Part shown: positions 1-64,000 of the stretch, piece after piece
Position numbering within the stretch: position 1 is the first letter of the stretch
Layout: the number at the start of each line of letters is the position of its first letter
Origin: Rhizophagus irregularis
Taxonomy: Eukaryota; Glomeromycota; Glomeromycetes; Glomerales; Glomeraceae
Length of the DNA: 64,000 nucleotides
Direction: 5' to 3'
Assembly (NCBI RefSeq): GCF_026210795.1
Contig: NC_089429.1
Span: 186,001 to 250,000, forward strand
The notes under the pieces: model-generated
What the model was told of the DNA's origin: nothing
Seen by the model: the letters and a program-made list of their open reading frames with translations, nothing else
Databases searched by the model: none
Made by a program: the position numbers and the translations under genes

Positions 1-203
1 ACGTATTTGCCACAAGCGTTGATTCAACTGTCAAGCCTCTCAAGCCTCATCGTTTGTGTTCATTCGCAAAAAGCTTGTATAAAAAGGTAAAGTATTTAAT
101 GCAACTCTAATTTTTGCATTTTTTTTATTGTACCGCGTTGTAAAGTTGACGCGTGTCAATTTTTTTTTTTTTATTATTTTGTCCCAACTTTTATACGTTT
201 GAA
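1..203 (+). promoter_or_regulatory. Upstream region of the HIRA gene
   Basis: This stretch precedes the first HIRA exon and probably holds its 5' UTR and core promoter. It is AT-rich with long T runs around 150-172. No other coding sequence is visible. Transcription start and promoter elements cannot be placed from sequence alone. Confidence 0.35.
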
Positions 204-3200
204 ATGCACTTAGCAAAACCTAGCTGGCTTGCTCATTTAGGTGAATACTATTTTATACTATTTCAATATTAATCGAAACAACAATAGTAATAATGAAATG
301 TTTGTTTGTCATTTCTCCTAGATGATAAGGGCCAAAGAACTTCGATTTTCTCAATACACGTACATCCTGACGGAACTAGAATAGCAACGGGCGGACTTGG
401 TAAAGTTTCAACTTCAGATATAGATTTCTCGTTTGATATATTTTTGATAGAATTTAAAATCTACAATTTCTATACTTGAAATTACCGTGTAATTCTAGAT
501 AATAAAATCAAATTATGGAGTACTATACCTATAATCGATGGTTCCAAAGCTCGTGATCCTAATTTTCCGACATTATTATGTACCTTGGGTTTACATAACG
601 GTTAATAACACTTATATATATTATATATATTATCTTTATTATTTTTATAATTATTGTGCCCAATTAACGCGATTTAATGATTGATTTTTTTACAGGTTCG
701 GTTCTTTGTGTAAGATGGTCTAACAGAGATGGACGTTATTTGGCATCTGGTTCAGATGATCAACTTTTATTAATATGGGAATGGGACAAGTAATATTTTT
801 TTGATTGATTTATTTCATATTAATAATTATTAATTTTTTAATGCCATCCTTGTTTTAGATCAACTGAAGCTTGGGCTGGTCAAAGCATTTTTGGAAGTGG
901 TGAGCAAAATATTGAAAATTGGAAACCAGTACGTCGTCTTACGGGACATCAATCAGGTAAATAGCTTTTTTATTATTAATTCTTATGTTGAAATTAATTA
1001 AATATTTGTTTAATTAATCACCGTTTAAAAGACGTCGTGGACCTTGCATGGTCTAGAGACAATACTTATTTAGCTTCATGTGGATTAGATAATTTGGTTT
1101 TCATATGGGATGGTAGAAAATTTGGTAAGGGTTTACTGTATCTGACATATATAATTTAATCATCCGGGTAAATTGATTGATTAATTTAATTTTATAGAGA
1201 AGCTGCATAAATTAGACGCACATCAAGGATTTGTTAAAGGTGTGACCTGGGACCCTGTGGGAGAATACCTTGCAACTGAGGTAATTTTAAAAAAATAATC
1301 CGATCTATAAATGGGAATAAGTTTTTGATCTTTCAAGTAAATTTACAGTCAGATGATAAAACTGTCAAAGTTTGGCGAACGTCGGATTGGAAAGTACAGG
1401 CGGAAATCAGCGAACCATATACAAGTTCTCCCACAACAACATTTTATCGCCGATTAAGGTAAAATTTTCATTGATAAAAAGTTTTAATCTTATTTGATTA
1501 AATTAAACATATCATTATACTTTTTTTTTGCAGCTGGTCTCCGGATGGATCGCATGTTGCTACTGCAAATGGTGCACAAGGACCTGTTCCAATTGCTGCT
1601 ATATTTAATAGAAATGATTGGAGGCCTGATGTCTCACTGGTTGGTCATGACTCTGCGATTGAAGTCGTGGTGAGTATTCAATGACTTTATATCTTAATTT
1701 AGTTGATACGCATACGTTTTTATATATACACACACACGTTGACTTTATTCTAATAATAATTATTAATTTAGTCATTTAATCCAGTTATTTTCATGATACC
1801 CGAGAGCGATGATGCTGATCCGGATTCTGCTAGTGTTGGCAGTGTATGTGCAGTAGGAAGCCAAGATCACAGTATTTCCGTGTGGGTAACTCGGAATGCG
1901 CGGCCTTTGTTTGTTTGTCAAAAACCGTTTGATCATAGTGTTTTGGATTTAGCATGGTAAGATTTATAGTTAATTCATTATTTTAATTTTTATTAATCAC
2001 TTTCCTATTAATTTAGGTCTCCTGACGGTACACATCTTTATGCTTGTTCATATGATGGTACCGTAGTAGTTTTACAATTTCTTAATAATGAATTTGGAAC
2101 ACGGTTATCAATGGAAGAACATGTAATTAGTCAATATTATTATTTTCATTTTATTTGCAAATATGAATAATGTTATTTACTGTTAATAGGACAAAATTCT
2201 GGCCAAATATGGATTTGTTCCGAAAGATCCAATAATATTGGAAAATACGACACAACTTGCTATGGAAGGAACACTTGCTATAACAAATAAAACTTCATCA
2301 TCAGGTAGAATAGCTGCCCTAATGAGCGGTAATCAAGAATTGCCACCACCACCAACTGTCATAATCTCTGAGGATAAGATAAATTATGGTCCACCATCAT
2401 CAGCACCATCACAGATGACAAGCGAAAATAGTAATACTATTAAATCAAGTTCAGTTAGCGGACAGGTTGCACAGCAAAAACCTGGCGTAAGTAACGGGCC
2501 AGTGCCAATGGAGATTGAGAATGCTATGGCATCTGGTTCAAGCGGATCTACTAATACTCAAACGCAGCAAAATATCACCCTTACAAAAGATGGCAAAAAA
2601 AGAATACAACCCCAATTTTTAAGAGGGTAAACCATTTGTGATGTATTATGATTTATTATTATATTTTATAACGTGTATTAATCCTTGATTTTGTTTAAAG
2701 GCTTACATCATCTCCTGGTACTCCACTTCGGCCGCCTATGCCCGTGCCAATGCCTATGCCAACTGTATATTATAACAGTAACACTTACTTTTATATGTAT
2801 TTGATTAATATATTTCCTGTCGTTAATTAATTTGTCTTATTTTATTAAAATAGGATAATGTTGGCACACCGGCAATAAATGGTAATCTTTCTAATACTTC
2901 AATATTTTCTCAATCGCAGCAACAATCCGTAAGTTTGGATAAAGCAAGCAATTTAGATGCTCCTTCTCGTGCATTACCAGCTGGTGGAATACCTGCAATA
3001 CTTATTGGAAACAAAAGAAAAGAATCATTTGCATCAGAAATAGCTGCTCAATCAAATAAAAGGCAATCTTTTAGTAAATCAAGAGCCGATTCAGTAATAG
3101 AAACTGAAGGTTATGTCTTAAGATCGGGATTAGTTCCACCATCAGTGACAATGTCGCAAGTGAGACTAGCCTCTCACAAGGTTAAAGATTACCTAGCAAA

Positions 3201-4659
3201 AGACCGTCTAGATGGTGCAACGTTAAAATTAGAGTGTTTTAACAATAATGCTAAAGGTTTGTTATTTCATCAGATTATTTCCAAATTATTTAATATTCAA
3301 TGTAATAATTATTTTTAAATAAATTTTAGGTCCATCACAGATATCATGTACTCGTGGTAAAGTGGTGGTTTGGATAGATTATGTTCCAAGTTCAATTATA
3401 CTTTTAACGGGACATTCTCAATTTTCTGCTGTCGCTTGTGAAGATGGTAGTTTATTCGTATATTCTAGCGCTGGTAGAAGGTTTGTACATCATTTCTAAA
3501 TTGTTAATATCGATAATATCGAAAATACTTATTCAAATTTTTTACTTATTTTTCTTAATTTTTTTTAGATTATTGCCGGTTATAATGCTTGAATCAGCTG
3601 CATCATTTTTAGAAATTTGTCGTGAATATTTACTCTGTATAACTCAAACTGGCCTAATCTATATTTGGTGAGTAACAGAATAATTATTTAATGGTTAATA
3701 AAAAATCAATTTTAAAGTGATCTTTTTTTTTAATTTTAGGGATTTACGAAATTTAAAGGCTATCGTCTCTTCCGTATCTACTGCGCCTATTCTTCAAGCT
3801 GCAACAATATTATCGGATGACTTTCATTCTACAGTTTCCATTATTTCTGCATGTGTTAGACCTAATGGAATACCTTTATTGGTTACAAGTATAAATGAAG
3901 CATGGTGTTATCATCTTGATATGAAAACTTGGGTTCGAGTCTATGATCCTCGTTATTCAACTCTAGATCCTTCTAATTCTGAAACTTCTGAAGTGATTGG
4001 TGGTTCAATCTTAGCATCATTGGAAAGTATGGCAAGGCAACGTGGTGGAAATATTGGATCATTAGCCTATTTAAGACATTCTGGAGGCAAGGATACTCAG
4101 GGAAAAGCTCATGTAATTGGACATTTAGAGAATCAACTTGTTTCTTCGGAAATGGTTAATTCTCCTACCGAGTATAAACGTTTGCTATTTGCCTATGCAC
4201 AACAACTGGCTGATGAAGGAGCTGAATTCAGATTACATGAACTTTGTATGGAATTACTTGGGCCAGTCAATGGGTATGAAATTTTAGTAGTAAAATTTAT
4301 TTTTTATTAATTTGTTCTTATTCTTATTTATTAACTTAGACAAGATAGCCTTATTAACAATAACCAAACTAGATCGAATTGGGACCCATTCATTATGGTA
4401 ATGTCTGAATAAATGTATAAATATTTAAACGCTTTTGAGATAAGCTAATTTTACATTACATTCTTCAGGGTATGTCAAAGCGACAGCTTTTGAAAGAGAT
4501 ATTACCTATTTTGGGTAAGTAACTTTTGAAATATTAACGTACTACTCTATCTGATTTCTTAACTAATTCAATTTGATAAATATAGCTTCAAATCGTGCTT
4601 TACAACGACATGTTACTGAGTATGGAGATGCTTTGAAAAAAATACTTAAAATAGATTGA
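204..4659 (+). CDS. HIR1: HIRA/Hir1 histone chaperone subunit, 20 exons, 995 aa
   Basis: Replication-independent histone H3-H4 chaperone subunit of the nuclear HIR complex. Exons: 204-240, 322-399, 499-600, 696-789, 859-956, 1032-1124, 1198-1280, 1349-1458, 1534-1669, 1772-1956, 2017-2122, 2190-2626, 2701-2764, 2854-3256, 3330-3480, 3569-3667, 3740-4273, 4340-4397, 4469-4514, 4586-4659. Every junction is GT...AG and the joined length is 2988 nt, so the frame closes exactly. The start gives [11 protein letters not shown], matching the family N-terminus. Residues 1 to about 370 form a WD40 propeller ([32 protein letters not shown]). Next come a Ser/Gln/Pro-rich linker and a B-domain-like ASF1-binding motif KDGKKRIQP at about residue 507. 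The C-terminal Hira domain (from about residue 690) ends in a region like [12 protein letters not shown]. Human HIRA has 1017 aa, so this copy looks complete. Introns are 60-102 nt. Exon positions are my manual reading. Confidence 0.96.
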
Positions 4660-5334
4660 ACTAAAAGCGAAAAAATAGTGCCGGTATAAACTAATTAACC
4701 GTAGTGGTTGGTGGTCATCGTAGTAGTAATAAATGTTATTAAGTCAAACAGGATGTATAATGCACGTAATAATGAAAGTTGGTTTTTTTTTATTATTACA
4801 ATTTTTTTTTTAAAAAAAATATATATATAATATATATATAATATATACACGCGTTTTAATTTGGATGAAATTTTTTTTTTTTTCCAAAAAAGAAATATCA
4901 TTCAATAAATAAACCTTTAAAGGAAAGAATGATCATATTATATTGATTCGTAAATCTAAAAAAAATAAGGAAAGAAATGTTTTGGGGTAAAAATAATAAA
5001 ATAACGTAGAAGTAGTAATGATTAAGATAAATTATGAATGGAATAGATAACGTGATAAATATTAAAAATGAGATGTTGAATTTACTTAATTCACTTCGAA
5101 TTTCTCATAAATTTCCAAAATTTCCTATCTCGTACCAGCCAAGATAAATAATTCAAATTTTAATAATTCCAATATTTATAAATAAATATAAACCAACAAC
5201 TATAATTATTTTAATTTGATAATAAAATACAAAAAAAAAAAAAAGGATGAAAAAAAAAAAAATAACAATAAATCAAGATAATAAAAAAACAAACATAAAT
5301 CGAATATGAAGGTTGTAATTAATACAAATTAAAT
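4660..5334. other. Convergent intergenic region, 3' UTRs
   Basis: This lies between the stop codons of the HIRA gene (+) and the coiled-coil protein gene (-). It is AT-rich with A/T homopolymers and an (AT)n tract near 4820-4850. It presumably holds both 3' UTRs and polyadenylation signals. No coding potential was found. Confidence 0.5.
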
Positions 5335-6717
5335 TTAAGTCTTGGCAACTTGTTCTTGACTCATGCTGGGAGAATGAACATTCAAGGGAGGTAATTGAGG
5401 AGGAATTGGTGAATGTACCATTGGAGAATCCACTGGTGATGGCGCTGGTGGTTGTTGAGATTGACGTTGATGCGGTGATTGCTGTTTATGTTGATCACGA
5501 TTATTGTGATGATGCTGATGATGAGTTGGACTTGATTGATTTAATGGGGGTACAGGCATACTAGCACTTCTGGGTTTTAAGACATTCATGAATTTTTTTG
5601 CAGGATTTTCTTGATTTCTTTGTACTTTTTGTCTTAGAGCTTCCATCACATATTCATGATCCACTTCAGATTCGGAAAGTTTAGTACGTTTATTATTACT
5701 ATTTACAGAAGTAGGACTTTGTGAATAATGATGGTGTGTTTGAGATGTTGCAGATTGTGGATGCTCCGGTATACTGCTTGTTGGAGTAGAAAATGAATGA
5801 TTATTATGCATAGCAGTGGGAGATGCAGTTATGATCGGAAATGATGGAATTGAAAGTGTTAAAGAAGGACGTTGATTCATCGGACTATAGGAATGATTGT
5901 GTGGATTTGAAACTCCATTATAAGATACACTATCATGGCCAGTGGTAGCCGAAGAAGGAGGGGATAAACGCGGTGTTGCGCTTGTTGGTGTTGTTGCTGG
6001 AAAATGCGCGTCTATATAAATAAAAAATAAAATTTTTTTAATATCCAAATTTATACTAAAAAAAAAAAAAGAAGTTAAAATATGGCAAACCTATCGGCGG
6101 TGGTATAGATAAATATGGACTATGCACGTCTGATGGAGATTTTCTGATCAAGAGAATTAAAAAATATTATGATTGTTATTATTATAAGTTTTTTTTTTTA
6201 AAAAAAAAAGATAAAATAAAACAAATTAATAATATCTACACATTGAATCCTGGTGTAGAGGTATTCACCGCTATAAAAAAAATTAGGGGAAAAAAAATAA
6301 AAAAGTTAAAAATTGATCTAAAAATATGGGTGATTTGATTAATATCAATACAATAATTACGTGGAACTCCGGTATAAATTGTTGGAGGTTTCTTCTGTTC
6401 CCTTAATATTTCCAATTCCACTTGTTTATACTGTAAGCGTACTTGTTCCGTTTTATATTTTCCTTCTTCAGTTCGACGCTAATTACAAAAAATGATAATG
6501 TATTTAATAATAGTACGCGTTAAAATGATAATAATAGATAAGAGACCGAGAATCATACTTTGTCTTCTTCAGATTTAGCAGTAAGAATTTGTTTCAACAG
6601 ATCATGATTGTCACGATACATGTCTAATATTTCACGAAGTGAAATATCAGCTTTCGGTAAAGTATTTGTCGCAGGTGAAGGATAAGAATAAGCTGCCTGG
6701 TTTCTCAAGTCCGACAT
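5335..6717 (-). CDS. Low-complexity coiled-coil protein of unknown function, 5 exons, 345 aa
   Basis: I do not recognise the family. Minus-strand exons: 6717-6559, 6478-6361, 6270-6240, 6143-6091 and 6011-5335. The total is 1038 nt with a closed frame; the donor at 6239 (GTAGAT) is the one that keeps it open. The N-terminal ~90 residues contain a charged helical block (SLREILDMYRDNHDLLKQI, then a KSEEDKRRTEEG-type stretch) likely to form a coiled coil. The rest is disordered, rich in Ser, Pro, His, Gln and Thr, with many SP/TP dipeptides (possible phosphosites). A basic NNKRTKL segment could be a nuclear signal, and a second charged block (DHEYVMEALRQKVQRNQEN) follows. The architecture suggests a nuclear regulatory or scaffold protein, but that is inference. 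The gene is convergent with HIRA, 675 bp apart. Confidence 0.8.
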
Positions 6718-8451
6718 TTTTTTTCTACTATTTTTTCACTTATAATGAAAAACTTATAATATGAGAAATTTTTAAAAAAAATATTTAAAATGAGAAAGTT
6801 TGTTTTTTTTAAAAAAAAATTTTTTTTTTCTAAGAATAATATTTTCGTTTTCTTTTCGTTTAAAAAAAAGCTTGCATACATTTTTTTTTGTCTTGTTATA
6901 TAAATAGTATAAAATATATTTAATAAATCAACATAGCCAATAATAACTTCGTATTACAGATCTACGATTATAAATACTTTTAATATTTTTTTGCCCAAAT
7001 TTATGATCTATTTCTGGATAAAACGTGATTTCATTTTAAATAAAGAAAAAAAAAGATCTTTTATTATTTTTCTGTATGTTGATCACCTGAATTTACTAAA
7101 AACACAGTTGTAATATTACCTTTATTAAGCAACGATTAACCCTTTTAGTTTCAAATGTATTAAACGAAACAAGAAAAAATTTAAAAAAATTTTTTTTTTA
7201 AAAAAAAAAACGAAAATTAATAGTTTTTTTTTTTAATTAATTGTAATATTTAAATTAAATTTAAACTTTAATTTGGTTAGGTTCGTTAAAATTAAACATA
7301 CGATGGGGTTTTTTTTTAGATTTGCCTTCCCTTTTTTTTGATCTGATATTTATATAGAATTAAAAAACTAAATAAACAAAAAATACGGTATCAAGTTTAT
7401 ATGTGCTGTACTGTATGTAATTTTAGTAATTTGACAGATTGATTGTTTCATAATCTTTTTGGCAATGATTTTATTTAAGTTTCCAGATGCTGTTCGAAAT
7501 TTGTCTGTCACAAGGTTTTGAAAGTTTGAAACATGTAAAATATCGGATATTGCATTATGTCATATGTCATTATATTCATTTATTCTGCAAATAAGGCAAA
7601 AGGTCTATAACTGTAAAGTTTTATTAATTCTGATATTTACAAATTTAATTAAAGTTATTTTATACAGTACCCTATATAGTAATAAAATCTGCAATCTGCA
7701 TTATTATCAATTTACTGTATGTACATAATATTCGTACATAAAATTTCTTAGGAAATATTATTTGAAATTTAAAATAAATCCTTCTTTATAAATAAATGCA
7801 GAATGGTTTACTCATATATATATAATGTTACATTAATTTTAAAAGCTGAAGTTGATTTTAGTTAGTAATTAAAAAAATTTGTAAATCATTATTGATTTTC
7901 CTATAATAAATTAATGCTAAATTGTACTATAATCTAGATTTTTTTGCAGATATAATAATATTTATTTTTTATATTAATAAATATTTAAAAGTTACTGTAA
8001 ATTTCCTATTGGTAAAATATTTGTAATAAAATATTTATTAGTAAAATAATTGTTAATGAAGTATATAATAGTATATAAAACTGCATATTTGTAATTATTA
8101 ATAATTATGTTATTAATAGGAAAGATTAGTCTATTTCAATTTTTTTATTGAATTTATTTTAACTTTTATAAATAATACTAAATTCTAGTTCTGAATTAAT
8201 TTTTAAAAGTCAGTTTAAAGTTTTAAGTTAAATTTATAATAATTAGTACAGAGTAATCAAAATTTTTAGCTTATATTTTTTTAGTTTTTATAATTAAAAG
8301 TAGTTTTAAATCCAAGAAAACTTAGAATTTTTTGAATTAAAAATTATTTAAAATCATTTAAAATCAATTTAAATCAATTTATTTTAAGTTATTTTTATTT
8401 TTAAATATAATAATAAATCAATTAATTAATATAATAAATTAATAATCTTAA
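6718..8451. other. AT-rich gene-free interval upstream of the coiled-coil gene
   Basis: The first few hundred bases are presumably the promoter and 5' UTR of the minus-strand gene ending at 6717. The remainder is very AT-rich with poly-A/poly-T tracts and no coding exons or recognisable RNA gene. Confidence 0.4.
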
Positions 8452-9572
8452 AAAATTAATTCGTGATTCAGTAAGCAATTTTGCGATTCTTAAATGTGAA
8501 TGTCCTTTCATATGTAAATCCATCAATTTTCAGCCAAATTGTTTGAAATTTTTGCTGAAAAAACTTTAAGATTGGCTCTATTATATTTAAGTATTTAATA
8601 TAATATTTATAACAGCTCTAAATTTAAAAATAATTTACAAAATAGGAGTAATAAAAAATAAAAAAAAATTAAAAAGAATTTTTTTACATATTTTTTTTAA
8701 AAAAATGCTTGGTTTATATTCAGAATATATGTTTTTATGGAGTTTAATCTATTTTTAAACTTTTAAAATTAGTATTTAATTTGTGATTCATGTAAAAATA
8801 AGAAGTAAATCACTAATTAAATTTGAAAAAAATAAAAAAAAACTTGTTTTTGTAATTATCTCGTGATCCAGTAATTCAATTTCAATGAAAATTTTTTTAT
8901 TGTGTAGCTCTCCAATTTCTCTATGTAATAAAAAAAGATTGTTAAAATTGGACCAATAGATTGTGAGATAATTGCAAAAAATGAGTTTTTTCAGAGGACA
9001 GCTGTATTTATCTAATATATTCTGAAAAAAATCATTTTTATGATTATCTCACGATCTATTGGTCCAATTTTAAAGATCTTTTTTTTATTTTGTAGAAAGC
9101 TTAGAGGACTACACAATAAAAAAATGTTCACTAAAGTCAAATCATTGGATCATAGGATAATCACAAAAAATGATTTTTTTATTTACTTAAAATTTAATTA
9201 GTGATTTTCTCTATTGGTACATAGAATACGAATTAAATACTAATTTTAAAAGTTTAAAAATAGATTGCATTTCCTTAAAAACATATATTCTGAATATAAA
9301 TCAAGAATTTTTTTTAAAAAAATTCATGAAAAATTTTCTTGATTTATTTTTGATTTCTTATTACACCTATTATGCAATTATTCTTAAACTTTTGAGCTTT
9401 ATAAATATTACATTAAATATTCAGATATGATAGAGCCAATCTTAAAGTTTTTTCAGTAAAAATTTCAAATGATTTGGCTAAAAATTGATAGATTTATATA
9501 TGTAAGTACACTCACATTTAAAATCGCAAAATTACTTACTCATTCTTATCTGAATTACGAATTAAATTATTT
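8452..9572. repeat. 1.1-kb imperfect palindrome (fold-back element)
   Basis: Two arms of about 550 bp are inverted repeats centred near 9010. The left end (aattcgtgattcag...caattttgcgattctt) is mirrored by the right end (aaatcgcaaaattact...ctgaattacgaatt). Internal landmarks also mirror: ttatattcagaatatatg near 8713 against catatattctgaatataa near 9285, and taagattggctctat near 8570 against atagagccaatctta near 9430. The centre contains two diverged copies of the 'atccagtaattcaattt' module found in the AGGACC MITEs. No coding capacity. Probably an old non-autonomous DNA transposon; no target duplication was identified. Confidence 0.75.
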
Positions 9573-9883
9573 ATAATAAAAAGAATATGCTTTATAATTT
9601 TAATTTTATTAACTAGAAATATAATAAAAGTAAAAATTCAAATTCAAAATTAACCAATATATTTTCTATTAAAAGATATTAAAATTGCAAAAATATAATA
9701 TATTATATATTTAAGAAAGTAATACAGGACCCAGAAATATATATAAAAGGGTTAGGTTTGAGTTTGCGTATTTTGAACTAAAAAAATCATAAAAATCTTT
9801 CCTTTTTTAAATAATTTTTAATAATGCTGATCAGAATTTTATTTCCTATTATAGTAACTAACTAATATTATTATAATTCTGGC

Positions 9884-10176
9884 AGGACCCTGAACATCTC
9901 TTATAGAACTCACAACTGACTTTTTGCCAAAAAAAATCCATACTCTTTTTTTATTTTCCATTTTTTTTATGATTATCTCAGTATTCAGTGATTCAATTCA
10001 TGCGAATTTTTTTTATTTTGTAGAGCTTGATGAGAGCTACAAAACAAAAAAAAATTCATATAAATTGGACCACTGGATGCCGAGATAATCACAAAAAACT
10101 GATTTTTTTTTTGTGAAATTTAGGTCAATCTGCAAAAAAGTTGCTACTGAGTTGTATATGTAATGTTTGGGGTCCT
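9884..10176. mobile_element. AGGACC-family palindromic MITE, 293 bp, hAT-type 8-bp duplication
   Basis: The ends are aggaccctgaacatc and aatgtttggggtcct. The element is flanked by the direct repeat attctggc at 9876-9883 and 10177-10184. The interior is a long imperfect palindrome: ttgattatctcagtattcagtgattcaa mirrored by the ttggaccactggatgccgagataatcac segment around a tagag...ctcta-like centre. No ORF. The 8-bp duplication fits hAT-driven insertion. Confidence 0.88.
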
Positions 10177-10858
10177 ATTCTGGCCCTAAAAAAATGCATA
10201 CAGTTCATAGTAAAAAAATTTTTTCATCATCTGACCCCTATATATATATTTTCGGGTCCTAGTGATATATATGACATAATTATTAAAAGGAGCAAAAGAG
10301 AGAATTTACGAATATCTGACATATCACATGATATTTGATTATAACGAATAGAATTAGTTTTTAGGTTCATAATTTTAGCTGCAATTATTTACCAATAAAG
10401 TTCATTTTATATGATTTCTTTGTTTTATTAATAGTGTAATATATTGCATATATTGTTTTTTATTTTAACTATGTACACTTTGGAAAATAAAAATAAATTG
10501 TTCTTTATTTTAACTATATTGCACCAATTTTTAGAACTTTATAAAAAATAAAAAAAATGAAAATTATATTTTAATAGTTCTTCTCTTATTCGACCTATAA
10601 AAAAAAGCAAATAAGAATATTAATAAGTGTTTTTATACAATAAAACAAAATATTTTCACCCTTCTAGAAACTTTTACTTGGTTTAATTTTCAAATTCAAC
10701 CCTGTCAATATTTATACGAAAGAACATATATAGTTATATATGAAGAATCCAACTTCTTTATATTTGCCCTCTAATTGTATTTCCTAGTTATTTATAATTA
10801 AAACTCAAACATTGCATGCAGGCACAACTGAAAAATCATCAATAAAATTTATAATATA
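10177..10858. other. AT-rich interval without recognisable genes
   Basis: No coding exons, RNA genes or clear repeats were seen. The small ORF spanning the MITE end is chance. Confidence 0.4.
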
Positions 10859-11030
10859 CAGTCAACCCTTGTTATAACGAACCCTAAGTTCCAGACCTCA
10901 ACTTCGCTATAGGGCTATAGTGAAGATTTTAAGAGATTTGATTGGTTAATTCATTATAGCAAGGAGAAATTTATTATAGTTGTCTGAAAAATTCACTATA
11001 TCGAGGGTTCGTTATATCAAGGTTTGACTG
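10859..11030. mobile_element. 172-bp TA-flanked MITE (pogo/mariner-like), copy 1
   Basis: The inverted ends cagtcaacccttgttataac and gttatatcaaggtttgactg are flanked by TA on both sides. The interior carries a mirrored ctatagggctatag core. The same 172-bp element occurs in the opposite orientation at 49225-49396. The CAGTC... end with TA duplication is typical of Tc1/mariner/pogo elements. Confidence 0.88.
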
Positions 11031-11117
11031 TAATTCTTTTTTTGACTGGTCATTCTCATTGTTTTGGATGGTAATTTTTCTTATATTGAATAACAATAGA
11101 AAGTGTTGGGAAGTATG

Positions 11118-12246
11118 AGGACCCCAAACAATACATATAACACTGGGATCCAGTTTTGTATAAACTTATTATATAATTTTCCAATAAGTCATATGTTTGA
11201 TTTTGTATAGCCTGTTAGTAATTTTTCGGTAAGTCAGATATGTATTTGTATAACAGTGATAATCTTTAAATCAAGTGAGATCTTTATTTTATATAACGAT
11301 AATAAATTATATTTACGTATATAAAAAATTTTTCTTTAAAAAAATTTTAAAACTTTGTAAATTTACAAATTAGCACATATTAAATACTTTTGTCTCAGTT
11401 TTTATTACCTGTATTTTGTAAAGATATGGGTATTTTATAAATTTTTTCTTTTTACTTTCGTCAAACTTTGGAGTGTAATTTTACCATTTTAGCCAAATGA
11501 AATCGACTTTCTTTATTAAGAGAAAGTTGTTTAGCGATGCCAAAACTACTTGAATCTAAATTTTTATAGCAATTGGAGTAATACTTATAGAGTACGCGCA
11601 TATTTTTATAATTATATTAATTTTAAATTTGCTTTTTTCATTTATTAATTTTGGAGCGTAATTACGGCATTTTAGTCAAATGAAATCGACTTTCTTTATT
11701 AAGTGAAAATTATTCACGAAGGTCAGAACTACTTACACCTAAATTTTTATAGTAATCGGAGTGATGCTTATGGAATACGAGCAATTTTCGCACTCTCAAT
11801 TTTTTTTCAATCATCCGATCAGTAACTTCAGAGCGTAATTTCGGCACCTTTATCAAATGAAATCGACTATCTTTATTAATTGAAAGTTGTTCAGCAGGTT
11901 CGAAACTACCTAGATTTAAATTTTCGTAATCATTAGTATAATACTTGTGGAAACATTTGTATTTTTCACAACAGTACTAATTTTTGAATTATGACAAGTT
12001 TTTTTAAAATTTTTTTTAAATTATGAATTTTTGAATTGATAAATCATTAGTGAAATAATTACATAAAATTAATAAATAAAATAAATTTTGTTTTATATAA
12101 ACTCAGATTTGAAATTGTATAATTTGTAGTAAAATTTGAACTTATATGATGACTTTGTATAAAGCTTTTAATAAAATTAAGTGTATAAAGTTATATTAAA
12201 ATTTTTAACCTTATATCTGAGTTATGTATATAATGTTCAGGGTCCT
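11118..12246. mobile_element. AGGACC-family non-autonomous element, 1129 bp
   Basis: The ends aggaccccaaaca and tgttcagggtcct match the AGGACC MITE termini. The flanks are gaagtatg (11110-11117) and ggagtatg (12247-12254), an 8-bp duplication with one difference. The interior is AT-rich and holds the 175-bp tandem repeat at 11450-11990 instead of the palindromic core of the short copies. No ORF. Confidence 0.75.
11450..11990. repeat. ~175-bp tandem repeat, three diverged copies
   Basis: Each unit contains 'ggagygtaat-t', 'aatgaaatcgactttcttta' and 'actac-t...aaattttata', followed by 'aatacttatagaatacg'-like sequence. Units begin near 11465, 11650 and 11828. They lie inside the 1129-bp AGGACC element and are non-coding. 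Confidence 0.75.
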
Positions 12247-12399
12247 GGAGTATGTATTACATTCAGAACAGTAAAAATGATCATAAGTATTTACATTAAT
12301 TGAAAAACAGTGAGCATCATGTATATCCAGATATCTTGAGCTTGTTATAGGATTTTAAAATATGAATCAGGTTTAAAAAATGCCCATCTTTTCCTTTTG

Positions 12400-14400
12400 T
12401 TATAGGTGAAAGAAATCCATCATTTTTTGCGAAAAAAATAGCTGCCTCCTAATTATACTTAGGTGAACAACAAGAGGAGTTCTCGCATTTCTTAATATCA
12501 AATGAATATTGATATATTCTGGTGTAGTTTTCTAACTATTTTCAAAGTATAACTAACTCATTAGTACCTTCTTTTTCAGATTCAGAAAATATAATATCAT
12601 TGAATGGAGAACTATTTTGGTCAGTATATTGTACAGTGACTGGTTTTTCAAAAATAGGATCATGTTGCCAAAAAGTACACAAAGCCTTACCAGTATAGCG
12701 AAAATTTCTTATTGCAAATTCTGAATCATCAACCTGGCCTTGAAAATTAAGGCAAGAACTATATTTGTCAATTGGTAATGTTATGCCAGTAAGTTTTTAA
12801 GAGAACGTTACCATATTACGCTCAATAGAATTATATGCTAATTGACCAGATGCATGTATCTGAATGGATAGGTAATTAAGGTCAAAAGCATGAAATATTT
12901 TATAATACTAGTATATATTTTTCATATAGCAGAAATTTTTGTCCAGACCTTTATCAACTAAAATAATCCAAATTAGTTTTATTTGGCTGTCAACTTTTAA
13001 TATTTTATCAAAACGGCTATCTTGAGTTAGAAAATTAAAATCACTCATATGAGTGGCTGAGCTCATGCCAACTTGGTATTATAGATGTATAAAAATTAAA
13101 AGTTGGGCATTATGAAAAGTATCATTCATATCACTTGAGTTAATTAGTAAGTAAACCGACAAGATGAATTTTTGCTGTATACTGATTAGAAAATCATGAT
13201 CAGGTAATATAACTGGCTTTTAAAAACTTTGTATAGTTTGAAATATTCTTCTGACTGCAGGAATACCAAGAGAAACCTTGGTATTATTATCCTGAGAAAT
13301 AATAGTAAAATTAGTTGAAAATAATGTTACAAACTGTTTTGCTCCTTTTACAGATGTAAAACAATAATGTTCATCAATATGCTTATTTCTTTCATTACAT
13401 GAAACTGAAGCATTTGCAACAATAATTAAATAATAGTGGGTCTTTGCTGCTTTAGTATTTGATTGAGATGGTAGCAAATAATTATTAAGGGTAGTGCAAA
13501 AGAAATATTTATTATATTTGGAATTGAGATCCTCTTAAAGATGACAAATAATCTGAACTTTAATAATTTCTTTTCTTCTCTTTTTATCTGCAACTCCAAA
13601 TAAAGATGTGATATGTAATTATTTTTAGAAGGTTGTAAGGTTGCAACTATTACAACATATATATAATACTTTTGTTGTAATTACAACACAATATTATAAT
13701 TATTATATAGTATTATAATTACTACTAGTATTGTAATTATTATATAGTGTTGTAATTATTTTCAATTATACAAATATATATTATAATATATTAATCATTT
13801 TATTTTATGATGATATTTGTTCTATAAAAACTTATTTTTGTAATTTTTATTTTTCAAAAAGAAAATTTTGAATAATCATAAGTGTTATAATATTACAACA
13901 CTTTAACTTTAAAGTAGTAATAGGTTGCAACCCTTACTATTACAACACAAGGTAGTAATTATCAATTACATACTACATCTTTAACTCCAAACTTAATGCA
14001 TTTATGTATATGCTCAATTAAATTGGGATATTGAATTAAAAAAGGTGGATAACTAGGTGAATCATATAGTACTACTTCTTGATACTCCTGTAAGAGTCTT
14101 GCTTTTTTTACTCTACTTTTTTGTTGATATTCTACTTAATATTTCAATTTTTTAATCTTATTATTCTCATTATTATGCAGAACTTGCTTGAAAGTTATCA
14201 TACGCTCCAATAAATTATTCTGAATCTCCAAGTCATTAGTAGAATTATAAACTCGTTGAAATTCAGCAAGCTTCATATTAGTTGTATTAATAGTTTCCAC
14301 AGCTTATTTCTGTGCAGCAGCATTAGAAGGCAGAGTAGAGTCAACTACAATAATCTCTTCAATAGGCCTTTGAAGGACTTGGTTTATTTGAGCTAGAGTT
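12400..14400 (-). pseudogene. Degenerate transposase-like gene of a repeated fungal family
   Basis: Minus-strand translation gives interrupted but recognisable blocks from N to C terminus: HIDEHYCFTSVKGAKQFVTL and IISQDNNTKVSLGIPAV (13.2-13.45 kb); PDHDFLISIQQKFILSVYLL, ATHMSDFNFLTQD and IWIILVDKGLDKN (12.9-13.2 kb); AYNSIERNMVTFS, GITLPIDKYSSCLNFQGQV and NFRYTGKALCTFWQHDPIF (12.6-12.85 kb). Stops and frameshifts separate them. The pattern QD...VD...ER looks like a DDE-type transposase core (inference). I associate this family with highly repeated hypothetical proteins of Rhizophagus, from memory. The upstream part (14.0-14.4 kb) is more decayed. The reading is split by a 383-bp MITE at 13601-13983. 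Confidence 0.6.
13601..13983. mobile_element. 383-bp hAT-type MITE inside the pseudogene
   Basis: The inverted ends taaagatgtgatatgtaatt and aattacatactacatcttta are flanked by the 8-bp direct repeat actccaaa (13593-13600 and 13984-13991). The interior is an AT-rich imperfect palindrome with repeated ttgtaatta and ggttgcaac motifs near both ends. Removing it rejoins the flanking pseudogene sequence. Confidence 0.85.
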
Positions 14401-14535
14401 CTGAACAGGTTGTCCAAATTCAGGTAACCTAATAGGTTGACCTGAATTTTTCAGGTCAGGTTTAGTAATTGCAATTCAGCATCAGTTCAGGTTGTAACAT
14501 CAGTATAACCTGAATGACCTGTTGACCTGAAACTA
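14385..14535. repeat. GGTCAGGT-rich dispersed repeat
   Basis: Begins ctagagttctgaacaggtt and is full of caggt/acctg motifs that can pair with each other. A related start (ctagagctccgcacaggtt) opens the repeat at 51935. Origin unknown; no ORF. Confidence 0.45.
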
Positions 14536-14539
14536 TAAT

Positions 14540-14707
14540 TTTATATAATAAGTAAGTTATGGTATTATAATTCACTTTTTATATTGATTTTATATAATAA
14601 AAGTAAATTGCGATATTGGAATTCACTTTTTTATATCGATTTTATATATAAAAAGTGAATTGCGGTATCGGAATTCACTTTTTTATATCATTTTTATATA
14701 TAAAAAG
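14540..14707. repeat. ~57-bp tandem repeat, left part
   Basis: Units contain aaaaagtgaattgcggtatc followed by ggaattcacttttttatatc. The array resumes at 21669, on the far side of the nested transposon, so the insertion split one tandem array. The MITE target duplication ataaaaag lies in a unit. Confidence 0.8.
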
Positions 14708-14974
14708 AGGACCCCGGATATCTAATATAAAGGTCATAATGGACTTTTGGCCAAAAACACCCCTTTTTGCTGAAACTCAAAAAATCGTTTTTTGTAAATA
14801 TCTCAGCATCCAGTAATTCAATTTTAATGAACTTTTTTTTATTTTGTAGCCCTCATTTAGCTCTACAATTTAAAAAAAAGTTCATCAAAATTGGACCACT
14901 GGATGTAAGGATGGCGCCGAAATTGCTTCTCCAAATCTGCAGTATTGCGGATTTAAGAATTGAATTGCGCATAT

Positions 14975-15240
14975 GAGTCCGCATATCCGCAATGAATCCG
15001 CATATCCGCAATGAATTCGCAAGTCCGCAATGAATCCGCAAATCAATACTGTATCGCAAATCCGCAATGAATCTGCAAGTCCGTAATGAATCCGCAAATC
15101 AATACTGTATCACAAATCCGCAATGAATCCGCAAGTCCGTAATGAATCCGCAAATCAATACTGTATCGCAAATCCGCAATGAATCCACAAGTTCGCAATG
15201 AATCCACAAATCAATACTGTATCGCAAATCCGCAATGTTA
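14975..15240. repeat. Subterminal 56-bp tandem repeats rich in ATCCGCAA
   Basis: The landmark aatactgtatcgcaaatccg recurs at about 15045, 15101, 15157 and 15213, exactly 56 bp apart. Each unit holds several copies of tccgcaa. The same motifs occur in reverse orientation at the right end (21395-21540). Such end-mirrored short motifs are the typical layout of hAT transposase binding sites (known from Ac; applied here by inference). Confidence 0.85.
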
Positions 15241-15473
15241 AATAAAATAATATCAAGTAAAAAACCATCAATTCAAAATAAAGAATTCGTCATCCCGACA
15301 TATTAAAAATTGTTGAAATTAGAAGTGTTATTTTTATAATTTTTTTTTTGTCAAAGTTATTATACTGAATTAAACATACTATTTATTCATCACAATCAAC
15401 TTCGTCTGATGATGATATCATGCTATACCAAGACTTCTTTGATTCAATTTTATACACTTTTTACTCGTAATAT

Positions 15474-15712
15474 TTCTGGACAATTTTGTCCACTTTTTTT
15501 CTATCATTTTTGGACATCCATCGCTTCTGGACAATTTTGTCCACTTTTTTTTCTATCATTTTTGGACATCCATCGCTTCTGGACAATTTTGTCCACTTTT
15601 TTTTCTATCATTTTTGGACATCAATCGCTTCTGGACAATTTTGTCCACTTTTTTTCTATCATTTTTGGACATTCATCGCTTCTGGACAATTTTGTCCACT
15701 TTTTTTTCTTGT
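15474..15712. repeat. ~52-bp tandem array with ggacaattttgtcc core, upstream of the transposase
   Basis: Units read tctggacaattttgtccac, then a T run, then ctatcatttttggacatc and catcgct. There are about four and a half copies. The core is a near-palindrome. The open frames through this array are repeat artefacts. Confidence 0.85.
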
Positions 15713-15937
15713 ATCATTTCTAATCACCTTATTCCTCGTATTGTTTCTGGACAATTTTGTTCAATTTTTCTCTTTGTCCAGTTAAATTTACAAATTTTCA
15801 CATTATTGAAATTTAAACTTCACAATTTACAATTAGGCGTGATCTTAATCAATCAACATCTTGTACTACTAAATCAAACTTTAAAACGATATTGATGACA
15901 AACTCTTTTAATTTCAAGTTTTGCTCTTTATAACGTC

Positions 15938-18298
15938 ATGTCAAGCGGTCCTTCTAAGGTAAGCAAAGGTCGACCACCATCAGATGTATGGTGTAATCAT
16001 ATGATACAAGGTAACATGCAGTCGAGAGGACACTATTCAGTGACGTGTAATTACTGTCGATAATACTGGAGACAAGGAAGGCCCCAAGTCCTCAGTGCAC
16101 ATTTGGCAAACCACTGTAAAAAATGCCCCGATGATGTTTCATTGTATTTTGCCAAAATTGTCGGGAAAAATCTTGCTAAAGAAAAGGAAAAAAGCGCAGA
16201 TGAAGATGAATCAGATTATCCTAACAAAAGGGTTCGATAAACGGGAATTAAGAATTTTTACGGAGGAGGTAAAATAGAAAAAGGACGGAGTGATGAATTA
16301 GACCGGGTGATAACGAAAGCCTACGTGATGTGCAACATACCCTTTAGCACAATCGATAATCCTTGGTTTATCGACATGATAAAGGCGCTGGAGCCAGGAT
16401 ACGATTCACCTTCGTGACGAGTACTAAACGGTACTTTATTGGAGGTGGAATTATCCAGAGTCAATGCACGAGTCAACAATGAATTAGAAAAAAAGTCTAA
16501 TTTTACTATCGGTAAATCTATAATTTCTATAATTGCTTCAAAATATTTTATTAAAAAAATAACTATCCATATATTTTTTATTAGCTCTTGATGGTTGGAC
16601 AGACCCTTGAGGGAATAGCTTATGGGCGTTTATTTTGCTGACACCATCGAGAAAGGAATATCTATTACAACTTGAAGACCTTTCTAAAAATTCACATACC
16701 GCTGAATATTTATCAAAAGTTATAAATGATATAATTTGTAAAGTGGGTATAAGCAAAATTGTCGCTATTGTCAGTGACAATGCTGCCAATGTCGCAGGTG
16801 CCCGTCGAATAATCACGAATGAATATCCATCCATTATCAATATACGATGCATCGCCCATTGCATCAATCTGATAAGTAGTGATATTGTCAAAGTAGATCA
16901 AGTTAAATGTCTTGTAAAACGAGCAAATATTTTAACAAGATACTTCAAAAATTCAACCCTTGCCAGCACTTGGCTTAAAGAAGCGATTGATGCAAAAAAT
17001 ATTGCAGGTGGAGGGCTGAAAACGTACATCGAAACAAGATGGATGACAGTCCATGAATGTACATCTTCGGTGTACAGATTAAAAGATGCTTTATTACATG
17101 TACGTATACTTTATATTTAAATTAATAATAATTAAACCTAATACAAAAATGTTTATTCAATTAGGTCCTGGACAATCATGAACGCGAAATCTCTAATGAA
17201 GCTGTAAAAGCAATTTTGAAAAAAAGAAAAAAAGGGTTTTTGATGACATTCGTATTTTATCAGATATTTTGGAGCCGATAAAAAAAGCAATTCTCATGTT
17301 AGAAGGAAGTAATGTAACTTTAGCAGATTGTTATCTGCATCTTCTTCGTATCGCAGCATTTTTTAAGTCAATGCCAACTGATGATTATAAAGAGTTAAGA
17401 AACTCTTGTATTAGCATTTTTAATAAGCGGTAATGTATTAGGTTAGTATCTTTAATAGAAGATTCAAAATTAATGTTTAATTTTAAATATTTTTTTAATA
17501 GATATAAAGAGTTTGACGAGGATATCTATTTATTAGGTTTCTTCCTTCATCCTAAATACCGAGGTAATTATTTTTTTTATTGTTATTTAAATTCATTTAA
17601 TAATATAAATTTGCAAATTTGTTAGGACATGGAATGCGTGATAATCAATTTGAGCGTCTTAGAAAGTGTGCCCTTCGAATCTGGAAAAACCTTGGGCATA
17701 AAAAAAATTCTGGATTAGAACTTGATGCACAACTTCGTGCATACTTTGATAATTCTGAACCATATAACACGTCTTATTCAGTTCATGACACAGCTTACCA
17801 TTGGTGGAATTCCATAGTTGATGGGAAATTTTCTTCTCTTTCGCGGCTAGCTAAAGTAATATTTTCAATAACTCACACTCGGCAAGTTGTGAAAGATTAT
17901 TTTCAGCCATGGGATGGCTTTTTGGTAAGAGACGTATAAATTTGCAACCAGAAACTATAGAGACAATGGCGAAAATATATCTTTATTCTCTCAAACATGC
18001 TAAAAAAGACTTAAATTATACAAGTAACGGTGATAGCAGTTCAAAGTTAGATGATGATATTCAACTCATGCTGAATACAGTATTTGAAGAAGAAGAAGAA
18101 ATTATGAGTGAGAATGATGATGATAGTTTTAATGAACATCAATCTGATGAAACAAATATGAATGATGAAACATTAGATATTGAAAGCACGGTAGATCTAG
18201 GACCATGGGTCTTTATTGATAATTCTATACTTCCAACTATTACTCGAAGATATGATAGTGATGGTGAAGAGGAATGGGATCCGGAACAATTAAACTAA
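15938..18298 (+). pseudogene. hAT-family transposase with BED zinc finger, broken
   Basis: Starts ATG at 15938. An N-terminal BED-type finger (WCNHM...VTCNYC...HLANHCKKCP) is followed by a hAT core with ALDGWTDP (first catalytic Asp), IVAIVSDNAANVAGARR (second Asp) and IRCIAHCINLI. The C-terminal dimerisation region has YHWWNS and, one frame over, SCERLFSAMGWLFGKRR (catalytic Glu). Introns are visible at 16512-16584, about 17100-17164, about 17430-17500 and about 17563-17625. Premature stops lie at 16061-16063, 16238-16240, 16415-16417 and 16608-16610. Frameshifts lie near 17235 (A-rich run) and near 17875. The acidic tail ends at 18298. The gene is clearly inactive although the family signature is strong. 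Confidence 0.92.
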
Positions 18299-18404
18299 TT
18301 CTTTTTTTTACTTTTATTTTGCCTATATAATATTCATATTTGTACTTATTGTGAACATTTAATATCTAATAAATTTGATAGTATTTTATAATGCATATCA
18401 ACAA

Positions 18405-18560
18405 TTTTGTCCTCCCTTTTTATTTTGGACAAAATTGACCACTTTTGTATTCAGAAAACTTTATTATTTATTTTGGACAAAATTGTCCACTTTTGTATTC
18501 AGAAAACTTTATTTTTTATTTTGGACAAAATTGTCCACTTTATAATCAGAAAACTTTACT
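18405..18560. repeat. Central array of tggacaaaattgtccac units
   Basis: Three units of tggacaaaattgtccac followed by tttgtattcagaaaacttta lie between the convergent 3' ends of the two genes of the hAT element. The core is the reverse complement of the one at 15474. Confidence 0.8.
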
Positions 18561-18768
18561 TTTTTTTGCTTTAGAAACTTTGGACAGAAGCTTCCCCGTG
18601 CAATTTGAAAATATGTAAATGTTACGTTTAATTATCTATACATTTAATTATCTATCTAACGCGTATAACTTATGCCAATATAAAATACATGCTTCTTTGT
18701 TGATAATGATATTACCCACTAACCAACATATTCAATGTATTCACTATTTTTTTTATTTATCCGCTATA

Positions 18769-21242
18769 TTAATGAATTCCTCCCCATAAATTCAACTCTT
18801 CTCTTTTTTTTTGTGCAGTACTATCTGGATTAGCAGTAGACAAGATTTCAGAAAGACGTTCGTTCGACAAACTTGAAATTGATCGACGAGTTTCTAATGT
18901 AGGAACTTGGGACAAAAATACTTCATAATATTCTTGTTTAACGAAAAAATCGCACTTACGGCACCCAGCTTTCGCAAGTTGCGTACTCGTGATTCCTTCA
19001 TTAAATAACCTTCGTAATCGATCACATCCTACCTATTCCTTTGTTCCATTTTGTCGCCAATTTTAAGCACAGACCGCATGAACTGAATAACCCAAGATTT
19101 TGTAGTTTTTATATTATTATTAGGGTCAGTTCTTAATTTTTCTCCAAGTTTAAATAAATCATCATAAATTTGGACCAAGGACACCAAATGTAATAAATTA
19201 AAAGACTCAGCGGCTATAACAAAATTTTCACATTGTAATTCTTGCCTTCGCCATTGATCGATTCGATCTTTAGCAGATTTCTCATCAACGATTTTGACTG
19301 AGTCATCTTTCAGCATTTCATTTAAGTCATTGGATATATCTGATACTTTTAATTCTTCAGAAGCAATGAGTTCGCCATTAAACGATGAATCTGCTAACAA
19401 AATATCGTGAAGTTTCTTTCCCTTTTTGAATAATAACAATTGGGTAGAATTTAATAATTTGGCTTTATCATCGTCGTCATCATTATCATCTGAGAAATTA
19501 CGTTTTCGTACAATGGATTTTGATAACGACACAGATGTTGATGCTTCTAATTCTTCTGATTCCTCCATTTCTGAAGCTAGTGCTTGTGATTCTGCTGATT
19601 CTGCTGATTCCTCCACTGCCATTTCTGAAGGTACTTGTGATTCTGCCACACTTGATTCCGCTGATTTCGCCAATGTCATTTCTGGAGGTACCTTCGCCGA
19701 TGACTTCATTTCTGAAGTTGGTACCCGTGGTTCTATAGATACTATCACTTCTCTAGTTGGCACTTGTGTTGCTAATTTTACTTTAGATGTTATTGATCTT
19801 GTTGGTGGTTTCATCGATGTTTCAACTTCCGTGGTTGATGCTCGTGCTGATGCTGGAACTACTTTGTATTGTGAAGGTGGGTTAAATTCATTAATTTCAC
19901 TGTTGCCAGATTCATCCCTAGTAGAACTTGAATTTGCAGCTTCAGTAGGTTGAAAATTGTTATCCTCATCATCATTAGCAGTACCTAGAAAATTTAGATA
20001 TAAATATTATAAGAAAAATATAATAATCAAGAACAATTTCAGAATTTGATAAATTTAACTTACAGAAGCTACTAATTTTTGCGATCCATTCATCAATGTC
20101 ATCATAATAATTCTTCATTGTGTTCCAGCTGCGGTACGCAGGTAAGGTTGTACTGGCCCACATTATGTCAGAAATAGAAACATCATTTTTTATGTGATCT
20201 TGTCCGCCAAATTTTTCGATACAGCGTATATTCAAATTCGACCAAATTTTTGTTTCAGTGTCAAAAGTAGAAAGATTATTTATGGATAAATCACTGTTTA
20301 ACACACGGGCAAGTTCTGAATCGTTGGGTTTAAGATATAATGACGAGCTGGAAGAGGATTCTAGGCACGTGTGTTCGGGTGTTGAATATTGTAACAATTC
20401 TCTTAATGATTCATTCACGCTACCAGTTGTACCAGATGTAGTTGAACGTGTATTTTCTGGCTATTATTAGAAAATATATAAATAAACAAATAAAATATAA
20501 ACAAAATTAAGATATAAATATTAAAATTCATTCACATATTTACCTGTAAACGAATTACTTCGTATCTACCTTTATATAATTCATATAGCGATTTGTAGCG
20601 TTCAAGTTCAGCCAAATTACCCTAAAAAGTAATGAATTTTGTTCAGAAATGAAATCATTTGTTCTAAAATGAAATGGTTCTGATACCAAGAGAAAAAAGT
20701 GGTCCAGAAACGAAAAGTGGACAAAATTGTCCAGAAACGGAAATTCAAGGGAAAAAAGTGGAACAAAAAAAAATGGACAAAATTGTCCAGAAACGAGAAA
20801 AAGGTAGAACAGAAAAAAGTGGACAAAATTGTCCAGAAACGAGAAAAAGGTAGAACAAAAAAAAAGTGGACAAAATTGTCCAGAAACGAGACAAAAAAAG
20901 TGGACAAAATTGTCCAGAAACGAAAATTCAAGGGAAAAAGGTGGACTGAAAAAAAAATTATAAGCGAAATCAAAATCATTTAAAAAGGGCCTTATGGAAT
21001 ACCTTATTGATGAATGTAAAATCTAAAGCCGATTCTTGCAAGTCAAAATAAACGCGTCTCTCATTCTTTTTGAAAGATAATCTTACTTTATCTTGGTCAA
21101 AATTACATGATTCAATTTTTTTATTAGACTTAGTCCAAATAATTGACAGTGCTAACGAAATTAATTCTTCGTCTTCAGGCAATAGCTCAACTTTTTTTCC
21201 ACGAATCTTTAAATTAAGAGCCGAAGAAGGTGTTTTTGACAT
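18769..21242 (-). CDS. Accessory gene of the hAT element, unknown function (one frameshift)
   Basis: I do not recognise this protein. Exons: 21242-21003 (80 codons), 20621-20544, 20460-20064 and 19984-19029. Junctions are GT...AG and the frame is open for 556 codons to a TAG at 19029. A coherent downstream stretch in the next frame (GCDRLRRLFNEGITSTQLAK, CRKCDFFVKQEYYEVFL, ending LNLWGGIH at 18769) suggests a 1-nt frameshift near 19025 and an original length near 640 aa. Exon 1 encodes a short basic/acidic region (MSKTPSSALNLKIRGKKVEL). Exon 3 is Ser-rich and then holds ASTTLPAYRSWNTMKNYYDD. Exon 4 has Glu/Ser-rich repeats (SEM, AESA), a RKRNFSDDNDDDDD motif that could be nuclear targeting, and a helical C-terminal part. 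Intron 1 contains the 20690-20950 array. Its location between hAT ends suggests a role in transposition, but this is inference. Confidence 0.75.
20690..20955. repeat. gtggacaaaattgtccag array in intron 1 of the accessory gene
   Basis: About five units of aaaagtggacaaaattgtcc followed by agaaacgagaaaaagg-type sequence. Read in the sense of the minus-strand gene, the core is the same as the array upstream of the plus-strand transposase, so both genes have the array near their 5' ends in the same relative orientation. Confidence 0.85.
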
Positions 21243-21394
21243 TTTAATAATAAATTGTTGAAAAAAGTAAATAGAAAAAGAAGAATTTAGATACAATTGT
21301 TTTGATGTTTTGATGCATTATAAATTGATTATATTATAATAGAGTGAGTAATAATACTAAATTTGATGATTCGATATAAATATATAGATTGAGT

Positions 21395-21545
21395 AATGAT
21401 CGTGATACAGTATTTAATTGGCTAATTTGCGGATTTTTTACGGATTTGCGGATAATTGCGGTTTGCGGATTTGCGGATATTTGGACTTCTGAAATCCGCA
21501 AATCCACAATATTGCGGATCCGCAATTAATCCACAATTGCCCAAT
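21395..21545. repeat. Right subterminal cluster of ttgcgga motifs
   Basis: Contains gatacagtatt and many ttgcggat copies (tttgcggataattgcggttt and similar), the mirror image of the left-end 56-bp repeat motifs, then the right inverted end at 21542-21561. Confidence 0.85.
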
Positions 21546-21668
21546 TACGGCACCATCCTTAACTGGATGCCGAGATATTTACAAAAAACGATTTTTTGAG
21601 CCCCTGAAAAATGGGCCAATCTGCCGAAAGTGTGACTTATGACCTGTTTTGGAGATATCCGGGGTCCT

Positions 21669-21785
21669 ATAAAAAGTGAATTGCGGTATCAGAATTCACT
21701 TTTTATATTGATTTTATATTTAAAAAGTTAGTTGCGGTATTGCAATTCACCTTTTTATACAATTTTAATATAAAAAACTGAATCG
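21669..21785. repeat. ~57-bp tandem repeat, right part
   Basis: Continuation of the 14540-14707 array (aaaaagtgaattgcggtatc units), degrading toward 21785. Confidence 0.75.
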
Positions 21786-21789
21786 CAAT

Positions 21790-22150
21790 ATTTTAAAAAA
21801 AATGTTTTGCACCATTTTTTTTGATATTTTTATATGTAATTATTATTATAAAATGCATATAAAATATATAACAAAAATAAAAAAAATTTTAGGGTAAGAA
21901 ATATCAAATTTCACCTGAGATGAGAAATAAATTCACTCTTAATATAATATATTATATATTACTAGTATTCACCTGTTAACTACGTTAACAGTTAGGGGTA
22001 GTCTGTATAACAATTCCGTATATTTATAGTAATACGCACTTTTCAATTTTATTACTTAAAAATTAAAAAAAAAAATTATTTTTTATTTATTCTTTGAGTT
22101 TTGCTAAAGGTGACTTCAAACTATTTTTGTTATGCTCTTTTATTTTTTGT
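21790..22150. other. AT-rich interval without features
   Basis: Poly-A/T tracts and no coding or RNA signal were seen. Confidence 0.4.
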
Positions 22151-22545
22151 CTAAGAACATAAAGATCAATAAAAACGCGAAAATCAAGGATAAGGTTAAA
22201 AAGGAATCACATCCCAAAGATAAAGAACACAAAGATCAATAAAAAACGCGAAAATCAAGGATAAGATCAAAGGGGAATCACATCCCAAAGATAAAGAACA
22301 CAAAGATCAATAAAATCACGAATATCAAGGATAAGATCAAAGGGGAATCACATCCCAAAGATAAAAAGCACAAAGATCAATAAAAAACGTGAAAATCAAA
22401 AATAAGATCAAAGGGTAACCACATCCCAAAGATAAAGAACACAAAGATCAATAAAAAATGCGAAAATCAAGGATAAGATCAAAGGTAATCACATCCCAAA
22501 GATAAAGAGCACAAAGATCAATAAAAATGCAAAAATCAAAGATCA
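22150..22545. repeat. ~70-bp tandem repeat, 5-6 copies
   Basis: Units contain cacaaagatcaataaaaaac, gcgaaaatcaaggataagat and aatcacatcccaaagataaa. Spacing of cacatcccaaagat is about 66-72 bp. It immediately precedes the exon-like unit array. The open frames here are repeat artefacts. Confidence 0.85.
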
Positions 22546-22559
22546 GATCAGAAATGTTA

Positions 22560-23135
22560 GTAGTGTTCTCAAATCAAAAAAAAAACCAAAAAAGAAACAA
22601 AAAAACAAATGCAAATACTCACTTCAAAGCCAAAATCTGGAATCCAAGTCTGTCCCTAAAGAAAAAGAAAGAAAAGAAAAGGAACATTAGTAGTGTTCCA
22701 ATCAAAAAAGAAAAAGAAACAACAAACAACACAAATACTCACTCCAAAACCGAAATCTTGAGTCCAGTAATATCCGAGTACATTCCTAAAGAAAAGAAAG
22801 GAAAAGGAACGTTAGTAGCGTTCCTAAATCAAAAAAAATACCAAAAAAGAAACAAAAAAACAAATGCAAATACTCACTTCAAAGCCAAAATCTGGAGTCC
22901 AAGTCCGTCCTTAAAGAAAAAGAAAGAAAAGAAAAGGAACATTAGTAGTGTTCCAAATCAAAAAAGAAAAAGAAACAACAAACACAAATACTCACTCCAA
23001 AACCGAAATCTTGAGTCCAGTAATATCCGAGTTCATTCCTAAAGAAAAAGAAAGGAAAAGGAACGTTAGTAGCGTTCCTAAATCAAAAAAAAAAGAAATA
23101 AAAAATAACGCGAATACTTACTTCAAAGCCATTTT
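22560..23135 (-). repeat. Array of splice-site-bounded micro-exon-like units, minus strand
   Basis: Read on the minus strand, short blocks of about 33 and 43 nt alternate. One ends ...ATTTTGGCTTTGAA, the other ...GATTTCGGTTTTGGA. Each is preceded by a pyrimidine tract plus tttctttag and followed by gtgagtattt or gtaagtattc. The ~85-90-nt spacers carry palindromes such as ggaacactactaatgttcc, placing ACTAAT/ACTAAC about 35 nt before the acceptor. The two-unit block (about 245 bp) is repeated about twice. The block at the upstream end reads ATGGCTTTGAA then gtaagt. Whether it is spliced or translated is unknown. Confidence 0.65.
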
Positions 23136-23149
23136 ATTTTTTTTTCTTT

Positions 23150-24515
23150 TTATCAGTCAGGACCCCTTTTTTTGTAGGGCGTTGGATCCTTTTTCTTTTT
23201 TTGATAGGTCGGTACTTTCTTGCAGGACGACGCTACGGGATTCTTTTTTTTTTGTAGGTCAGTTCGGTATTCTCTTTCTTGTAGGATGATGCCCCGGGAT
23301 TCTCTTCTTCTTTTTCTTTTTTTGTAGATCAGTTCGTAGGTTCAGTTCGGTGCTTTTTTCGCTCTGAGATTCTTTCTTTTTTTTGTAGGTCGTTCATATC
23401 CTTGTTATCATCACCAAGTACTTCAGTTTCGAATAATCAAATGAATTTGGATATTTTGGATGATCAAGGAAATTCTCAACCTCAATCCCAACCATCACAA
23501 GAAACCGAGGTTGAAATAAACGTCAAAGCTTATGGGTCTTCGAGAGTTGCATGTTCGATGTTCATCGTCTATACCTTTCGTTTCGGACTAACGACGATGT
23601 CGTGCAATAACTGGGTCAGTAAAAAATTCATAACCTAAAATTTCGCTGATCTTGGGTCAGGAAAAAAATACGTACCATAGCTATAGAGTTCTTTTCTTTT
23701 TTGTAGGTCAGTTCGGTATTCTCTTTCTTGTAGGACGACGCTTCGGGATTCTTCTTGTAGGACGACGCTTCAGGATTCTCTTTCTTGTAGGACGACGCTT
23801 CGGGATTCTCTTTCTTGTAGGACGACGCTTTCAGGATTCTTTTTCTTTTTTTATAGGTCAGTATTCGGTATTCTTCTATCGGGTTCGTATTTTCTCTTTC
23901 TTTCAATTTCCCTTTCGTTAGAAGTTTCTAACCTCTCTCTTTTTTTTCTTTAGGTCAGTCCTTTTTTCAGCATCGGAATCCGGGTAGGTAGAGCACTTTT
24001 TCTTTCGCTTTCCTTTAGTTAGAGGTTGCTAACTCCTTCGTTTTTTTTTCTTTAGGTCAGTCCTCTTTTCAGCATCGGAATCCGGGTAGGTAGAGCCCTC
24101 TTTCTTTCATTTTCCCTTTAGTTAGAGGTTGCTAACCTTTTCTTTTTTTTTTCTTTAGGTCAGTCCTCTTTTTGGTCAGTCCTCTTTTTAACGCGAGATT
24201 CCAGGTAAGTCTTTCTTTGTTTTCGCTTGTTCCGCTTTATTTTGTTTCATTTCGTTTTTCATTCGTTATAACCTCTACCCTCTCCATTTAGGTCCCGGTT
24301 CTTTCGGCTCTTCGACCCTAAGGCCTAAGGTGCGTTTTTTGTTTCGTTTTGTTTGTGTTGTTTGTTTTGTTTCGCTTTTCGCTCGTTCTTACCTTTACTC
24401 TCTCCATTTTAGGTCTGGCTCTTCGGCTCTAAGGTGTGACTTGTTTTCGTTTTTTGTTTGTTTTGTTTTGTTTTTCGTTCGTTTTAACCTCTACTCTCTT
24501 TCCATTTAGGTATGC
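23150..24515 (+). repeat. Array of micro-exon-like units, plus strand, diverging from the minus array
   Basis: 23150-23400 and 23690-23850 hold repeated gtaggacgacgcttcgggat units after T/C-rich tracts (3' splice-site-like). At 23.93-24.2 kb units run ctttag, GTCAGTCCTCTTTTCAGC, ATCGGAATCCGG, then gtaggtagag. Further units follow at 24.29, 24.41 and 24.51 kb, each after ccatttag. Spacers carry gttagaggttgctaac, again a stem enclosing a CTAAC branch-like core. The block at 23405-23620 has an open frame with NNQMNLDILDDQGNSQPQSQ and could be a real larger exon (ending before gtcagtaaaa); I do not recognise the peptide. Confidence 0.6.
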
Positions 24516-25074
24516 GCGGTGGGTTCTTTTTTTTTTGCTTCTTTTTTTTTGTTGTTGAAGAAAGGGAAAGGAAATAAAAAGTAAAAGTTACGCGTAGCTG
24601 CCCGTAACATATTTTTATTGTTATTGCATCATGTGGTCATGCACTGCGGTTACATAATTTGTAAATAGTTATTTATGTGGATAGTCTAAACATAACGCCC
24701 ACGTGATTGCAGTGTTTTTTAAATATTAGATTTTTTTTATTTTGAGAGTCTTCAATAATATATACAGTTGATGACCTGTTTGAACCTTAATTTATTTAGA
24801 TCCAACACCTACATGTACTTTGCACACACAAAAATTTGCATATCTAATACATTCTTGTATATTTTACACATTTCTGCACATTATATATGAATTTGCACAT
24901 ATAAAAATTTTAAATAACATTAGTAAATTTTTTAAAGTACAGATCTTCAGAAATTCCAAAAATCTTGTAATTAGTGAAGATCCTTCACCATCAGTGAGGA
25001 TTTCTTATTAAAAGAATTCTATAGAATTCTTAAGGATCTTAAGTTTACCATTAAGGTATAGATCAAAAGCTGCC

Positions 25075-25126
25075 AAATTGGGGACCATCTAGGTTATCCT
25101 AAAAGAATTTAGATGGTCCCCAATTT
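25075..25126. repeat. Perfect 17-bp-stem hairpin
   Basis: aaattggggaccatcta (25075-25091) is exactly mirrored by tagatggtccccaattt (25110-25126) across an 18-nt loop. It is followed by a T run, so on the plus strand it resembles a transcript-ending or processing hairpin, but it may equally be a tiny fold-back repeat. Confidence 0.8.
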
Positions 25127-25639
25127 TTTTTATTTATTTTTGCAGGGTGCCTGATTGGTAATTATAAAATGGCCTCAATTATGCAGGGTAAGGTTATCAA
25201 TAGGGTACCTATTTGTTTGTAACTGAATATTAATAGGATTAACCTTATTGTTATCCAGCTTTTTTTTATTTACTTGTTAGATTAACCTATTGTTATCCAT
25301 TTTTCTTATTAGGTAGCTTACCGATTGATGTCATTTTGGTTAATTATATTAATTTATACATATAATTTATTAAAAAGTAATCAATAGGCTATATCTGATT
25401 GTAAAAAAAAATTAAAATATAGAATCAATACATGCTTTCGATTAATTCCAAATTGCTACTTAATTTATCAATTTATTATATTAGATTTATATTACACGCA
25501 ATTAATTAATTACATTAACATCATTTTCTCTACATTTCTGTACTAAAAACTAAAGCTAATTTACTCTTTTCTCTACTATTTGTTGTTAATGGTTTAGACA
25601 TTGTTCCAGTTGGTTTAATTTCAACAAACAACTATTTAA

Positions 25640-26800
25640 ATTCGTGTTTAGGCTCAGGAACTTGTAGTCCTACAAAAAGTAGAAAAGCGAAAACGTTCAG
25701 TTAGTTAGTAATGTTTCGTTAGGAAAAAGAATAAAATTTTAAAGAACTTTGAAGAATACTTTCGAAGTTCCATTCAGGAAACACCCAAGAAACCATAGAC
25801 TATAAAAAGAAAATACGTTAGTAAAGTTCTATTAAAAAACAAAAAAATAATTGAAGTTTCAAAAAGAAAATATTTCTTTTTGAAATTTACCATTCTGCCC
25901 AAAGGTCCCAACTGATACCTACAAAATAGAAAAAAAAAATTAAAAAAAAATAATTGAAGTTTTGAAAGTAAATAATACTTTCACACGTCTTGGTAGAATA
26001 TTTGAAGGAAATGATGAAAATAATCGATTATTTGTAAAAGTTAAAGAAAACAAAATTTACTATTCTGCTCAAAAAGATCCTAACTGATACCTACAAAATA
26101 GAAAAAAAAAAATTTTAAAATTAATTGAAGTTTTGAAAGTAAACATTTGAAATTTACTATTCTGCTTAAAGGTTTCAACCGATACCTATAAAATAAAGAA
26201 AAAAATTAAAAAAATAATTAGTTTTGAAAGTAAATAAAACTTTTAAAACTTACTATTTCGCCCAAAGGTCCCAACCGATACTTACAAAATAAAGAAAAAA
26301 AATTAAAATTAAAAAAAAATTAAAGTTTTGAATAAACTTTTCGAAACTTACTATTTCAAAAATCCTAACTGATAACTACAAAATAGAAAATAAAGTTAAA
26401 AAAAAAAATTATTTTTTAAGTTTTGAAAAGAATAAACAAAACTTTTCAAAACTTACCGTTCCAAAGGCTCCAATTGATACCTACAAAATAGAAAAATAAA
26501 GTTAAAATTCTTAATACTACTTAATTTAAATTAGTATTAATAAGGCTTGATTTTTAAATTAAACCTTACTTATTATCTAAAAAAAATATGAACATTAGTT
26601 AACGTTTATTAATTAGTCAAAAAAAAATTAATTTTTTTCGAAGATAAAAAATAGGAGTCCAGAAGGCTTTCTTTATCTAAAAAAAAAATACAAACATTAG
26701 TTAATATTCATCAATAATTAATTAAAAAAAATAATTTAATTTTTTTCAAAAGGGTTTATTTTTGAAATGGGAGTCCAAAAAGCTTCTTTTATTTAAAAAA
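25640..26800 (-). repeat. Micro-exon-like unit array, minus strand, block 1
   Basis: Examples of exon-like blocks: 25891-25918, 26061-26090, 26158-26185 and 26254-26280, with others near 26352 and 26460. Read on the minus strand they share GTATCAGTTGGGACCTTT or close variants. Acceptors are ctattttgtag and donors gtaaatttc/gtaagttt. Spacing is about 85-140 nt. The blocks are more alike than the spacers around them. Block lengths (27-30 nt) do not keep one reading frame. Confidence 0.65.
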
Positions 26801-27359
26801 AAAAGAAATACAGTCAACTCTCTTTATAGTCACACATTTGGGACAGTCCATATTTGGTGATTATAAAGAGATGTGACTATATAAAAAATTTCTTATATTT
26901 GTATATCATAATTCCTGCCAAAAATTAACATAATTTTAGCCAGAATTATACTTAAAACTTTATTGTATCATAACTTCGCCAATATTAATCGTAGAGTGAT
27001 GATCTTACCGCCATTCGATTCGTCTTGATGAGACGGTTCTAATGGTATAAAATACGTCGAAATCCAATCACTAGATTAATTTCCGAAATTAAAAAAATAT
27101 TAATGGTTTTTGTGTAATAACTCTGCCAATATTAATTGTAGAGAGATGATCTTACCGCCATTCGATTCGTCTTGATGAGACGGTTCTAATGGTATAAGAT
27201 ACATCGAAATCCAATCACTAGATCAATTTCCGAAATTAAAAAATATTAAATGGGTTTTAAGTAATAACTCCGTCAATATTGATCACAGAGAGATGAGCTT
27301 ACCACCATTCGATTCGTCTCGATGAGGCGATTCCAACGAGCTATAAATCGTCTTTTTAC

Positions 27360-28326
27360 TTTGCTATGTTTACGGCCAGACCACCCATTGCCTCTTTTTG
27401 AGACTAATCTCGGGTCTGTGTCCTATCATCTTCAATGGGCAACCATTATACCGAGTACTTAATTCCTCAGGTAACAGCACCACTATAGAAGACATCCCCC
27501 ATCGGGCCATTTAAGGCTGATCTGAAGCTAGGTACACGCCGCCTACTCATCCTATACCCATTGCATGATACTGATACTCAATTTATTTTACGACCTTTAG
27601 AGAGCATCTACTTTCATGGAGGACTTTCGACAGGTAACATCAACCATCTAGTACCCTTCCATACCACCATTTTAGGTACTAAGTCTCACTCAGCCACTAC
27701 AGCCCGCGATTACCTAGCACCGATAGTACAGTTGTTTACCCCAAGTGGTATACTTTGTAGTGACCACTCGGACAGGAAGTAGCAGGCATCTGTCCAGGAT
27801 CACCCCTTATGGTGGGTATCAACCACCTAGAGATCTAAGCCTAGGGCCAAAGAGTAGGGAATCAAGCCGCAAAATAGCTACCTGTTACGTGCACGAACAC
27901 CTTGGTTGGTCTAAGACCTAACAGAAGGTCTAACTACCACTAAGACATTGCACCCTCAGCTTTACCATCTAGGACGACCATCTAGCCATTACTGACCCCA
28001 AGTGGTATCGTGGAGTGACCACCCGGACAGGAAGTCCAGGTATAGTAGTGACGCAGGGACAGGGACTGCGCACGTGCCAATGGCCTCATAGGGAACGTTA
28101 GAAGGACACCATGACCCTTAGTTGAAATGTGCAGCCTAACTGTACACACTAATTCACCATGATGCAGTCCAACTACACTAATCCCTGTACCTTCACGCTA
28201 TTGGTTGTAGCGTCGCAGTAAAATTCTTTTTATTTCCGTGGTCATGGGAATTGAACCTGCGACCTCACCATACTCAGGCTTAATGAGGGTCTCAGTGACT
28301 AACCACTGAGATAGGGTGACCAACCC
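27360..28326 (-). mobile_element. SINE-like retroposon, 967 bp, tRNA-related head
   Basis: Flanked by a perfect 19-bp direct repeat, ctataaatcgtctttttac (27341-27359 and 28327-28345), as left by target-primed reverse transcription. On the minus strand it begins with a tRNA-like head (28326-28236) and continues for about 875 nt of non-coding body. The body is far richer in G+C than its surroundings and contains an imperfect internal duplication (ccccaagtggtat ... gtgaccac-cggacaggaagt at about 27736 and 27998). No long A-tail is seen. It is very long for a SINE. Confidence 0.82.
28236..28326 (-). ncRNA. tRNA-like Pol III promoter head of the SINE
   Basis: On the minus strand: ggttggtcaccctatctcag, then tggttagtcactgagacc, ending ggttcaattcccatgaccac. 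The B box GGTTCAATTCC is a perfect consensus and tatctcagtgg resembles an A box. Ends ttggtca and tgaccac can pair as an acceptor stem. The middle is too long and irregular for a functional tRNA, so it is scored as a tRNA-derived promoter. Confidence 0.75.
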
Positions 28327-28759
28327 CTATAAATCGTCTTTTTACAATCACTAGGTACTGAGAAATCTAGCAAAATGTTAAATGGCGCAGTAAACGTAAA
28401 TCAAGAAATATTATAATGCCGATGTTCAACATTTTGTTGAATAACTCGTCAGCCAGTGATCGGAAAAGGATAAAACTACCACCATTCGATTCGTCTCAGT
28501 GAGACGATTCTAACAAGCTATGATACATCTTTGTACGATTATTAGATGCCAAGTTATTTAATATATTCTTTATATAACTGCGATTATAAACGGTTCTTTT
28601 TAATATAAGATTTTTGAGGATAGGTGTGATAGTGACTATAGATAGATTGTGACTATATAGGATAAATTTTAATAATAAAGTGTTTTGAACATTCAACTGG
28701 TGTGACTATATAGTAGAATGTGACTATAACGGGAGTGACTATAGAGGGAGTTGACTGTA

Positions 28760-29280
28760 CGAACATTAATTAACATTCGTCAATAAATTAATTAAAAAAA
28801 AATTTTAATTTTTTTTGAAGTAGAAGGCTTCCTTTACCTAAAAAAAAGAGATACGAATGTTAGTGAATGTTTATTTAAATAAAAAAGAAAAAAAAATTAG
28901 AAGGTTAAATTTACCTTCAATATGGAAGTCCGAAACTTGTCTTTCAGCTTCCTTTAAAAAAAATTCAAAGTTTTACTTCAAAATGGAAGACTCAGTCCTT
29001 ACTCCGGTTTTCTGTCCTTAAAAAAAAAGACAAAATGTTAGTTAACATTTCACTAAATAAAAAAAATACAAAAAAAAAACAGAATTTCAAATTTTACCTT
29101 TGAAATTCTGTCCAGAAGGTGCCTGAAAAGCTGTAAGCCTATAAAATAAAATAAAAATCAAAATGTTAGTAACATTTCACTAAAATAAAATAAAAATAAA
29201 ATAAAAAATTTGAAGTTTTACTTTTGAAATTCGTCTAGAAACTGCCAGAACCCTACGATAAAAAAAATCAAAAAAATCGG
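28760..29280 (-). repeat. Micro-exon-like unit array, minus strand, block 2
   Basis: Same organisation as block 1, interrupted from it by the TA element. Units near 28925-28965, 29000, 29100 and 29225 have blocks ending in donor gtaaatttaac, gtaaaacttc or similar on the minus strand. Spacers contain aatgttaactaacattttg-type palindromes. Confidence 0.55.
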
Positions 29281-29284
29281 AATG

Positions 29285-29573
29285 TAATGTTTGGAATCAT
29301 GTAACAGTTATTCGAATAACTTAAGTATATTCGAGTATTCGAATAAGCATAGTGGTTATTCAAGTATTCATTTAGCCAGATATAGTATAGTTAAAATTCT
29401 AATTCAGCATTAAATCCTTAAATTTAACTGAGTTAAAATCATAATTCAGGCTAAAAATTATGTAAATCATTACTATAAAAGGAGATTTAACTTATTCAAA
29501 TATTATTCGAATACACTTTATAAATTTAAATGAATACTCAAGTATATTCGAATATATTCGATTCCAAACACTA
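29285..29573. mobile_element. 289-bp hAT-type MITE
   Basis: The inverted ends taatgtttggaatc and gattccaaacacta are flanked by the 8-bp direct repeat tcggaatg (29277-29284 and 29574-29581). The interior is rich in attcgaata motifs near both ends. No ORF. Confidence 0.85.
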
Positions 29574-29579
29574 TCGGAA

Positions 29580-30270
29580 TGTTAATAAACGTTCTGATAA
29601 GAAGAATTAAAAATAAAATCAAAACGCTAAAAAATGTTTCGATATAAAAAAAATTAAAAATTCAAAACATTAATTAATGTTTTGATATAAAATTCACAAA
29701 AAAAAATGAATCAAAACGTTAAAAATGGTTCGATATGAAAAAAATCAAAAATTTAAAATGTTAAAAATGGTTCGTTTAAACATCAAAAATAAAATTGAAA
29801 CATTAAAAAACATTTTGATATAAAGAAAAATTCAAAATTCAAAATGTTAATTAACGTTTTGATATAAAATTAAAGAAAAAAAATGACTTGAAATATTAAT
29901 TAACGTTTCGATATGAAAAAAAATTAAAAAAAAATTTGAAACGTTAAAAACATTTCATTTAAAAATCAAAAATAAAATCAAAACATTAAAAAACGTTTTG
30001 ATATAAAGAAAAATTAAAATTTGAAACGTTAATTAATGTTTCGATATAAAATTAAAGAAAAAAAATGAATCAAAATGTTAAAAAACATTTCGCTAAAAAA
30101 ATCAAAAGATCTGAACGTTAACAAACGTTTTGATAAATTTTTTTAAAATAAAATTTTGAAATGTTTTTTAATGTTTTGATAAAAAAGTCAAAAAATCAGA
30201 ACGTTAATAAACGTTCTGATTAAAGTAAAATTTTGAAACATTAAAAAACATTTCGATATAAAATTTATTC
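29580..30270. repeat. Array of short palindromes (aaaacgttaattaacgtttt family)
   Basis: Dozens of bases apart, variants of tcaaaacgttaattaacgtt/ttgat recur: aaacattaattaatgttttg, gaaacgttaattaatgtttc, gaacgttaataaacgttc and others. Each is a hairpin of about 20-24 bp joined by A-rich linkers such as gatataaaaaaaattaaaaa. The array is non-coding and appears to be the spacer palindrome of the neighbouring micro-exon units multiplied on its own. Confidence 0.7.
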
Positions 30271-30699
30271 TTTCAATCTGGATAGCCTAAATTTTTACAT
30301 AGTTATCAACTGGGTATATGCCCTATTGATTACTAATTTTTGGCTAACCTATTAGTTTAATAGTTACCAATAGGGTATATGCCTGATTTTTCAGCTTTCG
30401 ACTTGTAAGGAATCCTTAAGGATATTTTTTATATTTATTTATTAATTTTATTTATTTATTTTATTTTTTATTTATTATTTAAAATTATTTTATTTGTATA
30501 TTTATTTGTATATAATTTATAATTAATTATATTATTACATAGTATTCTCTTTAATTAATAATATTTTTACAATTAGCACGAAAAATTATTTCTTTGGCTT
30601 AAAATTTTGATTAAAATAAATATAATTATAAATTCATGTTTTTGTTAATTTATTACTCATTTTTATAAAAATTTAAAAATAACATTCCTTTAAATATGT

Positions 30700-32900
30700 A
30701 CTATTGGTACTAAGTGAATAAATAAGTTTGTTTTGTTTAGTTGTGAGTTTCCTTTAACTTCTAAAAAAAATAATAAGAATAGTTAATAAATTTATAAAAA
30801 AAAAACAAAACAAGAATATTAAAATTTACAAATCTTTTTCCATCTTTGAAAATCCATCTAAAGCCTACAAAATAATAAAAGAACAGTTAGTAAACTGTTT
30901 CTATTAAATGTAAAAAAAATAACAAAAGACTAAGATTCAATCGTGACTCATAGTATTTATGATTCTTAGTTCATTTTCTATTGAAATCCACCAGAAACCT
31001 ATAGAAAAAAAAATAAAATAATATTGAATAATAGTTAGTAAATCACTTTATTAGAAAAAGGCTAAGTTCATAATACTTACAATTTTCAATTGAAATCCAT
31101 CCAAAATCTATAAAAAAAAAATAAAATAAGTGGTAGAGTTATCACTTTATTAAAATAAACAATAAAAAAAACTAAGTTCACAATACCTACGAATCTTATT
31201 TTTTTCTGTCAAAAGTCCATCCAAAACCTATAAAAAAAGAATGATTAGTATTTAGTAAATCGTTCTATTTTATTAAAAAGTAAAAAAAACTAAGTTCGTA
31301 ATACTTACAAATCTTAGTTTTTTTCTGTCAGAAGTCATACAAAATCTATAAAAAAATAATAAATAAAAACGTTACATTTTATTAAAAAAAGCAAAAAAAA
31401 ACTAAAATTTGATTCATACTTACAATTCATGAATCTTTTCTCTTTTCAATCAAAATCCATCTGAAACCTATAAAAAAATAAATAAATAAAAACGGTTAGT
31501 AAAAAAAAATAAAATAAAAAAAAATTAAGTTTGTAATATTAAATTACGAACCTTTAGTTCTTTTCAATTCTCAAAAGACCACCCAAAGCCAGTAAAAAAA
31601 TAAGATTTTTTTAAAAAAAATTGAAAAAAAATTTGCTTTTCAAATTTTTGAAACCTTACCTACTGATGCATAATAAAATATCGAAGCCTAAAGACTCAAA
31701 GTCTAAAAAATTTCGTGTCTAAAGAGCTGAAGTACCATGAATTTTTGAAAGACACAAACCTCATTTTAAATTTACCATTCAAAAATTTAGACCTTTAGAA
31801 GCCTGTCTTTAAGAAAAAAAATAAAAAGAAACATTAGGACGTTTTTATAATATAAAACATGTAACTCTTTAACTTACCATTTCAGAATTCCATGCTAAAA
31901 TCTAAGTACAGGCCGTCTCTAAAGAAAAACAGGTTTAAAGAAAGTTTCTTTTTAAGTAATTCAGAAAATATTTTTTAAAAAAAATCATTTAAAATAAAAA
32001 TAAATGATTTTTTTTTAAAAATTAAACATAAAAAAAGTAATTTTTTTTTAATGATTCAGTTAAAAAAAAAAGCTTTAAAAAAAAGATTATCGATAGATTA
32101 ATAAGTCATATAATCTATGATATTCTGATAATATCATCTTAATAAAAAATGAATAGTTCATTAGTAATATTTGTTAATATAAAAATATATATATATATTT
32201 TTTCTTTTACTTACCAGTATTCCATAATACCACATTTAGAAAACTTAAAAACCATTAAAAAAAAGAAAAAGTTATTAAAATAAAAAAATTAAATATATAT
32301 TTTTTTTTAATTACCAAATTTTCGTATCCAATGTCTTAAAAATACCTAAAATAAGAAAATAATAAACAATTAGAATTCGTTAAAAAAAAAGAAAAAAAAT
32401 TTTTTTTGGTACCTGTCAAATCCTACCAACATCTAGAGAGATTATAAGAAACTACTTAAAAAAAAGAAATAAACGAACATTTAGTAATGTTCATTAAAAT
32501 AAAAAAAAAATAATAAAAATCTTTTTCTTAATGAATATTCATGTTGAAAAAATCTACTAAGAAAATAAAGAAAAATTAAAAAGTTTTTTACTTACTTAAT
32601 TCCGCATTGGAAAACTCAAACAAATACCTAAAAAAAAAGAAGACAAACAATTAGTAATGTTCGCTAAATAGTAATTTTTTTCAACTTTTTACTCACCACG
32701 TTTTCATATCTATAAAATCGAAAATAAATCCTAAAAAAAGAAAAAATAAATTAGTAATGTTCATTAAAGTAAATAATGAAAAAATGAAAAAAATATCTAC
32801 CATAACACTATATTCAAAGAGCTTGAAAGTCACCTAAAAAAGGTAGAAAAAATGTTAAGTTTTTTTAAAAAAGTATGAAAAGAGAAAGAGAAAAGTATAT
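30700..32900 (-). repeat. Micro-exon-like unit array, minus strand, block 3
   Basis: From 30.76 to 31.6 kb the minus strand shows blocks such as GGTTTTGGATGGACTTTTGA after tttttttatag and before gtaagtattg/gtattgtgaa. Further blocks continue to about 32.85 kb (for example near 31.78, 31.90, 32.22, 32.62 and 32.70 kb). Related blocks occur on the plus strand at 51.5-51.85 kb. Spacers are extremely A/T-rich, with cattagtaatg-type palindromes near 32480, 32650 and 32755. Confidence 0.55.
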
Positions 32901-33319
32901 AGGAAAGAATATGTAAAAGAAGAAGAAAAGGAAAATTACGTATGAAGGGTAAAAGAGAAAAAAAAGATCAATTAATTTTTTTTAAAACTTTATTTTTGAA
33001 TCGATAAATCACATGATATCGAAATAGCTTTGTAACACATTTGTAGATCATTTTACGTGAAAATAAAATTGATTTTTAGTATAGAAGAATCCTTAAAGTT
33101 TTTTTATTAGGAATCCTTAAAGATCCTATAAGTTACAGAATCTTTAAAGATCCTTAAGATTTGTTAAGGGATTTTTAAGGAATCTATAAAATACCAGATC
33201 CCTAAGGATTTTATAGCAATTTATAAAATCTTTAAGGATCTGTGTCTTAAAAAATTTACTGATGAATGTGCGCATTCTGCACATAATTTAAAATTTGAAT
33301 TTTCAACACTGACTGTAGA

Positions 33320-33755
33320 TATTAGATATTTAATATGATAATATTTAATGTATAATTTTAATAAAGCAAAAAAATAAAATATAATTAATTTATTATTATT
33401 GCAAAATTAAAATAAGCTAAGGTGTATGATAATCAAAAGATTTCTTATTGTTATAAATTAATTAAAAAGTTATCAATCAGTATACTAATATGTCAAATAG
33501 TAAATATTCTATTGGTAACTATTAATACCTGATTGTACTCTATTGAATATCCCGATTAGTACCTAAATATTCTTCTTTTGCACTATTTTTTGGCAGCAAT
33601 CAGATTTACCGATTGATGATAATTTTAAAAAAATAGTGACCAATCGGGTGGAATTTGATTACCTGATTGGTCCCTGATTTAACATCATTTGACTAGTATA
33701 CTTTTCCAGTAAATTATTATTGAAATTCAAAAAGTTGGATGTAAGTATCGATCTG
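33320..33755. other. AT-rich interval with 'attggta/taccaat' short repeats
   Basis: Contains several copies of gattggt/accaatcgg that also occur near 25150-25330 and 30290-30390. No coding signal before the transposase remnant. Confidence 0.35.
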
Positions 33756-33759
33756 GAAC

Positions 33760-34450
33760 GTATATCTTAAAAGGTTTGATATTCAAATAAGAGTACAGAA
33801 TTGAAATATCATTCTTCTTGTTGATAATGTACTAACTCATTTTCTCAATAAAAATACAAAATTAATTAATATTAAAATTGAATTCCTTCCTCCAAATACC
33901 ACTTCATACCTTCAACTATGTGATCAAGGAATTATTAACATTTTTAAGATAATTGAATTTATACTTTAATTTCAAATCTATATCCTACATTTTAATAATT
34001 TCAAATTCTATAAAAAATTAATTTTATTTCAAGCATAATACCAAAAATTATTATTGCAAAATCATTTTAAATCCTTTGATAATTATAATAAATTTGACAT
34101 TAATCCTATTGAAATTAATATTAAAAAGTGCATTAAATATGTCACTCATACATGGAATAATATTATTCAATTTACTAAAATTGAAAATTGCTGGTTAAAA
34201 GCAGATATTTTACCTAAAGATAATGAAAGTAAAATTGATATAGATTTATGCTAAAATACAAGTTTTCTAATATATACAAACGAAATGTAACAAAGTTAAG
34301 TTCAAAATTTAATTAATAAACTTAATCTTGAAAATCCTTTAATTACTGATGAATTTATTCAATATAATGAATTTGAATTTACAACAGAAATGATATCCAA
34401 TGAAAAAATTTTAAAAGTAGTTTTTCCCAATAATCATAAATAAGCAGAGT
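33760..34450 (+). pseudogene. Remnant of a CENP-B/pogo-type (DDE_1) transposase
   Basis: Fragmented frames read ILLLVDNVLTHFLN, IEFLPPNTTSYLQLCDQGII, then (34054-34254) INIKKCIKYVTHTWNNIIQF and ENCWLKADILPKD, then LENPLITDEFIQYNEFEFTT. The VDN...LPPNTT...DQGII signature is the C-terminal half of the DDE catalytic domain of pogo/jerky transposases. The N-terminal DNA-binding part was not found. A pogo-like end (gttataacgtgagctaactg before TA) lies at about 34890-34911 and may be the right terminus. Decayed and inactive. Confidence 0.8.
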
Positions 34451-35132
34451 AAGCAATCAAATTCTGATCTTTTACTATCCATTATTCATAGCGTCCATTA
34501 AACATTATAATAAAACGATTTTGTATTTAGTAGTAATAAGCATAAATTCAATATGAAAAAAAAGAAATAAGATGAATTAAAAAACTTAAAAAGAAGGCAT
34601 TAAAATAATGTTTTATTTCTGCAAAATAAACGAATCTTAATAATTTTATTAGTAGTATCTCTTAATTTCATTAATATTTACAATATATAATATAATAATT
34701 GTATTATATTTAATAATAAATAATATAAATATATTATAATTACATTTATTTACATAAATTTACTTTAAAATATTTAACAAATTTTTAATAAAAATTTGTT
34801 ATATAATATCCAAATTTTACTATATGAATGTCAAAAAAATCTGTTATGGTGTTACCAAATTTTCTATAACAAAAGTCAGATTAGCATTTGTTATAACGTG
34901 AGCTAACTGTATATAAAAAATGATTAATACATATGTATCACGTAATGTTTATGTAATCTGAAAAAATTGAGAAAATGTTTTTATTTAATAAATCGATTAC
35001 TTATGATAAATAGATAATATATTTTTAATTTTATTAAAATTGAATCATAAAAAAATTTTTTATTTAAAATTTTCTGATTTTAGATTTAACACTATAAAAT
35101 TTATTATTAAATTTCTTTTTATTAATATAAAC
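34450..35132. other. AT-rich interval
   Basis: Apart from the pogo-like terminus near 34.9 kb, nothing recognisable was seen. Confidence 0.35.
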
Positions 35133-35428
35133 AGGACTCCAGACATCTCTTATAGAACTCACAACTGACTTTTTGCTAAAAAAGATCCAATTTGCTCTTT
35201 TTTTATTTTCAGTTTTTTTGTGATTATCTCAGCATCCAGTAATTTGATTTATGCATGCAAATGTTTTTTTATTTTGTAGAGTTTGATAAGGACTACAAAA
35301 CAAAAAAAAGTTCACATAAATTAGATCACTGGATGCTGAAATAATTGTAAAAACGTGATTTTTTTTGAAATTTAGACCAATTTGCTAAAAAGTTACTCTC
35401 TGAGTTGTATATGTAATGTCTGAGGTCC
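35133..35428. mobile_element. AGGACC-family palindromic MITE, 296 bp
   Basis: The ends aggactccagacatc and aatgtctgaggtcct are flanked by atataaac (35125-35132 and 35429-35436). The interior matches the 9884 copy closely (tatagaactcacaactgact, ttttattttgtagagtttga). Confidence 0.88.
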
Positions 35429-38400
35429 TATATAAACTAAATTTTATTGAATTTAAATTATTAATTACTGATTAAAAATAAGAATATATAGTTTAAAATT
35501 TTTGAAAAATATTCTAATATAATTAATAAGCAAATTTTAAATATGATCTATATATAAATTATTTAAAATTCTAATATAATTTTTAATATATAATTTTTTT
35601 TAAATAAATAACTATATTTAATTTAAGAAAAAATTAACTGATAGTAAAATTACATAAGTTTTGCTAATTTACCTTTTAAATCAAATAATCTGAATTAAAT
35701 CACCTCCTTAAAATTTATATTTTACATTATTTTTTTTAAAAAAAAAATTATTTGTACCTATTATTCATTTCAAATTATATAGATTTTATTTATTTGAATA
35801 TTATAGAATATAATAACCAATTTTTTTTATATTTTTAATAATATCTCTTATTTTTTATTGTAATTATAATTTACATTTTTTTTTTGAAAATTTGGGTAAA
35901 ATTATATAATTATATAAAATTTATTAGTAAGTTAAATCATCTAGATTAAATCACTTTGAGTTAAAATTAGTCTTATACAAATTGCATAATTTCTAATTAA
36001 GTTTCAAAACTGAATTGTATTAGAATTAATGTAATTCCTTATCTAATTAATTTTCTTTCAGTTAAAATTAGTAACAATTTCTTTTTAATATATAAAACTA
36101 AAAAATTTATTTAATATTTATTATTTTTATTTCTTTTTTTTACTTTTTTTTTAATAAAAAAATATATGTATTATTTATTTCATAAAAAGGGAAATAAACT
36201 AAAATTAGTAATTTTCCAACTATCTATATGAGATTGGAAAATATAATAAGTTCCCAGTCATCTATAAACTTGGCTAATTACTCACAATTTTTAAAAATTA
36301 GTATAAAGGTAATTGGTAATTGGTATAAAGGTGATTATGAGTAACACTTATGTGACAGGCAATTAATATACATATTTTCTTTATTTAAAGAAAAAAATAA
36401 AGAAAATATAGATTAGAATTAGATTAAAATTAGACAAGAATAAAAATATTAATATTTACACAGAAATTTGAAATTAATAAATAACTAAACCTAGATATTT
36501 TTATATTATTATACATTAGTTAAATAAAAATTTAAATGATATTTTAATTTTAATATCTAATATTTAGTACTATTTAATACTGTAACTGTATTATTATACT
36601 GATTGTCTAAGATTATAATTATAAAAATTAGTTCAATAAACTATTTATTTAATATACAATATTTTACCTATAAAATTTTAATATATATAATATACTTTAT
36701 TTGATTATAAAAATATTAAATAATATTTTATAAATAAATTATTAATAATATTATTAATATTCTTTTACAGTACTTCGCAAAAAAGTACAATAATTAAAAT
36801 ATTTTTTTTATAATAGAATATTTTATTTGAAATTTATATATTTTTCTTTTAATAATGTATGATAAGAATAAATATTTTTAAAATATTTTTAAAATATTTG
36901 TGTTATATAATACATTAATAATTATATAATCGAAATATCGTTTTTTTTTAAAAAAAAAAATTTTAAATTTTTAAAATTGAATAATAAATTTTTCACTAAA
37001 ACATACTTTACGATAATTAATGCAAGGGAAATTTTTTGTATAACATTATTTGTTTGATAATTTTTATAACATTTAATCATTGTGTAATTATTATGCAGAT
37101 GATAATGATATTTTTTTTTTTGACACATTATATCGTTTATCATATAATACCGATGTAATAATACTTTGGACGTCTGCATAACATAATTTTTAAATACAGT
37201 TTTATTGGATAATGCAGTAGTTCAGTGATATTCTTTTTGTTAGTATCATACGTTGTATTTAAGCTTTTTTTTTAAAAAAAATTGATACATTTTATAAGAT
37301 TACATCATCGTATCACGTAATTTTGATAATTAATAAGATATTTATAATTATAATTATTCAAATAATAATTTCATTAATATTAACTCCAAACATGGTGAAG
37401 TTAATCCTTGTTTAATCATCATATTGAAATGAATTTAATAAATTCCAACCACTAAATATGAAGATCTACATATATCAAAGACGGAAATTTTTTATTAACT
37501 AGGAAACGAAAACCGTTATTGAACCCGAAATGCAGGTTAAGGTTTTATTATTGTTACATTTATCACGAATGTCACGTGCCAGGACGATACATCCCTGACA
37601 TTCGTATCACCTTGCGTTAGAATTACATTGTAGCATTGTAGTACACTTTGAAGTTCGAACTAATAAGAGTTCTTTATGAGTTCTTTATGAGTTCTTTTTA
37701 AAGGGTTTATTATTATTATTATTATCTGTATTAACTGTATAAACTTTTTTTTAAATTTTCATAATATTTTTCATATTTTTCATACAAATTTCCTTAATTT
37801 CCTGAAATAGACGGACATTCAAAAAAATTATGCAAAGAAAATTTCTTGCATTATAAAAGGATCATACAGTCCGACAATCATACCCTTCAAAAGTATTATC
37901 TATCGACATCAAACTTTAAATTATTGAATTACAGGATGTACTTGTATAATGTAATATATTACGTAAATAAAAAAACTAAACTAAACTATAATGAGGATAT
38001 AATTATTGTTTTAATAAAATAATATTCTTCCCAAAAAGCCTTTGATTTACTTGATGTTGAAACATGATAATTTGACTGATCATAATGTGACCTATTTTCG
38101 GGAATGACGATATCGGTAAGTCAAAAAATTTTGATAATCATATTAACCAATAAAATCAATAAAATCCGTTACCGAGTAACATTACCACCCAATTTGGTTT
38201 ATTAAACAAAATTTAAAAAAAGATAATCCGGGAATGCATCACATGTAACGAAATAAATTAAAAAAATTTCAGCGATCCTTGATTAGTGATTAACCAACGT
38301 AAATAAAAATAATTATGCACAAATTATTAATTATTTATAAATTATTGTATTTATGCATTCTCTTTGTTTTCCCTTAAACTATTTTTCACCTTCTTTAATT

Positions 38401-41215
38401 CTAAAAGGGTTCTTTTAAATTAAAATAATAAATTAAGACAAATTATTATTTAAGACAAATTATTACGACAAATTATTACGATGGGTTTATATAAATAATC
38501 ACCTGCCAATCTGCCGTTCAGCCGCCAGTTACCCAAGTGATATACAGTAAATCACACAAACTTGTGTTAGACCAATTCTAAGTTTACGGGGTTTATTAAA
38601 CTTAAAAATTTACGTTATGTAGGACGAGTAGCACAATTAATGATATCATAATTTGACGTTTGTTAAAACTTCCTAAAAAAACAAATAAAATAAATAAAAT
38701 GGCGAAATTTATCCTTAAAGTATGTGATTCATTGAGTAAAAGAACGACAAATACGAAAATGGCTAGTATCAATTACGTTCACCATAGTAACCTAGATTAA
38801 AATTATGTTATTCTTAGTTTAGCATACTCAACAGACGTTAAAAAAAAAAGAGAGAGAAGGAAAAATAAAAGGTATCAATAATTACATCATTATATTGATC
38901 CGTTTTAAATTAGATTAATTCTGTTTTCCAACAATTCAATCTATTTCAATAATAAAATAGTACGAAAATTATGTAATGTGACGTAAGACGCCTTGTATCA
39001 TTAGGTATACTAGAATCAATATTTTCGCACATGTTAAATCCATGTAATCCTTTATCCATGTCTTTTGATGGAAAATCATGAATAAAACGTAATCAATCAT
39101 CAAAGGCTGATTGTTAATGACGTAAATTTAAAGAAGAAAAGGATCAACTCACTTGTTTATTTTATTTAGCCTTTCTTTCAATAATGTATTAGCCGAAGAA
39201 GAAGCTATTTTATTACATCATATCGCTTTTATTTCTTTTGATTTTGAAAATCCCATAAATATCAAAGATGCAAACTTACGTCTTAGATGTTTGCTTTCAC
39301 GGGATGAGTTTATTTCCGGAAAATCCGTGGATAATTTATATTACAGTATATAATAATTCATTATTTCTACTTTCGCGGATTGATTTATTTCCGAAAATTC
39401 ATAGATATCTTTAATTTACGCCTAATAAGAAAACATCATGCATGATTTTTTTTTTTCTTGATGGATTTGAATTATCTCCGAAATCCGTAGATATCAGGAT
39501 ATTTTTTGCGCCTTTGGATAAATTGTTATTGATACTATATTTTAAAATATTTTTTTATTTTTTTTTGCATGAATACTTTTTAGTGAATATATCTTTTTCA
39601 TTCCTTAAAATTACCTTTCCTTAGAGAAACTTTTTTAAAAAAAAATCTTTAATAAAATATGGAAATAAAAATTTCGAAGAATTTCGATGAGTTTCGATGG
39701 GTTCGATTGATCTACTTTTGATTTAAATTTATTTTTTTCTCGTACTATTATAGTACATTTGAAAATCATTTTAACTTAATCTAATATAGAATGGTTGAAA
39801 TAATAAAGTTAGATGATATCTCGAAAATTTGTACATTGGGAGCAACATTGAAAGGACGATACTTTTGATGATGATATGTTGATTGTGTTGATTGTGTTGA
39901 TTGTACAAAATTATGTTTACAGATAAAAAGGTACTACATTAATATAGTATTTAATATTCATTTTTTATTGCCTAAATCGAAAAAAAAAAAAATTCTTATA
40001 TATATATAAAAAAAACACGATCATTTTCCGTTCGCCCACTTTTGGCTGAAATCATTCTTTGCGATTTTGGCTGAATCAGATGACTTTTTTCTCAAAGAAA
40101 TTTTTTTAAAAGAGAAACTATATGGAAAATAAAAAATCGGAACTTTTTTACATACACATCATTTTTTTTTTTTCATATGTAAACTAACTAAAATAAATTA
40201 AAACGATCAACATATAATAAAAAATTGCCTCACAAATAAAAAGATTTATACAAAAATGGTAAGATCAAAAGATGTCGCAACAAGGCGCAATTTAAAAATT
40301 ATTTAGAAAAACTGGTATACGTGATACTGTATACGGTATGTTGACTATGTTGTGGCAAAAAATTGAGGGTAACACTAAGCAGTAACACCACGCCGGTATT
40401 ACGTGATAATCGGGTCTAGAACCACCCAAAAAAAGGACCCTAAAGCCTAAACTATTTTTTTAGTTAAACTTGATTAGGTTATTTTTAAAAATGTGTAAAT
40501 AGGGACTAAAAAATAAACAGGAATTTATTCCAATAGTTCGGAATAAATTGATTTAAATTTTAGACACAAAGACTATTTATTTAAAGTACCTAAGTACCTT
40601 ACAGGTAATGTTTAAATCCCATGACCAAAAATAAGCCTTATTACGTAAAATAATGTTACATCTATCTGTACTGTTGAGGTGTTAAGGGGGAGTAAATAAA
40701 ATATGGGGTAAAAAAAATTAAATGTCAATTCAATCGATTGGTTCCCTCTTTTTAATCATTTTAATCATAACTATCTTTTGTGTTAAGTTATGGGAAAAAA
40801 AATTAGTTATTCATGTGAAGTTAAACATTTACATAAAAACAATAATCAAAAACTTTTTTCTTATCAAACATATCAAAACTAACTTTTAAGGATTTGCATT
40901 TTTTTTTTTTTTTCATTTTACACACGAGGCAAACAAAATTTAAAAATTTCACACGATAATATTTTACTACATGAAAAAAATTTTTTTTTTTTTTTTATTT
41001 TATTTTATTTTAAAAAAATTTTTTTTTTTCTTTTTTTTTCCTTTTGCGAAAAAAAAAATCATGGGGGAAAGAAAAAGAAAAAGAAAAGGGGGAGGAAAAA
41101 AAAATATTTACAAAAATCGCAAAAAAAAAAAAAAATAAAATAATAAATAAAAAATAAAAATGAAAATAAAATAAAATAAAATAAAAATATTATAAATAAA
41201 AAAAAAACAATTTTT
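35429..41215. other. 5.8-kb AT-rich interval without supported genes
   Basis: No coding exon could be supported. It contains simple A/T tracts, a 10-bp-stem hairpin at 37565-37605 (acgaatgtca / tgacattcgt) in a locally less AT-rich patch, and three degenerate copies of tttatttccgaaaatccgta-like sequence at 39.29-39.50 kb. The right end is presumably the 3' flank of the BAG gene. Confidence 0.35.
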
Positions 41216-42178
41216 TTATATTCTATTTATAATTACAAAATCGTCATCGACTTGTCTGTGTTGTTTTTCAATGTTTTTAATGAAATTTTTATATTGTAGA
41301 ACACGAAAATTGTCTAATTCACTTAACATAATATTTACAGTATTTATTATAGAAAATTTTCTCTCTCTCACCAAATAATATTCATCAGAAAAATCATTAT
41401 TTAATTTATTAAGAATCTTTAAAATAGATTCTTTATAAATTAAAAATGCTTTATTATCAACAGAAATAGGTAAAACCTGATTGTTATTTGATTCAAAAGT
41501 AAGATTACCTTTTAAATTAATTGATTTTAATAATAAAAGTTGATTTTGCATTGAACGAAGTTTTGAGAGATATGAAATGATTTTCAAAGTTTTTCTCTTT
41601 TCTATATGATGCTTTATGAATGAATAAATTTTAAATGCGGCTTGAAATCTTTTGATTGATGAACTCATTGTCCTTGATGGTAAACTTTTTGAATTTTTTG
41701 ATAATAATGATGATGATGATGATAATGTTGAATTGGAACTTAAAGAATTACTACTGCAGCTAGTTCTTAACCCATTATTATTTTTAAGTTGAGCTGATTT
41801 AAGTTCATAAAACTTTCTTAGAGCGTTACATTCTTCAACTTTTTTAAGTGCCATTTGTTTTTCCGCTCTTTCTCTGCAAAGTCTTTCTTTTTCCGCGCAA
41901 AGTTGATGTCGACGTTGTAATTCTTGTTGTAATTGATTCCTTTTAAGTGTTGCTTCATGATATTTTTCAAACCTCATTCTTTGTTGTGAATCGTTTTCTG
42001 ATATCATGGAATTATTATTATTATTACGATTATTACGATTATTATTATTATTATTACAAGGTAAATTAAATGTTATTTTACTTTTGTTTGATGAAGGCGA
42101 AGGTTCTCTTTTTTTATTATATGAATTTTTTGGTTTATAAAATAAGTTTTCAGTTTCTACCCGAGAACATGCGAACAT
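41216..42178 (-). CDS. BAG-domain protein, candidate HSP70 co-chaperone, 320 aa
   Basis: Single-exon gene. The N-terminal ~60 residues are disordered with Asn tracts. Residues ~65-130 form a long charged coiled coil (ATLKRNQLQQELQRRHQLCA). A Ser-rich linker follows, then an IQ-like helix (AFKIYSFIKHHIEKRKTLKI). The C-terminal part matches a BAG domain: AFLIYKESILKILNKLNNDF, then YLVRERKFSIINTV and NIMLSELDNF. In BAG proteins the VRxxRK helix contacts the HSP70 ATPase domain and promotes nucleotide exchange; the VRERKFSI segment corresponds to it. The IQ-plus-BAG order resembles plant BAG5-7, by memory. The start ATG at 42178 is the first in frame after the upstream T-rich region. Flanks are very AT-rich intergenic DNA. 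Confidence 0.8.
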   Translation of the reverse strand: MFACSRVETENLFYKPKNSYNKKREPSPSSNKSKITFNLPCNNNNNNRNNRNNNNNSMISENDSQQRMRFEKYHEATLKRNQLQQELQRRHQLCAEKERLCRERAEKQMALKKVEECNALRKFYELKSAQLKNNNGLRTSCSSNSLSSNSTLSSSSSLLSKNSKSLPSRTMSSSIKRFQAAFKIYSFIKHHIEKRKTLKIISYLSKLRSMQNQLLLLKSINLKGNLTFESNNNQVLPISVDNKAFLIYKESILKILNKLNNDFSDEYYLVRERKFSIINTVNIMLSELDNFRVLQYKNFIKNIEKQHRQVDDDFVIINRI

Positions 42179-45100
42179 TTTTACAAAGTGGTTTTTTCTT
42201 TTTACAAAGTGGGAGGGAATTTACAAATAAATTTTTCTTGTTCAAAAAAAAAAAAAAAAGAGAATAATGCTATTTAGATTTTCTTTTTTTTTATTATTTT
42301 CTTTTTTTACTTTTTGTGATTGTGCAAAAATTCTCACCTCATATATATATATTTTTTTTATGTAAAGTAAAGTAAAGTAAATCAATAAAGATGATTCAAG
42401 AAAATTCAAGTTAGATCAGCATTTCAAATTCCGACTTTACACCAGTAAAAAATGAAACGATTATATAACGGGTAAAAGTTGAAAAAATATAATAGTTAAT
42501 ATAAATAAGATAAACATTTATGTCATATTGCATTTCAACATATGTAATGCAAGTAATATGTGGTGCAGTGTTATACATATATATTTTTGTATTTTTGTTA
42601 TATTGTAAATCTTTTTTTTTTTTTTGTACAGATTAAAAGATTATCTTCGGTTGTTTTCGTTTTCGGTGATCAACGGTTTCATATGTTAAAAAGAATTTCT
42701 TACTAGTCAAAATATATAATTTATAATTAATTATATTTGAAAATATTAAAAAATATTAGTTTTTTTTTTTTAAAAACTTTTTTAAGTTTTAAACCTTTTA
42801 AACCTTTTAAACCATTTAAACCGTATATATATTTTAACCCGTAATATATTTTGAATTTATTATTAGAAAAATCTCTTTATTTTCGGTATTTCCTTTGTTT
42901 TCCGTTATGCAAAACAACAACGAAATTTTTTTTTTATTATAAAAAAAAATTTTAGTAATTAGATAAATTTGAACTGTTGCACCCGTTGCACTTAATTAAA
43001 CGCAATTTCCACCTTTTTATTTTTGCTTTGCATAAAAGGAAAAATGATTCCAAATATTAAAAATCATGCAATTTTTAACGAGGGATACAATATTTTATTT
43101 TTTTATATATATAAAAAAATGATCCTTCCTTAAAGAAATTTTTTTGTACTCTTTTTCTTTACCTTCTTTGTAAATCTTCTAGAATGGTTGAACAGAAATG
43201 CCGTAATTATCAATTTACCCGAATACATGAATGACATGACTGAATATAACCTGTTATTTATTACCCGTTATTCTATTACCTGTCTTGTTAATCATAGGCT
43301 TAGAAAATCCCTATAGCCTTTAGTAGTGCTTAATAGGCTTATAGGCTTTTATAGGCTTATGTTGGCTTATTAGCCTTTATACTATTATACTACTTTATAC
43401 TATTATTCTACTCAGTTAAAACTATATTATGCTACTTACGGGCTACGGCTATTATAAATATTATGTTATGTATATTATATATTATATTATATATATTATA
43501 TTTATATTTTTTTATAACAAACACTTTGTTGTTTGTTATTATTGTTGTTGCTGTGTATACTGTGTAAAAATAACAGTCGACAAAATAATCCATACAAGCC
43601 CGTTAAGCCCATTAGATCATTTAAAATCGCAGTAAATCAGGTTGTAAAATTACGTCATAAAATATGTTATGATTTCCATATAAGGAAATGAATACATCAT
43701 ACATCTTTACTATTCCAAATACAATCTCATATATATTCTTATTCTTTATTATTATTAATATCATTTCATTGTTACTTTTTCACCTTTGAGAGACTTTTTT
43801 GATAGAAAGCGTGGAATAATCACAAGTTTTTTTCGGGTTTTTTTTGGTCGGAATTTGGTCGGAAAATAAATTTCCATTGTTGGTAAAAATGATTTTTTTT
43901 TTAAAAAAAAAAAAAGAAAAAAAAAAAAAAAATATTTATAAAAAAAAAGGTTTATTAGTTTCATGTGTTATAATTTTTTTTAATGCATGTACCTTTTATG
44001 AGCCTAAACAAACTCGCATAACATTTTTTTACTGTATACACACGTATTTTCGCATTAATTAACATTTGATAACCCTGAATAAAATGTTTAACAATTAAAT
44101 GCATACTTTATCAATAGTTAAAAATGTGTAAATGATTTAATGATTGAAATTATACCCATATCTTTACAATAAAAGATGGTTTAGTTACAATTACAGTAAT
44201 AGGTAATGTACTGTATATCTATCTATCTATTATTATTCAAAAAACACAATATGACGAAATGACGAAAATATAAAATACATAAAAATAAAAAATTGTTTTA
44301 AAAAAATGAAAAATGGAAATAAAAAGAAAGAAAGAAATTGTTAATATAAAATTAATAATAACGGATAATATAATTTATCATAAATTTAAAAAAAAATGTA
44401 TTATAAATAAAATAAAACGTTTTGAGTAAATGCTAGAAATATGGATCCATGCTTATGATATCATTCATTCCCAAAAAAGTTTAACTATTTAATGTGGTGT
44501 GCATTGAGAATGTGTCATGTGCACATGATTTACGTATTCCGAGAAGAATAGAAGATCATATTCAATGTTTACTTTCATTATTCGTTGTTTTTATTTTCAT
44601 TCAATGATTTTATTTGTTAAAAAAAAATCATTTCATTATTTCTTTATAAAAGTTATTATTAACATATATAAAGAATGTAATAAAACGATAAATACTCTTT
44701 TACTTTCTAATATGTAATATGTACTCCAAATGTGCTGAATGTGCTTGAATGTACTTTATCGATCTTGTCTGCTAAATTAAGAATAATCATTATCTGTTAT
44801 ACAGTTAAAAAAAAAGCACGATGATCGTTCAAATTAATCATCAATAAGGAAATCTTTTTATTAAAAATCATCTTTTTTGAAATTATTTTTTTTTCCTTTT
44901 GATTATAAATCAAAACAAAATTTAAAACAAGAAAAAAGAAACTTTTTTTTTATATCTTTTTTTTTTAATAGGATAATAATAATTTATTTAAATTACGTAT
45001 GTTAACTTATATGAACGGTATGGGTTTTATAATAAAAAATTTACTTAAAAAAGGTTCAAGTTTCATTATAATTTAAATTTATTACATATAATGAGGTTAC

Positions 45101-47690
45101 ATCGGGATATCGGAATTCGGAACTATCGGGTCAATGCATGCACTGATAGTAAGCATACGGGAAATCGGATATCATCCCATGTTATTTTTTTTATCTTTAT
45201 TTTATTTCTTTGTTTTGGAAAAAAGAAAGACAAATTAAGACAAAATTTTTTTTTATAATAAAATAAATTTTGGTTAATTAATCAATTAAAAAAAAAAGAT
45301 TCCTTTTTTTTTGTTTCCGAAAAACAAGAATCATGAAATATATGAAATATGATATATGACGTAAATTAATTTGAAGTGAAAATGAAAAAAGCTATCGTTC
45401 TTTTTTGTCTTTATATAAATAGATTAATAATAATAATAATAATAATAATATGTATCGTATATGAAATAATATATCACGTAAGTGCACAGTCTGCAATGTA
45501 CCGAAATGTAGATCAATTATGAATATCTCGCACTGTTTACCCTTAAAAAATGAACAATATAAAAAAAATATAAAAAAAAAATTATAAATAATAAATAAAT
45601 AAAATTTTTTTTTAATGTAAAAAATTAAACTGTAATTTGATTAATTAGATTCTTTTTTTTTTGTTAGTCTCTAAAAAAAAATCTATAAAAGATATAAGAG
45701 ATTCTACTGGTAAAAAAAAAAAATATGGTTTATGAAAAGTTCCTTAAATAGTAATTCTATAAGTACATATTTATGATCTTGGAGATAAAAAAACTCTTTT
45801 ATGGTATTGGATGAAAAAAAAAAGGCATAGAATGAAAATGGACATAGGTGATAATAGTATATACTAATAATACTATAGTAGAATCATAGAAGTTGAGAAC
45901 AATTGTGAAAAAAAAAAAAAAAAAATTGTGAAACGTTCAAAGAAAATCGAACTAAAACTAATTCTCATTCTATTCCATTTTATTTCAATCTATTTCATTT
46001 TATTTTATTTTTTCTTTTTTCACTGAAAAATAAAATTCCAATAAAAGAAAAGTGAATAATGTTCATTGATTTTATAACTTCTTTCGGCTGAAAAATCTAT
46101 CTGTTTCAAAGAAAAAAGATTATCGAACATTTGGATGATTGTTTTGTGAAACTGAATTTTACCATAAATTTCAAGATCATTTAAGAAAAAAAAAAAAAAA
46201 ATTTCCGGAGTTGTTACGGAAAATAAAAATTATGTTCGTTTAGAATTTTAATTCTGGACACAAAGGTCACACGCACTATTCTATTCGTAGGATTTTTTTA
46301 AGGAGATGGATTTTGAAAACTTTACAATGATTTAACAAAAACAATATCAAATTATATATACACTTATTTTATTATTATTAATGAATGAATCCTTTACAGT
46401 AGGAAAAAAAAAAAAAATTTATTAAATGAATCCTTCATATGACCGGAATAAAGTTATCTTTTAAATGAAAGAAAAAGGAATATGGAATAAAAGGGATTTT
46501 TTTTTTTTCAAGAATGTTTACATTGTATACAAAAAAAAATTATTTATTCGTTTTTCAAAAAGGTGAATTTTATGTGTAAATCAGGGGTTTTTCGAAGGAC
46601 TTGTTTTGTTATCAATTTCATAATTTTGCATTTAACCAATCAAATTTTGTGTTGATCAACGTGAGTAATTATTTAAAAGTACTTTTTTTATATAAGTTAG
46701 ATTTCGTGTTTTAAAAAAAGGATGGTTCATATGTATTATTATTTCATATTATGTTAAATGAAGTATAAACCTTAGATAGTTCCTTGTTTCGGTTCGGGTT
46801 AGCATCGTTTTATTGGATATACTATATATTATGACATGATCAAATAAATATAATGCAAGTATAATGTCAATATAATGTCGTTATAAGGTCAATATAAAGG
46901 TCAGTATAGAGTCAATATAAAGGCAGTATAGGGTCAACTTTACATAAATGCCGCATCTTCCTTTTAAGACCAGAATATGAATGTGTATTTAGAAAGGATG
47001 TGTATTTCATACTTTTGTCTTAGTTTGTATACAAGTATATACTATTAAGTTTCAACTTAACGAAAGAATGCATTTATAGAAGACATATAATACTGTATAT
47101 ACAGTCCTATTATTTAAAAATACTTTAATGTTATCATTTTGCTTTAACAAATTATATAAATATATAATCAATCTATTTTAAGAATTTCTGATTTTTTTTA
47201 TCATTCCGTATGTCTGTATGATAATAATGATAACTCTCCAGTTTTTTCACTTTAAATATATACTTTTTTGGAAATCGTTACTTTGAAACCCTATCTTAAT
47301 TAAATTATTTCTATGATTCATATATATACAAGCCTTTTTTATTTAAATTATACTTTTTATGATTTAGTTATATTCTAATTTTTTAGATTTTGCCTAGTAT
47401 CTTTCTTAAATTATAAATAATTAAAAAATTTTCTAATTTTTTAGATGTTGTATAGTATGCATAGTATCTTTTTTAAATTATAAAATAATGAAAGGTTTTT
47501 TTTTTGTAAATTCAAATTTTTATAAAATATGCTAAATTTTTAATAATTATAAATTCCATCATTTGATTGAATGTCCTTCTCTATTTCAGCTATCCTGAAT
47601 AAGGTATTGTATAACTGATAGTTATCATAATTTTTTTCAAGTTGCTTGGAAGACTAAAACCAGTTGGGTCTAGGAGTTTTTTGATAATGA
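42179..47690. other. 5.5-kb AT-rich interval without supported genes
   Basis: The promoter of the BAG gene should lie in 42180-42700. The rest shows homopolymers and short tandem runs: aaaccttttaaacc near 42790, aggcttata near 43330, ctat near 44218, aat near 45427, and a ~12-bp gtcaatataa repeat at 46855-46935. No exon chain or RNA gene was found. Confidence 0.4.
46855..46935. repeat. gtcaatataa short tandem repeat
   Basis: About seven imperfect copies of a 10-13-bp unit (gtcaatataatgtc, ggtcaatataaa, gtcagtatag, gtcaac) in AT-rich DNA. Confidence 0.75.
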
Positions 47691-49910
47691 GTAATAGGCA
47701 ATTTGCAAACTAAATAAGTATGGACTCAGATATTCCTTGTAAAAAAAAGTATAAAATGAGTGGTTCTACTAAGAATTATATTGAATACTTGGCAAATAAA
47801 TATCAGTTTTATCAAAATGAACAGATAAAAACTTGGGTAATACTTTATTTTTATAAAAACATTATTTTATTAGAATTTTAGTTAATGATACTTATTTTAT
47901 TTATTATAGGGAACTATAAATAAAGTCATTAAAAAACACAAAAAAAGCCATTAATTTGAGTTACGCTAATATTTAACAGATTTTATTATATATATGAGCT
48001 AACCATTAAGAATAGTTAATTATATATCCTTTTTATCAGCTTATTCATGAATTAGATTCTGCATTCAGCATGTCAGATTATGTAGCATATAATATACTTT
48101 TAGAACTTTAGTTGATTTATTGCAACCTATTACTTCTGTTTCTCTTACATTAGATTTGTGGATTACATGAAGTTCACATGGTTATCTTGACATAATATAC
48201 TTTTATCTTGATCAGCAATACAGTCTTCATAAAATTGCTCTAATACTTTTTTATATTAGATACCGCATACCACTGAAATAAGGATGCTTGCCAAAACTAT
48301 TTTTTAAAAATTTTAGTTTAATTAAAATTCAATTTGAAACTATTTTTTATAATAAACTTAATTGCCTAAACTGTTTTATACTTTTCCAAAACTAATTATA
48401 ATTTAGAAAAGTTTTGAATTTACCAATTTTTTCATTAAAAATAAAGTTTTTAAATTCAAATTTTTGAATTTTATCATTAAATGAGTTTTGAATAGCAATA
48501 CTATTACATTAAAAACATTAAAGATATTATTGAAAAAATTCTAAATATTTGGAATTTGTAATTTAAAGTGCATTCAATAACAACTGATAATAGAAGAAAT
48601 ATTAAAAAATATATAAAAAGTATGAATGGAATTGAATAGATTTTCTGTACTTTATACATGTTATAACTAGTTAATTGAAAAGAACAAATTGGTACTAGTC
48701 AAAAACTTGATTTTAAAAATAAAAAGAGTAATTAATTTTTTTTCAAAATTTAAACAAGCTGAAAGGCTAGAAGATATTCAAAAAAACTTAAATAAAAGAG
48801 CAATTGAGGTAATTAATTTTAATTAAAATTAATAATATATATATAATATTTTAATTAAATATAATATAATTATAGGAATCATCTCAATAAAGCATATATA
48901 AATCATTAAAAAAAAAAAAAAAAAAAATAATTATAGAAATCATTTAAGTGACAGGTCAACTTTTTCTTCAAAAAAGTAGTTTTTTTTCATAATGTTTAAT
49001 TCTTATATGTATTATATTTTTCTTATTTTTATAAGTTTAGTATATGTAAAGCTCTGAACTGAATCATTCAGAGCTTTAAGTATATGTAAATAAGGATAAT
49101 TATATTAAGACAAAATTGCATCTATAATAAATTAATTAAAAAAAAAAAATAATTATAGGAATTAAAGAAAATTGATAAGTTTTTGCATATTATCTAAGAC
49201 TGTATAACTTATTAAAATAGTTTACAATTAAACCTTGATATAGTGAACCCTTGATATAGTGAATTTTTCAAACAACTATAATAAATTTCCCTTTGCTATA
49301 ACGAATTAACCAATCAAATCTCTTAAAATCTTCACTATAGCCCTATAGCAAAGTTGAGGTCTAGAATCTAAGGTTCATTATAACAAGGGTTAACTGTATA
49401 TTATATGTGATAAAGATTGCTGCTCCTTCGAGATATAATAAATCTTCATATTACAAAATTGATATATGAAACTGATAGCAATTCAAAAATTCTAAGCAGT
49501 TAAAAAAAATTATAATTACTGCTTATGAATAGTATTTAATATAAAATTTAGTTAATATATTAGAACTAATTGCAAAGGTAACTGATTATTTAGATAGTAA
49601 TTTTTATATATATATAATATAATTAATTCTATAATTAAAGAAATTAAAAAAAGACTAGAGAATTCTTTAGAACTTTCTTTATTATTTTTATCATTATTAT
49701 TAGCTATAGAAATAAATAAAGATATTTTTAATTATAATGATATAGAAGATGAATTTGATTTACAACATATAAACACACCTTTTATATTTGGATTGTTAGA
49801 TTCAGTTAAAAAAAAATTTTATAAAGGCTTACTTTACAGAAACTAATAAATTTAGAGTGAATCAACCATAAATTTGCTACAAAAACATCACTTAGATGTG
49901 GCGAGTAAAA
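47690..49910 (+). pseudogene. Heavily decayed hAT transposase remnant
   Basis: Fragments in plus-strand frames: STKNYIEYLANKYQFYQNEQ (47.76 kb), LLQPITSVSLTLDLW and SHGYLDIIYFYLDQQYSLHK (48.11-48.24 kb), FKVHSITTDNRRNIKKYIKS (48.57 kb), INFFSKFKQAERLEDIQKNL (48.74 kb) and a distal block near 49.68-49.84 kb. The LTLDLW and ITTDN blocks correspond to the two Asp-containing motifs of hAT transposases. Stops and frameshifts are numerous. A 172-bp MITE is inserted at 49225-49396. Confidence 0.7.
49225..49396. mobile_element. 172-bp TA-flanked MITE, copy 2
   Basis: Reverse-orientation relative of the 10859-11030 element with identical length. Its right end, reverse-complemented, reads cagttaacccttgttataat. 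The ctatagccctatag core is present. TA lies on both sides. Confidence 0.85.
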
Positions 49911-50148
49911 CCATAATAATTACGTTACTTCTTATTTAATGTAGTTAAAGTGATTCCTATTGGGTAGTTAGGTAGAGTATAGGTAGAAGTTATATGGTAT
50001 TATCTGTTATTATTCAAATTTTATTTATATACTGAAATTTATTTATTTATCAATTTTAAAATATATCAATTTACAATTGAAATATTATTATTAGTATCTA
50101 TTTAAATTATAAACAAAAAAATCTATATTAGACTAATTGCGCAGTAAT

Positions 50149-50758
50149 TATACATGAAGTCAAAATTAAAGCCCAAAAGTAGAAATATTTCGACTTGGGA
50201 AGGTCAAAAGTCGAAATTAAAGTCGAAATGGTCAAAATTACATTATAGTCATGTGATTTTTATAATTATAATTTAATATAAAATTTTAAACGTGAATAAC
50301 TCCGTCAATATTGATGTTACAGACATGAAATACATATCATTGGAATCCTCTTGATGAGCTGAATCCAACCGCGTAAAGATCATAAAAATCGAATCACTGG
50401 ATGCGGAGATCGTTAACTTTGAATTTTAAAATTATTGTTTACTATAAAAATTATAAGACTATTTAATACCAAATTTTAAACGTGAATAACTCCGTCAATA
50501 TTAATGCTACTAATGCTACAAATATGAAATACATATCATTGGAATCCTCTCGATGAGCTGAATCCAACTGTGTAAAGATCATAAAAATTGAATCACTGGA
50601 TGCGGAGTTCGTTAACTTTGAATTTTAATATTATTGTTTACTATAAAATCATATGATTATGACGTCATTTCGACTTTTGGAGGGGCTCAAGTCGAAATCA
50701 TTTTGACCATTTTGACCATTTTAGAGGTCAAAATTAACCAATTTCGGTTTCATGTATA
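50149..50758. mobile_element. 610-bp hAT-type MITE with tataca ends
   Basis: The ends tatacatgaagtcaaaatt and ttcggtttcatgtata are flanked by gcagtaat (50141-50148 and 50759-50766). Subterminal aagtcgaaat/atttcgactt motifs occur on both sides. The interior has two tandem ~180-bp units beginning aataactccgtcaatattga and containing atcactggatgcggag, related to the units in the 26811 element. Confidence 0.85.
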
Positions 50759-51299
50759 GCAGTAATCCACAATTTCACAATCACATAATTCGTTGTCTTA
50801 ACGTCTTTCATAAAATATCATTATTCATTACAAAATCTAAAAGTATAGAAAAAGAAACATTAATAAAATGATTCTAAAGAAAAAAGATTATCTTCTCAAA
50901 TTTATACTTTTCAAAAAAAAGTCTGGTTGAAACTTATAAAGAAAAACTTAAGTCCAATTTAAAAAAATAAAAAATTTGAATTCAAAAACTGTGATCAAAG
51001 TCTATAAACAGAAATTCTGAATCAAAATCAAAGCCAAAGTTTGAATCAATCCTATAAAAGATAATCAAATAGCCTACAAAAAATAAAAATAAAATCCAAA
51101 GTACAGTTCCCCTCGATATAACGAATCTTACATTCTGGCTGATTAGGCCTTTTTTATAAGCAACTTTGTTAACACTATAACGAATTATTCAGTATAGTAT
51201 AATGAATTTTTTGGTATAGATATGTCAGTCATACAGATCATGTGACTTGTCAATCTGATTTACCGATTATTTAATTTTTTTTATTACTAATATTTATTT

Positions 51300-51935
51300 A
51301 TTTTATTGTAGAGAACTTTCTGGACTTCGAAATGGACGTCTGGAATGAGAAGTAAGTGGAGGTTTAGTTTTTTTATTAATTTCGTTTAAAAACGTTTATT
51401 AATGTTCTTTTTTTCTTTATTTTTTTTTAGAGACAGCTCCTAGGTTTAAAGAACTAAGGTTTGTAGTTATTACGAACTTAGTTTTTTTTGTTTTTTTTTA
51501 CTAACCGTTTTTATTTATTTATTTTTTTATAAGTTTTGGTAAGCTTTTGAGAATAGAAAAAAACTATTCGTAGGTATTACAAACTTAATTTTTTTTTGTT
51601 ATTTTTTTTAATAAAGTAGGACAGTTTACTAACCGTTATTCTTATTTATTTTATTTTTTATAGGTTTAGAATGGATTTTAATTGAAAAAGAGCTAAAATT
51701 CGTAAATATTATAAACTTAGCTTTTTTTTGTTTCTTTTTTTTATTAGTAATTAACGGTTCATTATTTGATCTTATTTTATTTTTTTTTAGGTTTCAGGTG
51801 GATTTCGATGGAAAAAGTGCTAAGAATTGTAAGTATAAATCAAATCTTTCTTAGTTTTTTTTTTGTTTTTTTTAATAAAGTGGACTGTTTTTATTTATTT
51901 TTTCTTATAGATTTTAAGCAGACTTTTGACTAGAG
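51300..51935 (+). repeat. Micro-exon-like unit array, plus strand
   Basis: Blocks: 51312-51351 (40 nt, before gtaagtgg), 51431-51458 (28 nt, before gtttgtag), then near 51533, 51663 and 51791 (before gtaagtat). Acceptors are tttttttttag, ttttttatag and similar. Spacers of about 75-110 nt carry aaaacgtttattaatgttc-type palindromes. The blocks at 51.66 and 51.79 kb resemble the minus-strand blocks at 30.8-31.6 kb, so the two arrays are inverted relatives. Confidence 0.6.
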
Positions 51936-52640
51936 CTCCGCACAGGTTAGGTTAGTTTGGGTTAACTGGTTAATCTGAACTGAAATTTTTATTCAGGTCA
52001 AATCGGGTCAGGTAAACTGTTCTGACTTGACTCGACCCATTTGATCTGAAAGTATTCAGATCACTTTAGGTAACTCGGATTACCCGAAGTTTTATTATTA
52101 AATATTGTAAAAAAATGTTTTGTAACGTTTTTTACTTTTTGTTTTTATATATAAAACGCTGAAACTATTTGTTTTGGCATTTTTCCTTTTGATTTTACAT
52201 ATAAAAACGCTGAAACTGATAGTTTCAGTATTTTTTTTAATTTTACATGCAAAAATGCTGGAATAATTAGTTCCAGCATTTTTCCTTTTGATTTTACATG
52301 TAAAAACACCAAAATTATTAGTTCTGGCGTTTTTCTTTTGATTTTATATGTAAAAATGCTGAAACAGATAGTTTCAGCATTTTTTTTCAATTTTACATGT
52401 AAAAACGCCAGAATAATTAATTTCAGTATTTTTCTTTTTGATTTTACATGTAAAAACACTGAAACAGATAGTTTTGGCATTTTTTTTTGATTTTACATGT
52501 AAAAGCGCCAGAATAATTTGTTCAAGCATTTTTCTTTTTAATTTTACATGTAAAAATACTGAAACTAATAGTTTCAGCATTATTTAATTTATTTGACCCA
52601 AATATATGTCAGGTCAACAGGTCAGGTCAGGTAGGATCCT
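51935..52640. repeat. caggt-rich repeat enclosing a ~58-bp satellite of palindromes
   Basis: Starts ctagagctccgcacaggtt (compare 14385) and ends in caggtcaggtcaggt. Between them (52141-52590) about eight units of ttttacatgtaaaaa followed by cgctgaaacagatagtttca run in tandem; both parts of each unit are self-complementary. The open frames on the minus strand are repeat artefacts. Confidence 0.8.
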
Positions 52641-52914
52641 ATCTACTACTAGTAAGATATATTACCAGTAGAAATTTTACTTTCATATGAAACCTTACCT
52701 TAGCATTTACTTAAATTCTATTGGTTAATTGACTAAAAAGGAAAAAAATTATAACAATGTAACATAAAATTTCCTTTTATAGTAGGATCTTCAAAGAGTT
52801 TTATATGTAAATCTTACCTTAGACCACAGGGTGACCTATCTTAATAGTAGACGGGGTTCTGGTTGGGTACCGACTAGTACTGAGAACTTTACTTCTAACG
52901 AAAAAAGAATTAAC

Positions 52915-53210
52915 AGGACTCCGGATATCTAATATAAAGGTCATAATGGACTTTTGGCCAAAAACACCCCTTTTTGCTGAAACTCAAAAAATCGTTTTTT
53001 GTAAATATCTCAGCATCCAGTAATTCAATTTTAATGAACTTTTTTTATTTTGTAGCCCTCATTTAGCTCTACAATTTAAAAAAAAGTTCATCAAAATTGG
53101 ACCACTGGATCTTCGAGATATTTACAAAAAACGATTTTTTAATTTTCTAAAAATGGGCCAATCTGCCGAAAGTGTGACTTATGACCTGTTTTGGAGATAT
53201 CCGGGGTCCT
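52915..53210. mobile_element. AGGACC-family palindromic MITE, 296 bp
   Basis: The ends aggactccggatatc and gatatccggggtcct are flanked by gaattaac (52907-52914 and 53211-53218). The core atctcagcatccagtaattc is mirrored by ggaccactggatcttcgaga. Same orientation as the split copy at 14708. Confidence 0.93.
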
Positions 53211-53218
53211 GAATTAAC

Positions 53219-53595
53219 TAAGATTCGTAAGTACTAGTACAATTAAATTTTAATCTTTTTTTATTTTTTTAATAAAGTGAAACGGTTTACTAACCGTTCT
53301 TTTTTTATTTTATAAACTTCGATTCAAGTGGATTTTCAAAGATGGAAAGAAGATTCATAAGTGCAAATATGAATTTTAGTCATTTTTTTAGTTTTTTTTA
53401 TAAATTTACTAACTGTTTTTATTTTTTTTTTTAGAAATTTCAGTGGGTGGATAATATCAAAAAAAGAAACTTGCAACTAAATGAATCAGATTTATTCGCT
53501 TAGTACGTATTTAAAGGGATGTGGTGACATGTATGTGTGAGTGGTTTCTTTTGTTAAAACGTTTACTAACACTTTTAAATTTTTATAGAAATGAG
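53219..53595 (+). repeat. Micro-exon-like unit array, plus strand, between two MITEs
   Basis: Continues the 51.3-kb array: a block before gtaagtac near 53228, one of about 45 nt near 53320-53360, and one after tttttttttag near 53432. Spacers include agtgaaacggtttactaacc, with a TACTAAC branch-like core. Confidence 0.5.
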
Positions 53596-53888
53596 AGGAC
53601 CCCGGATATCTCCAAAACAGGTCATAAGTCACACTTTCGGCAGATTGGCCCATTTTTCGGCCAGTAAAATTGTTTTTCAGAAATATCTCGACATCCAGTG
53701 GTCCAATTTTGATGAACTTTTTTTTAAATTGTAGAGCTAAATGAGGGCTACAAAATAAAAAAAGTTCATTAAAATTGAATTACTGGATGCTGAGATATTT
53801 ACAAAAAACGATTTTTTGAGTTTCAGCAAAAAGGGGTGTTTTTGGCCAAAAGTCCATTATGACCTTTATATTAGATATCCGGGGTCCT
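53596..53888. mobile_element. AGGACC-family palindromic MITE, 293 bp, opposite orientation
   Basis: The ends aggaccccggatatc and gatatccggggtcct are flanked by gaaatgag (53588-53595 and 53889-53896). Its sequence is the reverse complement of the 52915 copy, 385 bp away. Confidence 0.93.
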
Positions 53889-53889
53889 G

Positions 53890-54476
53890 AAATGAGCAAT
53901 AAATTAACAAAATAAAAATGCGAATTTATAGTTGTATTCAAATCAAAATTATTGTAAAAATTATTATTAATTAAAGAGTAATAATAATATAATTAATAAA
54001 TAAATAAATATAATAAATAAATAAAATTAATAAATAAATATTAAAAAATTCTTCGTTTTACTGAAAAAAAAAATTTGTTATAAAAAAATCTTTTATATCA
54101 AGTGGCATTTTATATATGCAATTCATTCACTTTACTTCATATTACATTATACAGTAAATAATAGTAATTTCGTTATATAAAGGGTTTTTTTTATATTTAA
54201 ATCGGTATCACACTGAAAATCTGTTATATTGTGTTATTCGCTATATTAAGGTTTGTTGTTAAAGTTGCTTGGCTAAATTCATTTTAACTTTTGACAAAAG
54301 TCTAAACTTTAATTAGTAATAGTTTAAACTATGACAAAAGGTTTCGATAATAACTAAATGTCTAAACTATGTCTAAACTTTCTAATTAATAAAATTTAAA
54401 ATAAATAATTATTAATACATTATTATATATATTTAAATAAATAAATATTATATATTAATTAACAATTATTAATAAA
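53890..54476. other. AT-rich interval
   Basis: Contains one pogo-like half-palindrome (tttcgttatataaaggg ... ttcgctatattaaggtttg) at 54165-54255; otherwise nothing. Confidence 0.35.
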
Positions 54477-54478
54477 TA

Positions 54479-54675
54479 TAGTTAGACTTTCATATAATAA
54501 CATTCCATATAGTTATATTATATAAAATTTCTCCATATAATCACACCTTTAGGAAAAACCAATTTATATATTTATTATATAAAAAAATCTTTATATAATT
54601 ACATTATAGTAAAAGCCTCTATATAGTTACTAATTTTTGCAAAACTGATTAGATAACTATATAGAGGTCTGACTG
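54479..54675. mobile_element. 197-bp TA-flanked MITE
   Basis: The left end tagttagactttcatataat mirrors the right end (reverse-complemented cagtcagacctctatatagt). TA lies at 54477-54478 and 54676-54677. Internal ataat(c/a)aca motifs pair. No ORF. Confidence 0.7.
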
Positions 54676-55009
54676 TACTAGTAATAATATATAAAAAGTA
54701 AAATTATAAAACTGGTTATTAATTAAACTTACTATATGTTTTAATATATATAATAATTTAAATAATTAATATAATGTATATTAAATTTTATAATTGCAAA
54801 ACTGGTTAAATTTATATTAAATTATATAATTTATTATAATAAATGGTAAACTTTATTAATTACTATGTAAAAATATATCTAAATCTTTCACAGTTTTACC
54901 AGTTTCGTCAGTTTCACAGTTTTGCAAATTTTTAATTTTTTAATAAAATGTTTCAACTAGTTTCAATTTTAACAATTGTCTAAACTACTTAGTTTCGCTC
55001 AACAACTTT

Positions 55010-56200
55010 ATTTGTTGTAGAAAAAGGTGATTGTAGAAGTTTAAAATACTCACAAAAAAGAAAATTTCAAGATAAAATGAATTAAAGTAACTATAAAAAG
55101 AAAATCCAAGTTAAAAGTTAAAGTAAACTACAAAATAAAAACAAAATTAAAAGTGATCTCTAAAGCTGAAGTTTAAAATGAAATAACCTACAAAATGAAA
55201 ATTTTTCAAAATCTAAGCTAAAATCAAAATAAAATAACTTATGAAAAAAAACAAACAAACTGAAGTTAAATTGAAATTAAAGTTCAAACTAAACATCTTA
55301 GACTAGAATCGAACTAATGATTAAAAAAATTAAAAAAATTAAATGAAGTTAAAGCCCTACAAAAAAGAAAAAGAAAATTGAGTTCAAATTTGACTTAAGT
55401 ATAAAAAAGGAAAAGAAAATATAAGTCTAAATTCAAAGTTAAAGCCCTATAAAAAAGAAAGAAAATCCAAGTCTAAGGTCGAAATGACGAACCTACAAAA
55501 AAAGAAAAAAGAAATTCCAATTCTGATAAAATGTTAGTGTAATATTTCATAAAAACAAAAAAAAAATGGATTTTGAAATAAAACTTACCAAGAATCTAAA
55601 ACTGAACTTGAAGGAACTTACAAAATAGAAAAACAATGAAACTTTAGAATAATTTATAAAAAAAAAGGAAAAAATTAAATTTCTAAGCGAAATTTACTCA
55701 AGATATCCAAGGTGAAGCCGGATTCTACAGAATAAAAAAGAAAAGTTTAGTTTTGTTAAAAAAATAATTAATAAAATATAAAAAAAAGATTTGTCTATAA
55801 ATTCAATATGAAACTTACAATCCAATCCAAGGAGTCTAATCCAAAAAGAAGCTGGCATTTACGAAAAAAAAAAAAAAATATTTAGTTTTTTCAAAAAAAT
55901 TTAAAAAAAATGTTTTTTTGAAATTTCAATGTAAAACTTACTGATCCAATCCAAGAAGGCTAGGAGCTAACACTTACAAAAAAAAGAAGAAATATTTAGT
56001 TTTTTCAAAAAAATTTAAAAAAAATGTTTTTTTGAAGTTTCAATATAAAACTTACTGATCCAATTCAAGAATGCTAGGGGCTGACACTTACAAAAAAAAG
56101 AAGAAATATTTAGTTTTTTCAAAAAAATTTAAAAAAAAATATTTTTTTAAAGTTTTAATGTAAAACTTACTAATTCAATTCAAGAAGTTTATTAGTCCAA
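55010..56200 (-). repeat. Micro-exon-like unit array, minus strand
   Basis: On the minus strand, acceptors ctttttttgtaag or ctttttttgtag precede short blocks (for example near 55.85, 55.95 and 56.07 kb, with ATTGGATCAG/ATTGAATTAG starts) followed by gtaagttttac. Three almost identical ~125-bp units lie at 55.80-56.17 kb. Farther left (55.0-55.7 kb) the blocks are more diverged. Confidence 0.55.
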
Positions 56201-56209
56201 AGTAGGGAT

Positions 56210-56285
56210 TGGAATCGATTTTACAATAATCGAATTTATCGAAAATCGATAAGAATCGATTTTAAATCGATTATCGAATAAAAAT
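56210..56285. repeat. Cluster of aatcgatt palindromes
   Basis: At least five overlapping aatcgat/atcgatt motifs in about 75 bp, between the micro-exon array and the 3' end of the LINE. It could be half of a MITE cut by the LINE; the mate was not found. Confidence 0.6.
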
Positions 56286-56570
56286 CGAATTTACTTACAC
56301 TGGTCAAAAACCAGGCAAACGTGGCATAGTAGCCTTTATCTTTATTAAATTTATTCAAACTTTACAATTTACAAAAAAAATAAAAAGAAATATAAAAATA
56401 AAACTAACTAAAAACAAAGCTATATAGTCTCCTAAGAAAAAATTAAAGTAAAAAAATTAATCTAAAAAAGAAAAATCGCATTACACTAAATTTCCCCAGA
56501 TCTTCCCCCTTGATATATTCCAACCAAAGTAGAAGCAACTATGCTAACAAAATAACGAATAGCGCGCCCA

Positions 56571-59500
56571 CTATAGAAATCGACACTCCATCCTGCAAAA
56601 GCTGTTATTAAGTAGCACCGTTAGACGACCCATAAAACCCGAAAAGTGATTAAACCAAGGCAAACCATATTTCATCGAGTTCTTCAACCAATCGGTTCCG
56701 GAGTCACGTGAATCGTGTAGGGTCGGAGGTGGTAAAGATGAGTAAGGTATGTACGTTGACAATGGCAAATTAGAAGGCTTTGGAGTAGTTTTCAACTTAT
56801 AAGTAATATTCATCGCGTTTTCCCATCTACTTTTCTCATAAGAACGCGGATTCCAAATTCGTTTTCTGAATTTTTGGACAAAATTATTATGAATAGCAGC
56901 GATAACCTTAATCGCAGAAATTCTTGGAATAGACAAATCGACAAAAATGTCAATAAAAAGTGTAGGTAAACAACCACGGACAAGGGCGTAAGAGGACCAA
57001 TTTGTAGAAGAAAAAGACCAGCATGAAAGAGAAGTGAGTTTAGCAATAAAGGGAGTAGGATCAATATCAGCCAATTTTCCAGCTTCTTGAATTTTAGAAA
57101 TCAAATGATTTTGATAAGATTGGAGAATTTGTTGCATAGGTAGACGACGTTTTTGCACATAAAAAGGTGCATCAGGTCTTCCATGCGATCGATACAAGAA
57201 CGGCAAGTTAATTCGTCCATGTATAAGTCTGGTCGAGTCCGCTTAAGCTTTTCCAATGTGGGTAAGTCGTCCAAGAAAAGTTTGAATTTAAAGGTTAAGT
57301 GTCTTGCATGCTCAAGAGTAAAAGATGCATCATGAGAAGGCTTGAAATTCAAGGTAAACCAAGTAAGTTCCCAGTCGACAATATATTCTATATTAGATAA
57401 TAATAAAGAAATAAAGTGAAATCGCGTTAAATTTAACAAATCATGCATTAAATGCATTTGATGATACTGTTTAAGAAGGTGTCGTGGATTAGATTCACAA
57501 ACGGCGTCATTGTCGTAAGTCAAGACGAAATCATGGGCAGAGGCAAGGTCCATTCCAGAAATCAAAATACTGGATGATGCGGTATGGGCAGTATTGGCCA
57601 GGGAGTCAGCAAAATCGTTCAAATAATTGCCAGAATGAGCTTTAACTTTAACAGGAAGAACTGTCAAATTCTTGGTAAGGATAGTTCGTTCAATAATGGC
57701 CCAAAGCTCAAAATTTGTTGTTTTGTAGTAAAGATGGCTATTTGAGTAGACAGAGGAAGAGCAACTTCGAAGGCCATCAATGGCAGTTTGCGAGTCAGTA
57801 TAAATAGTAACTTCTGAGTCGCGAGGAGAAATGGTTAAAACTGCGTAAATAGCGGCAGCTTCAGCACGAGAAGAAGAAGGATTATCTCGAATGATGCCAT
57901 GTGCATAAGTAGCAATGGAATTAGGAAAGCCAGCATCAGGTACGATTTGCATCCAAGACCAGCCCATAGAAACATTAGGAGTGCCTAGATTAATAAGAGA
58001 CCCATCAGTGAAAAAAATATAACGTGAGTCTGAAGACACAACCAACGGCGAATTTGCAAAAACAGCAGCAGCTGAAGATTCAATAGTGATAAGAGGAGCG
58101 GAAGCTTCAACAATATCATCAGGAGGAGAGTCAAAATCAAAATCCAATCGACTGTAATAAAGACGGACACCATCTTCGATATCAGCCCAGGTAAAAGGAG
58201 AGGATACTGCAGAAGTATTACGTCTAATGCGCTCGATTGATGGTGGGCAGAATAAGCGAATGTTGTAGAGAAACCGTAGGCGTACAAAGGGTTAAATCAG
58301 CATTCCGTTTTTGGAAGGAGGCAAAGGAGTATGAGCAGCACAACCAGGGCAAGGAGAGAGTCTAATGAGATCACCAGGCGAAGATTCATAATCAGGAGAG
58401 ACCCAGTGAACAATAGAACAAGTACCACGACTTGCTTGAACTAAAAGTTGTTTGCCAAAGATGGGAGAACCGTAGTCGTCTAACGTGACAATCCAATTTT
58501 TCGTAGTGGTAGGAGAGGACAGGCAAGGAGTCAATTTATAAAATGAAGAGTCAATCGTAGGCATAGTAATGAACTGGGTCAGCAAACGATTGTTGGTGTC
58601 AGGAATGGTAGTAGCTTGCTGGATATCTTTATACCAATAAGGGATACAGCCAGGGCCACGTCGTCCAACCAAATTGTCATAGTAGGCTTTCCAAGAAATT
58701 AAATGAGTCCCTTGGGGAGTAACAAGCTGAGATAGATAAAACAAATGCCATTTTCGCAAAATAGGGAAATAGGCTTTAAACGCTTTAGGTGTCATGCATT
58801 CAAATAAGGGAACGCGTCCATCCATCAAAGTCAGGTTCGGAAGCTTCGAAAGTTGAGTATGAAGCAAACGAAAAGGAGTAGAGGATAAGAGAGCAATAGT
58901 GCATGCGATATAATCTTTCTTAAAAGAAAAAGAGAAGACCATATAGACCAATCCTTAATTAAAAGGGGAGAAATAGGAATTAAAAAATTATATTGAATCA
59001 AACTCAATCTATAAATAAAAAGAGATTGAATAAAAGAAAAGGAAGAATTAGCCATTAAAAATAAATTAGTAATATGACATTGTCGTTGATGAGCAAATAA
59101 ATTTATCAAGCCCAAGGCTTGAGATAAAAATAAAATGGGATTTGGTAAAGAGCGAGAAAAATTTGCTTTGTGCTTTACAACAGATCGTATACTTCTCGTT
59201 ATTAGGTGGCAGTCAGATTCAGACAAGTGAGTAACTTGCATCCGGTATTCAAGTTTCGGTATAAGGACAGCATTATGTAAATAAACAACTTGTTTGGATG
59301 AGAGCTTTGCAGGGCGGATGGTTGCAGCGAAGGAGCAGCATTCACGTTTGAGTTGTTTCTTGACAAAATCCCGGGAGCTTTTAATGTTAAACCAAACACC
59401 TAAAAAACGAAAAGAAGTTGTCATAGAAATTGGGGTAATGGTAATGGAAGGAACACTATTTAATGAGGATAAATCTAAATTAAAAGTAATAGGAGATAAA

Positions 59501-62194
59501 GCGGAGTTCGAAGTCAAAGGCAACGAATTAGTAATTAACACATATTTGTTATGATTGGCAGAAGTGTTATTAATTTGATAGAATTCTTCTGTAATGGATA
59601 ACATAAATTCCATGCCAGTCTTCGACGAGGAAATAAGAGTAGAGTCATCCATAAATACTAAATTATTAATCTTCAAATCGGAAAAAGGATTGGGAGAATC
59701 AATTAAGGATGGTGTAGAAAGAACATAAGGGTCCATCATTTCATGCTTCAAGACAGTAAGTAAGGGATCAATATAAATAACCCATAAGAGAGGAGAAATA
59801 ACTTCGCCTTGGTCAATACCAATGCGAACCCTATAAGCAGGCGTGGATCCATGAGCAGTGAAAACGCTATTAGTGCGTTTTGTGAAAAGGGAAAGAATAA
59901 ACTTAATAGCAGAAGCTGGAAGACGTATTCGTTCTAAAGCGAAACGTAACATTGTCAAATCAACCGAGTCAAAAGCTTTAGAAATGTCTTGAGAGAGAAT
60001 CCAAAGTGGGTTTTTGTTGACATCAGCATCATGGATAATAGATTCTAGAGTAATAATAGGGTCGCGGCAAGAACCACCAGGAAGACCAGCGAAGTTACCA
60101 CCTTTAAGAACATCATGTGTAGCCATAATAGTAGAAAGGCGATTATAAAAGAGTTTGACAAGAGATTTTCTAATCACTTCAAGTAAAGTAATAGGACGAG
60201 TATTTTTCAATTGACATTTCCATTCGTGAGGTTTGGGAATGGGAAAAACCATTGCCTGTCGCCATAAGTCAGGAATATCAGCTTTGGAAAGGCAAGCTTG
60301 AATTAAAATAAGGAGTAGAGTCGAGGAACGAGATCCAAGGTGTTTGAGCATTTCATAAGTGATCATGGAAGGACCTGAGGCTTTACCGTTAGGAGTAGAA
60401 GAAACGGTGGTTAACCATTCGTCAAGGGTAGGGGGATTCATTAAAGAATCATAGATGGAGGAGGGCACATCATCCATAGGTTGGTAAACAGAAAACCATC
60501 TATCAGGTAATGTATCTACAGATACAGGAGGGGTGGATTTTATAGGTACAAAGTTTTGGAAATGGTTAACAACAGCATCGTCTATATCCTTGGGAGCAGT
60601 TAATAACTGAGGGTGAGTGGGATGATCAACAAAGACACGATCCAAAGTGATATGGCGGCAGGTGCGAGAAAGCGCTGAATCAATGAAAGAGGAAAGGTCA
60701 GTTTCAAAATTATTGTTCCTATCGTCCAAATGAGCACGAATGGAGGAATCTTGGAATTCTTTTTCTTGAAGTAAATGAAATCCCCGTAAGGATTTTGAAA
60801 TAATGGATAAATCATCAAGAAGTGACTTGAAATCATCTTGTCGACATGATGAGAGAGAAGAGCTAGTAAAGTAGAACGAAAGTAAATACTTTCTTATATA
60901 ATTGCAAAATGTTTTGAAGTCTGATTAAATGAATAGACCACTTATGTTCATGAGCGGCAGAATAAGTTAAAGGATATTTGCGCAATAAACGTATTGAATG
61001 CATAAGGCGATTTAAAAACCGATAATGTTGGGTTAAAATTTCCAGATCTTTAGGAACCTTAGGAGTATAATTATTGCCAACAGTGGAAGAAGGTAGTGTA
61101 ACGTTGGCAGCTTTAAGAATTCGTGATTGGAGATATTCGCACATTTGATTGATATGCCAGGAGGAAAAGGTTGAAGGTGAGACGTCACATAAAGCATCAG
61201 CTTTATCAGCAAATTCCGTCCATTGAATTTCAGTTACAGAATCAAATTTGAAGACGCGACGGGTTCGGCGCTTAAGTTGTCGAGCGCGAGCCAATTTGGT
61301 AGAGGCAAAAAGTAAAGACATATCATAGTATGTTATGACGGGGTTATGATCAGATGTGCAAACATCTTGAGCATTAAAAATGCAAGCAGTAAGAGTAAAT
61401 CCTTTGAGAAGAGGGCAGTACCATACATAATCAACTCGAGTAATGTGGTCATTGCGATGAAAGGTACCTAAAGAGTCGGAAAGATTAATAGGAGTATAGT
61501 CTTCATATCCGTGAGAGAGGAGATGAAAAAATAATCGGTGAATATGTTTTAAAGCAACTTGAGGTTGATTGAAGTAAATAGGGTAATATTTGTCTAAATG
61601 CATATTAAAATCGCCACAAACAGCATGGTAAAAGCCAGCTTGTTTAGTAAGGGTAAGTTGTTGAATAAGCAAATCAATAGTGTCAGAGCGCAGAACACTT
61701 TCAGCAGGGGGAGGGATATAAATAACAAATATACGCAATTTAATATTGCCTTTAAAATATAAATCAACAGAAAGTAACCGTGAAGAATGGGATTTAAAAT
61801 CTTGAACATGTGAAGCAAGGGAATTATCTATAAAAAGAGAAACACCACCAGAAGAAAGAATTTGTTTAGAAGTATCCAAATTAGAAGAGAACACAGTATA
61901 ATTAGAAATACGTTTGGATAAAAACTTCATTTGTTTAGGGTGAAGATGGGTATCCACGATACCACCAAAGGAAATATGTTTTAAGGAAAAGAAAGTAGAA
62001 ATTTCTTCTAATTTAGTCTGACCATACATTTTAAGGCCATTAACATTAAAGGAAGAAATATTAAATGAATTGGGGATAGGGGAAGTGTTACTGGAAGAGG
62101 AAAATAACGATTCATGCGAAAAAATTTCAGTAACATTGTCAGGGTTGGGAGGGTTTCGTACAAAGGTATCATAATTAAAATTATTGTCCGACAT
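56571..62194 (-). pseudogene. LINE ORF2: APE endonuclease, reverse transcriptase, RNase H, broken
   Basis: Starts ATG at 62194. The endonuclease part (62.1-60.9 kb) shows NVNGL, VDTHLHP (Asp where the family usually has Glu), CGDFNMH and TSDHNPV. The reverse transcriptase (60.85-58.9 kb) shows RPITLLEVIRKSLVK, NFAGLPGGS, LSQDISKAFDSV (box A), GIDQGEVISPLLWVIYIDPL (box B), NLVFMDDSTLIS (box C; FMDD instead of FADD) and FRFLGVWF. RNase H (58.0-57.6 kb) has FFTDGS, SSRAEAAAIYA, IYTDSQTAIDG and a final NDFADSLAN, i.e. all four acidic positions. A CRSC...HLFMC motif follows at about 57.15 kb, then a helical tail to 56571. Frameshifts lie near 60890, 58900 and 57130, and a TAA at 58292-58294. Not currently functional as one protein. 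Confidence 0.9.
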
Positions 62195-62244
62195 TAAAAC
62201 ACAATGATATAAACAGTCGGGGAGTTAAAATTTGAAGAAAGAGA

Positions 62245-64000
62245 TTAATTGGAAGAAGCTGAATCAGCTTGTTCCAGGGGAGCACCACCAAGGGAGCCAA
62301 TGAATTGCTTGATATGACCAGTAAGTTGGTCCAATTTACTTTCAATAGCGACACGACTATTTTTGAGATCATTAATTTCTTCTTGTGTGGAGGAGATGGG
62401 AGTAAAAGGAGGAGCATTTGGAGAAAGGTGAGAAGAAGGAGGTGATGTGTCAGGGAACAATAGTGAATGTAGGCGAAGGTCGCGTTAAAATACTTTTGGG
62501 AGGCGGCGAAGATTTAGCGGAAGACAGAATATTAAGAGGAACATGAGTTACAGGGGCATCTTCTTGCATGAGGTCCGGTTCAGGTTCATTGGGTATAGGG
62601 AGTGGATCAAGGCCAAGGTGTGATTCAATACGAGTCATCCGTTGGTCAGCAAGTTCAAGAGCGGAGATGCGTTTGTGAAAGTTAGCAACTTCACATTGTA
62701 ATTCTCGTAAAAGGTTTAGAATGTTGTTAGCATCATCAGGAGATAATGCAGAGTTAGGAGTTTGTCGGGGTAAGGGACGTGCTGTAGAACGAGAGGAGGA
62801 AGAAAAGGAGACAGATCGTTCTTTACTATTATGGCGGGCACGTTGAGAAGTATTGGGAGGGGGTTTGTTGTGATTACTATTATCATTATTAGTGCGGTCT
62901 TGGGAAGCGTTATTGGCTCGTCTAGAATTGGAAGCAGATCGATCTTTAAATTTGGAGCGAGATCGAGAGCGAGAACGTGCATTGGCAATATTAGGATTGG
63001 AGCGAGGTTGATTAACATTGAATCGTTCTTTGAGTTTTGCAACAGGGTCGCGAGTGCGGCTTCTACCTCTGGTTTGTTTGAGTGGGCAAAAATTAGGAGC
63101 ACAACCTAGTTTGCCACATCTGTGACAAAGTTTATTAGTATTATCGGGGGAGGACCAGAAAAGCACTTTGCCTTGGAAGCTAACAGTCTGTTCCATAGCA
63201 GCATCCATGGTTTCTTGGGAGTTGAAGGTGACATAGGCCCATCTTTTGGGTTTGTAGGAATTTAAAGAAAGAGGAACATTGACAGCTTTTGCACCAAGTT
63301 CGCGTGTAAGAGGAGCCAAGTTGATATCCTTAACATTGGGAGGAAGTTGAGTGAGGGTGGCAACGTATTGACGGCGCGCAGCCTTTTGATCCACAGTATA
63401 GAAACATGGAGTAATTCGGAGACAGGTGGAGAAACAGTAAACAGCCCATTGGTCGGTAAAATGAGCAATTGAATCAGCGTGATCATACACAATATGGGCT
63501 TGTTGGACTTTAGCATTAGGCCTGGAGAAGAGGCGACAAGAGGTAATATTACCAAATTTTTTGAAATAGGCCATGAGGTTGTCCTTTTTGATAAAGAAAG
63601 GGATATCGGTAACTTGGATAGCCCGGAGATCTTCATTGGATCAGAGTTGGCGAGGGTCATGGGCATGAAAAATCAAGTCGGGGAACTCAGGATGAGAGGA
63701 ACCAACGCACAGATCGCGTGCTTCAGCGGTATGGAAGTGGATAACGAGGCGTTTAGCCTCACCAGAACCTGTCATACGAGCTTTTCCAGTGAATGACTCG
63801 TACGTTTCTAAGAAAAGGTTATTCACAGCCTCAATAAGGGCTTTATTGGTAGGGAATTTCTTGAGAGATTCAGGGGCAGCATTCGGCGCAGCCGCAGCCT
63901 GAAAATCATTTCTGGTTATGGCAAGGGTCACCACTGGATCTGGGGTTTCGATCACCATCAGGAGCACCATTAGTATCCAAATTGGGCGACGCGTTAGGGG
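62245..64000 (-). pseudogene. LINE ORF1 (RNA-binding, zinc-knuckle protein), broken, 5' partial
   Basis: Nucleic-acid-binding protein expected to coat LINE RNA. Visible parts: ALIEAVNNLFLETYESFTG, then an RRM-like fold (IQVTDIPFFIKKDNLMAYF, AYVTFNSQETMDAAM), then a zinc knuckle CHRCGKLGCAPNFC. The knuckle has Cys where the third ligand is usually His (C-x2-C-x4-C-x4-C). Next come an Arg/Ser-rich stretch (SRSRSRSKFKDRS), a helical coiled coil (ILNLLRELQCEVANFHKRIS) and a last part ending EQADSASSN. Lesions: an in-frame TGA at 63641-63643, a 1-nt frameshift near 62453 (FTIVP then DTSPPSS), and a probable frameshift near 63945 close to the window edge. ORF2 begins about 50 nt downstream. Confidence 0.85.

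Follow-up and report, generated by a model that had tools for sequence, protein, structure and literature searches.

Divergent arrays of micro-exon-like blocks as candidate members of a dispersed micro-exon-train family in Rhizophagus irregularis

Two arrays of short exon-like blocks run away from each other in a 64,000-nucleotide stretch of AT-rich eukaryotic DNA from Rhizophagus irregularis, the window of this report. Array E occupies positions 23132-22560 of the minus strand and array F positions ~23157-24515 of the plus strand. The blocks are 21-46 nt long, with a pyrimidine tract and AG on one side and a GTRRGT-like donor on the other, which confirms the layout described in a sequence-only reading of this DNA. 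That reading treated E and F as isolated, but seven such 'trains', here called A to G, are counted in the window. E and F are tentatively regarded, with a confidence just short of even, as belonging to a family of micro-exon trains with dispersed members, that is, as predicted transcription units that would be spliced now or would have been spliced recently. The best reading of the train unit is an exon of ~20-46 nt together with a spliceosomal-type intron of ~65-100 nt, duplicated in tandem. The trains look as if they had grown by tandem duplication of exon plus intron and had then partly decayed, most copies having apparently decayed as coding sequence.

Arrays E and F and their junction

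The repeat of array E is a 255-bp unit, present in 2.1 copies with 95% matches according to the tandem-repeat finding, and it holds one 43-nt and one 33-nt block. The earlier proposal that exon-intron-like units were duplicated in tandem is therefore supported. GTGAGT stands directly 3' of all four E blocks. The acceptor AG of block 2 reads AA, and the adjacent AAG would give a block of 32 nt instead of 33. The features of array E are:

22560..23132, minus strand: train E, a tandem 255-bp double unit with four micro-exon-like blocks and one truncated block
23122..23132, minus strand: truncated block at the E/F junction, of the same type as E block 2 (ATGGCTTTGAA followed by GTAAGT)
22996..23038, minus strand: E block 1, 43 nt, TTTAG / GTGAGT
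22878..22910, minus strand: E block 2, 33 nt by homology, GTGAGT donor
22743..22785, minus strand: E block 3, 43 nt, TTTAG / GTGAGT
22623..22655, minus strand: E block 4, 33 nt, TTTAG / GTGAGT

Downstream of the last branch-like hairpin of E lies a 71-bp tandem array (22153..22550, minus strand). It makes up most of an AG-free run of 417 nt (22569-22152, minus strand), which ends at TTCTTAG (22152-22151). This run is the longest of its kind in the window, and 30 shuffles reach 342 at most.

Array F is less regular. Its proximal part (23.16-23.86k) is mostly acceptor-like and contains ten sites with a pyrimidine tract and AG, together with four GTAGGT sequences, three of which overlap an acceptor TAG. 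The array is interrupted by non-repetitive DNA at ~23400-23690. On the plus strand this segment has an open frame including MNLDILDDQGNSQPQSQPSQETEVEINVKAYGSSRVACSMF, with no Pfam match at E 0.05. The features of array F are:

23157..24515, plus strand: train F, acceptor-rich in its proximal part to ~23860, followed by well-formed distal units
23954..23983, plus strand: F block, 30 nt, CTTTAG / GTAGGT
24056..24085, plus strand: F block, 30 nt, CTTTAG / GTAGGT
24159..24204, plus strand: F block, 46 nt, CTTTAG / GTAAGT
24292..24329, plus strand: F block, 38 nt, ATTTAG / GTGCGT, a weaker donor
24413..24433, plus strand: F block, 21 nt, TTTTAG / GTGTGA, a weak donor

Chains of splice sites were scored with weights that represent a general consensus and are not fitted to this genome. 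The best chains score 71.1 in E and 64.2 in F. In 40 dinucleotide shuffles of the window, read on both strands, the mean maximum is 9.3 and the largest value is 15.2; such shuffle contrasts overstate the significance of a single array, because the copies inside one array are not independent. A simpler exon scan of the window gives 24 matches compared to 3.0 expected.

The divergence of the two arrays had been attributed to a shared central promoter near 23.14 kb. This is unsupported, as only 24 bp lie between the first acceptor of the plus strand (23157) and the minus-strand ATG (23132), and these 24 bp are the pyrimidine tract and CAG of array F. The first minus-strand unit of E is a copy of the unit with the 33-nt exon, cut at 23131, the position from which it can be aligned locally with the unit of E block 2. 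That the alignment begins only at 23131 suggests a rearrangement junction. A shared bidirectional promoter at 23.14k is rejected on the 24-bp gap and the truncated exon at the junction. The arrangement points to a head-to-head joining of two arrays by rearrangement, which would explain the divergence of E and F without a shared promoter.

Related trains in the window

The other five trains, and the short upstream element ATCATGTGACTTRTCRAT that precedes three of them, are positioned as follows:

32150..33050, minus strand: train A, a chain of three micro-exon-like blocks (score 35.9), weaker blocks, and ACTAAT/ACTAAA branch-like elements
30400..32114, minus strand: train B, nine curated blocks, a terminal block and a tail; homologous to C
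51237..54053, plus strand: train C, a dispersed homologue of B, interrupted from ~51930 to ~53210
25600..29350, minus strand: train D, two groups of blocks (29.25-28.8k and 26.7-25.65k) with an interruption of other repeats between them (~28.75-26.96k)
55000..56250, minus strand: train G, a 114-bp tandem repeat with two 31-nt blocks, followed by units that have diverged
32097..32114, minus strand: upstream element ATCATGTGACTTRTCRAT with 3 mismatches, 5' of train B
33000..33017, minus strand: upstream element ATCATGTGACTTRTCRAT with 1 mismatch, 5' of train A
51237..51254, plus strand: upstream element ATCATGTGACTTRTCRAT with 0 mismatches, 5' of train C

The stretches with this layout extend over 33.0-32.15k in A, 31.9-30.7k in B, 29.3-25.6k in D, 51.3-53.5k in C, which is split by an insertion, and 56.2-55.0k in G. 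The chain scores of these trains are 38.0 for B, 35.9 for A, 24.7 for D, 9.9 for C, and 12.6 and 12.2 for G. Five of the seven trains (E, F, B, A and D) exceed the shuffle maximum of 15.2, whereas C and G alone score below this value in the 40 shuffles of the window. C is counted as a train because it aligns to B and the two have a common tail, and G because of the two 31-nt blocks with GTAAGT in its tandem 114-bp unit. B and C are dispersed homologues: the seven best-scoring alignments show 64-74% identity, both trains have the terminal block and an A-rich tail, and the tails align as far as 30418/54053 with 61% identity. The simpler exon scan places 22 of its 24 matches in trains, on the sense strand, although one of the 22 (53392) overlaps the end of C and is not a curated block. 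The remaining two matches are at 5638 and 44972.

Visual inspection first showed the element ATCATGTGACTTRTCRAT in front of trains A, B and C, and the pattern was thus picked after its copies had been seen. With at most three mismatches it occurs three times in the window compared to 0.41 expected, and none of 100 shuffles has three occurrences. Every match is on the sense strand and upstream of a train; within three mismatches, the window contains none for D, E, F or G. Judged from these elements and from the tails, trains A-C resemble units that have a start, and for B and C an end seems to be present too.

The curated blocks number 53, several with approximate ends; 25 of them have AG and GT at their stated ends, including four with weak donors. 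The motif TGGA[CT]T is present in 17 of the 53 blocks and in five of the seven trains, compared to a mean of 2.7 and a maximum of 8 in shuffled blocks (500 shuffles), but it was picked post hoc, its copies within a train are not independent, and the shuffles also reach five trains. The excess hints at one ancestral exon core, and the seven trains may have a single ancestor.

Several other elements share the window with the trains. A tRNA-like sequence with a GGTTCAATTCCCAT box at 28350-28220 (minus strand) was read by eye and is not called by ARAGORN; it may be a SINE that interrupts train D. The long open frames at 57101-63640 (minus strand) appear, by eye, to be non-LTR retrotransposon-like. 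There is a DUF659 match at 16611-17120 (plus strand), presumably the remnant of a hAT-type transposase. Related repeats, several of them highly similar or inverted, are located at 21562-21668, 52906-53213, 53587-53891 and 14530-14906. They look like one mobile element family, and segments 14705-14904 and 52912-53110 are 98.5% identical over 200 bases.

Splice signals, hairpins and reading frames

The trains have a spliceosomal layout, in which a GT donor, a branch element and a pyrimidine tract with AG follow each other in this order at intron spacing, although some units are without a donor or an acceptor. The sole ordinary gene with which they were compared is the HIRA gene at the left end of the window (Pfam HIRA_B and Hira). 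It has 19 introns of 60-235 nt, and its joined exons give a 984-codon frame. The median intron length is 83 in the trains (n=27, lengths approximate) and 73 in HIRA (n=19), with P=0.13. The trains have stronger donors (median score 9.5 compared to 3.2, P=0.0001), longer pyrimidine tracts, higher acceptor scores (median 11.9 compared to 3.3, P=1e-6) and closer matches to TACTAAC (median branch score 3.6 compared to 0.2, P=0.008), but the comparison is biased because the trains were found by splice score, and it drops four of the 27 donors and three of the 27 acceptors, where the coordinates missed GT or AG.

Conservation was analysed in 27 units (11 from B and C, six from D, five from G and five from A; E and F were left out), and columns of the same array with the same consensus base served as the control. 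In the homologous column, GT is intact in 23 of the 27 units and AG in 18. Over these units of the four arrays, the donor GT is better conserved than matched columns (0.85 compared to 0.61, P=0.0006), as are donor positions +3 to +6 (0.80 compared to 0.61, P=0.0002), with a slight advantage to donors stemming from the choice of a reference unit with a good donor in each array. The acceptor AG is no better conserved than matched columns in the same 27 units (0.61 compared to 0.57, P=0.31). For B and C by themselves, P is 0.04 for GT and AG combined and is not below 0.1 for either one singly. The check on whether splice-site bases are kept better than other positions thus gives a mixed result in arrays A, B+C, D and G, positive for the donor and negative for the acceptor AG. 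These values are moderate evidence that the donors may be under constraint, and they provide none for the acceptors.

The same values bear on the strong rival of the micro-exon-train reading, a non-functional satellite. Exon-intron segments of old genes would have been amplified by tandem duplication and dispersed, the splice-like signals would be inherited and unselected, and nothing would be spliced now. This is a real possibility, although not the favoured one. The partly broken donors and acceptors, at the counts given above, are consistent with it, as are the acceptor AG conservation no higher than that of matched columns, trains that keep no reading frame, and a window with many tandem arrays (TRF reports 125 overlapping rows) and many palindromes. 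A satellite accounts less well for donor bases that exceed their matched columns, for the same order of donor, branch element, pyrimidine tract and AG across trains with different exons, and for train signals that are stronger than those of the HIRA gene.

The sequence-only reading had also placed branch-point-like elements (ACTAAT/CTAAC) in stems. Short stems with TACTAA-type elements are present, but they tell less than that reading assumed, since HIRA introns show one too. In array E, the spacer upstream of each of the four blocks contains a GGAAC[A/G]-CTACTAA-[T/C]GTTCC stem of 6-7 bp, and in array F the spacers before the first three blocks (23954, 24056 and 24159) contain GTTAG..CTAAC stems. 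Within train coordinates, stems of at least 6 bp are found at 9 of 44 CTAA[CT] sites on the sense strand and at 3 of 24 on the antisense strand, and outside them at 8 of 228 sites (train sense compared to outside, Fisher P=0.0003), the independent count being smaller than nine because four of the stems are E copies and one (52565) is in the array interrupting C. HIRA introns have a CTAA[CT] site in 4 of 19 cases; one of these four has a stem of at least 6 bp and two have a stem of at least 5 bp. Perfect stems of 4-10 bp are present somewhere in the HIRA introns.

Different trains have different stems around the shared TACTAA core: GGAACG/CGTTCC, GGAACA/TGTTCC, AAATGTT/AACATTT, AACAGTT/AACTGTT and AACGGTT/AACCGTT. 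RNAalifold finds a double change in 1 of 15 pairs of the E alignment and no structure in the D alignment. Within-array covariation is thus weak, and it is only the comparison of stems between trains that suggests covariation. The folding energies of the introns are not clearly below those of shuffles (train means z -1.44 to +0.25, HIRA +0.26).

Palindromes are frequent in the whole window, with 68 found compared to a shuffle mean of 37.1 and a largest value of 43 (10 shuffles). The interruption of C contains a ~50-bp tandem palindrome array (52130-52590, plus strand) with changing stems (TGCTGGAA..TTCCAGCA and TGCTGAAA..TTTCAGCA). More palindromic tandem arrays are located at 29605-30135, 15474-15709 and 20687-20958 (AACGTTAATTAACGTT-like; TGGACAATTTTGTCCA-like). 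Because of the window-wide excess of palindromes and the changing stems in the interruption of C, a DNA-level process may explain the stems. The hairpins may then derive from that process and need not serve splicing.

The 25 blocks with AG and GT at their stated ends have lengths that leave 0, 1 and 2 modulo 3 in 8, 13 and 4 cases; for the 21 blocks with good donors the counts are 7, 11 and 3. The longest open path weakly exceeds exon-shuffled controls in B and C, where 2 and 4 of 60 shuffles reach it, and is not above such controls in A (20 of 60), D (34 of 60), E (10 of 60), F (47 of 60) and G (18 of 60). A simple protein-repeat array is rejected on the block lengths and frames. A known RNA family is rejected as well, with 0 Rfam matches at the gathering threshold in the whole window. 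Scans of IMG/VR with four patterns returned one match for the palindrome (in L001, taken as chance) and 0 for the other three, and scans of GTDB with two patterns returned 0 matches.

A splice layout present without a kept reading frame would also suit spliced non-coding transcripts, in which the product is an RNA or the act of splicing itself matters. This alternative overlaps with the micro-exon-train reading and is considered unlikely in its own right. In a variant of it, block starts of the form AG/GT could permit stepwise removal, as in recursive splicing. GT is found at the start of 13 of the 25 intact blocks compared to 3 of 19 HIRA exons (Fisher P=0.025, although the blocks of an array are not independent), but the sequence after the acceptor reads GTATC, GTTTT, GTTTC, GTTTA or GTC, none of which is a good donor.

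The weakest alternative, which also overlaps with the micro-exon-train reading, is that E would be a live protein-coding micro-exon gene with repeated YYWTQDFGFG / WIPDFGFE motifs. In E, the ATG and the four blocks form a path of 54 open codons, so that the frame is open through five blocks, provided that splicing to block 2 takes the AAG acceptor; the probability of this path is 0.043 under shuffles of its four blocks. Such a gene is nevertheless very improbable. The ATG is at the rearrangement junction, and the other copies can be aligned only from the base that follows its A. The path uses two different frames for the block-2 type, and in the wider path test described above 10 of 60 shuffles reach the E path. 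For the peptide, Pfam gives nothing above the cut-off and one match below it (E=0.11). A protein from E is not claimed, because its ATG sits at the E/F junction and because of the Pfam result.

Known systems and significance

On the micro-exon-train reading, a probable course of growth and decay can be proposed. Unequal exchange would multiply one exon-plus-intron unit within a transcription unit, and strong donors, branch sites and pyrimidine tracts would keep the tiny exons recognisable. The number of units and the exon sequences would drift, with a fast turnover of exon sequence, exon number and frame. Copies of the trains would disperse and then decay. A more far-reaching and rather doubtful version is that these are fast-evolving dispersed fungal micro-exon trains in which selection would act on the splicing layout rather than on the frame, and in which hairpins might hold the branch sites. 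Such trains would make variable or non-coding spliced RNAs.

The closest known systems in layout, as they are portrayed in PMC5825161 and PMC9168663, are the micro-exon genes (MEGs) of schistosomes and the bicycle genes of aphids. In Schistosoma MEGs, exons of 6-36 bp form most of the coding region, and micro-exon duplication and shuffling have been proposed (PMC5825161). These exons are symmetric, and nearly all of the genes encode secreted or membrane-anchored proteins according to the same account. The candidate exons of the trains fit this short-exon layout. Exon symmetry is absent from the trains, however, where only 8 of 25 blocks (7 of 21 with good donors) are multiples of 3 and no frame is kept, and the organisms belong to different kingdoms.

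Bicycle genes contain many unusually small internal exons, and their sequence turns over fast while the structure is kept; one of the genes described with them, megacycle, has more than 100 microexons (PMC9168663). The trains resemble them in their many small candidate exons and, probably, in a fast sequence turnover with a kept structure. Almost all internal exons of bicycle genes start in phase 2, as reported in PMC9168663, whereas the block lengths of the trains are mixed modulo 3 (8/13/4), so that there is no single common phase. The trains are therefore not placed among either the MEGs or the bicycle genes, since they have neither the exon symmetry of the former nor the uniform phase of the latter.

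Three fungal systems resemble the trains in some respects. In a stwintron, an internal intron is nested in a splice element of an external one. The sister stwintrons and symmetrical introns of Hypoxylaceae are multiplied introns with palindromes and inverted repeats, integrated at separate places in genes, and their terminal inverted repeats measure 45-55 nt as described in PMC8469720. The trains are also multiplied and contain palindromes, but they consist of tandem exon-plus-intron units with short stems at the branch element. The SP7-like effectors of arbuscular mycorrhizal fungi combine tandem repeats and introns, as the trains do, but encode hydrophilic protein repeats in the account of PMC11333574, unlike the trains, which are without a kept reading frame. 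Xlr2 of Trichoderma virens, a filamentous fungus, has a microexon with regulated inclusion; as presented in PMC11121469 it concerns the microexon of one gene only. A literature search that covered few subscription journals found no fungal element of this layout described.

Families with many micro-exons are known in schistosomes and aphids, where they encode secreted proteins, and fungal microexons have hardly been described. If the trains are spliced, they would be a fungal case of genes built by tandem duplication of exon plus intron without a kept frame. If they are unspliced, they would represent an intron-bearing unit that has turned into a satellite and yet keeps most of its donors, which would call for caution when genes are predicted in genomes of this kind.
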